Shown: positions 1 through 64,000 of the stretch, one piece after another
Position numbering within the stretch: the stretch's first letter is position 1
How the letters are laid out: every line of letters begins with the position of its first letter
Assembly (NCBI GenBank): GCA_019054805.1
Contig: JAHQIY010000005.1
Coordinates: 4,137,501 to 4,201,500, forward strand
Direction of reading: 5' to 3'
Origin: Brachionus manjavacas
Taxonomy: Eukaryota > Rotifera > Eurotatoria > Ploima > Brachionidae
Length of the DNA stretch: 64,000 nucleotides
Translations under genes and position numbers: made by a program
Notes under the pieces: generated by a model
The model's input: the letters and a program-made list of their open reading frames with translations, nothing else
Told to the model about the DNA's origin: nothing
Databases searched by the model: none

Positions 1-811
1 GGACTCGTATTGTCTTAAGAATGTCACTAATTTATGGCCTCAGGCATTTAATTCCTTAATAAGTTCAACAAATCCTAACACGTAAATTTTTATAAAAATT
101 TCTTTCGTTTCTATCTTCCAATTTTTTTCATTAGTTTAGCTCCTCATGTTAAACAAATTGTTTACAATTATCATCTTCAGAATACCTATTCAATTAATGA
201 ATGGCAGACAGTATTTTTGGAATATGAAACAATAGAAGATATTCAGGAAAGAGAAATGCTTCTTGAGGCAATTAGCTACAGTAGACTGCCGTCATTATTG
301 AGCAAATTTTTGACGAGTGTGTCCAGCGATCAATTTAGACGAGAAGACTATTTTGACGTTATAAGATTTTTGGGCAAAAATCCCATCGGAAGAGAAATAG
401 CATGGGATTTTTACCGCTCTAAATTTGTCGAAATCAACACTCTTTTTGGATTTGAAAATGTTAACATTGGTAAGATGTTATTGTACATTGCATCAACATT
501 TAGTGATGAGTTTATGTATTTTGAAGTAAAATTATGAATTTTTTTGTTTGATTATAAAATTTAATTATTGATGCTAGCTTTTGAAATTTATTTATAATAC
601 TCAAAGTGGTGCTAGTCAAAATGCTAGACTGAGATGCATAGAAATTGTATCAACCAATTTGATTTGGATTAATATGAAGGAAGAAGAAATAATTAAAGCG
701 TTTACTGGTGGACGAATAAGTAATAGTTTTAACAACACAGTACTGAGTGATTTAAAATTAAAGTTATTGAATGCATACGAGGAAAAATTTGGCAAAAAAT
801 ATTTGCACTAA
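1..811 (+). CDS. M1-family zinc aminopeptidase, C-terminal part (5' end outside the window)
   Basis: These are the last three exons of an aminopeptidase N/ERAP-type protein: about 2-81, 135-525 and 578-811, stop TAA. The introns are 53 and 52 nt with GT..AG ends, and the phase closes across both junctions. The translation carries the helical ERAP1_C-like domain: a YxxxLxNTYSINEW-type stretch, then EREMLLEAISYSRLPSLL, and near the end NARLRCIEIVSTNLIW, which resembles the end of membrane alanyl/glutamyl aminopeptidases. In this family the domain closes over the active site. The HExxH zinc motif and GAMEN motif would lie upstream, outside the window, so activity cannot be judged. Substrate class is unknown. 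It faces the PAQR pair tail-to-tail. Confidence 0.85.
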
Positions 812-2227
812 AACTTGGCTTTGATGATTTTATTTTATCTAAATAAATTTTCATTTTTTTAAATAAATTTATTTTAAAATCATTTAGATTTTATAAAAAT
901 TTTGTGAAAATTTCATGCGATCAGTTGGAATTTTTTTGAGTTCAAATTAAATTTGAAAAGATTATTTGGTAATAAAAGTTGAGAATAATTTTTATATGAT
1001 TATCTCTTCTGGTACTTTATTCTAGTCATTTTCCATTTTTTTAAAATTAAATCTTGGAAAAATAATTTTTAACATTTGTGCGACTTCAATATCTTTCTAA
1101 TTTTAAAGGTTGTTTCACCTAAAAAAACACTTTACACTAACGTTTTGATTATTTTAAACTAGATAAAATAAGTACCAGTCGTTTTATTTTTTAAATCTTT
1201 TTTTCTGTTTTTTTTATTTTGCTATTTCCAGGGTCTATGTTCTTTGTTTTAAAAGTAATAAAAAATAAAATAAATAAAATGGACAAGAATTATAATGTAA
1301 CAAGAACTACTTTTTGAAATCTTAGTTTTAAATATCTAATCAAAAGAAGCTGAATCAATATATGTGCAATAAGAATTGCAAATTTTTGTGATTAATTAAA
1401 CAAAAATATTAAAATTTTTTAATTATCATCTCCAGAGTATACTAAAATTTTTGAACAGAAATGAATTCTTCTAAATCTTCGAAATGAAAGAATTAATTTA
1501 AAAAAAAAATATTTGTATAAATTTATTCTTGACAATTGGTGTTATCTTTGTGTCATCATCATACACTTTGAATTTTGTTTTGATTTGCCCAAACAAATCA
1601 TCAAAAAGGTGAAGTAAAAATCAGACTTGTTTTTAAGTCAAAAATCTTAAGTCAAATCAAGACAATGACTTAAAATTTTCTTTTTTAATTAAAAAAATTT
1701 CTAAATTAACAATGATCTTAAAATTATATTGGTCAAAGTTATCTACATTTATCCATAAGGTTCAGCCTTCAGACAAAAAATTTCGTTGAATAACGCACAT
1801 TTATAAATAGGTGATACATTTCTTAAAGAAATAGAATTTAATTTATTGACATTTTATGATTTTTATGTCTGTTAATTATAAAAAAAAAATTTTAGTTCAA
1901 GTCATAACTCAAAAATCATCATTTAAATAATTAATGATACAAATAAACAATCATTATCTAATTTATTTTTAAATTTTAAAAACTCTTAAATTTTTTCAAT
2001 CAATAAATTAATTGATAACTTGGCTAAAAAAAATTCTGGAATTAATTTATTAATGAAGAATGAAAGCACAAATGCTTAAAAAGTTTATTATTAAAAATTT
2101 TTGTTCTGAATTATATGAGTTTTTGTTTATGACAAAAAGTTTTATTTTAATAGATAAAAAATTTATATAACATTTCGGGTAAATGAATTAATAGGTCATT
2201 AAAAAACAGTTCATTTTTTACAATAAT
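812..2227. other. AT-rich intergenic stretch between convergent 3' ends
   Basis: There are only short chance ORFs. Around 1625-1680 are several AAGTC/GACTT words in both orientations. Similar words cluster near 17210-17240 and 46170-46830, so this may be a scrap of a dispersed repeat. No gene is supported. Confidence 0.6.
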
Positions 2228-3624
2228 TTAAAATTCGAAAGAAAAATCAGTTTCAATGTGAGCGGTCAAGCAGTCTCCTATAGTGAGTCTGTAGCTGGCT
2301 AATTTAGTTATTCCATATAAGTGTACATAAACAGCTATGACCACGAATACATGGAAAATTTGGTGACTTTGAAACTAGAAGAGATAATTTTAAATTTTTC
2401 TACAAAAATATTCATTGAACAATCTTACCCAAATGTCGAATTTACCGGGGAAAAGACGTTCAGGTATGCGAGTTGCATACAACGCAGCACCCACTACATA
2501 CAAAATTCCACATGCAATTAGCCAACCGAATGCACCAAAATTAAAAGCTTTGTATGATCCAGAACTTGATAGGTAATGAACTGCCGGAATGAGTCCACTG
2601 AATGCAAGAGACGTAAAAATGACTAAATAAAATTGATTTAAAATTGAAAATTTTTTTTTTGAAAAGAATTCTCACTTGCTCTCATTGCTCTGAAATCGGG
2701 GGTGCTAAATTTATCCCAAAGAGAAACAATGATACAAGCTATGCCTAAAACAACTATCAATATCATGTATGTAAGCTTGGCTGTTGCATCGCAATAAAAT
2801 GCATAATACAACCAAGGAACAAAAGAGGCCATTATTAAAATCGAAATACCACAGTAATCGATTCTTTGGAAAAAAAATTATTAAGAGGGATTTTAAGGAA
2901 AAAAAATATTTACTTGTTGAAAATTTTGCATACTTTAGGTGAATAACAATAAAATGTATGAAACAATGCCGAGCATATGAGACAAGCAAAAGCACCGAAA
3001 AAAAATGTTCCAAAAACGAAAATTTCTTGAATTTTTGTTTCATAATGTGGTTTTAACAAGTAAAAAAAAGATGTTATACAAATACAAATTGCACCTTTAA
3101 AAAATTTTATTTTTTTTAATTTTATTTGATTTTCGCTTACCGATAAAATGAGTCCAAATGTTTCCTGTTTCTGTATGAATTCTAAAAATTGATTTAAAAC
3201 ATGCCTTGATAGATGGTAAAGGCGGTCTATGTCCTTTCAGAAGAAAATCATTGTCTCGAAGCCATGATGGTAAGGCATGGTGAGGCATTGCATTCCAGCC
3301 AGATTCCCAAACATATTTGGCAAATTGTTCAACTTGTTCTGCACAATTTTTGGGAACATAGAGTAAGTCCAACTCTGGATCCGTCAATAAGTCTGGTTCA
3401 GTTGTGCACTAGAAAAAAAAAAGTTCTTCCCAAATCAAAAATTTGAATATCTTCTTACTTGTTTTTTGGAACAATTTTTAATAATTTTTCCTAAATTTAG
3501 AAAAATTGAATCAATTTTTTTTTTATTGACCAAATTTACCAATTTTTGCGTCATCCTTTCTGGTCAATTCAGTTTTGTTAGTCTCTTTATTTTTATTTCG
3601 TCTATTCAAAAGTTTATTCTCCAT
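2228..3624 (-). CDS. Adiponectin receptor-like protein, PAQR family (paralogue B, 325 aa)
   Basis: A seven-transmembrane PAQR receptor modelled in seven exons: 3624-3540, 3490-3459, 3408-3141, 3094-2914, 2863-2676, 2622-2429 and 2374-2228. Phase closes to 325 codons plus TAA. Zinc-site features of AdipoR proteins are present: SALFHTFYC (Ser..His) before TM3, KIDYCGIS, and HQIFHVFV (HxxxH) in TM7. The N-terminal domain has the conserved CAEQVEQFAKYVWESGW and LRDNDFLLKGHRPPLPS blocks. AdipoRs are seven-helix proteins with a cytosolic N-terminus linked to ceramide and lipid signalling. Compared with its tandem partner it has two extra introns in the membrane part and a much shorter N-terminus that needs a 32-nt microexon (3490-3459). 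The bases before the chosen ATG also look like an acceptor, so an upstream exon is possible. Core exons are certain; the first two are inferred. Confidence 0.83.
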
Positions 3625-5297
3625 TTTTCTAAAATAAAAAAGCAATATTTTTTCAAGGTCTAGATCAAAGTCGATATTTAAATTAAAAAAAATTAGTTTT
3701 TATAAGTTTATCTCATTTAATGAAAACGCTTTCAAGTTTGAGACTTTGTATCTTTCGATTTATTTATCAAAATTTACCACTTTTCACATATTTAATGTAA
3801 AAATAAAAGAATCACATCTCGCCAATTTATATTTTTAGCATAAATCATTATAAACTTAGGTTTAAAAAAAATTAAGTTAACATTTATAATCGCTTTATTG
3901 ATTCTTAGTTGAAATCGATTGAGCAAATCAATTTATTATGATTCGGCTTTTAAACATCATTTTAATCTACGTTATGAAGCATTTTTTTCTTTTTTTTTTG
4001 ATACCACACCTGCTTTTTTGTTGCCAAGGCAAAATTTGATTAATATTTTATTATTTATTTTTTTTGAAATTAAATATCTAAAATTAAATTAAATTTTGCA
4101 AATTAGAATTTTATGCAAACTATTTAAAATAAACTTTAAACTTTGATTATGTTTTTACATAATTTCAGGAAAAAAAGGTTTACTTCTTAGATAATTAATT
4201 AAATATATTGAATAGAAATAAACGATTTTCAAAATCTCTTTTGTTGTGAAAAGATTAAAAAATATGTGAAAAAAAGTTTAAATGATCATTAAATTTAGAT
4301 TCAAAAATTTCAAAGATCTATCTATTTTTGATTTTATCTCCAATTAGTTTTCTTCACTAAAATTAAAATCCTTGATAATTCATTTCTCTAAAAATACCTA
4401 AGAATCAGGAACATAGTAATTTGGAGCAATTTTTTTCTGGGGTAGACCAAATTGTTCAAAATAAATTTTAAAGAAATCAAACCATCTCTTGAATTTTCTT
4501 TATTTCAAAATTTTTTAAAAATGAAAAATAATTGCTTCCAACTTGACCAACTTCAATAAAAATAAAAATTATTGTTTGTTTAAATTATTAATGAAATTCT
4601 GGTAAACAAGATTTAAAGAAATGATTTTTTAGAAGCTAGGTCTTTTTATAAAACAATCAGTTTATATAAAAATTTTCAAGATAAGTATGTTTACAATTCT
4701 CTTCTTTTGGGATTTTATTGAAATTGATTTAACTTTTGCATCTTTTGTATGTTTTTAGTGATGATTATTTTAAAACAGAAGAATAATGCTGGGTTTATTA
4801 ATTTTTAAAAAAATTTCATTTCGAAAAAAGGGTAAGATCTAAATTTTAAATTAATTTTTTTTAGAAGTGATCCTTATTAAACAAAAGGTCTAGTTTTTTA
4901 ACTATGTTTTTCTATAATTTAATCAATTTTGCTTAAACTAAGACAAAAATAATCTAACAAAGACAGAACTTGGAATTTTTTTTGTTGGATCAAACTGTTC
5001 TTATTTTTACTTTAAAATTTATTGAATCATTTTAAAAATGGAAAAAATAACATAAAATTTTAATTTTTCAAAAAAATGACTTTTAATGTTGTTTTTTATT
5101 ATTCACTTAAATAAAAATAAATTTAATTTTTTAAGTATTATGATATTGGCATTAGATATTGATTTGAGATTGACTTTATTTGCCAATAAAAACACCTAGG
5201 TAAAACGGAAATGATCATTTGAGAATTCTTAAAAAAATTTTGTTCACCATTAATCTGATTTTTTTTAAATTTTAATTACAATTTTTCTGTATTTTGT
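3625..5297. other. AT-rich spacer between the two PAQR genes
   Basis: About 1.7 kb of low-complexity A/T DNA separates paralogue A's stop from paralogue B's proposed start. It must hold B's promoter and possibly an additional 5' exon. No conserved coding stretch or long repeat was seen. Confidence 0.55.
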
Positions 5298-6777
5298 TTA
5301 AAATTCAAACGAAAAATCAGCTTCAGTATGTGCAGTCAAACAGTCGCCAATCGTCAATCTGTAACTGGCAAGCTTAGTTATTCCATGAAAATGAACGTAA
5401 GCAGCCATTACCACGAATACATGGAAAATTTGGTGACTTTGAAACTAACAACAAAAAAGTTTTAATTTTTCTTTTTGATTATCAAAATTACCCATATATC
5501 AAATTTTCCAGGAAATAATCTCTCTGGTATACGAGCAGCATACAGACAGGCTCCTGTTATGTACAGTATAGCCATTAAAATAAGCCATCCTAAAGCTCCT
5601 ACATTAAAAGCTTTGTACGAGCCAAATACCAAAATGTAATGCAAGGCTGGAATAAGCCCACTAAGACCTAACGCTATGAACATGCCGGCACGAACGGCAC
5701 GGAACTGTGGTGTGCTGAACTTATCCCATAGGGAAACCACGATACAAGAGATTCCCAAAATTCCGATTAATACCAAATAAGCTATTTTCGGCAATGCATC
5801 GCAATAAAATGCGTAATACAGCCATGGAACAAAGGAACCCATTGTCAAAACCGAAATGCCACAATAGTCAATTCTTAAAAAAATATTTGAAAGTCGAAAA
5901 AAACGGCTTTGGCAAAATTTTACTTGCTAAATAGCTTTGATACATTAGGTGAATAGCAGTAGAATGTATGAAATAGGGCTGAGCATAACAAGCAGATAAT
6001 TGCGCCTATAAAAAATGCGCCGAAAATGATTTTTTCTTGAAATTTGATCTCTGGGTTTGGTCGGGTCCAAAAATATATAGCAATGGCTACAAATGAAATG
6101 GCGCCAATAAAGTGCGTCCATATATTACCGGTTTCTGTGTGAATACGAAATATTGATTTGAAGCAGGCTCTGACCGAGGGCAATGGTGGTCTATGGCCCT
6201 TGAGCAGGAAATCATTGTCTCTCAGCCAATTTGGTAGTGCATGGTGCGGCATTGCCTTCCAACCTGTTTCCCAAACATATTTCGCAAATTGTTCGACTTG
6301 TTCCGCACAATTATTGGGAACATATAAGATGTCATGCGGATCAAGCAGATTCTCGCACTCGACTGGGTCCCCTATCTAAGTTTGGAAGAAAAAATTTTTT
6401 TTGGTTTATTTTAATAAAAAAATTCAAACTACTTTTCCATCAACGTCTAATTTTACATTTTTTTTATCTTTTTTGTCATCAAGTGATCCATTTAAAGTCT
6501 TATTGATGTTTTCTTTTGTATTTCTCAATGCCGGATTTCTATTTATTAAATTGGATGACCAAAATATTTCACTAAGTTCAGAGTTTTTAAGCAAATTCAA
6601 TTGCTGCTGTTGAAGTTCTGCTTGTTGCTGCTTATGCTGCAAAGTCGATGGATACTTAATAGTATCGTCAGAATGGTTTGATGAAGAAGAGGCTGTCTTA
6701 GCAGACGAATTACCGGTACCATTTGATTTCGAAGATGGTGGCGATGATGACGCCGTTTTTTGATCATCTATCTCCAT
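5298..6777 (-). CDS. Adiponectin receptor-like protein, PAQR family (paralogue A, 441 aa)
   Basis: Four exons: 6777-6433, 6375-5924, 5873-5492 and 5444-5298. Phase closes to 441 codons plus TAA. The first exon encodes about 115 residues rich in Ser, Asn, Gln and Lys, probably disordered. Then come the conserved NCAEQVEQFAKYVWETGW and LRDNDFLLKGHRPPLPS blocks and seven hydrophobic helices. Zinc ligands expected of AdipoR are visible: SALFHTFYC, KIDYCGIS and HQIFHVFV. MGSFVPWLYYAFYC and FPGKFDIW are hallmark AdipoR strings. In the family these are membrane receptors controlling lipid and energy metabolism through an intrinsic ceramidase-like activity. This copy is the more conventional of the pair. 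Start: first ATG of an open frame. Confidence 0.93.
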
Positions 6778-9700
6778 TTTTGCTTATCTAAAATTAGACC
6801 ATCTTTAAAATAAAAAATGTTAAATGATAAGTAAAATTTATTTTTCAAAGTTTATAATTTGTTCAACTCAAAGCAAAAATAAAAAAGATTCTTGATTATA
6901 AAAATTTAAATTAGAACGCATTAAACCCCCAGGCTAAACAAGGTTTGTCCAAAGAATTTAAGATATTTGTGTCAAAATACTTTTTTTTTTTTAATTTCTT
7001 ATTTATTCATCTAAATTTATGAAATTATTTCCTTTTAAGTTCGACGGCGACATAGAAATTCCTGGTAACCTTGGATTTTTAGGATTACATAAAAATCTTT
7101 GAAAGATTACTTTATTGATAAGCTTGAATTTAGAGTTGATTTCAATCCATTAAAAAAATTCTGAATTTTAAATTCTCATCAATATCCAGAGCATCAAGCT
7201 TGTTCCTTTTAAAAATATATTCTAGTTTTTGATTCCGTAGCATTTCAAATCAATAAAATCATACATATGAGAACTTTGCATATTTATGAATTAATAATTG
7301 ACGAAAAAAAATTATTATTAATAAATAATAATAGCATAAATATTGTTAGAAACTGGTTACTTTGCATGTATAGACTAAGATTTTCAAAATTTATACTACA
7401 AAACTAACTGAATGTAATGTTTTGATTTAATAAATAAATATAGACTCAAATCTTATGATTTATTTATTTAAACAAGAAAAAATTTGTTTAATTTTAGCAC
7501 TTTAATTTCAAATATTAGTCCAAGATTTTCCGTATCAGCCCTTCTTTTACTTATGAACAAAATCTTAAGTCAATAATCTGTTTTCAATCACTTTTTTCTT
7601 ATTTAATCTGATTTAAAAACTCATTCTTATTTATAATCTTAAATTATCACATTTTTAACTAAGCTATGAAATAATTTATAAAAAGAAATATAGATGCTTT
7701 TCGAAAAATTATTTCCAAAGGACGTCATAGGAATCTTATTAATTAAAAGACATTTAATTATAAATATCTAGAACAGAATTATATTAATTGATAACTTATA
7801 AAAGAACTGAAATATACCTGGAATTGAATATCCAGAGAACAAAATTTAGAATTAAAATTTTTCGAAAAATAAACTCAGATTGATTTTAACAAAAAAATTT
7901 TCTTTTAGAGATAATTTAAGTTAGATCACAAAATTGGTTGCCGTATGAAAAAAAAAATTTTAGATACAAAGTCTGATATTTTTCTTCTTTGAACTTACTA
8001 TCTTTAATTTGAAAAAAATTTTGAAATTTTTTATTTTATTTCTTTGAATTACAGATATATTTGTGAATAATTTTGTTTTATTGGTAAGCAATAAATAGTT
8101 TGATGAAAAAAAATTCTCAATTATACTCTAATTACTATTTTCCCTTTAAAATTATACTAATTATGTTCTTGATTTAAAAAAAAATATTAGTGAATACTAA
8201 TTTTATTTTGTGGTTGATTTTTAATCTAAACCTAAAAAATTATTTGTTTGCTAAAAAATAAAATCCTTATTATCCAAAAATTTCTTGAATGATATTTTAA
8301 CAAATTCGTCCTGTGTAAAAAAAAATTGATCCATTAAAAAATTATCAATTCTGAGCATTACTTTGAATTGAAGGTAAACTGTGTATTAGCTGCTTCGGAT
8401 GATTTTTGCTGAATTGATGACTAAGCTTCAGTATTTCGGTAAGTAAAGAATCCACAATAAGTTTAAAGTAAAGCTATTTTTTATAATTTACTTATTTAAA
8501 ACTCAAAACAGTAATAATATTGAACATATGAATTATATCTCCTTTAAGTCTTCAATTCTCCAAACTCATTAGATTAGACTCGGCAGTCTGTCTTTGAAAG
8601 ATTCCTATTTAATAAAATTCAAAAATTCCTGACACTTCTGTGAGCTTTCTTTAAAATTTGGATTCAGTTTAGAAAACATATTTTGCATCATTTCAAAAAA
8701 CATTGAGCTTATTCTTAATTCTTATTTGACTCTATTGATATTTTATTTAGCAGCAATTACTGTACGTTTTCTATCTCATTTAAAATAAACATCAAAAGAT
8801 GTAATATTAAGACAGACATGCATATCTTCAGTTTCATTATTTATAAAAGGGATTTCAACGTCATGATCATTTACGAAAATTATAGCTTAATTACGAGAGC
8901 TAATGTTAAAAAAAGTTAAAAAACTTTTTTTTTTAGTGTATAGATTGTTTTGTAAAGTTACGTTTATCAACGCAAAATTAGGAAAATTCCGGTAATTTTA
9001 AGTAAAATTAATTAATTAATTAAAATTTAAAATTTTTTTGAAAAAATCCAAATTTATCAAACCTATCTTTTATGATCTAAATAAGATGTGGATTTTGATG
9101 GACTCTAACTCTTTTCTATAAATCAAATATTGCGAAAATAAATTCTTGTTAATTTTTTATTCTCTTCTTCCTCATTCCAAATCATTTCTGAATCAGAAAA
9201 TTGGGTTCAGATCTGGAGTGTGATGATCTGAGGGAGACCCAAACAATGCTTTAAAATATATGTTTAAACCCAGTTTAATATCAATTCTCAAAAAAATCAA
9301 GTCATTTAGCAGATTTATGCTTTTTTGTTACAAAAAAAATGTTACAACAGACTCGCTAGCGCCCAAAAGATTTTATCCCAAAAATTTAGCACATCTAAAA
9401 ACGATTTTAACAAGACTTAATACAAAAAAAGCTTTAAAAAATGATAGAGAAACCTCAAAAAATAAAAAATAGAGCTTTTTTAGAGATCAATTAAAAATTT
9501 ACAAAATAAACTCTTATTGAAAAAAAAAATCAAATCAAAAAAAAAATATAAATTTCTCAGACCATTTTATCTTTTTTTTGGTATATAATTTATTTAAAAT
9601 TTTCATCCAAAAATTTTCAACGAAAAATTAAGCTAAAATTTTTCGGATTTAAAAAGAAATTGAAAAAATGAATAATTAAAGCGAAATTATAAAAAATAAA

Positions 9701-9796
9701 GAAAATAGGGTAATAATTAAATAAATAAAAATAAAGTTAAAAATTTAATTTTTTATAATAAAAAATAAAAAAAAAGTTAATAATAAAAATAAAGGG

Positions 9797-9846
9797 ATCA
9801 CGTGTTAATAATTAAATTTTTTTAATTTAATTATTTAACACGTGAT
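9797..9846. repeat. Near-perfect inverted repeat (hairpin) with CACGTG in both arms
   Basis: The left arm begins ATCACGTGTTAATAATTAAAT. The right arm is its reverse complement except for one base. It is embedded in A/T-only sequence. Each arm carries the palindrome CACGTG (an E-box word). It could be a tiny fold-back remnant or a regulatory site; function is unknown. Confidence 0.75.
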
Positions 9847-10329
9847 TAATATATTGAAATATTTCAAAATTTTAAACTGCATTTAAAAAAGATAAATATT
9901 TTAATTTGTTAAAATAAGTTATTTAATTTATTTTTAAATTAGAAAACGAAGTTAAAAATTAAAAATATAATGGCATGTTAATTTTCATTATAAAATGAAT
10001 ATTGAAAAAAATTACTTATTTTATATTTTTAAATGGATTAAGACTAGAAATAAACTTTTTTAGCTTACACAAAAAAATAAATGATACATGTCAAAAGATC
10101 TTAAAAAATTAGGAAGATTTTAAATAAAAGTTTAAATATCTTAGCCCAAAGAACATAATTTGGCTATCGAGAGCAGTCTGACTTAAATGACTTACTTTTA
10201 TAAATTAATTCAACTAAATTAATTTAACATATAGAAAAAAAAATTTGAAATTTGTTCTATTGACGAATTAAAGGAAAATATTATTATTTTTTGTATCGCA
10301 AAAAAATAAATAAATTTCATAAATATTTA

Positions 10330-10530
10330 TTTTAATAATAATAATAGTAATAATAAAAAATAAGCTTCGGCAAGCATGCTTGCGGAGACGTCTTGCTAGG
10401 AAGACATCTATGGTAGCTAGATGCATTGAAATATAGTTACATAACAAAAACTTTATAACCTCCTTAAATTTCCTCAAGTCCACCGGAATATTTCCGTAAT
10501 ATAATATATTTTTATTGTTATTTATTTTCA
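10330..10530 (-). repeat. Dispersed repeat, copy A (possible 3' end of a non-LTR element)
   Basis: Read on the minus strand it contains CTAGCTACCATAGA, then GACGTCTCCGCAAGCATGCT, then AGCTTATTTTTTATTATT and a TTATT-rich tail. The plus strand at 49920-49990 has the same order of words (copy B). The minus frame is open for 87 codons, but the peptide is not recognisable and the TTATT tail would be inside it, so I do not call a gene. Confidence 0.6.
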
Positions 10531-13120
10531 TGAATGGAAAAAAAATACGTGAAAAAGGCTTTTCGGGGAATTTCGTGTATTTGTGTAAAATAAATTTAAA
10601 TATGAGTTTAAGTAACCCTAATCTTTTGAGCTCTAGAAGTGTAGGTTTCCTGTTCTCTTAGCGTTGAGATCTTGGGAATAAATGAATTGGACTTACTCAA
10701 TTAGTACTTCTAATCATTAAGATTTTCAAAATTTTACTTTCTTTAAACATAGCAAAGGTTTTCAGACTTGAAAACATATTATCAAACAAATGAATAGAAG
10801 GGTACAATTTTTCTATTTTCTAATATTTAAGATGAATACTGAATTACTCGAAATTAGTTAAATTATAAAAAAAAATTTAAGCCGTAATTTGAATAATCAA
10901 ACTATTATAAATGTTACAGTCAAAGCGCGAAATAGGGCATTACGCGAAATGCCAATGCAAAAAGAAACTAATTGAAAAAACTAAGTTTACAAAACTAAGA
11001 TATAATTTAATAAAAGACTTGCTGAAATATAAGATTATAAAAATTTTAATAAATAAAAAAGAGAAATATTAATTTTTTAATTTTAAACAATTTAATAGAA
11101 AATTTTATAAATTGAATTATTTCTTTGATTAATGCTGTGTGCATGAATTGTGTTAATTTGAGTTTTTAATTTGTTTAAAAATATTTAAGTAAAAATGATT
11201 GAAACAATTGATTGAAGATGCTCTCATTAACCCGAACAATAATGCCGTCCAACAACAACATTTAGATTTAAAAGAAAAATTTATAAATCATCTTTGACAA
11301 CATTTCAAAAAGTACCTTTAAATTGACGATTTATCAATCGAGAAAAATAAAATTACTAAAAAACAGGTGGACTTTTTAATAGTTATCATCGATAACCATA
11401 CCAAAGTAAAAAATTGTCATCGCTATCGTAATAATTATGCTGTCAAAACAACTGGGGACATCAGACAATTAATAAAAAAATCTATTAATAGTAACATAAA
11501 TAATAATTGATTTTATATTTTTTTTCTTATTCACTCCTTGTGGAGCATAGTGAATAATAATTAATAGTTAACAATTATTGGAAAAATTATGTCAACTAAA
11601 TACCAGATAAACTCGAATAGTCAATTTAAAAACAAAGAAAAATTCCTAAAACATAAGAACTGTTAAATTTGAAGGAGACTTATTCTAAACCATCAAATTA
11701 CATTAACTTTTTATTAATGAAAAAAAAAATGTCCGAAAAATCGTTAATAGAAAAAAAATTACCCATTTCTCTTTATTTAAAATCATTAAAATATACTAAT
11801 ACGTTCAAGCTTTTTATTTGTTTCGAAATGAAATTAAACGTTTTTCCACTTTTTTGAATCAGTTCTGGGATTTATTTATTTATTATATATAACTTTTATT
11901 TTTTTTTCATCACCCTTTTGATGTTAAAAAAATAAATGATACATGTAAAAAAAATAAAAGTTCTAAATAAGACATAGTTTAAGTTTTTATTAAAAAATAT
12001 TTAATTTGAAATATTAATTTTTTTTTCACTAATTATTAAAAAATATTAAAAATATTTAAGTTGGGAATTTCTGACAATTGACCATTGACCGTTTATTATT
12101 ATATAGAGAATGTCATTTATGTTTTCTACGTACTAAGAAAACAAATTAAATTCAGTAAAATATTTTATATCTTTTTTGTTTTCACTTTATTTTTTTTATT
12201 TATTGATACTGGTCGAAAGAAGTACTTCAAAAAAATTAAAGACAAACTAAATTAGATCCTTAGTTAATTTTTTCTTGTTAACTATTATCAAAATTTATTA
12301 AGAACTGATTTTTACCTGCTGACACAATTAAAATATACATTCTAAATGATTACCATTGTTAATTGATGTCTCAGTAGGAAAATTATGGAATATATTTTAA
12401 TGATTTTAATTTAAAATGGTATTATAATTTAAAAATTGAAAATAAACTAAAATTAAAAAGGAAGTGGATTAATCAGTATATGTCAGCATGATTTTTTTCC
12501 AAATAAGAGTTTTTTAACTAATTTATTATAAGAAAAATCTTTTATCCGATACTATATTTATATAACAAAATTTCAAGATATTTTAATACTATAGTTGTTC
12601 TTCTACTGATTCTCTTATCAGATTGTAGTGTAACTTTCATTTCAAAGTATAAAAATTAAAAGTATTAAAAGTTAATTTTTAATTTTTCTGTCCTTTTATA
12701 TTTATTGAAACATTCTCAATATCTATGAAGCAAATCACTTCTTCTAGTTGTTCTTTTTTTATTTCTTTTATTCTAAGTATCTTTGCTTTTACCGTAATTA
12801 AAACTTTTTTTTTCCTACAATTTTTCAATCCTTCTGCTGTTCGCAGTAGCCCTAGAACTATATCTAGTTTAAATTAAAAAGATATCTCACTTTGCTATTT
12901 TTTCCGTAAAATCATTTGAAGAAGAAAAAATGCATAAAAATATTTGATCGTTTTGTCTTGTTCTTTTGTCCTGAATTTCAAAAAACCTTAAAAGCTATTT
13001 TATTAAAAAAAAGACAAAAATAATGCTCAGATTGCTCTATTAAGTATAATGAACTAAATAAACGCTTTAGAATTAAATTTTAAATTGTATGTATTTGAAA
13101 AATTTTAGCACAATTTAAAA

Positions 13121-16100
13121 ATGAATCTCGATGAAACGGTTATGATGATAAGGGCGATATGTTCGTCCGAAAAAGGACCAACTCCATTAAGACAGTTATC
13201 AAGTAAAATCATTTTTTCTCAAATAAAAATGCTAAAACTTTTCTTTTACAGATGATTTCAAAAGCATGACTGGAACAGCTATTCCTTTCAAAATTTTAGG
13301 CTTTAATTCTATGATGGAATTTTTAGAATCTCAGCCTGACAAATTCAAAATTACCACGTAAACTTTTTAATAGTAGAAATTTGTAAAAATAAATAATTAA
13401 CTTTAAAGCGATAAATTTACCAATGAACCAGCAATACAGCCAGTCATTGATTCAGAATTGTCCAGCTTACGTAGTTTGGTTAGTGGACAAAAATCAAATA
13501 AAAAAAAGAAACCTGTAAAAAATAATCGCACTATTTCTCCTAAATACAAACCATTTCAAGGGTATCGCCAATTCTATAATCCAAAACCACTTTATGGTCG
13601 GATGAAGGACAAATCGCCACAGCATTTCCAATCGAATTCATCTGCTCAAACAGCAAAAATTGTTCGTTTTGATCCAAATATTAAATTTAGTGAATTCGAC
13701 TTACCAGGACCATCAAAAATTAGCCAAGATTTAATCGATAGTTTGACCATTTCGAACGCTGCATATTTTCTGAATCAACATCGAGTTTTTGTTACACATG
13801 TGCTTGATTGTGAACATATTTACATGAGACTCGTATCAGAAAATTTTTCCGTAAATAATTTTAAAATTTTAGGTTTAAAAAAATAAATTTTTTGAATAGG
13901 AAAACTATGATAAAATGTTTAAAACTATGAACGAATTTTATATTAAATCAAGAAAAATGCCAACTAGTTTTCTGGTTAAGGATCATATCTGCATTGCATT
14001 TAATGGTCTAAAATATTTAAGGGTACAAATAAAAAATGTCGATGGAGATCAAGTAATTTTAATTTGTTAAAATTATCAAATTTTAAAATAATTGAAAATT
14101 GAAAAAGACCGAGTGCTATCATTTGGATGAGGGAAAAACCAAAATTTATTCAATCAATCATCTATATGAAATTGATGAACAATTTTTGACTGTCAAGTTC
14201 CAAGCAATTAAGGCCAAAATGGAAAAATTTGACATTTTCTGTCAAAATCTTTATCTTCAAGAACAAATTGAAAAAGAAATCTTCAACAAAAATCTTATAG
14301 CCAGAAAAACTCAGAGGTAACAAAAAAAAATTAAACAAAAATTATCTCATTATTTAATAATTCAATTATTTTTGAAGTAATCCCCTTAAAATAAGTTTAT
14401 TTAATTCTGATGATAAATGTATAAACGATCAACTGATACAAAATTTCAACATTTTTATTAAGTACAAACCTATTCAGGTGAGGAAAATTTATTGTTTTAC
14501 TAATTCTGAATAAATTTTTTTTCGATAGGATCTATTTATTGAAACAACTATAACATATATTGATCTTGAATCCAAGTTGATTTACCTAGAAAATCCGGAA
14601 AATCAATTTTTCACTCTTTATTCGCATCAATTGAATAATTTTTTTGACGATGAAAATAATAAAACGAGGCTAAGATGTCTTAACCAAGAGGCCAAATTAC
14701 GGATTTGTAATGATTGTTTTAATGGTGATGAAATTTTTTGTGCCAGATATTCTGTCGATTCCAACTGGTATCGAGTTAAGTACATACGCAAGAAAAAGCA
14801 GACTAATGAAGTAAAGTTACACAAATGATCTTTGTTGCATTATTTTTTTAATTTAAATACAGTTTTTCGTTCTTTTTGTGGACTTTGGCAATAAAGATTT
14901 TGTTGGATTGGACGAATTGTGCATTTTACCTGAACAGTTTACTTTATTCAAAAATCTTCCATTCCAGGTAAAAATTGCATTCAATGAAATTTTTAATTAA
15001 AATTTATTATTAATTAAGTGCTTTCCGTGCACTTTGCTTAGCACTGCTTCAAAATATGATTATTTCAAAAATTTATGGTTTGACAATGTAAAGTGTAAAT
15101 TCAAAATTATACATATGAATCCTACTGGAATACCTACAATTGAATTTATCAACACTATTAATGAGGAGACACAAATGGTTAATACATTATCGCAAATTGA
15201 AAATCAAATAGTAGAAGATTTTATTAGAATCGATTTAAATAATAACAATCAAGAAGAAAGTAACGTTGAAGACCAAAGTGCAGATGATAATGTCGTAACC
15301 ATTAATAAGTTTGACTTCAAAGAGGCTAATATGCCTAGTAAAGCTTTAATTTACTTTAAATATGTAAATAATCCATTTGATTTTGTTGTAAGTAATATTA
15401 AATTAAATTTTTTATTTTTAATATTTGAAATCCTTTATATTGAATCTTTTTTCGAAACAAAATTTTAGTTAAATTTCGTTTTGAATTTTTTTGAGAAAAT
15501 TTAAATGCTCAATTAATTTTAGCGAGTTTAATTGTAAAATTGTAATTTAATGTCAAAATGTTCTTGACCATAAAAGGTAAATTGGAACTATTCAAGAATT
15601 TTACTTTTACTCATATTCAAAATTTGGAAAAAATTTAATTTTTTAAAGTATTTTCGAAATTAAAATGAAAAAAAATATATTAAAAAGTATTTTTTTCAAA
15701 TAAAAAATAAGCATTTGGTCAAAAATTCACCACAAACTCAATTTCTGACGAACACACGATTTTAAAACACACTACTAGGGAAATACATAATGTAAATGTT
15801 AAGTTGAAAAAAAAGAGATTAAAATTTTTTTTCCGCTAAGAGTTTGTTGAAAATTTAAATGGAATTAGAAGTTTATAAATAAAGAGTTACAGTGCCGAAA
15901 ATTAACTTGTCACATCATATCATCTAATATCATTTTTTTAAACTTTTCTTATAACAGCCGATATCAGCTTTTATCATTTGATATCAGATAATATCAAGTG
16001 AATTAAAATTTGAATTTCTAAATGTAAAAATTTACTACTACTACTACTACTTTTGCAGTGATATTATTGTTTTAAAATTCTCAATCTGAAAAAAAGCACC

Positions 16101-18165
16101 TTTCTAGCACCTCAAATGGTTTTTGAAAGTAAAAACTTAATTTCACTCTTTTTTAAATTTTGACTCTTAATTATTTGCAGGAGTTTTCCAAAGTAAGATT
16201 CGCTAAATGCTTGCCTATAATTATGCATTCAGGACTGCATATCAAATTAGCAAGTATTAAAATAAAACATTTAAAATAACAATATCAAAATAACCAAAAA
16301 AAAAATAACAAGTGTCAAAACAACTAATTGAAAATAGCGTGCATCAAAATAACATCACTTTTACATGTTGTTCAAAATAACAAATAAATTAAAATCTAAT
16401 CAAAATAACATAATACTAATTAAAAATTACGAATGGAGAGTTTGACTCAATCTATTAATTCTTTAACACTTAATAAGCCTGTTAAAGCTTTTATTACATT
16501 ATCACAGAAAAAAGGAAAACTTTTTTTTTAATGACAGGAAAAAGAGCTCGAGCTCAAGCCACTTAAAATTATTATAAACTATTGAAAAGGAAAACAAATA
16601 ATTCTTTTTTTCTTTTTTTAATTTTGTAAAATTCTTATATTAAAATATTAAAAATTTTTTTTTGTATTAAATAAATGAAGTATTAATCAGTCGATTACGA
16701 TAAGGGCGCAAGCCTGTTTATTAACATGATTTGCTGAAAAAAAAAATGATTTGCTGATTCTATTGATTTAACTATTTACTTTTTTTATGTCATTTTAATA
16801 AAGATATTTTGATATTCGTTATTTTGATTAAGTCATTTTGACACTTGTCATTTTAATGTAATGTTTTTTTAATCTTGTTTTTTTGAAACAGTGTCAATTT
16901 GATACATTTATTTTAATAACTGGTATTTTGATAATTTACCGCATTCAGATTGTGCGTGTATGTTTAGCTAGGAGGTAATAATGTGTGTTGATCAGTAAGT
17001 TTACTAAACAAATTAAATTTTAATGTTTTTTTAACGAAAAACTCTTAGCGTGTGTTATTAAGTTGTGTGCTCTTTAGAAATTCAGTGTACGATTCAAGTA
17101 TAAGGAGGTCCAATTTTTTTAAAGCAAATCTACAATTACAAATTTACAACCGAAAAATTTAATTTAAGTAAGCTTTAAAAAATCTTGAAATTTATATAAA
17201 AGTATTTAAAATTTCAAGTCAATGGCTTTACTTGACTTAAAACTAGTGACATTAGAACAACTCTGATAGCATTGCATGTATCTTTCAAGATATTTTTATT
17301 ATCATATTATTTGTTATTTTTTCCAATCGAAAATTAATGATTAAGTTATTATCAAAATATACAATAAACAGTTATTTATAAATTCATAAAAATTATCAAA
17401 ATTTTAATTGAACTTTTTCTTAAACAATTGTTCACTTTTTTAGATTGCAAAATTTATACCTTTTTCTGACTTCTTATTCAATAAAATTCAAATCTTAAAA
17501 ATTGTTATTTACATTTTTTTCAATTTTAAATAATTTTAAATAATTTAATTTTAGATTAATCTTGTTTGTCTTTCCGAGTTTTTGGAAACATTAAATGAAA
17601 ATATGAAAAATTTTTATAAAAAAAAAGTTATTTTTCACAAATTTTTCAAATTATCGTAGTAATAATTTTTATTACTAGTCAGAAAAATATCAAGTTGATT
17701 CACTTAAGAAAAATTGCATCTACATTTACCAAAATGAGGATTTTGACTGCTTTAGAGTTCAATTTTGTGGCAAGATACACAATTATGTAATTTTTTTCTT
17801 TTTTTAAAAGATAAGCAATATTTTATTTAATTTTAAAAAAGGCTAAAGTTTATTTTATCGACGATGGATATTACGATGCAGTTAAGATAAAAAACTTGCT
17901 TTGTATCACCAAAAAGTTTAGTGAACTTCAATCCATGGCAATCAAAGCTAAATTAGCAAATATTGAGTGCAATCAAGGCAATGTATGGTCTAAGGAGGCT
18001 AAAAATTACTTTTATCAACTAGCTGATAAAGGCAGAGTTTTTGAATCGTCAATTGTAAATTTTGATTCTGAAGAAAATTCTTTTGAAGTTGAAATAACTG
18101 AAAGCTCAATTGGTTCACTGAATAAAGCAATGGTGCAGGCTAAACATGCCTTCCCAAAAAATTAA
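13121..18165 (+). CDS. TDRD7-like: LOTUS and multi-Tudor domain protein, TDRD7/TDRD5-like (759 aa)
   Basis: Eleven exons: 13121-13202, 13252-13357, 13409-13850, 13900-14052, 14108-14316, 14378-14477, 14529-14810, 14863-14967, 15019-15387, 17679-17786 and 17842-18165. Phase closes to 759 codons plus TAA. Residues 1 to about 75 form an OST-HTH/LOTUS domain (MMIRAICSSEKGPTPLRQL, then GFNSMMEFLES). Three Tudor units follow a Lys-rich linker. Their marks include VFVTHVLDCEHIYMRLV and DEGKTKIYSINHLYEI (first), GDEIFCARYSVDSNWYRVKY with VLFVDFGNKDFV (second), and AKVYFIDDGYYDAVKIKNL (third). In animals such proteins bind dimethyl-arginine on Piwi/Vasa partners in germ granules and support transposon silencing. 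One LOTUS plus three Tudors is closer to TDRD7/tapas than to TDRD5. The acceptor at 14107 is weak; GAG|TGC at 14113 is an in-frame alternative. One intron (15388-17678) is 2.3 kb, against about 50 nt for the others. Confidence 0.88.
15388..17678 (+). other. Oversized intron of the LOTUS-Tudor gene, with inserted repeats
   Basis: This 2.29-kb intron lies inside the third Tudor unit and is flanked in phase by coding exons. It contains a cluster of ATATCA words (15905-16000), a TAC/CTA microsatellite (about 16031-16050) and a fold-back element (about 16240-16935). A possible 12-nt in-phase microexon (GAGTTTTCCAAA, about 16191-16202, bounded by CAG and GTAAG) was noticed, but protein similarity cannot confirm it. 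Confidence 0.6.
16240..16935. mobile_element. Fold-back (inverted-repeat) element in an intron
   Basis: The left arm (about 16240-16440) contains repeated TCAAAATAAC words. The right arm (about 16780-16935) contains the reverse complements. Examples are ACAAGTGTCAAAA at 16308-16320 against TTTTGACACTTGT at 16837-16849, and an outer TATTAAAATAAA against TTTATTTTAATA. There is no transposase-like ORF. This is a non-autonomous fold-back or MITE-like insertion; superfamily unknown. Confidence 0.6.
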
Positions 18166-18365
18166 ATTTTGAATAATTTAATTTCATTTTTTTTTAATCT
18201 CGGTTGTTTTTCACCAATTTTTTTTAAGAATGATTTGAAATTTAAATATTTTGCATTTTCTTAGACCATTTATTAAAAATATTATTTTTTTTGTTAATTA
18301 AAAAATAAACTTGATAGCAAAATTTAAAGATTTACATTTATTCTACTATATTCTATGTTTAGGTT

Positions 18366-20085
18366 CTAAGATGTTGGTGGAGGCGGGAATGGAAAAGACA
18401 TTGTTGGAATTAGAGGAAATGATGGGAAAAAAACGCCAGGCGGCGGTATTGGTGGAGGAGGAAATGGAAAGTTGAATGGAAATTGTGGTTCTCTTTGAGT
18501 TTCAGTTTTCTCTCGATCATCTTCATTGTCTTGAATTTTCTGAATTTTGATTTTTGATTTTTTCTTTTTCTTTTTGCCCGACACATAAGACTCTGGTGGG
18601 GCAAACATTTTATTTCTTTCTTTACGTAGCTTTTCAACATGTCTGGTCCACATTTTTTCCTCTATTAAGAAAATTTGATTAAAATTATTTTCTCTAATAG
18701 TTAAAAGGTTACTCAATTTGGGTTTGTCCCATTCTCGTTCCAAAATAGGTCTTTGAATGCTAGATTTATTAAATTCAATATTTTCTAAATCTTCCTTTGA
18801 TTCATTTTTTGAATCTATTAAATTGGGGTCTTCTAATAATTTTTCTAGCTCAGATATTTCTTTTTCTATTTCTTCATTCTCTTTTTCAAATTCTAAACAA
18901 AATTCTATTTTTTTTTAACTAAAATATTAGTTTCACTAATTTTTTTAATCTACCTTTAATTTGCTCTAAAGAATAACCAAATTTAAGAAGTCTTTTTTGT
19001 TTAACTTTAGACAATCTATCAACAAGAATTTTTTCACGTTTAAGTTTATGAATTTCATTGAAAACTCGTCTTGTTTTGCTCTGAAAAATTAAAATTAGTC
19101 TAATAATAATTTCAAATTTTACAGATTCGAACTTCTTTTTCAATTTTTTTAAAAAACTCCATTTGAATTTTCCTTTTATCTTCTTCTCGAGAAAATTGAT
19201 AATTTCCGACTCCCATATTTCTAATTTCTAATTGAATAATTTAAAAAAATAAAATTGTACTTCTCAAAATTAATCAAGTGAATAACCATTATAACGAATG
19301 TCTTGATAATGAATGGTTTCTTTTTCTAAGTTTTGCATTAATTCTGTTTCCCATTTCTCTTTTAGCATTTTATTATACTCATCTTCATTGAAATTTTGTT
19401 TGAATTTTAATCTTAAATATTGAATAAGACAATTTTTTATTCCAAAGGCTGATTTTTTTATTCTACTGTTCAGCTGCTGTTTCATTATCCTGTGTTTCCT
19501 CCATTACTTTTTGGTCAAAATTTACTAAAAATATTTCTTCGTCTCCCTCATCTAAATAATTATCATTAACAAACAATTTTATCATTAACAATCATTATCC
19601 AACTATTCACCTGTCATTTTTTTACCACTAACCACTTCTTCATAATACTTGGCTTTTGATTCAAGCATTTTTCTAATACAAAATCAGATTTGACTAGATA
19701 AAATATTATTTTAAAAAAATTACCTTGATTTTTCTAAAATTTTTTCATCACTATTTTCTTCATTTTGTTTCTCGTCATCTTTTGAAGTCGAAGGTTGAAC
19801 CTTAACTTCTTTCTTTTTGCCCCATTTTGACTGAGTCTGGTTAAAAATGAATTGAAAAATTAAATTCAATCGAAAATTTTAGAAAACCTTATTTGTTTCA
19901 TAGACATCTTTAATTTCTAACACTGATTGTTTTTTTTGTTTAAATTCTTCCTGTTTGTTTAAGAGTTCAGCTTTTAAACTCACAATCTTTTATAATTTAA
20001 ATAAAAAATAATTTTAATTATGATTTATTTAAGGTATAATTACCGATGAAAGATCCAACTTTAATTTTTTTGGTTCATTTGACAT
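18366..20085 (-). CDS. CCDC174: CCDC174 homologue (coiled-coil domain protein 174)
   Basis: Exons by phase: 20085-20044, 19986-19888, 19836-19724, 19672-19611, 19551 to about 19508, about 19476-19287, 19227-19133, 19080-18954 and 18904-18366. Similarity to vertebrate CCDC174 runs along the chain: LKAELLNKQEEFKQKK near the start, then the EIFLVNFDQK block, IHYQDIRYNEIRNMGVGNYQ, a Lys/Arg-rich coiled coil, REWDKPK, and KERNKMFAPPESYVSGKK. CCDC174 is a nuclear protein that associates with the exon-junction complex in vertebrates. The C-terminus here is a Pro/Phe-rich tail. The frame changes between NFDQK and the following SRIKKSAFG segment, so either a 31/34-nt intron (from 19507) or a frameshift must be accepted. 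The 3' end is 200 nt from the convergent Tudor gene. Confidence 0.85.
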
Positions 20086-20400
20086 TTTAATTTTTTTAAA
20101 TTATTTTGGTTCGGTTTTGAGCATAAAAAGTTTAGAAAATTTAAAATAAATTTCAAAAAAAACTTAACTTAAATTTTTTTCTTGGAATTATGTCATTATT
20201 TTTCTGTGTTAGAAGGTAAAAGAAAATTAAATGGAGATAAAAAGTCTAAATTTTAAACTAACTATAATTTTAACTTCAAATTTAAGGATTAAGATGCAGG
20301 AAAATTTACTTTTTTTAACTTTTTTTACATTTTATTTTTGCTAATTTACTTTATTTTGATTTTTTATTTTATTTTATTTATTTATAATTTATTCTGTAAC
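20086..20400. other. Short AT-rich spacer upstream of CCDC174
   Basis: There are only A/T-rich runs. It presumably holds the CCDC174 promoter. Nothing else was recognised. Confidence 0.5.
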
Positions 20401-21510
20401 TCAGTGTAAAAATCTAGAAATTTCCGCCATGAGCTTAATTTAAATTATGGTGTGAAGAAAATTATCCATGGAAAAGACCCGAAATTTTCAAACGTAACAG
20501 TTAATCTCGGACTAAGGCTAAACCAAAATGCTAAATTTATAAAACAAAGAACAACTCGTCTGCTCAACATAATCAAATCAATAAGTGGTAAAAACTGGGG
20601 AGCTTCCAGTAGAACAAAAATGACTAAATTTGAAGAATTAATCAGACGGTAATAGAATACGTCCCATTTTCAACTCTATCGATGTCCAGAAAATCTTGGA
20701 AACAATCTAAAGAAAGGCTATTAGATATGCTTTTAACCGACCAAGAGACGAGCCGGTAGATTTACTATGCATTCTAGTTGAAATTGACCCTGTGGTTAAA
20801 AGATCTTGCTTTCTGACTGATAAATACCTGTCTAAAGCCATCAGAACAAACAACTTTATTAGAAATGAGCTAAAAACATATAATCTTGCACAGGATATAC
20901 AGTATGGTACACTGTTTAAAGCAATAGTTAGAAAAACTATTTTTGGCAAAATCAAAAAAAATAAAATAATGAGTTGTATTAAATTTATTGAAAACGATGG
21001 CAATATATGTCTCTTTGTTGAACTTGAGGAATACCTTCAAGATGAAATAGAAAGATTTATTGACCTGCCTAGTTTTTTTACAGAATTTCCAAAAAAAGCC
21101 TGGACAATAGGACTTGATCAAGTTGCGAGCGTTGACCAACCACGTAATATGTCAAAAAGATCGCAAAAATACGATGCTCAAAATTTCTGAAAAACTATTA
21201 TTTTACTTGACAACTTTTTTTAAATTTTCTTTTTAAATCACATTGATAAAAATAGGGGGACCAGTTTCGACTGGGTGATAATTGCGGTGTAGATGAACAA
21301 CTCGATGCAGTAGCATCTGTGTCAGATCAGAGCCGTTGCTCAAAAAAGGTACTTGAAAAGGAGATGAGCGCCTCCCCATTATCCACTAGGATAGAATAGG
21401 GACAATTATTATATCTTCTTTTCATAAAATTTAATAAAAACCCTCTCTACTTTCTGAGAAATAAAGATTTTTCGCAGGAGCTTCTATTATTTTATTATTT
21501 TTTTGCATTA
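20400..21510 (+). mobile_element. Broken 3' fragment of a non-LTR (LINE) retrotransposon
   Basis: Two adjacent open stretches match the C-terminal end of Jockey/CR1-type ORF2 proteins: 20452-20652 (containing LNIIKSISGKNWGASS, just after the reverse-transcriptase core) and about 20700-21190 (with RKAIRYAFKRPRDEPVD and RSCFLTDKYLSKAIR). They are interrupted by stops and frame changes near 20650-20720. A non-coding tail follows, rich in G/C relative to its surroundings (about 21250-21400), ending in a TTATT-type run near 21480-21505. The 5' part is missing, as usual for 5'-truncated LINE insertions. The clade cannot be fixed from this piece. Confidence 0.75.
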
Positions 21511-22020
21511 AACAACAATTATACTTAATTTATAACACCAAAAGAAAATTTTTTAACGATTATTCTACCAAGTCATTGAAAAATAGTTGTGGTTTTTGGA
21601 ATAAGTTTAAAATTTTGATTTAAAATTTAAGAACTTCAGAATTTAAAAAAAGGATAAGATAATAAGGCAGAGGAATAAAATTTTTAGAATAATAAATCTT
21701 TAAAAATACAATTGATTAGGGATTTAATGGCATTATTTTAAGAGATAATTTTAATTATTTTGAAATTATAATTAGAGATCTTTTTTATTTTCATATGAGA
21801 TCATTAATTCCTGATGATCAAGTAATTATTTATTGAGCTCAATTGAATAGGTCCCTCGATAAAATTACTTTTTTAGAATAGTTTATTTATCAATTTGCAT
21901 TTAACCCTAAAAGCTAGATAAAAAAAAAAGTAAGCAAAAAAAAAATGTAACTAATTTTTAACAAATCTAAACATACTACTTTTTAGATTTTTATTTAAGG
22001 CAATTTCGATTTTGATTTTT
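21511..22020. other. AT-rich 3' flank of the giant TPR gene
   Basis: About 0.5 kb with no ORF. On the minus strand, AATAAA-like words (TTTATT near 21883 on the plus strand) could serve as the polyadenylation signal of the TPR-TIR gene. Confidence 0.4.
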
Positions 22021-25000
22021 TTAATCGGAAAAGATAAAATCAATTATTAAAATAATTAAATGAGCCAATGATGGATTATTGAAAAGTGATTCTTCGTCAA
22101 ATTTTCCCAATGTAGTCATATCGAAAAATTCTAGACCATCTTCTTTCAAAATAATTGCATTAATATTTTTAAAATACTTTAGCGAAAACTCAGCTCTTTT
22201 TTCACTCTTAAGCTCATTAATGTAAATTGTCGGATATTGAAGCACAATTGGAAAAATTTCTAAATTATTGTCAACAGCTTGTCTAGTCTCAAATTGTCCG
22301 ATTTCGGAGGCATCGTAGTCAGGCGTCAAAAAGTTTACAAATATATCCGACTTTTCCAAAGCTGTCAGATCCTCTTGCTTATCGTTCAGAGCAACAGAAA
22401 AATTCTCTTTACTTAAATAACATTTTAAACCAAATTTAGTCAAAAAGTTATAAATTGCAAAAACTTTTTCTTTTGAACCAACATTAAAAGACAAATAAAT
22501 CCGATTAGCCTCAATGTCTTTCATCAGACCTTTATCAATCATTTCTCTTAGTATGGGTAACCATTTGTGTCGTTCATCCTCTAATCCGAAAACTAATTGC
22601 GCATGGAATATGGCTAGATTTCTCATATCTAAATATGTTTTAGGTTCCTCGCTATTTTCCTCACTCCTTGTGAGAATTTGGACACATTCAATGGATTTTT
22701 TGTACGCTAAGATGTGACCACGATTGAGCGATATTTGCTTCAAAAAATCGGCCAAGGCTTTTTCAAAATCTGTCTGTGACATGTAAATAAGGCCTCTTTG
22801 GTAATAAACACTTGATATTTTTTTAGCCACAGCTTCGGGAACCTCAGTAAAACCATCAATAATGTGGGAAAATTGCTCCAGCGCTTTGTCCAACATGTCC
22901 ATTGCCTTGTAGCACAATCCCAAATAGAATTTTAGCAAAACATTTTGAGGCCGGATCTTTTCCAAGATTTCTAGACAGTCAGCATATTTTTCCAAATAGA
23001 AATAGCAAATTCCAATTTTAAAGCTGTACTTTGGGTGGTTCTCGAAATCGGACTCGAAATATTCATTAAAATGCTCGAGACTTTTTTCAGCATCTGATTT
23101 AGAATTGGACAAAATTGTCAAATCAAAATAAATATTTCCCAACAAAAGACTCAATTGTTTTTCATTTTCTTTAAAACAATCCGAAGTCATAATTTCACCT
23201 CGGATTGTCTCAATAATTGATCGAAATTTATTCTCATAAGTTTTCTTCAAGTCTTCTCTGAGCTCATTAATTTTTTGTCTCAAAGTGTAAAAATCGGCAT
23301 GTGCTTGGTAAAATTTGCTCAAAATCAGACATTTTTTGTTGCTTGAACCAGATGATGCAAATTTATCCAGCAAATTGCTTGCTTGGTCATATTTTTTCAG
23401 TGAATACAGAACAACACCATTAATAAAATAAACTTCTTTAGTGCTACTAAATGCACCCTTGGAAACAAACTTGTAGTCAATAAATTTATAAACTTGACCA
23501 TTTGGCGTATTTACGATTTTGTTCTCAGAAAATTGGACTTGGTCACTCGAAATTTCTTTCGAGACACCTGTCCACAATTTAATAAGACTCTTGTAGAATT
23601 GGTACATGTTATCTTTGACTAAGCACAGATACTCAATTTGTTCAATTTGAGCAGATAGCTTTTCCAGATCGTTGAAGTTGAGCCAAAATAGACTGGAGAT
23701 TATATAGGCCTGGTAGTCGCTAATATAATCAGACAAAGCGTAATTTGGCATATTCATCACAACTAAAGGATATGTTTTTAAAATGTGGTCATAATTTTCC
23801 AGTCTATAGTAGATTGATAATAGGCAAAGAATTGATTTTTCGTAAAAGCGACTATTGCTGTGTACTTTTTTCAAATTTTCCAAAGCTGTCTCATCCTTGT
23901 CCAAATTCATGTAGCTGACACCCATCATGAAAAAGTATTCGGATAAATTGTTGTCTGCTGACGAGTAGGAAAACGCTTGAGAAGCATCCTGAACTTTTAA
24001 AAGCTGCATTATACACGATTTGTATTCCTCTCTTTTAAAGTGATAAATGGCTATGTCAAAATTTACATTGTCCAAGTTTATGTTTTCACTGACACTACTT
24101 GTCAAGCTATTCTCCAATTTATTAACAAACTTGGTCATGTAACTCTGAATTCCTGCTCTCTCTTGTGGCTCGTCATTATCTAATAAATAAAGTTCAGTTT
24201 TGAACATGTAATAGTAGGCTTCTTGTAGGTGTTCTTTTGCCTGGGGATAAGAGTCCTCATTGCAATTGATCATAAATTTAGACAAGTCTCCTTTTGCATT
24301 ATTGCTACTTAGATATAAAATCTTGGCCTTGTAAAAAAGAATTTCGTAATTTGAACCGAAAAGTGAAGCAGCTTCTTTGGCAACATTAATCGAATTTTCC
24401 AAAGATTTTTCATTCTTAAACTTTATCACACTTAGATCAATTTTGAGCTTTTTTAGCATGACAAATTCTTTGAGTCTGGGCGACGAGTTTTGTCTAAGTC
24501 GCTCGAACAATTCATTGAATTTGATGTAATCGGGACTGAGCATGTCGGTAGCTGGATTGGAGAGAATTTTTTTCGCATAACATTTTACCAACAGATAATC
24601 AGCTTCTTCCGAATTTTGAGGGTCATTTTTGAATTTAGAGGCGAGAATTTTTTCAAAAAAGTAAATTGATTTTTCCAATAGAGCCACTTGATTAAGCCTG
24701 TAATAGAAGAGTCCCTGAAGCATCAAGGACTCTGCGTAATATTCTGAAGTAAACTTTATTTTTTTGAATTTGTCTGTCAACGCCTCGAATTCCGATTTAA
24801 GACTCGTTATTTCTTCCTGATCAGTGACTTGTTTCAAATTTTCATAAATAGCCTTGCCGTAAAAATAGACCAAATTTTCTTTTTGATTTTGGTTGAAAAA
24901 ATTTGCTGACTGGTCGAGTTCATCGACTATTTCGGCATATTTTAGTCGAATTTTTTGATATTCCAAGCTCTTTGAAAAGACCATATTGAATGCACTTAGC

Positions 25001-28000
25001 CATTTGTAGACAATGTCTGGCAAATCAATTTCTCTGAGCAGAAAAACTGACTGAGATTTTTGACACTGTTTAATTACTTCATTTAAATTAAGATTTTCAA
25101 TATCTGAATCCGAATTTAGAATAGAGATCAAGTTGCTTAGAAATGAGTATTCTTTTTCAAAATTTGGTCTATGAATCTCAGCTAAACAGTGAATACAGAT
25201 TAGATTTTTTTCCTCACGCAGAATATTAAAAGGTAGAGAAGTATTGTCCATGATCAGTTCTGGCTTACGATCAGACAAATACTGCTCGAATAAATTGCTC
25301 ACTTCATTTAGCGCCGGTTTGTCATTCTTTTCCTTATTCAACTTAAAAATTGAAAAAGCTTTGAGAAACAAAAGGTCTTTCATGTTGACCATAAGATTTT
25401 CAAATTGTGAAATTATTTCCAAAATGTCGGCAAATTTGCTCAGATGAAACATAGACCAAAGTTTATAGTGTAAAATTTTGTAAAATGTTTGCTGAAGCCT
25501 TGGTAATAGAGTGAAATTTTCGAATTGAATCAAATCCTTGGTAACAAAATTGAGAATTGGTTTTTGGAAAAGAGCGAGAAATTCAGTAGCTTTTCGCGAG
25601 GCTATCTTATAGTTTTCCACTGCTGATTCCTGATTTCCAACACTTAAATAATAATTGCCAAGATAAAACGGAATTTTAACCAGGTACTCTTCAATTTTTT
25701 CTTTCAATTCTTCATCATAGTTTTGGGTTTTGTCAAAGCTTTTCAAAAATTCAGACGCCTTGACAAGACTGCCCGCCTCGAATAGCACACATGCCAAGCG
25801 AAACTTTGATTCCTCATAAAATTTACTCTCTTTTTTCACATATTGCAAGTGATTAATGGCTTTTGAGCGGTCTGTGTCACTATTTTTGCCAAGATTGATC
25901 ATCGATAGTGCCAAATAGAAGTGGACATCGCTCAATTTTAGGTCATCGTGTTTAAAAAATTTTTGCTCCAGAATAGACTCAAATTGATCTAGTGAAACTT
26001 GGTAATTACCGGCAAGATAATTAATAATCGCTTCTTGGTACTCTAAATTTTCGTTATCTATCAAAAATAGATCATCATCATGAGCTGTTAAGTTAGATAG
26101 CTCGTCTCTAACACCTCTAAGCGTATCCATTGAATTTAAAAAAATTTTCGAGTCAGTCTTGTCCGGGTAGTTTAAGTAAATTACAGATTTTATGTATTTG
26201 AGGTTGAGAATTTTATTCTTGCTCGGACTTTGATTTGTAGTTTTAGATATGGTGAAAAAATTTTGAATAGACTTAATGGCATCGTCACAGTAAGCTTTGG
26301 TCTCGTCTGAATTTAAGTTTTCTGTGATTATTATCTTGTAGAGACACATGGCTTGGACATAATAAAAGAAAATATTTTGAGGAAAATTTGTGATGCATTG
26401 GCCTGTCAAAAATTTTTTAAGCTCGTCAAATTCGGCCAAATAATACAAAGAAAGAGATTTTTTCTCTAGAGCTTCGATCACTGTCGGATTGAAATTTTTA
26501 AAGTCAAAGTTGTATTCGCACAAAAATTGATTACAAACTTCCAGTGTGAAAGAAAAGTATTCGTTCCATTTTCCATGCGAATTTGATTTAAAGTAATCAA
26601 TAGCTAGTTTATAATTTGATTCAATCAAGTAGTGAGTCAATTCAGATAGCTCCTCTTTGTCTTTGTGGTCAACTGATATTTCCTTGAATTTTTTGATGGC
26701 TCGGACAAAGTCGGGTTCTTTCTTGTTGCATAAACATATTCCAATAAAGTACCTGGCTAATTCTATTTTGGGCACTTGTTTGGGCAAGTCGTCATCACTT
26801 GGTTTATACTTGTTGAAGTATTCGGTGGCATTTTTGTAGTCTTCAAGCCTGTATTTTGAATACCCGAGGTAAAAATTCACCTCATTTGCCTTTTTCTCAT
26901 TTTTTAGCTTAAAAGTTTTTACCAAAGCAAAAAGCATTTCGAACGATTTTTCAAACATGTCTATGTCGTTTAGATAAATACCCAAATAATAGATCAAATC
27001 ATATACATCAAATTCTCTGAAAGCAGGAAACTTTTTGCTCAATTCGTCGATTTGAGACCGCTTGAGACACTCGTTGACCATTTGCTTCACATCTGAAGCA
27101 TCCGAAAGCTTTTCGGGATTTTTGTAGTACAAAATTTCTATCAAAATTCTTATGCCATCTTCATATCGGGAATAATATTTGGTAGTCAGAACACTTGCCA
27201 AATAAAATTTGCTGGTAAGTTTAAGTTCAAGATCGAAATTTTTGAAAAATTCTCTCAATAAACTATGATTTTCATCTTTTTCTATTGAAATAATGTGCTC
27301 CAAAAAATATTTATAAGCAGTTTCCAAGTAGGTGTCCGATTTGAACTTAAAGAATAGAACCATTGAAGACATGGCAAATAGGAACATGAAGTCCGAGTAT
27401 TTTTCGTGTGTGGGAAAAAGTTTCTCTTTTAAGAAAGAATACAATTGTTCGAACTTTTCAGCGTAGTACAGACACCAAGTGCGAATGACCAAAATTTCAA
27501 AATATACTTTGTCCAGCTGGCTAAAATTTTTTCCCTCCAAAAGAGAGTCGGCTTTTTCTATTAGCTTCAAAAGCGAATTGTGTGAGTTAATGGTTTTTTT
27601 GAGTATGTCAGGCTTAGCCAAATGAAACAAAGTTTTTACAGTGTAGTAGTTTAGATCATCCCTGGAGTCAAAATCGCAAAAATCTTTATCTTCCAATGGT
27701 CTAAATTGACTCAATGCGAGATCAAATTTTTTTTTCTTATACTGTATTAGGCCTATTTGAACGCGACTCTCATTAAAATAGTTATACCTACGCTTTACAC
27801 TTTGAAAGTATTCCAATGCCTTGTCCCAAGTTTCCTCTTTATTCTGGTATATTAGTCCAAGATGGAAATTAATTCCATTTAACACATTTAGCTTGTTTTT
27901 TTGGCCAATTTTAACCGATTGGTCACTCATTGAGCTTTGAGAGCTGGTCATCGAATTCTCGTTTAGGCTAGAATTTAATTCTTTCAACAACTCCTTACTC

Positions 28001-31000
28001 TCTTCTATTAAATTTAGGCTGTAAAACACGATAGCTTTAAGAAAATCTAGTTCTACTCGGCTAAATTCTTCTATATCAATCTTGATCTCTAGTTTTTCTA
28101 GTTGAGTTTTTTCCGAATGATCCAAATTGACCGGTTTATTAAATGCTTCGACCAATTTGATCATGTCGTATGACTTGGAATGTTTTGATGTTAGCTGAGC
28201 AATCAAACCAAGATAATAGTATGAATTAATTACTTTTAATTCGTATTCATCATTATTTAAATTTTTGATTGTTTCTAGAAATTTTTTAAAATAATCCTCA
28301 CTAATGCCCAAGTAATTAGTGCGGTCTTGATCAGAAAGAGAAAATTTTATTTTCAAAAATTGTCTAATCTTAGCCAGGGCACAATAGTAAAGGTACTCAA
28401 ATGATTCTGGAAAAGCTTGGAGAGCAGCAATGCTTTTATTGAATACTTTTTCGAAATCAAAATTCACCTTGTAGTCAATTAAAATTGAATAGAAAGTTTT
28501 TGTGCTGGACATATTGGCAATTTTATCCAGACTACTATTCGAGACCAATTGATCAAATTGCTCTAAATAAGAATTTAATTTTGACTTGATCAAAGCTTGA
28601 CTTGATTTGGAAGATTTCAAAATTAAAAAGAACAAACATTTTAATTTTAAATATTGAAAATTTCCACTATCCTCTTGCAAAAAATCATCAGGTAGCTCAC
28701 TAAATTGACTCAATGAGTTGCTATAATCTTCCAAATTGTAGAAGGACACGCCAGTGTAGTAAATCACTTGATTTCGCTTATCTTCAGAGCGTAGATTGAC
28801 TATTTTTTTCAAATTTTTCAAGGCTTTTTTGTACTCTTTGTTCTTGATTAGACTCCGTGCGAGAACTAGTTTGCACTCATCGGTGTAAAAAGCCTTCATT
28901 TTGGGGTCTTTGTCGACCATGTTTAGAATCGAATCGAGCAAATAGGTGGTCTTGGTATAATCATCTAGGTACAAATAGGACAAAGATTTATTGTAAAGTA
29001 AATCACACTCGTTAAATATGTCATGAGTGAGGAGTCTGTATTTGTTTGGCTCTGGCTTAGTTGCTTGGTTCATTTTGGACGAGTCAAAGTATTCAATTGA
29101 TTTTTTGTAGTTTTTTAAATCTTGATTCATCATTGCTAAAAAGTAGTATGCATTGCTGACCATTTGATTATTGTCCAGAGACTCTTTAGATTTAAACTCA
29201 TCTATAAAAATGTCCAAGTGTTTGATGGACTCGCCAAAGAGCTTGAGTCGGTAGGCGATCATGCCTGCGTAGTAGCGGAAAATTTTCAATTGTTCTAAAT
29301 TTTCAATTGCTTCGTTGGCTATTTGGTAAGCATTTGTATAATTCTGGTCAATCAAGTAGCTTATTAAAATTCTAAAATAATAATATTTTTCATTTTTTAT
29401 TTCACATTTTTCTATCTCTTGGTTAAATTTGTTCATTAAAACTTTTAAATCGTCGTCTTTGTTGTCCAACCAAGCCTTAATTGTCAAAAAAACCAGGCAT
29501 TTGAGCTTAAAAATTGCACAGTCATATTTTGGATGAATGCTTGTCTTAAAAGAGTGTGGTATTTCCTCCAAATCTTTGAGTGCGTCCATTATGAGATCAT
29601 AGTCCTTGTTGGCATCCAGTTTGTACAATGACAGAGCGTGATAAAAGTTTATCTCATGCTGAATTTCACTATCTTCTATGCATAAATTTTCCAATAGTGT
29701 TCTGGCGTGTTTGTAATCGTTGTTGGTAAAGTTGAGAATTCCATTTATGAAAATTACATCTTCTGTGCAAAAGGCCAATTTTGGTTTCAGTTGCTTCAAT
29801 TGAGTGTAGCTTGATTTTAAAATCTTGCCACATTCCGCAAAATTTTTAGTCCTAAAAAAACACAGCAAAATAAAGTAAATGACTTCAAATTCATCAAATT
29901 CAGGCCTATCTAAATGCACGTCGGCCTCCTTGCTTTTGTTAAAAATATCCAAAATGTTCTCAAAATTTTTCAGTGCCAGTTGCGGACTGATGCTTTTTTG
30001 TCTCAGATGAAGAACATTTTTGTAAAAAGAGGCCATCATGTTTTGCTGTTGGCTCATAAATTCCCTACTTAGCAAAGCATTCGATTTTCCATAATCCTTA
30101 AGATTGAAATAAGAAATTCCAGTGAACAAAGTGGCACGGCAAACAATTGACTTTTCTTCATCGGGATCAGTTTGAAAATCGTTATTGGCAAACAAATCAA
30201 TGCCCAATTTGGGACACGCCGTATTGCTCAATACAACAAGCTCGCTGTCCAACTTGTTCCGATGTAAATTCTCAATTAGATTTGAGAATATTTGCAAATA
30301 AGTAAGTCTTTCTTTCTGATGGGTGACTTTTTTGTTCTTAAGCAGCATTTCAAAGAATAATTCTTTGGCTTTGGAAAACGATTCATAGGACACATTAACC
30401 AAGCATTGGGTTTTGGCAGACAGTTTTTGATTTATTTGCGGATTGTTTACAATAAATTTTGTTATTTTATTTCTGTAAAAGTCCAGATAGTCTTTGGGGG
30501 TCGAGTATCTTCGTTGTATGTCGAAAATATTTTGGATGTAGGGCTCGGCGCGACCAGTGTCCAATCTCAGGTAAATGAGCGCCAAGTAAGACATGACTCC
30601 TATGTTTTCGGGCTCAAGACGTTCCGCCTTTTTCAGTGTATTCAGCGAATTCTCAAAATCAAAGTTGTCATATTTCACAATGGCTTTCAGCAAAAGGTAA
30701 TTAACACACTTTAAGTCAAAATACAAATGATAGTCTATTTTGGCATAAATGTTGATTTTTTTCACGTCCATGACGTGTTTGTTATGCTGGAGCAGATTTT
30801 TTTCCTTGACCAATTTTGGCATTGAATCGAACAATTTGCCATAATTAAACCAGTCCGCATGCTTTAACTCATTTTTGATGTCATAGTCAAAAAATTGATT
30901 TAAGAATAAACTTTTAGATCCACTCTTCCACTCCTTGGAAATAATGTGACCCAATTGCTCCATAGCTTGTTCTTTTTTGTTAACTTTGGCGTAGGCTACG

Positions 31001-32331
31001 GCCAAAAAGTATCTCAATTTGGCGCTATTGTCCGGAATGAGAATTAAAACACGCTTGAGCAATTCGATCGAACTGGCCAAGTCTTCTTTTCTCAGAATCA
31101 GTAGATTTTTTATTAAGTAAAAATTCGAGTTTAGCCTATTTAACTCAATGGCTTTGTCAATGTATTTTTGGCACTTGGAGTCCTTGTTCAATCGCAAACA
31201 GTTTAGACTCATTAGATACAAATAGTTGCCTATTTTGTAAGTGTCCAACGAGTCTGTGTGAAATCGGAATTCGACTAGTGGTAGTTGAAACTGATTTTCC
31301 AGATCATCCGAGTTTTGGTAGGTTTTCAAAATGCTCATTATGCTTGAATAGTAATCGAGGCGTTCTATGTGCTGGTTTAGCTCATTATTGTCGCTATCTG
31401 TGACCAGAGCGATACAGTTGTCTAGCTTTTCCAGCACTTGGTCGCAATGTTGCGGGTCACTTAAGATCAATTCAAAAGCCTGAATAAGAGAATTTGTGAT
31501 ATAGACTTCTTCTTTTATGCGCTTGTTGGCATAGAGGCTGAGTATGCGGTCATTGATGCGTGACAAGCCGGCCTGATCTCTCATCTCAAAGTAGTTCATT
31601 GCGATTAGCTCGAACACTCGCGACAAGTGCTGGATTTTGAGCGTTTTTTCGCAATAGATGAGCGATGAGTCAAAGTCTGAAAGCATAAAATAGCACAGAG
31701 CAATGTGGTAATAGCACAAATAAAAATTTGAGTCCTCAGAGACAATCTTGTGAAATTGTTCAATGGCTAGATCGTACTTTTTCTTGAACATGTTTATGGA
31801 TGCAAGGCAAAATTTGGCCAATATGTGGTCGCGGTTAAGTCTTAGCAGCTTGTCGAAATTTACCTGACTCTGATCGAAACGATTTAGCAAAAAATTTCTC
31901 ATTCCTAGGAGAAAAATGGCCTTTTGACTAGTGGGATTGATGTTTAGAGACAACTGGAGTTGTACTTCGGAGTTGGTGTATTGGTTTTTGGCAAAATAGA
32001 CATGACCGCGCAAAATGGAGGCCTGTTCGGGTGAGACATCGTTCAGTTTGTTCAAATAGTAGTTAGTGTGGTTGAATTTTTTCATTTCGATCAGAACATG
32101 TATCACTTGCTCGTAAGATGGCACGTGCTTGGGATCGCTCAAGATGGCATGGTGAAAATAATGGAAAGCTTTTTCCAGCTGCTTTTTCTTGCGCAATTGA
32201 ACCGCGCCATGGTAGTACCGGTCCCTAAGCTCGACCCAGTTAGCAATCGAGTTGATCTTGAATGAATCGTCACAGTCACAAAGACGCCCAAGGTCTTTGG
32301 ACAGCTCTTTCGAGTCGTTCGAATCGCTCAT
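22021..32331 (-). CDS. Giant intronless TPR-repeat protein with C-terminal TIR-like domain (3,436 aa)
   Basis: One uninterrupted ORF. The ATG at 32331 is directly preceded by an in-frame TAA, which fixes the start of this frame. From residue 35 or so to about 3,200 the chain is helical repeats of TPR type, with recurring pairs such as AFHYFHHAILSDPKHVPSY, FYLCYYHIALCYFMLSDFD and KIGICYFYLEKYADCLEIL. Lengths vary, so many repeats are degenerate. The last 160 residues resemble a TIR fold: RIYLSFNVGSKEKVFAIYNF (strand A and helix A), LKCYLSKENFSV, ALEKSDIFVNFLTPDYDASE, then GQFETRQAV, where Glu 3348 falls at the place of the catalytic Glu of NAD-cleaving TIRs, then EIFPIVLQYP. TPRs are protein-binding scaffolds, and TIR domains either signal by self-assembly or cleave NAD+. 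A sensor with a TIR effector is inferred, not shown. No signal peptide or membrane segment was seen. It has no introns, although its neighbours have many. Confidence 0.9.
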   Translation of the reverse strand: MSDSNDSKELSKDLGRLCDCDDSFKINSIANWVELRDRYYHGAVQLRKKKQLEKAFHYFHHAILSDPKHVPSYEQVIHVLIEMKKFNHTNYYLNKLNDVSPEQASILRGHVYFAKNQYTNSEVQLQLSLNINPTSQKAIFLLGMRNFLLNRFDQSQVNFDKLLRLNRDHILAKFCLASINMFKKKYDLAIEQFHKIVSEDSNFYLCYYHIALCYFMLSDFDSSLIYCEKTLKIQHLSRVFELIAMNYFEMRDQAGLSRINDRILSLYANKRIKEEVYITNSLIQAFELILSDPQHCDQVLEKLDNCIALVTDSDNNELNQHIERLDYYSSIMSILKTYQNSDDLENQFQLPLVEFRFHTDSLDTYKIGNYLYLMSLNCLRLNKDSKCQKYIDKAIELNRLNSNFYLIKNLLILRKEDLASSIELLKRVLILIPDNSAKLRYFLAVAYAKVNKKEQAMEQLGHIISKEWKSGSKSLFLNQFFDYDIKNELKHADWFNYGKLFDSMPKLVKEKNLLQHNKHVMDVKKINIYAKIDYHLYFDLKCVNYLLLKAIVKYDNFDFENSLNTLKKAERLEPENIGVMSYLALIYLRLDTGRAEPYIQNIFDIQRRYSTPKDYLDFYRNKITKFIVNNPQINQKLSAKTQCLVNVSYESFSKAKELFFEMLLKNKKVTHQKERLTYLQIFSNLIENLHRNKLDSELVVLSNTACPKLGIDLFANNDFQTDPDEEKSIVCRATLFTGISYFNLKDYGKSNALLSREFMSQQQNMMASFYKNVLHLRQKSISPQLALKNFENILDIFNKSKEADVHLDRPEFDEFEVIYFILLCFFRTKNFAECGKILKSSYTQLKQLKPKLAFCTEDVIFINGILNFTNNDYKHARTLLENLCIEDSEIQHEINFYHALSLYKLDANKDYDLIMDALKDLEEIPHSFKTSIHPKYDCAIFKLKCLVFLTIKAWLDNKDDDLKVLMNKFNQEIEKCEIKNEKYYYFRILISYLIDQNYTNAYQIANEAIENLEQLKIFRYYAGMIAYRLKLFGESIKHLDIFIDEFKSKESLDNNQMVSNAYYFLAMMNQDLKNYKKSIEYFDSSKMNQATKPEPNKYRLLTHDIFNECDLLYNKSLSYLYLDDYTKTTYLLDSILNMVDKDPKMKAFYTDECKLVLARSLIKNKEYKKALKNLKKIVNLRSEDKRNQVIYYTGVSFYNLEDYSNSLSQFSELPDDFLQEDSGNFQYLKLKCLFFLILKSSKSSQALIKSKLNSYLEQFDQLVSNSSLDKIANMSSTKTFYSILIDYKVNFDFEKVFNKSIAALQAFPESFEYLYYCALAKIRQFLKIKFSLSDQDRTNYLGISEDYFKKFLETIKNLNNDEYELKVINSYYYLGLIAQLTSKHSKSYDMIKLVEAFNKPVNLDHSEKTQLEKLEIKIDIEEFSRVELDFLKAIVFYSLNLIEESKELLKELNSSLNENSMTSSQSSMSDQSVKIGQKNKLNVLNGINFHLGLIYQNKEETWDKALEYFQSVKRRYNYFNESRVQIGLIQYKKKKFDLALSQFRPLEDKDFCDFDSRDDLNYYTVKTLFHLAKPDILKKTINSHNSLLKLIEKADSLLEGKNFSQLDKVYFEILVIRTWCLYYAEKFEQLYSFLKEKLFPTHEKYSDFMFLFAMSSMVLFFKFKSDTYLETAYKYFLEHIISIEKDENHSLLREFFKNFDLELKLTSKFYLASVLTTKYYSRYEDGIRILIEILYYKNPEKLSDASDVKQMVNECLKRSQIDELSKKFPAFREFDVYDLIYYLGIYLNDIDMFEKSFEMLFALVKTFKLKNEKKANEVNFYLGYSKYRLEDYKNATEYFNKYKPSDDDLPKQVPKIELARYFIGICLCNKKEPDFVRAIKKFKEISVDHKDKEELSELTHYLIESNYKLAIDYFKSNSHGKWNEYFSFTLEVCNQFLCEYNFDFKNFNPTVIEALEKKSLSLYYLAEFDELKKFLTGQCITNFPQNIFFYYVQAMCLYKIIITENLNSDETKAYCDDAIKSIQNFFTISKTTNQSPSKNKILNLKYIKSVIYLNYPDKTDSKIFLNSMDTLRGVRDELSNLTAHDDDLFLIDNENLEYQEAIINYLAGNYQVSLDQFESILEQKFFKHDDLKLSDVHFYLALSMINLGKNSDTDRSKAINHLQYVKKESKFYEESKFRLACVLFEAGSLVKASEFLKSFDKTQNYDEELKEKIEEYLVKIPFYLGNYYLSVGNQESAVENYKIASRKATEFLALFQKPILNFVTKDLIQFENFTLLPRLQQTFYKILHYKLWSMFHLSKFADILEIISQFENLMVNMKDLLFLKAFSIFKLNKEKNDKPALNEVSNLFEQYLSDRKPELIMDNTSLPFNILREEKNLICIHCLAEIHRPNFEKEYSFLSNLISILNSDSDIENLNLNEVIKQCQKSQSVFLLREIDLPDIVYKWLSAFNMVFSKSLEYQKIRLKYAEIVDELDQSANFFNQNQKENLVYFYGKAIYENLKQVTDQEEITSLKSEFEALTDKFKKIKFTSEYYAESLMLQGLFYYRLNQVALLEKSIYFFEKILASKFKNDPQNSEEADYLLVKCYAKKILSNPATDMLSPDYIKFNELFERLRQNSSPRLKEFVMLKKLKIDLSVIKFKNEKSLENSINVAKEAASLFGSNYEILFYKAKILYLSSNNAKGDLSKFMINCNEDSYPQAKEHLQEAYYYMFKTELYLLDNDEPQERAGIQSYMTKFVNKLENSLTSSVSENINLDNVNFDIAIYHFKREEYKSCIMQLLKVQDASQAFSYSSADNNLSEYFFMMGVSYMNLDKDETALENLKKVHSNSRFYEKSILCLLSIYYRLENYDHILKTYPLVVMNMPNYALSDYISDYQAYIISSLFWLNFNDLEKLSAQIEQIEYLCLVKDNMYQFYKSLIKLWTGVSKEISSDQVQFSENKIVNTPNGQVYKFIDYKFVSKGAFSSTKEVYFINGVVLYSLKKYDQASNLLDKFASSGSSNKKCLILSKFYQAHADFYTLRQKINELREDLKKTYENKFRSIIETIRGEIMTSDCFKENEKQLSLLLGNIYFDLTILSNSKSDAEKSLEHFNEYFESDFENHPKYSFKIGICYFYLEKYADCLEILEKIRPQNVLLKFYLGLCYKAMDMLDKALEQFSHIIDGFTEVPEAVAKKISSVYYQRGLIYMSQTDFEKALADFLKQISLNRGHILAYKKSIECVQILTRSEENSEEPKTYLDMRNLAIFHAQLVFGLEDERHKWLPILREMIDKGLMKDIEANRIYLSFNVGSKEKVFAIYNFLTKFGLKCYLSKENFSVALNDKQEDLTALEKSDIFVNFLTPDYDASEIGQFETRQAVDNNLEIFPIVLQYPTIYINELKSEKRAEFSLKYFKNINAIILKEDGLEFFDMTTLGKFDEESLFNNPSLAHLIILIIDFIFSD
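22120..22510 (-). other. TIR-like domain at the C-terminus of the TPR giant (about residues 3274-3404)
   Basis: Order of elements seen: hydrophobic strand IYLSF, helix, strand LKCYLSK, DLTALEKSDIFVNFLTPDY (typical 'aI.kSd..v..lSp.Y' TIR core), ASEIGQFETRQAV (Glu helix), and strand IFPIVLQYP. The BB-loop is short, and the usual D-D at its end is replaced by SKENFSV. The assignment rests on eye alignment only. The Glu codon is at 22288-22290. Confidence 0.68.
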
Positions 32332-33767
32332 TTAGACTAACTAATCTAAGTCCTTTGTTAAAGTGCGATTTATCGGTTTCTAAAATTTCGAAAATTGTAA
32401 ACAAATTTACTAATTATTTAAAATTATATAATTTTCAACATTTTAATTAAGGTACTAAAATGCCATGCCAATAATTGGCTCAGCATATTTATGTTTTTGA
32501 ATCATCCGCTAGAGAACATGCAACAACGCTTTCGAAAATAAAATAATTTCTTGTTACCATGCTACCAAAATTTGAAAGGAAATTTTAAGATTTATTAAGG
32601 ATGAAAGAGAAACAAAATTAAAATTTAATTGATATCATGTAAAATTAGCTCAATGTAAATAAATAGAATACTCGCTGGGATTTTTTTTGTGTGAAACAGC
32701 CAAGAGCTTTTTGAAAATTAAAGGCAAACCATGTCCATATGTTTGAAAATGAATGCAAACTAAAAGAATTGTACAATTTAAATCACTAATGTTTTAGTGT
32801 CTTATAAATAGCATTAACTAATAAACTAAAATAAATAAAGCTTTATTTATTTACCTTGAAAACCGGCGTTAGAAACAGAATTCATAAATTTGGCAAAATT
32901 GAATCCAAAATGCAATTTTTTTTAAGACTAGCAACTGTAATTATTTAACTTTTCAAAATAGTAAATGTTTATTAAAATTAATTTTTTTTAGATTTAAATT
33001 TAAAACAAATATTTGAAACGCTTCTTTGTGATCGCTATTAAAGAATAAATTAATGGTAGAATTTTATTTAAAATGCTCAGTTTTCTAGTACAATTTTTAT
33101 TTTAAAATTTTTAGCTTTTTCAATGCGATTATTGATTTTAAATAAAAAAAGAATTTTTTTTCGAATTTATTAAAATTTGAAGCATCAAAAGTTTCTCTGT
33201 AAATTTAAATCATTCTATTGCTATGATATTTTAATGTGTTTTTTACATGGAGGATCATGCTCACGTTTTAAGGCAAAAATTTTGTTTGAGGCTAAATCAA
33301 TTTGAGTACATTAATAGACATGTTTAGGAAAAAAAAAAAATGTTTTTTTCTTTATGTTTTAAATTTGATTTTAAAATTTAAAAAAAAATTCCTTAAAAAG
33401 AGATTTTCTAAATTTTTTGTTTGTTTTTAAAATAATAATGCTTTTAAATTAAAATCTAAATAAAAAAATTGATCGATCAGCATGTGCAATTAAATTGTGA
33501 AAATTTAGTTGATATAATTTTGGCGAGATATTGATTTTTTAAATTCTCTATAAACCATTGATTACTGATGTACTACAGTACTACTGATGATTTCAGTTCA
33601 TGTTTGAAGCATGAATTTAATTTAAATTAAAACAAAATTATTGAAATACAGATAAATTTCCGCTTTGAGAGGAACATGAATCTTCCTTATGAAAATTTGA
33701 GATAAATTACTTTTCTCTGTGGGTATAAATACCAAAATCATTAGACTATTTGTAAATTTTTTCGAAT
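32332..33767. other. AT-rich spacer, promoters of the TPR giant and the GPCR
   Basis: The two genes diverge from here. There is no coding stretch. A TATA-type word GTATAAATA lies at 33723-33731, about 40 nt before the GPCR ATG. Confidence 0.6.
33723..33731 (+). promoter_or_regulatory. Candidate TATA box of the GPCR-like gene
   Basis: GTATAAATA occurs 37 nt before the start codon at 33768. With usual TATA spacing, transcription would begin about 10-15 nt before the ATG. In such AT-rich DNA a chance match is possible. Confidence 0.35.
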
Positions 33768-34667
33768 ATGAACAATTCAGTAAGAAATGTTACATCGATC
33801 CGGATTCCAGAGCTTCTACAGCTGCAAATGATCTCATTTATATCAAAAATTGTACACCCATTTATAATCACTCCAATTTGTTCTGTTGGATTTATTTTAA
33901 ACTTAATATCCATTTTTGTTTTTGTTCGTCTATTGTCCAGCGGCACTATTTATAATATATTCTTGATCAAAACTTTATCTGATTCATTTCTTCTGTTGAT
34001 CGGTTCATTTATTTTTTATGGATCATGTACAAATTGTGCCATTAACCAAACATTAGGAGCCGTAATATATAAGCAATTCTTTTTAGGATTTTTCAATACG
34101 GTATTTTCAAGTTTTTCGGCATTTTGCGAAATTTTAATAGCAATTGACAGACTTTTGATTGTCAAAAACAAAAATATTAACTCAATATTTTATTTTATGT
34201 TTGTTTTTTTTTATTCAGTCATATGTTTCCTGATTCCAATTCCGTTTTTTTTTGCTAATTATATCAAAAATATTGGAAACTCTAGATATGTTCTTACGAG
34301 AACACAGTTTGGAACTAGCATCGAGTATACTTACTATTTAACCAGCATTTTTATTGCTTTAAATTTATTTTTATTCGTTTTTTTGGTAGCATCGAATATT
34401 ATTCTTTTATTAGAATTCAAAAAATATCTGTCCAAAAAAAGAAATTTATTACCAAAATTGATGACTACAAATGAAAGTGATAAAAGTAATGAGTCAAATA
34501 ATACTTGGAATTCAAATTGTATTCAAGGCAGAAAGCAAGCTACCACAAAACGTCACACAAAAATGGTTCTTACATTAAGTATAATATTTATTGCATCTCG
34601 GATGATTTATTCAGTGTCTACCATTTTTTCAAATATTAACAGAGTAAAAAATAAAAATAAAAAATAG
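33768..34667 (+). CDS. Rhodopsin-type (class A) GPCR-like protein, lacking TM7 (299 aa)
   Basis: Six hydrophobic helices can be placed: TM1 around IVHPFIITPICSVGFILN (with a GN-like FILNLI), TM2 around FLIKTLSDSFLLLIGSF (the D of LSD is typical), TM3 ending in IAIDRLLIV (variant of DRY), TM4 FVFFYSVICFLIPI, TM5 SIFIALNLFLFVFLVASN and TM6 after KRHTKMVLTLSIIF. Asn-x-Ser/Thr sites lie in the first 10 residues. The ORF then ends in a Lys/Asn-rich run without TM7 or an NPxxY motif. No clear downstream exon supplies TM7, although AGA|GTAAAA near 34640 is a possible donor. It is a neuropeptide-receptor-style orphan at best. Either a truncated receptor, a pseudogene, or an incomplete model. Confidence 0.7.
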   Translation: MNNSVRNVTSIRIPELLQLQMISFISKIVHPFIITPICSVGFILNLISIFVFVRLLSSGTIYNIFLIKTLSDSFLLLIGSFIFYGSCTNCAINQTLGAVIYKQFFLGFFNTVFSSFSAFCEILIAIDRLLIVKNKNINSIFYFMFVFFYSVICFLIPIPFFFANYIKNIGNSRYVLTRTQFGTSIEYTYYLTSIFIALNLFLFVFLVASNIILLLEFKKYLSKKRNLLPKLMTTNESDKSNESNNTWNSNCIQGRKQATTKRHTKMVLTLSIIFIASRMIYSVSTIFSNINRVKNKNKK

Positions 34668-35995
34668 ATTATAATTGCCATTATTATTCTATATTAATAA
34701 ACGAAAAACGAACCACTACAATTTCTTAATGATAAATTTAAAAATCATTTTAATTTCCGAAATCAAAATCTAACTCTCTTTAAATATTTTATTTTTATTT
34801 CTTTCGCATTTTTTGATGATAAAATTAAATATTATTAAAGAATTCTACCTTAAGGTTAATTATTTAATTATGAAAAATTTCTTTTCAACGGATATTTATT
34901 TATAACCCTTACTATTTTTTTGTAATTTTTACTTAAATAATATTTAAATATTTTTTTAATTTATTAAATTGAATTTTTATATCCGGAATTTTGCTAGTTA
35001 ATTTTCGAAAATTGCAAAAAATTCGAAGCAAAATTAAATATATTAAATTCAAGAATATAGGTGAAAATAACTTGAATAAACTTTTTTAAATATGTTTGAA
35101 CAAATCAATATTAAAATTACAGTTGTTTTGAAGATTTTATTTTCAAATAATCCCCTCGTAAGAATTTTTTTAATCAATAAATTTTACTAAACTATTTTTA
35201 AACAAATTTAAATTTATCTTAAATTTTTTTTATTTATCAAAAAATAAATACTAAATCAATTAACGCCTATTCAGGCGATGTGTAAAATAAAGAATAAAAT
35301 AAAAATAATAAAAAAAAGGAAATAATAAGGAAAATTGAGTCAATAAAAATTTAGAAATACGATTTTTGATAATTTAATTTAAAGAAAAATAGTACTCAAC
35401 AAGAAAAAATAATTTCAGCATTATTTTGATTCAAAAAGAAAATTTATAAATAAATTATTGATTCAGATTTAAAATTTAAAAAGTTTTTTTTCATTTAAAT
35501 TCATTTGTAGGTTATTTTGAAATTTTTGAACAAAAATTACAGTACAAAAAGTAAAAACTTTATATTTTAAAAAAAGGTTTTGTAATCAGTAAAATATTGT
35601 TCAATTTGAACAAACGTATCTAAGCTCTGCAAAAATTGCGCAATTTTTTTGCATATTTTAAAACAAATTTTTTAATGGTATGTATTTTACAGAAAATTGC
35701 AGATAATATCAAGAATATCAATACCATTTGAATATCAAGTAGATTTCGAATGCGTGGATTCCGAAAAAGAAGCTATTATTATGTAGGAACAAAACAAAAA
35801 AAATAATTGGAATGCCTTTGATACTGATGATCATGAAAATGTAATTTATAAGCCGATGTAAAAAAATTTTTTTGTTTGATTATCAGATTAAATTAAAAAA
35901 AAAACAATAAATCAAGATAAATATAATGAAATTAAAATTTTAAGTAAAAAAAATAAAGGGACTAACCAGGAACTTACCCGGACGCCATAATGATT
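34668..35995. other. AT-rich spacer before the LTR retrotransposon
   Basis: No gene or strong repeat was seen. The four bases before the LTR (GATT, 35992-35995) recur after the 3' LTR (42151-42154). Confidence 0.5.
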
Positions 35996-36021
35996 TGTAA
36001 GCCGCGAGCTGTATGTATAAA

Positions 36022-36927
36022 GGCTTATATTTATCTTAGTACCAAAAAATAATTATTTAGAACCAAAAATTAATTATTTTTAATACCAAAAAATAAAAAT
36101 AAAAAATAATTATCTTAAAACCAGAATTAATTGCCTTTGAACCAAATAAAATCAATTAGTACCAAAACTAATCAATTAGTACCAGATTTTTTTAATAAGA
36201 AATTTAACTAATTTACTTGCTTTTATCTGACATAATGTACTTGATTAATAATTTAATGTACTTAACACATATGACACATATTATACTCACCTATACATCT
36301 CACAAAAATAATATTCTAATGTTGAATGTGTTTCCAGCAGTCGACATACCAGTGGAGGGTATCAGAAAAAAGGGCAGACCTAAAAAAGCAGCACCAGCTT
36401 TAACTCGTAATTCTGTTGTTCCTATGTTCGATTTAAATATAAATGTCCAAGATAATATAATCGAAAATCAATCAATGGAATTTAATGTTCAACAAGATCT
36501 TATTGAAAATATTCAAGATATAGAAAATCGATTACAATTACAATCTCCAAACATACCGCTTGAGTTTCAAGTAGATATAGTATTGACAAGTATTGATAAT
36601 CAACCAGCAAAAAAAAAGAGAGGACGTCCAAAAACAGTTATAGAAGAAGACGGTGTTGTACAACCATTAAAAAGAGCAAAAGGTCGTCCAAAAAAAACAA
36701 TTAATGATAATAATTGAAAAATAAAAGTTAATATATAAAATATAATTGTTTTTTTTCTTATCTTATGTTAATTTTTTATTTTTAAATTTTTTATTTTTGG
36801 TATTAAATAATTATTTTTTGGTATTTTATTATTTCTTTTGGTATTTTTCTGATTATTTTTTGGTATTAATGATAAATATTTTTGGTTCTAAATAATTATT
36901 TTTTTGGTACTAAGATAAATATAAGCC
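36022..36927. mobile_element. 906-bp inverted-repeat DNA transposon (MULE-like) inside the 5' LTR
   Basis: The ends are exact inverted repeats beginning GGCTTATATTTATCTTAGTA and continue as longer, less perfect arms. It is flanked by a perfect 10-bp target duplication TATGTATAAA (36012-36021 and 36928-36937). Both arms are built of repeated (G/A)TACCAAAAAATAATTATTTA-like words, probable transposase sites. Long inverted repeats with 9-10-bp duplications are typical of Mutator-like elements. No transposase domain is present, so it is non-autonomous. It carries one ORF with AT-hooks. Confidence 0.85.
36217..36717 (+). CDS. AT-hook protein encoded inside the nested DNA transposon (up to 166 aa)
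   Basis: Three AT-hook cores are visible: KKGRPKK (about residue 52), KKRGRPK (about 133) and AKGRPKK (about 155), separated by an acidic, Asn/Gln-rich stretch. AT-hooks bind the minor groove of A/T DNA, fitting the A/T-rich subterminal repeats of this element. The first 40 residues are hydrophobic and unlike the rest. An acceptor-like TTTCCAG at about 36333-36339 suggests the coding part may really begin there as a 3' exon. It could be the tail of a lost transposase or a cargo DNA-binding protein. No catalytic domain seen. Confidence 0.7.
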   Translation: MLLSDIMYLINNLMYLTHMTHIILTYTSHKNNILMLNVFPAVDIPVEGIRKKGRPKKAAPALTRNSVVPMFDLNINVQDNIIENQSMEFNVQQDLIENIQDIENRLQLQSPNIPLEFQVDIVLTSIDNQPAKKKRGRPKTVIEEDGVVQPLKRAKGRPKKTINDNN

Positions 36928-37340
36928 TATGTATAAATACAGCTTGCGCTTCATTAAATAAACACAGATTCTAGTTTTAAATTAAACTAAATAAAGAAGC
37001 TTACTAAAAAAAACTAACTTTCCATTCTCCTCCTCCTCCATTGCCCCCCAGTTTCACATTGGTGAAAGCGATCGTGCTTTGAGACGATCAAAATCGAAAT
37101 AGTAGCGAGAGGAACGATCAAGACAAGTAAGCTAGCAAGCAAAATGTGACTGCGTTTTTAAATTTGTAAAGCCAGTCGCGAGAGAATTAGCAAGAAAAGA
37201 TTGAGTTTTTAAGCGTGTAAAGCCAATTTATATCAAGAATACAAGTCAGCTGAGTTTTTTTAAACTGTAAAGCCAGCTTATTGTAAGTGGAAAAAAAAAA
37301 AAACTTTTCATCAAATTGAGAGAATTATTAAGCTTAAGTT

Positions 37341-37582
37341 ATGGCAAGAAAAGGATCAAACATTGTCTATGATGGCGAAAATATTAGCTTCAAAGAGTTC
37401 TACAACGCATTTGGGTATGATGCGTCGATGTACTTGTGGGACGAAGTCCAGCAAGCGAGAGCAATAGTGTTTTGCCTCGACGGTAAAGCCTTAGAAGCTT
37501 TCAATTAGCTGACGCAGGACAAAAAGAGAGACATTCAGCAAATTTTCAAGAACCTAGAGGAACTTTGCAAGTCATTACTTTA
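37341..37582 (+). pseudogene. gag: Gypsy gag remnant
   Basis: It opens with ATG at 37341 and contains ISFKEFYNAFGYDASMYLW and LDGKALEAF, typical of retrotransposon gag. It is interrupted by TAG at 37506 and ends at TAA (about 37580-37582). Further gag-like sequence (ELFNKAMPGLQIGF) follows in another frame near 37650-37720. No zinc-knuckle was found. Broken and not functional as read. Confidence 0.7.
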
Positions 37583-37762
37583 ACACGTTCAACACACGAA
37601 CAATTAAGTATGGCGAAGCAATACCAGCATTTTGTCACATAATAGAAGAATTGTTCAACAAAGCAATGCCAGGTCTACAAATAGGATTTCGGGAGCAACT
37701 CTTGAAGGCCAAATGTTGGAAACGATTAGCAGAAACCAGAAAGACACAAAACGTGAAATAGA

Positions 37763-40700
37763 ATGCAAACCGACAGGATCAATTACAGATATCAAAGCAA
37801 GAGCTCGAATTCAAACAGAAACACAGGCTACGCGAAAAAACCACAAGCTTATACAATTGAAGCGGAGGAAAATGCAAGTGACAGCGAAATGGAAGCACAT
37901 ACGATCTACTGCGAGAGCCTCAGTTGTAGAAGCGTTAAAAAAGCATATTTGACGAGAGAAGACATGAACGTTGAGTTAGACAAAAGCAAGCTTGAAGTAC
38001 CAATGTTGATTGATAGCGGAGTCACAGCATCGTTTATCAACATTAACAAACTGTGCCCGAAAATTGCAGATAAAATAAGCAAGTTTGTGAATGGAAAAAA
38101 CACTAAGAACGAATTTGGACTGAAAAGAATCGATTTAACGATGAAATCAGCTTTGAACTGTAAGTCCTTTAATTGTGCAATCGGCAAAGTGAAGCTAAGC
38201 ATTAACAAATGGAAAGGGGAGTACGACTTCATCTTTACCGACATAACAGAAAAAGCTATATTGGTAATGGATTTTCTCCAAAAATTCTATATCGTTTTCG
38301 ACTTTGGTTCAAAATCAATTACATTAGACGATAAAAGCGAAAAGCATCAAATTAACAACGTCAGCGAGACTGAGTCACAGAAGACTAGCAATGGTACGAT
38401 TTCGATCGATTCAAAGCGAGTTGTTAAAGCAAGGTGCGAGAAATTGATCAAAGTCAATGTTGGAGATACCGAAGCTAAAACTCAAGTAATTTTTGAACCA
38501 CAGCCGTGTTCTATTGCTAAGCTAGATCGCGGATTAGTTTGGGCAAGAAGTATTAACAAAGAAGCAAACGATGGCACTTAAGCGTTTTAAACCTTACTGA
38601 CAACGATGCAACCATCGAAGAAAAAACTGAAATAGGTTAGCTAGAAGAAGCCAAAATCTTGGAAGAAAAAGAAGATTCTCTAAAGCTGAAAAACGGCGAA
38701 ATTTATTGGCACAAAATCAAAATCGGTCACGACCTATCAAAGAAGCAAAAAAAGCTAATCCATGAACTCGTTGAGCGGCACAAGGACGTTTTTCAATGGT
38801 CGGAATTCGATACCGGTGCAACGAACCTTACCGAACACAGAATAGAGACCGGAGATGCTAAGCTAAAAAAACAAAAACCTTATCGTTTGCCACAAGCAGC
38901 GCAAGAGGAAGTCACACGGCAAGTAAACGAAATTTTGAGCAAGAACATTATTGAAGAAAGCAGGAGTCCTTGGTCCAGTCCGATTATCTTAGCAAGGAAA
39001 AAGAGCGAAGACGGCAAGCAAAAGTACCGATTCTGTATCGACTTTAGGAAGCTCAACGGTATTACGATCAAAGACGCTTACCCGTTATCGAGAATCGACG
39101 ACACGATAGACGCCTTAGGCGGTTCCAAATACTTCGCCACACTGGACATGGTAATATTTTGGCAAATACACTAATCAGGAAAAGACAAGGAGAAAACGGC
39201 ATTCATTACTAAAAACAAGCTATACCACTTCAACGTAATGCCGTTCGGTTTGAGTAACGCCCCGTCGACATTTCAACGGCAAATGGACAATTTGTTGCAA
39301 GGACTGTCATGGGTATACCGTCTAGTCTATCTCGACGACGTGATAGTCTTTTCGAGAGACTTTGGTGCTCATCTTTCCCGGTTAGAACAAGTTTTAACGC
39401 GTTTTAAGCAAGCAGGACTCAAGCTCAATCCAGGCAAGTGCCATTTTTTAAAAAGCAAGCTAAATTACCTTGGTTTATGAGGTAAAGACCATTTGCGAGA
39501 TGAAACCACTGAAAAGCAATGAAGAAATAAAGCGTTTTCTTGGCATTATGTCCTATTACAGGAGATTCATCGCACACTTCAGCTCAAAAGCATCATGCTT
39601 GTTCGACTTAACCAAATAGAAAGCAACATTTTTGTGGACAGACGAAACACAGTAAGCTTTTGAAAAACTCAAGAACCAACTAACTAAAGCACCCATATTA
39701 GTTTTTCCTGATTACAGACTAAATTTTGTTATTTATTGTGACGCATCCGTAGTAGGAATTGGAGCAGTCTTGACACAAGAAATTGACGGAATAATTCATC
39801 CAATCGCATTTGAAAGTAGACTACTAGACAAGCACGAAAGAAACTATTCCACAAGCGAGCGAGAAATGCTGGCGATTGTTTGGTCGTCGAAACATTTTAG
39901 AATATACATTTTTGGGAGGCATGTTTGATTCTTCACCGATCACAAGCCACTCAGCACGTAGGAAAAATCCAAAGAGCCAGACGGACGACTCTACAAGCTT
40001 TTCCTAAAACTCCAAGACCTAGATCACGAGATAATTTACTATCCAGGCATTTTAAATTAAACTGCAGACCTACGTTCTAGACCCAACGTAAAGATAAGCA
40101 AACTAGACGTCGGAGTCGATATCGACTGGGAAAAAGAACAACATAAAAACAAGCAACTCTCAGTAATCCTGATTGCCATAAAAACAAATAACAAGAACGA
40201 GCTAGACGAATTAGAGAAAAGCCAAACCTGGAAGCAATGCATAGAACGGTTGATAATCGAACAAGGAGCACTCAACTACTTGAACGGTCAAAACGAAGAA
40301 GCCGTAGTAGTTCCAAAACACTTAACCACACAAATTTGCAAGATTTATCACGATTCAATCACATCAGGTCACTAAGGATTCGAAAAGACCTTTAGAACAG
40401 TAGCAGCAAGGTTTTATTGGCCAAAGATGAAAAGCGAAATTTATGAGTATTGCCAAACATGCGACTCGTGTCAAAAGCTCAAACCGAAAACAAGCATGAA
40501 CAAGAGTCCTCTTATCACCATAACAATTTAAGGAGCTTGGGATTTAGTCTGTATAGACGTGGCCGGTCCGCTTAAAGTCACACAAGACGTTGACAAGAAC
40601 TTTTTCTTGGCAATAGACCATTGGTCAAAATACTGCATCACTGGTGCAGCGCCAAATATCACTACGCAATACTCTACATCGTTTGCAAAGAAAAAACAGA

Positions 40701-41035
40701 TGGATATTTTTGGAGCTCCTTACTCAATATTGGCAGACCAAAGAGGGAATTTCGAATCGAAAGAATTTGAAACGTTTTGCAAGGAAATCGGCATCAAGAA
40801 ACTGAGAACGACTAGTTACCATCCACAATGCAATGGCCTAGCGGAGCGTACGATAAAACTCACGACAATAAGTTGGAGAGGTGAAAAGTTTCAAAAAAAA
40901 ATTTATAGGACCTTACGAGATCGTTAGACAAATCAACGAGGTCAATTTCGAAATTATCAACCCCGTAACTAGAAAAATACAAGTCGTACATCGCAACAGA
41001 ATGCAAAAATATTTTAGCAGGTCTACGGCTTAAAC
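37763..41035 (+). pseudogene. pol: Gypsy pol remnant (protease, RT, RNase H, integrase)
   Basis: Domains in order: aspartic protease (MLIDSGVTASFI, about 38007-38040); reverse transcriptase (SPWSSPIILARKK, FCIDFRKLNGIT, MPFGLSNAPSTFQ, and the YLDD box in VYLDDVIVFS near 39330); RNase H (YCDASVVGIGAVL, YSTSEREMLAIVW); integrase with zinc-binding CQTCDSC, catalytic-core CIDVAGP, ADQRGNFESKEF and YHPQCNGLAER; and a C-terminal stretch ending VVHRNRMQKYF (about 41010). In-frame stops include 38638, 39172, 39617, 39653, 39926, 39959, 40058, 40373 and 40529. Frame changes occur near 38580, 39480 and 40890, the last in an A-run. Part of the integrase C-terminal region is deleted. Described as a dead copy. 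Confidence 0.88.
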
Positions 41036-41273
41036 AGTCGAAAGTTCGGACTTATATTGGCAAGACGACAAAGTCAAAATGGCCGCAAGAATCGCCCGAA
41101 TGAGACAGTTGAGAAACGCAGTCCAGCCTGGCGAAGAAGTTATTACTTTCGAGCAGACAACAGGAGCTCAAGCAAGTTCGAGAACGAACAGGTAACAAAT
41201 ACCGAACGAGCGAGCTGAGTTCAGCAGCTCGACCTTCGAGGACGCACATAATAAAATTGCAAGCGAATACAAG

Positions 41274-41354
41274 TGTGATCTTTGCGACTTTTGCGCCAAA
41301 TCAGCCGCCGGTCTCGCAGCACACACAAGAACAAGCAAGATTTATACACATAAA
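41274..41354 (+). pseudogene. C2H2 zinc-finger remnant at the end of the gypsy coding region
   Basis: KCDLCDFCAKSAAGLAAHTR matches the C-x2-C..F..L..H pattern of a C2H2 finger, with a second His after a slightly long spacer (SKIYTH) and then TAA. It lies about 240 nt beyond the integrase end. The frame upstream is broken. Some gypsy pol proteins carry extra C-terminal DNA-binding modules, so this may be one. Confidence 0.5.
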
Positions 41355-41671
41355 TAATTTATCCTAAGAAAAAACTATTTATTATTTAATTATTTATGTA
41401 TTTATTTACTTATTTTCACTTATTGTATTATTGTTTTATTTTAAATTTGATTACAGCAAGCGTTTCGCAAGTTAAAGCAAAAAACCCAATTTTTTTTTTT
41501 TATTGGAAAAAATTTAGTAACTAGCAAGAAAGCAGTTGTTTTAATTTTTGGATCATCTTATTGTGATCCTTCTCAAAAAAAAAAAAAAAAAGAAAGACAA
41601 AAAAAACACGTGGATAGAAATCCAAAGAAATAGAAAGGGAGGGACATCCCAAATGTTCCGAAAGAAGAAAC

Positions 41672-42000
41672 CTAATTCTTACCTTACTGAAAAGTAGGTC
41701 TAGGGAACTGGGGCTGTCGTTGCCCCTTTATGCCAGAAGAGAACCGACTTCTCTTCGAAGTACACCGGGTAGCTGTAATCGACCCGGAGTACATGGCCGG
41801 TTGGTTGCGACGACGACGTCCTCAACTCTTGAGGAGTCAGGACGCAGGACCCACAAAGTAAAATGCTACCTGAACAACAACAGCAAGAACGACAACAACA
41901 GAAAGAACGACAACAACCGGAGCCCGAGCCAAAGCAAGGACGAGAGCTCGCTCTCGTTATTGACGAACCGACACCCGAAGTTCCCGAGTAAGCGCCGAGG
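41672..42000 (+). pseudogene. Residual 3' coding sequence of the gypsy element
   Basis: GC-rich sequence with codon-like structure. In one frame FEVHRVAVIDPEYMAGWLRR, in another a Gln-rich PEQQQQERQQQKERQQPEPE ending at a TAA near 41991. The frame switch near 41860 suggests one broken ORF. Function unknown. The purine-rich CGCCGAGGGA just before the 3' LTR could be the polypurine tract. Confidence 0.4.
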
Positions 42001-42002
42001 GA

Positions 42003-42150
42003 TGTAAGCCGCGAGCTGTATGTATAAATACAGCTTGCGCTTCATTAAATAAACACAGATTCTAGTTTTAAAATTAAACTAAATAAAGAAGCTTACTAAA
42101 CAAAACTAACTTTCCATTCTCCTCCTCCTCCATTGCCCCCCAGTTTCACA
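42003..42150 (+). repeat. 3' LTR
   Basis: 148 bp, TGTAAGCC...TTTCACA, with TATAAATAC at about 42023 and AATAAA in CATTAAATAAACACAG. It differs from the reassembled 5' LTR by about two positions. Confidence 0.93.
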
Positions 42151-43110
42151 GATTTCATTTCATTATCCTACCTTTATTTAAATTAAAGTAAAATTAAAAT
42201 TTATAATAATAAAATACTTTCGAATTAAAGACTGAGCTTTATTGAATTTCTTATTTAGTTTTTATTTTGGATTCTACCAGTCAAATTGTTTTCAATAAAT
42301 TTTGTCTTTTGTATAATTCACTGATATTAATAGCAAAATAAAAAATTTTCTTTTTTTTAAATAAAAATTTTTTAATGATAGATTAATTAAAAAAAATTAT
42401 TAAAATTTTAATTTGAAATTGTTTTGCATTGATTATTCATTGAGTTCATTGATCGACCATCGATATGAAATTTAAATTCATGATTGACTGACTGTGTATC
42501 TAAAAACTAATTATAATCTTAATTTTAATAAGCTTTTAGAAAAAAATTGATATTAGTCTGAAACTTAAAAGTGCTAAAAAAATGAAAAATGGTGAAAACA
42601 ATTTTGGCCTTAAAAAAAGGACGTTCTGAATTTACACTGAATAATAATACTTTAAAAATTCAATCTTATCTTGTCAATCAAATTCAATCAAATTCAATCT
42701 TAAATATATTTCTTGGAATTTGTGAATAAGATATTGCGGAAAAAGGGAAGTTATTAGTGAATGGTGAAAATGAGTCACCAAGATGTACTTAAACCCTGTT
42801 CGCACTCTTGAATGCACTGAAATTCTTTTGTCTCTATTTAATTGAATTGATCAAATCTTCAATAGATTTTATTTTTTCAACTTTTATTTGTTTTCCTTTG
42901 TTAAACAAATAGTTTAAAATTTGTAAAATCAGTGACAATAAGTTAAGTTTTTAAATTGGTAAGATCAAGTAGGAATTAAGTAAGGATTAGGAATTGGCAA
43001 TTTTTAAGGTTATAATAAAATAAAAATAAAATTTTAGATAAAGATTAAATTAGTTGATTTTTAGCAAATGGAAGCAAAAAATCTGATCATTCAGTTTGAT
43101 CAAATGAATT

Positions 43111-43165
43111 AATTTTAACTAATATTTTTCTAATCTACAACATACCCGGACCCCTAAATCAGGAA
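43111..43165 (+). repeat. Direct repeat, copy 1
   Basis: It shares AATTTTAACTAAT, then TTTTCTAATCTACAACATAC and CCCTAAA.CAGGA, with 44321-44375, with a handful of mismatches. It may bound an old 1.2-kb insertion. Confidence 0.65.
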
Positions 43166-44320
43166 TTTTTTATGTAAAAATAACCTTTTCTTAAATACTT
43201 TACGAAAATGTACGTAAAAATTAGAACTTTATATTACTATAAATCAAGCAATTTATATACTTATCATTTCTCTTTGCTTAATTCCTTTTTGTATAACAAT
43301 GAATATGAACAAAAATGACGATTTTTAATAATTTTTCTCTTTTTTTTAAGAAAATTAAAATGAAAATTGAAAAAAAAATTAAGAAATTTTACGTAATTTT
43401 AGTAAAAAAACGAAAAAAAAAAATCGTTAAAAAAAACACAAATACAATGCAATTATTAATGATCCGACCAGACACAGTTTTTTTCAATGACTATTTTAAT
43501 TACCTAAGAATTAATAGCTCTTAAAGGAATATAGAATGAATATCTTTTTTATTAAACAATACCTTTTTTAAGTGATCGATATATCTTTTACATTTAAATG
43601 GCGTAATTGTTTTTTCAAATTCTCTAATAGCTGTAATGGGATCAAAATCGGATAAGACCATTGTTTTTCTTACAAAAACTTGTAGCTCATTTCATAAAAA
43701 TTCAATTTTCTAAAAAAAAGAGAAAAATTCCTAAAAATCGCCATTTTTTCAGTTTTTTAGGCCCTTTTTAAATTTGCTAAAATTTACGTAAAATCACGTA
43801 AAATTCCGTAAAATTTCGCAAAAACAGTTAATCATAGCAGTACAGTAGTTCGATTGTAGAATTTCTTCTCTCGAAAAAGTCGTAATGATTTATTTTCAAT
43901 TTTCAAATCAAACGATTCAACGTCTAAGAAATAAACAAAATCATTTAAATGTGTCCTTTTTTAATTTTATTTGATTTCTTTTCAAGTTCAAGTCCATTCA
44001 TTTTTATTTAATATTTTATTTTGAAGGATCCCTAGCTCGCTACAGGCTCGGTTTATTTTTTACAATTTAGATAATTTTTAGTGTTTAATAGTTTATAATT
44101 TGACTCTGTAAGTAGAAAATTGTCACTTTTCCAATTATTGAAATTTCTTAGAAATTTGTAATTTTTAAAATTTTAAATTATTTAGATGTGATGCATATTT
44201 CAAAGTAAAACATTGATAATATTCCTTTCAAGTGTCAATTATTTTTAGATGCATATTTACCCGTCATAAAATAAATAAAATCGTCATTAAAGATTTTTAT
44301 TTATTAATAGTTTAATTATA

Positions 44321-44375
44321 AATTTTAACTAATGGTTTTCTAATCTACAACATACCCGAATCCCTAAACCAGGAC
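44321..44375 (+). repeat. Direct repeat, copy 2
   Basis: Partner of 43111-43165, same orientation. After the shared part the two copies diverge. Confidence 0.65.
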
Positions 44376-45059
44376 TCTACCCCGTACCCTGTTTAATTTT
44401 TATACGACTTTCAATTTTCTTTTTATCTGACGATTTAATCATGACGGCTTAATATTTTACCATTATTTAACTCAAAAAATTATTATTTCTCTCTTTAATT
44501 AATTTAGAAAACTTTATGATAAAAAACATTACGATCTATAATAAATTAAGAAAAAAAAGTTTGTCTTTCTTCGTTTATTCTATTTGAAATTAATTAATAA
44601 TTGAATAAAAAAAATCCATTTTCATGTATCAAATTAAAAAATATTTTTATAAGCTGACAATTTAATGGAATAAATTTTTTGGAATATTCACACAACCAGT
44701 ATCTTAAAATAAAACATTTAAACTATTCAAAATGCCCCTTGAAAATTTAGTTTTTATCGGTTTGCAAATAATTTTTGAGTTAATTCCTAAAAATATTTCG
44801 TTTCCATGGAAACAAAATTAATAAATTTAAAAATCAACTCTTTTCTTTGTCAATAACAAAATTAATTTTTTATTCAGATAGTAAATTTATTTTCGCATAA
44901 AACTTCAATCTTTTGTTTTCCTTCGAGTCTGAAAAATTCCTTCTAATTAAGTAAATTTACACAGAACTTTTCGATTAAATAAAATTAATTAAAAAAAACG
45001 TTAATCGGATTTTACTTATTTTTGGGACTTAATACGTTTGCTCATGTAAAATTAATATC

Positions 45060-48000
45060 ATGGCTGAACATAGGTAAGAAAAAAATTCATTTTCTTGTTT
45101 TTCACTAAGAATTTTTTTTATAAAATCCTATTAATGTCGGTCAGTGCTCCAAGAAAATCAAAAATTACCAAAAAAAATGATCGCTTGTCCAAATTGGGCG
45201 ATAAACCACATTTAAATATTAACTCTGGAGATTTGAATGATGAGAAATTATTAAATGAGCCTTATCAATGTACAGGTCGACTAATAGATGATATACAAAT
45301 CTTATGCAAGCAAAGCCAGTTGACTAATCTTCCTCCAATTATTCACAGACCTAAGCGAGTACCATCACCAGTGGTGTCTGAAAATAAAAATGAGCGAACT
45401 CGTCACAAAAAATTTACTGCCAATTTAGACACATTGTCAATAAATCATTCTGAAAATTTTAATTCAAATTTATCCGTGGACAATAAGCAAAAATCAAACA
45501 GCACTGTTATTGAACAAGATGAAAATAAAGATCCAGGTAATTAAATTAAGGTATCATGGTAAATATTTATAATAATTTCTATTTTTTTTGCTTTCAGAAG
45601 AGCCAATGCCAAAAACTTTTATTTTGGTTAAAGATCGTTTTGAATACTTCAAACCCAAAATTCATATTGAGTCGGAAAATCCAGACAAAAGTGAAACTGT
45701 AACCGAATTTTATATCAAAGGATGGAAAATAGAGCCTATTGTCATGAAAATTTTAAACCAAGCACTTCCAAGCGCAGAAAAATTAAGTTACATTAAGTAA
45801 TTTAATTTAATCAATATTTGATAGAAAATTTAGTTTTTTTTTCAAGTTTTTGGTATTGTGGCTTAACTGGAGAAACTTTTGATAGTCTTACGGAAATATT
45901 ACCGAATTGTAAAAATTTGAAGTGAGTTAATTGATGATTTATATTTAAAAAAAGTTCCTAATAATTTACTTTTATCCTTAATAAGTAAAAATTTAATTTA
46001 AGTTTAGTAAAATATTTTAAAGTTTAGTTTTGAATCGTTAATTTAAGGTTCAAGCAAAAAGGCTTGCCAAAAAAATACTAAAAATCCGGCAATGTAGGTT
46101 TAAAGTACAGTTCAAAAATGCTAAAATCAGACTTTTATAAAAATCAGGAAAAAAAAAATCTAAACATGTCAAAGTATGACTTGGACTTGAAAATATATTT
46201 TTTAAAAATAACAAGTCTTGACTTGTCTTAAAAATTAAAAAAAAAACAAGTCAAGATTTTTAAAGTGCAAGGTAGCATGAATACAAATTCTTTTAGAAAA
46301 TAATATTTTAAGTAAAAAAGAGATTTTTTTTATATTTCAGCTTTCATTTGAAAAAAAAATTAATCCAACCTGTAAGCCGCCTCATGGTTCCCCAGGACCC
46401 CCAATCATAGGAGTCAATTTCGATATTTTGGATGATGAAACTTCCAAAAGATAATTTTAAACTTTTCTGGGTAATCTAGGATGCTCGATAAGAATATCTG
46501 CAAAATTTCAAGCGTTTGTGTTAACGAGATATCGCTAAAAAACATTTTTTTTGTATCTTAAGTTTAAAGCGTTATAACTCATGAACCGAATAATCAGATG
46601 GTTCGATAAATACATCATTTTGTAGATAATTAAATTTAGAAAAAATTGTTGACGACACTTTTTTAATATTGAGTTTATTTTTTTCATTAAGATTCAGTTG
46701 AAAAAAAAGAATTTCTTAATAATGATTTATTTCAAAAGAAAACACTAAAAAGTCAAAGTCCTGTCTTGTTTTTTTAAAATTTTTGAAACAAGCCAAAGTC
46801 CTGACTTGCCCTTGACTTGTGACTTGTGACTTTTATACAACTCTGGCTAAAATTGAGACGATTTTTAATTCAGCAAAAAGAATCAGCCGATAAAAAGTTT
46901 GAATCACCTTTGTAAATTTCTTGTAAAAAAAAACTCTACAATTTTACACACTACTCAAACAATAGATAACCATTTTTTGAAAAACCAATTGTAGAAAAAA
47001 AATTTAGGTGATATAAACTTTTATAAACTGGTATATTTTTCAAAACAATTTATATTCATTTTTAATTTTAGATAAGATCCCGCAAGTTTTATTTTAAATT
47101 AACATTATTGTATTTGAGAACCGAAAATTATTTCAGTATTACCTTCGCTCGGTGCACTTAAAGTTTAATTCTTCTTTTTAAGCTCTTGATTTTAGATGCG
47201 GCCCTTAAAAATGAATTATGAAGATAAAAGTGACTTTTGGTTTTGAGATATTAATGCTAGGCTAAAAGACAACTGTTATGAAAACTTCTTTTAAGAATTT
47301 AAAAATATTACATGCTGAATGCAAAGTATAATTAAATGACGCCTGGAATCTAATGAAGTCTTCCGTTTCAAGTGCACTTTGCGAGGGTTTACGGTTAATT
47401 TTTTTTATTTTTTCATTCTCAACAGAAGTTACTATTTTCTTTTAATTTTAATAATTTAAAAGAAAAACCATGAAAAAATGGATAATTTCACTTTACAATT
47501 TTGAAACTTTCTATTCAAAATAAAACTTTTCTTAGAAAAAATGAAAAAATAACAACTTTATTTCCCTTTGTATGCATCAAATTTCAGTATTTGATTTTAA
47601 TATCTAAGTTAAGATTAGAATTAAAGTTTAAGAAAATTATTTTAATTAAAACAAGCAAAATATTTAGTTATTCAAATATTTTTATTATTTATTAATTAAT
47701 TCACTAACAAATCAATTTAAATAAAAAAGTGTTTTTTTATTCTAGAAATGTTTCTCTGGATGGTAACAAACTGATGGAGGAAAATTTCCATATGCTCATC
47801 AAAGAAAACTCTCTGTAAGTTTTTATTTTTTTAAATAAGTCAAATAATTATTGTCTCATTATAATCCAATATTTTAGGATATTTTTATATTAAAAAACGT
47901 AAGAGTTTAAAACATTTATCGCACCTTAAATTAAACCAGAACAGTATCAGTTAGAGTGATGCAATACTAATTAACTTGATTCAATTAATTTAGTTTAAAA

Positions 48001-49595
48001 TATAATTTTCTTTAGTGTCCAACATTTATCTTTACGGAATTGTCAAATATCAGATATAGGAGCGGAAAAACTTGGAAATGAACTTGGAAACATTCGGACT
48101 CAAAATACAAAATTACTAAGCCTTAACTTAAGTGGAAATTTTATTACTGATAATGGAGCTATCGAGATAGCAAGAGTGAATAATCTTCATTTAAAAAATT
48201 TGAAATAAGTGCTATTTATTTCCATTTTAGGGTCTGAGAACTAATAGAACTTTATTGGTACTTAATTTATCTGGAAACCAGATTGCTGATCTAGGAGCTT
48301 GTCAATTAGCAGAAGTAATTTTAGTGTTTAATATTCAAATAAAGCTGATAATATTTGTTCAGACTCTGTCAAGGTTTAAAATGAACCATGATGAAATAGT
48401 TCGGCGAAGAACAATGAGGAGAGAGCGTCTTCTAAGAGATGTAAAACTTATTTTAATTTTAAAATCAAAATAATTTTATTATAATTAAGCTGTCACCCCA
48501 ATCGCGAAAAACTGTCAATTTGAACGAGAGGCCTTCGAGCATGGCTCATAAATCTCCTAAAGATACCAATCGTGCTAAAAAAGAAACATCAAATTTGCAT
48601 CGAGATAGATCAAAAAGCAAAGTATTGTTTGAAATTTTATTTTTTTCTAATTTTATTTATTTAAATTTAGGATATTCAATCGGGAATTTTGGAAAAGCAA
48701 GGAAATACAAAACAGAAAGGCACTTCACATAAGGAATCAGTTTCAGGAGGTGGAGCACAAAAAAAAGAGAAGTCCAAAGAAGTTACCATAAGCAGTAAAA
48801 AAACAAAGGAAAAAAAAATTAATATACTTTTTTCAAATATTAAGAAGATGCTCAAATGACAGAAAAGTCTTCTAATAAACTTTTAAAATCGAGAGTATCC
48901 AAGTTAAAGCATAAAGACTCGGAGGTTGAATCTGTAGGTTTCAGTCATAAATTTATTTTTTAAGTGATGAATTTTTCACTCATAGTTACTATTCAAGGAT
49001 GGCTTGCTAAGGTCTATTAGTAAACTATCAAATGTGCAATCGGTAAGATACCTAAAAAATAAAAAAATGGAAAATTAAGAATTAAATTTTAGAACATTGC
49101 AAATGAAAGTGATCCTCTGATGGATGAAACTGAAGGAGTTGATGGTGAATTGTTATTGATTGGAAACCGAACTTTGCTTTCACTAAATCTTTCAAGTATT
49201 GAGAAAATAAAAAAATAATGTAAAATGATTAAAATTTGACTTCAAGGAAATAAAATAACTTTAATAGGGATGAAAGAGTTTTTATCTTGTGTTCAGCTTC
49301 AAATTTCGATGGCTCTTTTTAATAGAAATGCTTCGTGTACGGGACTTCTAAAGTTAAATTTAGCTGTGAGTGAAAGTTGAACGAAAAATAAATTACGAAT
49401 TTTGTAATTATTAATTAATAGAAAAACGACTTTTCAATGACTGATGAAAATTACATAAAATTAATGGATCTAATGAAAACTCGTGATCCAATTGCAAATA
49501 AAACATCTGAGAGTTTAGCAGATAGAGATACAAATTCGGTCATTAGCAAAGACGGAAAGGATACTGTGAGAACAAAATCGAGTAGAAAAATCTAA
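45060..49595 (+). CDS. LRRC71: LRRC71 homologue, leucine-rich repeat protein (621 aa)
   Basis: Fifteen exons: 45060-45073, 45145-45536, 45598-45796, 45847-45921, 47746-47814, 48016-48175, 48231-48314, 48363-48440, 48490-48621, 48671-48794, 48848-48933, 48986-49042, 49093-49195, 49247-49365 and 49422-49595. Phase closes at all junctions. The layout follows vertebrate LRRC71: disordered basic N-terminus, FYIKGWKIEPIVMKILNQ, LRR units (YINFWYCGLTGETFDSLTE, VSLDGNKLMEENFHMLI, LSLRNCQISDIGAEKLG, LSLNLSGNFITDNGAIEIA, LVLNLSGNQIADLGACQLAE), a charged DEIVRRRTMRRERLL helix, a Lys/Ser-rich linker, then TLLSLNLSRNKITLIGMKEF and LLKLNLAKNDF. LRRs are of the RI-like type and bind proteins. LRRC71 is poorly characterised; expression in ciliated tissues is known for vertebrates. 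Start: 14-nt first exon MAEH.., short but in phase. Confidence 0.85.
46160..46835. repeat. Candidate insertion bordered by AAGTC/GACTT-rich ends
   Basis: The left border has CAAGTCTTGACTTGTC and CAAGTCAAGATT (about 46211-46260). The right border has AGTCAAAGTCCTGTCTTG, CCAAAGTCCTGACTTGCC and TTGACTTGTGACTTGTGACT (about 46750-46830). The middle (about 46370-46680) is less A/T-rich, with GTAAGCCGCCTCATGGTTCC. No ORF. Boundaries approximate. Confidence 0.45.
47141..47388. repeat. Small inverted-repeat (MITE-like) element
   Basis: The left arm ACCTTCGCTCGGTGCACTTAAA (47141 on) pairs with the reverse complement of TTTCAAGTGCACTTTGCGAGGGT (about 47366-47388): ACCCTCGCAAAGTGCACTTGAAA. About 250 bp in all, no ORF. 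No target duplication established. Confidence 0.5.
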
Positions 49596-49904
49596 AAACC
49601 TTTAATTATTAAAATTTAGTTGTTTTATTAAATAAAATTTGTTATTTTTATTTTTTCTTGGATGAATGAATAAGAGAAGAAATTTTTCAGGATGAAAATT
49701 ACCTTTATTTCCCCTAAAATGTCTAAATTTCAAATTATCAAATATATTTAATAATTCAATTGAATGTTTTAATTATTAAAATTGATGTAATTTAAAGTCC
49801 AAATAAAATTTTTGCACAACATATTTTTATTCTCTTTTATTCTCTTAACACCTTTATTTTTTTATCACTTAAAGCTAATTATTTTTGTTTTAGTTTTTCA
49901 AAAA

Positions 49905-50000
49905 AAAGGTCAATGTAAAGCAGCTACCAAAGACGGCTTCCGTAGTAAGTCGTCTCCGCAAGCCTGCTTGCTGTAGCTTATTATTATTCTTATTAATTTA
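49905..50000 (+). repeat. Dispersed repeat, copy B
   Basis: GCAGCTACCAAAGACG...CGTCTCCGCAAGCCTGCTTG...GTAGCTTATTATTATTCTTATT has the same word order as the minus strand of about 10330-10440, including the TTATT tail. Confidence 0.65.
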
Positions 50001-51052
50001 TTTTGTTATAAGAATAAATAAATTGACGAATATTAAATTTAATATTTTATAGACATTTTTGTAGAATTAATTTGTTAAGGCTCAATAAATCATAAAATGT
50101 CTAATAATTAATGAATTTATAAATCTTATAGGATTTATGAATAAATGAAATAATGTCACAGCGACAATTGAAGCAGACCAGACTTGAACAGAAGTCAAAA
50201 AAAGAAATTCCGAAAAAGTATATTACTAGAAAGAGTCATGGCTTGAGCTTTTTTATATTGGTTTAAAGATACAAGTTTCGACTTGATCCCAGAATTAAGT
50301 CCTTGAAAATCTTAAAAAAAATTTTTTTTACAAATGATTTGTAATATAAATTGATCGATAAATCTAAAAAATAAGCTTATGAAAATAAAATTTAATCTGC
50401 ACTTAATCTTTCACTCAATTCATTTTTTTCGTCCTGGAAATTTTCTTGAATTGTTTTTTTTTAACTTAGCATCTATTACTAAATATATCGATTAATATTT
50501 TAAATACATAACCAAGGTTTAAAAATATTTATAGAAACCAAATGAATTAAATTTAATTATTATTTGATTTCAAAATTAAAAAAAAATCTCTAATAGCCTG
50601 TCCTTCTCAGCTCAGACACTCGTCTCAGTCGGTTAACACTAATTTAAATTCGATTGAAATAAAAATTTTAATGCTTTTTGAATATTTATTATTAACTATT
50701 TAGATAATATAAGAGATTGGGAAATAAGAGAAAGTAATAGATTTTTACAAACACTTATTATGAATTATTAATTTTCTCTCAATTGTTTATAAGCCTAAAA
50801 GTCATTTAACACAAAAAAATTATTACTTTTAGCAGTATTTGGCTATAGATTAATATTTTCAGTATTTTATTTTCAAAATATTTAAATTTTTTAAGTTTTA
50901 TGAGTTGATACATTATCCCTTAATCTCTTATTGAACATAAAGGTTCAATAAGAGATTGTTTTATTGACTCAAATAAATTTTTTGTTTTAATCTATTGATA
51001 AATTTTAGACTGTAATGGTTGGAACGGAATGGAATGGTTATGAAACGGTAAT

Positions 51053-51101
51053 GGAATGGAATGAGAATGCTTTTTTTTAAAATGCATCTCCATTTCGTTC
51101 C
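51053..51101. repeat. Imperfect hairpin of GGAATGG-type sequence
   Basis: GGAATGGAATGAGAATGC (51053-51070) pairs imperfectly with GCATCTCCATTTCGTTCC (51084-51101) around a short T/A loop. More GGAATGG words precede it at 51020-51040. Confidence 0.5.
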
Positions 51102-52076
51102 TCTTTTAAGAACTGAACGTTTCACTTTAGCAAGAACCACTGTAAATACCGAATTACTTTATTTTAAATTCAAATACGAATTAACTAAGATGCTTTTTAA
51201 CTATGAACTTTTTTAAATAATCTCACAAACTACACTTCGTTGACAAAAACTAAACACATTTGTGGTAGCTAGTGTAATTTTCAATTAAAAAAATTGGAGA
51301 AGATTGATTGTCGGTAGCGGGTCAGCTTTTTAATTAATTAAAAATGTAAATAAAAAAAAATAATAAATAATAATATGTACGAAGAAAAATTAAGACTCAA
51401 TGGTTTAGCAAATTTTTTGGAAATATATTTGTTTTGTAGAAACAAATGAGGGTCATTAAATGTTCAAAAAAAGGAGCTCATTGTTTTTGAAGAACCCGAT
51501 TTTTTTTTAAATATCTTTATATCATGAAAATTTTAATTCAATAAAAAAATAATTTTTTGTTTTAGCTTAAAAATAATTCTAGATATCTAAAAGCCAAAAC
51601 TTTTAGATCAAATTCTTTTAGTAATGAATAATGAATATTTCTTGACTTAATCGCAACAATTCATGATATTTGATCAGTTTAATTTTAATAGAATATACTA
51701 AAACTAATACTGAGAATTTTTTTTTGATATTTGCAAAAATATTAAGCTAATCAGATTAAAAAAATGATCAAATTTCGTAAACAAACTTTTTCAAGAATTT
51801 TTTTGTTAAACAAAAAATTTATTTATAAATAAAATTCTTATAAACATGAGTATGACGTAAAGTCTTCAATTAAATCATAATATCCCATTATTTAGTTAAG
51901 ATGATACCAAAAATAAATGGTATTTTATATGCTGATATAAAATTTACAAAAAAAGGCAAAAATTTTAGATCAAAAATAAATGCTCCTTAATATTAGATTA
52001 GCTCGGGTGGCTTATTTTAACAAAATAACCTGAGAAAAAAAATAAAAAATAACAAAAACATTTCTAATCTAGAGAT

Positions 52077-55000
52077 TTAAACAAAGCTGGTATATGGCTT
52101 GGAACTGCCTAGATTCTCTGTGTCATTTTGATTCTGACCTTGGTTGTATTGTACAACATATGTTTGTATTCGATCTCTTCCATATAAGCCAATAAACGAT
52201 CCATCCTCATTAAATTTACCATTTTCACCATTTCCATACTCGGCCATACTATCATCTTCATCATGGTACTGCTTCTCGTCAAAATACATATTTGATGGTC
52301 CTGTCACTAAATTTTGATTAGCCATTGCACCATCTCCAGGTCTTCACGAAAAATTAAAAAATTTAGCTCAAAAAGATTCTCTTTTATTTACCCTTTCTCA
52401 TATTCGTCAAAACCTTGACTTTCTGATGCAAGCATTTGATTCTGGAACGGTTCTTTTTCCTGAACTGAATACTTTCCTCCGCGTTCTCTTACCAATATGC
52501 ATACATTGATCAGTATTATTATTAACAATATTACTGAGACCATCATTCCAATGAACCATGGTTCAGTGGCAACATTCTTTGACGTACGAGCTAAAATTTA
52601 AAATTTTAATTTAAAATTTAATATTAAAAGAATCCATTTTTAGTTCAAACCCAGAGTATCATTAGTTGAATTCAAGATTAAGTTGGTAAAATTCAAACTC
52701 ATCTTTTTCAATAGGAATAAATTTTTCGTTCAATCTATCTCTATATCTTTTTCTTGCTTTCTTACAAATAAGCTAACATAATTAACTTTTGAGTTGAAAT
52801 CTTTGGTTTTTTTATTTTTCGTAAAAATTTCAACTTTTTTCTGATTTGTTATTTAGTAATTAATATTCAAACAAATCAGCTAGAAGAGCTCTCAATTATT
52901 CGGCAAACATATCTTAATAATAATATATGGAATAAGCTCTTGGGCTTTGCCATAAATTTAAATAAAATGATCAATTACCTTTTCCGGCTGTTTTCAGAAT
53001 TTCAACATCAGATTCGGTCTCTAGGCTTCTGTGTTCGATGCCAGTAGTGGCCACCAGAACAACACTATAACGAGTTCCGCTTTCCAAGTCGGTCAAAGAC
53101 AAGAAATTGTCTGTGGTTAAGGCGGTTCGAAGCCATGGAGCCGCAACGTCATCAGTTTTTTTGTATTTAACATAGAATAAGCTGGCTGCATTCACTTGGT
53201 TATTGGTAGACCATGTCAAGTTGAAGCCATCTTCGAATGTTGAAACCAATTGGAAGTTGGTCTTGGAAGGCTCTTTAAAATTTTTAGATAAAAAATTATC
53301 TTAATTTTTTGAACTCTAGAAAACATACTTTCGGCAGATGAGGTAATAACTTCGACAAAATTTGGATCTATTGAAACGCCTTTGGCAGTTTTGGCCAGAA
53401 CCGTGAATCTGTATTTTTGATTTGGAAGAAGACCAGTTACAATTCGGGTCAACTCAAACCTGCTTTTAATAACAATTGGTGGTTGAATCAAACCAGGCGG
53501 TTCTGCAATACTTTCATTTAAAAAAATTATCAATAAAGTATTTTCAGTTTTCTTTCCAAAAAAATTTTTAAATTTACTTTGAAATTTCTTGGAATAAAAT
53601 CTCGTATCCGATTATAATTCCATTTGGTTCTTCGGGTTCTTCCCAATCTAATTTTATACCCGATGAGCCATAGGGTATTCCTCGTAAGTTTACCACTGGA
53701 CCTGGAACGCCTTCCATTGTCATAATTGAAATCTTTAGAAATAAATATGAATAAAATTATAGTTGAAAATAAATGATCAATCTTACCGGTGCTGAGAATT
53801 CACCTTGATATCGATCGTTTAAAGCTGCTATCTGTAACCGGACTGTGGAAAATGGTGGCAAGTTATCAATAACTGTTTCACTCAAATTACCATCAACTTT
53901 ATGAGTCTTCATTTCACTTTGACCATTTATGTTTCCACTTACTTTAAAGAATTGAATCTAAAAAAAGTTAAAGTTTAAGAAATCAATGAAAGCATATATT
54001 TAAATAATTTTAATTACCAGAAATCCTGCCAGACGTCCTTTCATGCCATTATTAGGATCATTAGCTTGTTCAGTTGTTATAGGATCCCATTTAAATTTTG
54101 CAGTTCGATGATCAATTGTTTCTTCCATTGCAAAATTTTGAGGAATTATGACCGGCTCTAGAAAAATTATTAAATAAAAAATTAAAATAATAAAAATGAG
54201 TTTTTACTATCTTCTCCGCTAAAACCACGATGTAAAATAGCCATCTCGGTAGCTTCTCCGCTTACACCATCACCAGCTTGCTGATTATAAGCTTTTACAT
54301 AAAATTCATATTCTGTATACGTGGGCGTATCTCTGATAGTCACATAATTTTGATCAGCAGGAACTTTAATCCTTGTCCATTCGTGAATAAGCTGATTAAA
54401 TGCCTCATTCTCTTTCCGTGCTTGTCTATACTCGACCTGATACCAAAATAGTGGAGCATTCCAATCAATTTTGGGCATTAACTAGTATTTATTTTTCAAA
54501 TAGGTTTATTTGGTATTGAAAATTTAAGCTTACATTCCAGGTGATAATCATATTATCTGATTGATTTCCAAACGCTCGTACACCCAAAGGGTGTCGAGCA
54601 GGTCTGCATGGATTAGTGTAACACGAGGTAGCAGCTATTTCGCTTGGATCAGATTCGCCCAACCTATTCACAGCCTTAATTCTAAAAGTGTAGTTGGCCC
54701 AACACGAAAGTGGAAATGTTAAATCGCTTTGAGTACCAGGAATTTTTTCAGTCTCAAAATCTTTTTAAAAAATTTCTAAAAATCTTGTTTTGTGATGATT
54801 TTTAAACTTACGTTCAAATCTTCTCACAAGAGTCAGACGAGTAATCTCGGCATCGGTTGTATTCTCAACAGAAGCACTCACTTCCTTTTGGCCTTTTACT
54901 ATCACATCGAACCATTCAGTGCTAGCAAACGAAGTGTTGTATTGAAGAACATAATGTAAAATTTTTGCATTATTTTCTCCACCAGAAGACCAGTCGATCT

Positions 55001-58000
55001 TGACCTTGGGCTCAATTCCGTTCTTACTTGAACCGCTAGTGCACATAACAGAATCAATTCTAGGCCTATTAGGTCTATCTTGAACCACCAAAGTCGCATC
55101 AGATCGTACCTCATCGACCTCTGTACGGGCCACACAGGTATAGGTACCGCCATCTTCAAATTGAAGATCGGTTATTTTCAATGTATCCTGATCCCAAGAA
55201 TCCTTTATAAAACGGCCTTAAATAAAAAATTATGATAAGACTAACTAGCATTATCCTCTATTTAATATTTGAATAATTTTATTAAAATTAAATTTATAAA
55301 TTATAATAAATTTTTGCTTTAAAAAGATCTGATTTTTTAAGTAAACAAGTTGATTGTCCATATAGAGAATTAAAGATAAATCCAGATTCATTAGAACGAG
55401 ATATTTGGATTTATATTTTAGACTTGATGTATCGAAAAAGTTAAAGCACCACAATTAAAGATACTATAATCTTCAATAGTTTATTTTGTTCACCTGGAAT
55501 TTAATTTCTTAGATCTTTGGTTAGTGTTTGATTTAATCCATTTTTTTAGTTCCTAAAATTACATTAATTTGAAAGAAAACCTAATTCAGCTAGCATTCAC
55601 ATTTTTAGGATAAAAAGTTAATAAATGTTTCTTTTTGATTCATTTTATTAACATTACTCTTCAAAATAGATTTTAGAGCAAAATTTATAATTTTTAACTG
55701 CAATTAAACAAATACGAAAAGTTAATTTTTTATAAGAAAATTTCAAAAAATAGAAATAACAGGCAAAGTGAAATTTGAATCAAATCAGTTGTAAAAGCAA
55801 TTTAACACTCGAATCACCTAAATTTTTTAATTATTGATAAAAAGGATTAATAATTTATTCAAAACTAAATTTCAATTGAGAGAAAATAAAAATTTAGAAA
55901 AATAAAAGTATCTAGAAAAAAATTGATCGTTTATTGAACCCAATTTTACTTATTACAAACTCAATTGTAATTTCAAAATAACTCATTTGACTCGTTTTAG
56001 TGCTTTTAGTAGAAGATGGATGATTTCGAGAAATTAAATAACATCTAACACAATCTTTTATTAATTTTTATAAAAATTGAAAACAGTTGATGCTTCTAGT
56101 GTTAATTTCATTACAGATATTAAAATTTTTTAGAGCTTTCAGCACTTTATTTTTAATTTGAAAAAAAACGATGATCACTTGTAAAATGAATTATTTTGAT
56201 TGAATTTGAAATTTTTTATTTAAATAAGTAATTTTACTTGTCAAAAATAAAGATAGTTTCGGTCAAATTTTTTACAAGGTAGATAAACTTTAAATTATTA
56301 GACTTAAATTCAGACTTGCTGAATTTTAGAAAACCATTTTAAATGCAAACTTATTTTATCATACTTAAGCATTATTTTAATTTAATTCAATTGTGTAATT
56401 AATAGATTAAGCTCTTGATTTTTTATCAAAAATTTTTAAATTATTTTAAATTAATAAAAAAACTATAATCTTTGCTTTTTTAAAATTAGTTTAAGTATAG
56501 AGTATTATTTTTAAATACTCATTAGTTATTTTTATAAAAGTAGCTTTTGAAATACCTGTGTAAGAGATTGGATGTCCATCTTTGAGCCAGTCAATTAAAT
56601 GAGTCAAACCAATGTCAGCCTTGGCAGTGCATCTAAATATAACAAAAGATCCGACTTTCATTTCCTGATTGTTCGGCTTAGTTTGCAGAATAGTTTTTTG
56701 CTTAACACTTAGCATTCCTTTGGCTGAGACGGTTCCATATTTATTAGTTGCAATGCATTCATATATCCCACTATCTGCTACCGTCGAGCTACTTAAAAAC
56801 AAAGTCCCATCAGGTCGGATAGAAAATCTGCCACCAGTGATCAATTGATTATTTCTTCTCCAAAAAATTTGCGGCTTAGGAGCTCCGAATGTAACGCATT
56901 TAATCTCCACAGACTCGCCTTCGACCACTTTTGTCTCATTATCTGGTGGTTCTTGGATCTCTGGCGGCTCTGAGAGAACATTTAGATAGAAATTGGACCA
57001 AGCGTAGCCGTGTTTGTTGGTTACGTTGCACGAAAATACGCAAGTGTCTGTCATTTCGACATTAGTTACGTCCAAAACTTTATTATTTATCGAAATGCGT
57101 GGGTTAGACTGGAGGAATTCGCTTTGAATCGGCTCTCCATTCACGTACCAATCTACTTTGTTAGGTGCCGGTCGTCCGTCTGCATCGCAAACAAAGCTTA
57201 CATCTTCATCTACACCAACATTTTCGTCCTCAGGTCTCTCGATCCAATACGGCTCGGATTCAATCACCACTTGGATCGAAGCTAAAGCCATACCCAATTC
57301 TTTAAATTAATTTAACTTTAATTTTTTTGTTTAGTTTAAATGATATTTAATTTTTTTTAATAAAATTTAATTTTTTTGTTTAGTTTAAATGATATTTAAT
57401 TTTTTTTAATAAAATTTAATTTTTTTTACCATTGCTTCCTCTGCATTCATAGGTCCCAGCATCCGAGAATTTTATTGATTTTATCACTAGTTCCTGGCCT
57501 TCAGAATCGGTGGAGAATCGGCCGTCAGTAGGCAGAGTGCCATCTATTTTTCGCCATATGACCTGTGGTGTGGGCCGACCGCCAAAAATACACTTAAGCC
57601 TCATTTCGTGGCCAAGTAAAAAAACCCTATTTTGCTCTGATGTCCAAAGTTTTACTGGGGCTTTGTTGGTCGGACTCACTTTTTCAACTTCCAAAACAGT
57701 CAACTCACCTTGGTTAAGCAACAACAAACGTCTACTGTATGCATTACACGCATACGGGCGCTTATCTTTTTCATCCTCGTCTTCCACATTAAGAATGTAG
57801 AGTTTGCCATAATAATCTTGAGTAACTCTGGCCGACACAGTGATGGTGCCGAATTGGTCTCTGTCACTGTCACCTACCACAGACCAATAGATGTATGGAT
57901 CCGGAACGCCAGTTGGTGGAGTACAGTCCAAGATGACCCAATCGCCTCGCCTGGCTCGGACTACTTTGGACCGAGATGAATAGGGAAATTGGGACAATTC

Positions 58001-58415
58001 TGCCATTCGAAGACGAGTTGTGAATGACAGAGCTGTACCGTATTGATTTGTTGCATTGCACTGGTACCAGCCTTGATCGGCAGCGGTCGGATTTGTTATA
58101 ATCAGTGTGCCTGCATTGCTTTTCATTGCAACTCTGTTGTTTTGGGAACTCGGGTCGTAAATACGTTTGTCTCTGGTCCATGTGTATTTTGGAGGTGGAT
58201 CGCCCTTGGCCACACAGGGTATTTCTATATTTATACGAGGGTCGAATATGATTTCCTTGTCGGCTTGACGAATTATCGAGGGCGGGGATGGAACTTTGGA
58301 AGAAAGAAAAGGTAAAGTAGCGGTGTAAATTTTACTAAAGTTTCTTACTGGCAAAAATCACAGCAATGGGTACAATCAAATAGGCCAAGTAATGTGACAT
58401 TGTATCAAGATGCAT
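52077..58415 (-). CDS. Nrg: Neuroglian/L1CAM-family cell adhesion molecule (1,328 aa)
   Basis: Thirteen exons: 58415-58349, 58293-57430, 57299-56556, 55216-54812, 54760-54534, 54481-54208, 54157-54018, 53957-53787, 53732-53578, 53510-53329, 53272-52979, 52590-52392 and 52341-52077. All phases close. Signal peptide in exon 1 (LAYLIVPIAVIFA). Six Ig domains (e.g. CVAKGDPPPKYTW..YQCNATNQYG; CDADGRPAPNKVDW..FSCNVTNKHG; CVTFGAPKPQIFW..YECIATNKYG; the last ends YTCVARTEVDE). Five FN3 domains follow, then one TM helix (WFIGMMVSVILLIIILI) and RERGGKYSV, typical of neuroglians. The cytoplasmic tail has DSMAEYGNGENGKF and the ankyrin-binding-type FIGLYG, and ends TSFV, which fits a class I PDZ ligand. 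In the family it is a homophilic adhesion protein of neurons and septate junctions, linked to spectrin by ankyrin. The second Met (58400) could also serve as the start. Confidence 0.95.
55217..56555 (-). other. 1.3-kb intron inside the sixth Ig domain of neuroglian
   Basis: All other introns but one of this gene are about 50-130 nt. The sequence is plain A/T-rich DNA with no strong repeat or coding stretch. Confidence 0.6.
57318..57425. repeat. Tandem duplication of about 52 bp in a neuroglian intron
   Basis: A unit containing TTTGTTTAGTTTAAATGATA and TTTAATAAAATTTAA occurs twice in direct succession (about 57322-57373 and 57374-57425). It accounts for this intron being about twice the usual length. 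Confidence 0.8.
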
Positions 58416-61400
58416 TTTGTTTTAGTTTTTTTTATTTGATTACATTAATTTTTTTTTATTAAGTCTCTAGAAAGAAAAATTTGGCGAACTATAATCAGTG
58501 TCAAGTTAAAATGTTAAAATTTTTAAAACCAATCTATTCACCTCCTTCTTGTCAATAGCTTGATTAGGTTAGCTTAAAATCGAAATTAAAATATTCATAA
58601 ATTTTAATTTATATATTTTTTTAATTGCATATATGCTAAAGTAGGTCGGTCGATGGGTCGTCTATGAATATTTACCTGTATTGACCTCAAAAATAAATCT
58701 CAAATATTCGTGCATGTATATGACAATACATGACCCGCATACCTGCGTGCAATTTTATTTACCGTAAATTTACACACAAATATTTTAATTATACAGATTT
58801 ATTTTAATTTAATTCAATAAATTATAAAACAATCAAAACTGCTGAATTGTTTCTTGAAAATAAGCTTACCTAAAACATTTATAAATTAGTAATAATAATT
58901 TACTTAAATGCAAAAACAAAATCAAAAAATTGGTACATTTAGCCTAAGTAAAAATCTATTAAATTTTTCAAAAATAAAAAATATGAAACAAGACAATAAT
59001 TTTAAGAATAAATTGTTTGATTTAGCTTTTTAAAATACCTTTGAGCTCTTCTTTACAAAAAAGATATTCAATTAAAGATAGAATAGTGTTCTAGTGTCTC
59101 AAATGCTAAATCATAATCTTCAAATGATTCTTAAGAAATGGTATTTTAATCTGATTTAAATATTTAGTTTATTTTAAGTAAAGTTATTTCATCGAATTTG
59201 TTGGACACAAATTGTATTTCGGATTATGATCAATTTAGATCTTAGGAATGAACTCAAGGTCTCTAACGCACTTACAGAATACTCTAAAAATTCATCTATT
59301 ATTATTCACTGTATATCTCTTATGAATTAGATAATTATTAATCAAGATCAGATTTATGTTAAAAATAAAAATAAAAATCTAAAACTATTCCCAAACATTT
59401 CTCATTCGAATCTAAAATTTGTTTCTCAAGTAGACTAATAAAATAAATCTTGAGCTGACTAAATAGTGCACAATAATAATATTTTTAAATTAATGATTTA
59501 TATATTTAAATTATCTAATTACAAATATATTTAGAATTGTATGCCGAAATTTGGATAAAATTTAGAGGAAAATTATTTAAAAATTTTGCAATTATTTATT
59601 TAGCCAAATTTAGTCGAGTATCTATCTTTGTATTTCACTTGAAATTTCAATGAGAATAAACAAAAATTAAATCGAAATAAAAATTAAAGAATCAAATGAA
59701 ACGGGCCTTCTTAATGGGCTTCTTACTGCATGCTAATAACGCCAAATAGAAGCAAATATTGATTTATGTATTTATTGGTCGTATGCGATGGATATTTTAA
59801 GGAAATGGCGAAATAAAAAATTTTATTTAATTTCTTTTAACATGAATCAATAATTTTTATTTTTTTTTCAATGTTTCGCCGAAATATTGAATTTTTTTCC
59901 CTCATTTGAAAATTTGCACTCATTTAATTGAACAAAATTGTTGTTTTGTCATCTTCTAGACACAATCTGTGCTTAAATATACATCTTAATAAACAAATTA
60001 ATTAAGTTTTCTCTAAAGAAAATTTGGAATTGGAAGAAAATCATTTGATTCTACCGACCGAGTAAAACTAATTAAAAAATTGAAGCATTCTCCATAGAAT
60101 CTAAATAAAATATACATTTACACTACAATTATAGCTATTTTATAAATTTATATTTTAAATTTTTTAAATGATCGATTTTTTTGAAATATACTAAAAAAAT
60201 TAAAAAAAAATTGTCATTTTCGATTAATTATTTGTTTTGTAAAAAATTGTTAGGAAGTCCTTTTCATCAAAAAAATTTAACTCCAGGAATTCATTTTTTG
60301 AATTTCAAAATTTTACCCATTCATATCTAAAATTTTTCACTTGGTCTAATGAACAAAAATTAATTGCCTCGCAGCCAAGCTTGATTTCCGTTATTAAAAG
60401 CACTAGCTTGTCCAAGTAGGTGTAATTTGTTCAAAAAAAATTGATTTAACTTGTTTTGCATCCCTTGGGAAAGAGATTAGTTGACTTAGTGATTTATTAT
60501 TTTTCATAATTAAAAGAGGAAAAATTAAAAATTATTGATCCAATTTTTTTTATTTGATTGAGGAAATTTGTACGACTACTATGCTAAAGCCTTTAGTTCA
60601 AATTCTGCTCTTTTTAGGTTAAAGGCACTTTTGAAAAAAAAAAAATTTGCTTTTCTAATTCAAAATTTTAAATTATTTAATTAAACATAGATCGAGTTAA
60701 ATGAAGGAAATTATTATGAAACAATTTCGATCTGACAAACTTAATTATGAATAAATAATTGAGACTTTCAGTCGCATTTAGTCGATAAAGTTGGTAAATC
60801 ATGTTCTTATGCTCAAAATTTTTGCCAAAAAAAAAAGAAACGAATAAAAAAAACAAATCTTAATTTAAAATTTATAGCTAATGATTTCAATAGTTAGCGT
60901 AAATGATTGATTGAAGTCTAAAAAAAACTACAACTTGCATTCTTATCCACACTAGAGAGTTGAGAACTATTTAATTTTTGAAATATTTTTAATAGCTAAT
61001 CCCATGATTAAGTTAAATTGTTACAAAGTAAATTATTCAAGTTCAATTGCAAAAATCCGAGCTTATTTGAAGCCATTAGGCTTCTCGAACGTGAAATATT
61101 CGATTATAAACATTGCTTCAATCAGGAAGTTGATTTATTCCCTTCTTTAAATACATTAGACTCAAAAATCAAAAGCTAATTAAAAACAAATATCTATGAA
61201 AACTAAAACTATAAATCTAAATTAAAATTTCATGATCTAGACTTAGCTCTCTCTTTAGATTTCATCTAAGTTTTCGTTTGATGAATTAAATACTCTTTTG
61301 AGTCCTACTATTATTCTGATCTTTATTATTTTAATAAATGAATTATTCTTAAATTGTTTTGAAGCGGTAAAAAATCTCAAGTTTTGGTCTTTTTTTCATT

Positions 61401-64000
61401 CTCATTCAGCATTCTAGTATTGTGTCAAATTTTCCAAGAAAAAAGCAACATAAAATTATTTCAATATAGAAATTTTTAAGTGCCAAATTCAGTATTAACT
61501 TTTGATGAGCCTGCTTACCATTCTTACATTGACACAATATTGGCAGTCAATGAATAGATATCTTTCATGTAAGTCAAGGGATTAGGAAATTTTACAGCAA
61601 AACCTTAATATTGATTGACTTTGTTTTTAGTTGATACCTCAGAGGGATTTAATTTTCATTTTTAGTATTTATTAAAATAGGTAAAGAATAAATGTAAAAG
61701 CTTAGCTGGGTTTTGAAGCATTTAGAATATTTTTCAAATAAAACAAGCTCCTTGTCAATTTTGATAGTAGGAAACGGCTTGTATACTTTTGATTTAACAG
61801 CTTTATTTATGAATTTAGCTAAATTAGGAAAAATTAAAATTTCATAAACAAATCTCAATAAACTTTTGTCTTTTTGTTTGTTTAAAATCAAAAATTCTTT
61901 CAGTTTTTTAAAAAATCATTACTGATAATATATTGAAATCTAAATAGAAATCATGTGATAAAAAGACGTGAAAAAAAAGATATTTATCATAATAAATTTT
62001 TTAGCGCGACCATTTTTTTCCGCAATAATCTGAAATCAGTATTAACAGGAAAAAAATCTAAATACTTTAAACAAATTTATTTATATGTGTTCTGAATTAG
62101 ATAATGAATTAGGATTTGGAATATGGTGGTGGCAAAGAGATATGCCAAACAATGTAATGTTAAATGGTGTTTTTAATAATTTCTTAAATTTAAATCCAAA
62201 TATTATAAACATAAAAATATTCAGCATGCTAAAACTGTTGTTGATTATTGGTTTTGTATTAAACTTCCTAAGCCCAACGATCAATTACATAATATAAACT
62301 TTGTGATATAAACAGTTTATTTTATATGGTTTATTTTCATTTCAATTAAGACAAAGACTTGAAAAATCTTATCTCTATTGCAGCTTAATTAAAACATTAT
62401 ATTTATGCTATACTATCTTAAGGCCATGCTTTTCAATGAATCTGCTTATTTATGTTATATCTAAAGCAATTTGTCTTCAAACATAACAAAATAGGCAATG
62501 CTCGTTTTTCAGAAGTTGAAGAATTTAATTTTATTTATTGGAATTTTTGACACACTGAGTAGTTTTATTTGCGTAACAAATTAAATTCCGGTCTATATTG
62601 CTAATCAGAATAACACGGCAATTTACAAGTACTCAATGTGACATAAGAAATTTCCTTAATTAAAAAATTTAACTTAATAATCGCTTATTTAGACTATTTA
62701 AAGTTTTTTGTTAATTAAAATAAATTTCTTTTCAGAATATTATAATTGCGCTCGCATTTTTATCGCAGCGGGTAAAAAAAAAGATTTTTAATTTCTCACC
62801 TGCAAACAAATTGGCTCTACGGTAAGATTTAATTTTTTTTGATTATTTACCCATAAGATCCCAACAAAAAATTTGTTTTATTTTAATTTCATCTAAACAA
62901 TAATTGAATATGTGTAAATAAATAGCAGCATTTACTTAGTGATCTTTTTTTTTATTTTATTTTAAACGCGTAATCATTATCAAAGAATAAAATACCATTT
63001 TCTTCCTTCAAGAATGTTTTTACATAACCTAACAGCGATGAATGAGAAGAATGGTTTTTAAATCAATGTCTTAAAAGTACTAGATTCTAGCATTGATAAC
63101 AAAACCAGATAAGATGAAGTTAAATTTAATAATATTTCAAATTTTTTAGTATTTTTATCTCATTAAGATTCTTAATCTTATTTTATAAAAAATTTCATAC
63201 TTCCTAATTTTATGTGTTTGGAATTAGAATAAGATTTGTCGGAAATCGATGCCTGATCTAACATTTAATTAAAGATTAGATGTTCAGAAAATCCTAATTT
63301 AAAATAAATTCTTTTAAATTAAAAAATAAATTTTGACGTTTTCATGAAATTTTTAAATTTCTGTCATTTTTGATAAGAAAATAAATTTTTCAAGGATTTA
63401 ATTATCTTTTTTTTTTACCAAAAATCAAAATATTAAATCAAAAATGCAAAAAGACTTCAAGTCTAAAATAGAAGCTTTTTGTTCATTCAATTCTTTTAAC
63501 ATAAATCTTTTTCGCTAAAAAATCTTTTATTTACTTCTGAAAAAAAGGATTCAATTCTTTTAAATTTGCTCAATGGAATTTATTTTTATTTTCTTTAAAA
63601 AATATCTAATGAATCAGCAATTACTAAATCAATACAATTATGAATTTAAAAACAATTAAAATAATAAACGATTTTTAATTAGAAATAGAATGAGCTAAAA
63701 AATAGAGTTTCTATCCATCTTATTTCTTTTGAAGTTAGACAAAAAATGACTCGAGTTATTTACGTGACTGTTTATAAATTTGTCTTTCGATTTATCTCAC
63801 AAAATTTCTAAACTTTACGCTTCAAATTATGTTGAGAGCAAATATTTAAAATTATATTGCCCAATATTTATTATGGACAAAAATCGATTTCTGTCATATT
63901 AATTAACTTTTACGTTGCTAGATAAAAATTCAAGGAATAAAAACGCCTTTAATTTTTAAAATTTTAATGCTTTTTTCAATAAATTTAAACTAAATTATTC
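58416..64000. other. 5.6 kb upstream of neuroglian, no gene recognised
   Basis: A/T-rich throughout. 58640-58770 is less A/T-rich (TAGGTCGGTCGATGGGTCGT and nearby) and could be promoter-proximal. Open frames at 61649-61891 (minus) and 62085-62297 (plus) have no recognisable domain. A splice-like island sits at about 62736-62820 (TTTTCAG..GTAAAA) but cannot be tied to a gene. Confidence 0.55.

Follow-up and report, generated by a model that had tools for sequence, protein, structure and literature searches.

A single uninterrupted 10.3-kb frame in the genome of the rotifer Brachionus manjavacas raises the question of what kind of protein is encoded there and whether the length of the frame and its lack of introns call for an unusual origin. 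The window in which it lies, that is, the whole 64-kb stretch of DNA that was analyzed, has a GC content of 28%. The gene is delimited as follows:

22021..32331, minus strand: giant TPR-TIR protein gene (P0001), a single ATG-to-TAA frame of 3436 codons plus the stop codon
32332..32334, minus strand: in-frame TAA that abuts the ATG on its 5' side
21990..21995, minus strand: AATAAA poly(A) signal, starting 28 bases past the first base of the stop codon

The gene and its surroundings

Given the base composition of the gene itself, a run of 3435 codons would be free of stops with a probability of ∼10^-115, and the GC contents of the three codon positions (0.39, 0.24, and 0.40) differ as they should in coding DNA. 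The single 10.3-kb open frame reported in an earlier note on this DNA is borne out by these coordinates; the observation is real, and its main points were correctly described there. The AATAAA could be a chance occurrence, since the surroundings are AT-rich and hold three further copies of this hexamer within 234 bases. A search of the 114-Mb, 61-contig assembly with residues 438 to 3436 found them in one place only at E ≤ 1e-4, with 9 candidates scored, and membership in a multicopy family was rejected on this basis. The gene is apparently nuclear and single-copy, with an uninterrupted coding frame.

The next-longest frames of the window comprise 313, 303, 274, and 271 codons (∼0.8 to 0.94 kb), so the giant frame is a clear outlier there. 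The earlier statement that all other complete genes of the neighborhood are cut every 100 to 400 nt was too sweeping, given frames of up to 313 codons, but the giant frame still stands apart from them; the introns of its neighbors were deduced from broken frames. These neighbors include two frames with Ig domains, 0.81 and 0.94 kb long, at positions 56491 to 58357. Two adjacent look-alike genes occupy the minus strand at 2390 to 6783, of which the second matches HlyIII, presumably of the adiponectin-receptor type, and the first is similar by eye. An LTR-type retroelement with broken frames that by eye resemble reverse transcriptase and integrase is found at 37608 to 40927, ∼5 kb upstream of the giant gene, and one piece of this region matches a spumavirus-type protease family. 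Rfam and tRNA scans of the 64-kb window returned nothing.

The TPR solenoid

Pfam, a PDB match, and a self-iterated profile together define a long repeat region:

22717..32193, minus strand: TPR/alpha-solenoid region, approximately residues 47 to 3205, with many of the repeats degenerate

The most significant Pfam families are TPR_2 (E = 7e-26), TPR_1 (E = 5e-16), and TPR_19 (E = 1.1e-15), which exceed their cutoffs together with TPR_12, TPR_6, TPR_8, and TPR_20, while TPR_16, TPR_9, and TPR_11 stay below; the NCBIfam scan listed eight TPR families, every one below its cutoff. Residues 47 to 236 match an engineered TPR protein, and the C-terminal-most Pfam repeat is a TPR_8 at residues 3174 to 3205. 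The self-iterated profile picked out 28 stretches. Of the 21 that have E < 0.01, 20 fall in the span from residue 176 to residue 3196 and one within the TIR domain; they leave motif-free gaps of up to ∼520 residues (227 to 737 and 2241 to 2760), Pfam nonetheless placing a TPR_19 at residues 415 to 463. The earlier description of the chain as almost wholly TPR is right insofar as TPR families go far past chance and overstated insofar as such gaps carry no motif. Gly and Pro together make up 2 to 5% of every 200-residue block up to residue 3200, as an all-helical solenoid would lead one to expect; many of its repeats may have decayed past recognition. The search for a regular super-repeat by self-comparison gave six weak nonself matches. 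Weak internal similarity links residues 751 to 1050 with 1072 to 1323 (20% identity, E = 2e-5), and the autocorrelation of hydrophobicity over lags of 25 to 49 reached a maximum of 0.048, not above that of shuffled sequences (0.059).

The C-terminal TIR domain

22204..22500, minus strand: TIR domain, residues 3278 to 3376 (Pfam TIR_2, PF13676), 34.0 bits against a cutoff of 28, E = 4.8e-8
22288..22290, minus strand: codon of E3348, at the NADase glutamate position as given by the alignment column

That the chain ends in a TIR-like domain, as the earlier note had it, was confirmed by this significant profile match, which scores 33.5 bits with the last 237 residues alone and 34.9 bits at the same place in the genome scan. 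A phmmer search of the PDB with these 237 residues yielded no relative at E ≤ 1. An AlphaFold model of the chain end, built on a seven-sequence alignment, has a mean pLDDT of 63, and its structure matches are mostly TIR domains, with the hydrolase DNPH1 as the best Foldseek match; of the five Foldseek matches at E ≤ 1e-3, four are to the nucleoside hydrolase DNPH1 and one is to the RPS4/RRS1 TIR pair. This model is not an independent test of the TIR fold, because its alignment contains TIR rows, and a prediction for residues 3030 to 3436 made without an alignment (pLDDT 36) was not used.

In an alignment of the giant TIR with 13 others from the same genome (A1), E3348 is invariant in all 14 sequences, as it is in the 7 rows that include bacterial and viral relatives (five Anaerolineales loci and one viral contig, from the search with TIR alignment A2); in the profile alignment, its column falls on a Glu of Caenorhabditis elegans TIR-1. 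Agreement among 11 or more of the other 13 TIRs is seen in 23 columns; the giant TIR conforms in 12 of these, differs in 9, and is gapped in 2. The departures include F3282 (Tyr in 13/13), Y3305 (Trp in 11/13), S3307 (Asp in 13/13), V3313 (Gly in 12/13), F3334 (Cys in 12/13), and G3345 (Cys in 13/13). We take the S3307 position to be that of the Asp of or after strand beta-B and the V3313 position to be that of the BB-loop Gly; both residues, common to the TIRs of this genome, are lost from the giant TIR. The kept glutamate says little about catalysis, since, according to the available excerpts of PMC7075850, it is found in over 70% of all TIRs. Since that glutamate is kept but the beta-B Asp, the BB-loop Gly, and a Cys three positions ahead of the glutamate are missing, the chance that the giant TIR would have NADase activity is about one in three.

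The 19-residue hydropathy peak of the protein (1.67, followed by 1.36 and 1.32) sits behind the TIR domain, in the final helix. This strongly hydrophobic helix, residues 3416 to 3436 (positions 22024 to 22086), may belong to the TIR domain as its last helix or may act as a tail anchor.

Other TIR genes in the same genome

The genome holds 43 TIR_2 matches, 42 of them above the cutoff. When the giant gene is set aside, frames of at least 600 codons hold 17 of the remaining 42, and frames of 84 to 492 codons hold 25. Pfam scans covered 20 frames, drawn from 19 of 20 regions of 10 kb each (the L019 frame was left out) and five more frames (L011 and L040 to L043), and frame lengths alone were taken for eleven single TIR_2 places and four copies of the repeats on contig C26. 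Among the first 20 frames, 19 contain TIR_2 and one contains Peroxin-13. A family of single-frame proteins of ∼600 to 685 codons (L016, L017, L018, L020, L026, and L028) combines a helical N-terminal half, a TIR domain, and a C-terminal tail. In these proteins, the TIR domain spans approximately residues 380 to 570, the N-terminal half has no Pfam match above the cutoff, and the C-terminal segment, ending in a PEFFY-like motif, looks SAM-like by eye. By eye, the helical half of other TIR proteins is ARM-like; Pfam names none.

Several further architectures were observed. Two single-frame proteins of 658 and 717 codons combine LRRs with a TIR domain (L041:614-2764 and L042:541-2514) and are Toll-like by eye; a third TIR frame (L043:651-1895) has a frame upstream that looks LRR-like by eye. 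The LRR-plus-TIR proteins deserve attention because most rotifers surveyed in PMC8609888, as far as its available excerpts go, have no Toll-like receptors (TLRs). One frame (L011:415-3198) encodes COR-A and COR-B followed by two TIR_2 stretches. TIR matches recur every ∼6.46 kb near contig ends (G000:C26:17838-37443 and C48:143075-149761), forming a tandem TIR gene array in which L030 and L031 encode an identical protein.

The closest counterpart in domain order is a 771-residue candidate (L040:311-2623) that, like the giant protein, places a TIR-like domain on the C-terminal side of a TPR array within a single open frame. It differs in its TPR_12/TPR_10 repeats, its far shorter length, and its TIR_2 score of 22.0 bits (below the cutoff of 28), and BLASTP found no significant match between the two proteins (best E = 0.093). 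The genome-wide TPR_12 search does not detect the giant protein itself, so that other giant TPR-TIR genes of the same repeat type might have been missed by it; the search with residues 438 to 3436 found none similar.

Long uninterrupted frames and codon usage

The lack of introns had been taken in the earlier note as suggesting retro-copying or horizontal origin. This argument carries little weight in the present genome: the frame of TEP1 extends over 2825 codons, and frames of at least 600 codons make up 17 of the 42 counted above for the other TIR_2 matches. The TEP1 frame contains WD40 matches at C2:2236843-2237076, and 2612 codons of it, as partly fetched, are free of stop codons. Its identity is supported by TROVE (E = 1.6e-101), by two TEP1 propeller families above the cutoff, and by a match of query residues 794 to 1013 to telomerase protein component 1 in the PDB (E = 2.1e-47). 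The vertebrate TEP1 gene has dozens of exons. Frames holding WD40 matches reach 2825, 963, 923, and 729 codons (150 scored of 1029 candidates), and those among the 57 TPR_12 matches reach 1612 and 1333 codons. Because an ordinary animal gene is found here as a very long uninterrupted frame, the lack of introns in the giant gene needs no special origin; it fits the look of several long genes in this genome, and a foreign or retro-copied origin is not needed. Intron absence was accordingly rejected as a sign of either process. Readers of the B. manjavacas genome should be cautioned that a very long frame alone does not indicate foreign DNA.

Codon usage was compared with a hand-chosen host set of 14 open frames from TIR regions and six window exons. 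Residues 601 to 3436 agree well with this set (r = 0.89), and residues 1 to 600 do so poorly (r = 0.25). GC3 is 0.56 over the first 300 codons and 0.50 over the next 300, and it falls to 0.27 in the last 136 codons. Among all the results, this 5' gradient in codon usage and GC3 alone is easier to reconcile with a composite origin; GC3 values of 0.46 and 0.52 are found in two other TPR frames of the genome.

Weighing the explanations

An origin from a bacterial TPR-TIR conflict protein, acquired horizontally and hence intronless, is very improbable. It could draw on the existence of bacterial TIR-TPR proteins (group 6 in the available excerpts of PMC7075850), on the deviant codon usage of residues 1 to 600, and on the presence of a bacterial-type contig in the assembly, although the window lies elsewhere. 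That contig (L044, G000:C21:119055-123401, on a contig of 1,221,242 bases) carries what by eye is a cytochrome bo3-type oxidase operon with a subunit I frame of 661 aa, the only COX1 match listed in the assembly, with no mitochondrial COX1 among the matches listed; it probably belongs to a bacterial symbiont or contaminant. Against horizontal acquisition stand the domain order, which is opposite to that of group 6 as excerpted, the host-like codon usage of residues 601 to 3436, the high GC3 also seen in the two other TPR frames, and the giant TEP1 frame. Furthermore, a scan of a collection of prokaryote genomes, sensitive to close relatives only, gave 55 pattern matches but no confirmed relative for the C-terminal 407 residues, and the prokaryote matches that were obtained are two TPR-only ones in plasmids of the cyanobacterium Planktothrix (E = 3e-4 and 4e-4). 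The whole protein found no relative among viral contigs, the viral contig search with TIR alignments A3, A4, and A5 gave nothing (A2 yielded the five Anaerolineales loci and one viral contig mentioned above), and none of the PADLOC anti-phage families matched the protein at E ≤ 0.01. A processed retro-copy of an intron-bearing parent is equally hard to credit: it would agree with the uninterrupted frame and the AT-rich 3' flank, but the assembly search, which was able to show parent exons, revealed none, residues 438 to 3436 matching only themselves at E ≤ 1e-4. An old event with the parent since lost could be reconciled with this result.

With respect to function, our preferred reading, to which we assign a probability of about 0.6, is that the product is an alpha-solenoid of great length, built from TPRs that are degenerate in part, with one C-terminal TIR domain; it would be a scaffold for sensing or assembly whose output is the TIR. 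Its chief competitor is a nonimmune scaffold, structural or for trafficking, akin to the TPR complexes of cilia, cell division, or RNA decay, in which the TIR would be a degenerate docking module devoid of immune or NADase roles. Such a scaffold is a less probable but serious alternative. Among natural TPR chains of solved structure, CDC27/APC3, TTC37/Ski3, and MamA come nearest, there is a weak Pfam match to TT21 (E = 0.049), several otherwise shared TIR positions are lost, and an apparently single-copy, very long gene is unlike the expanded families of immune receptors. However, the CDC27 and TTC37 matches reflect generic TPR similarity, weaker than that to designed consensus TPRs, and the TIR exceeds its curated cutoff and keeps the Glu along with 11 other shared columns.

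Possible mode of action

On the reading as a sensing or assembly scaffold, the protein would be intracellular, given that it has no hydrophobic N terminus and that nothing but the last helix is strongly hydrophobic. The solenoid may recognize protein partners or assemble on them, and clustering driven by these partners could gather TIR domains, in a manner analogous to that of plant TIR receptors, SARM1, and bacterial TIR systems; the output of clustered domains would be either TIR-TIR assembly or NAD+ cleavage. The earlier proposal of a sensing arm driving a TIR effector thus holds for its parts, the TPR solenoid and the C-terminal TIR, and as to the output is reasonable by analogy only. The same is true of an immune role, which would be suggested by analogy only. 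The boldest version appears doubtful: a rotifer immune or cell death receptor, ranking with the largest known TIR proteins, in which a TPR solenoid of ∼3000 residues controls a single catalytically active TIR and which, together with the related single-frame TIR genes, stands in for TLRs in the sensing of pathogens or damage. The giant TPR-TIR gene and the other TIR genes of the genome, including the two LRR-plus-TIR ones, provide concrete candidates for infection sensing in rotifers; the rotifers surveyed for TLRs were without them save one species (PMC8609888, available excerpts).

Comparison with known systems

Like SARM1 and C. elegans TIR-1, the giant protein joins a helical-repeat arm to a C-terminal TIR domain and shares the Glu position. 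SARM1 and TIR-1 have an ARM-SAM-TIR architecture with two SAM domains and an intact BB loop and are proven NADases. Their arm consists of ARM repeats and that of the giant protein of TPRs; Pfam detected no SAM family at E ≤ 0.1 in the giant protein, and the ARM type appeared only as a subthreshold TT21 domain. A Toll-like receptor layout was not seen either, in that Pfam found no LRR family and the hydrophobic peak lies behind the TIR domain.

Closer parallels exist among proteins that combine TIR with TPRs. The group 6 TIRs, mainly from Actinobacteria, often have an N-terminal TIR and C-terminal TPRs in proteins of over 700 residues (PMC7075850, in the available excerpts); they resemble the giant protein in being large and in joining a TIR domain to multiple TPRs and differ from it in being bacterial and in their reversed domain order. 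TIR-TPR is a named protein class in the oyster Crassostrea gigas (PMC4346834) and in Aplysia californica (PMC9334734), which qualifies the earlier remark that no described eukaryotic protein with this exact layout was known to its author; no TPR-TIR protein of ∼3000 residues was encountered in the open-access literature among the matches listed, and the available excerpts of the two mollusc papers describe nothing of 3436 residues. By Pfam, the giant protein carries TIR and TPR in one animal polypeptide, as does the mollusc class, to which it is likened here by class name only; the animal nature of the genome is borne out by the Ig-domain and HlyIII genes of the window and by TEP1 elsewhere. 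Judged by its predicted domains, it is a protein of a known kind at exceptional size.
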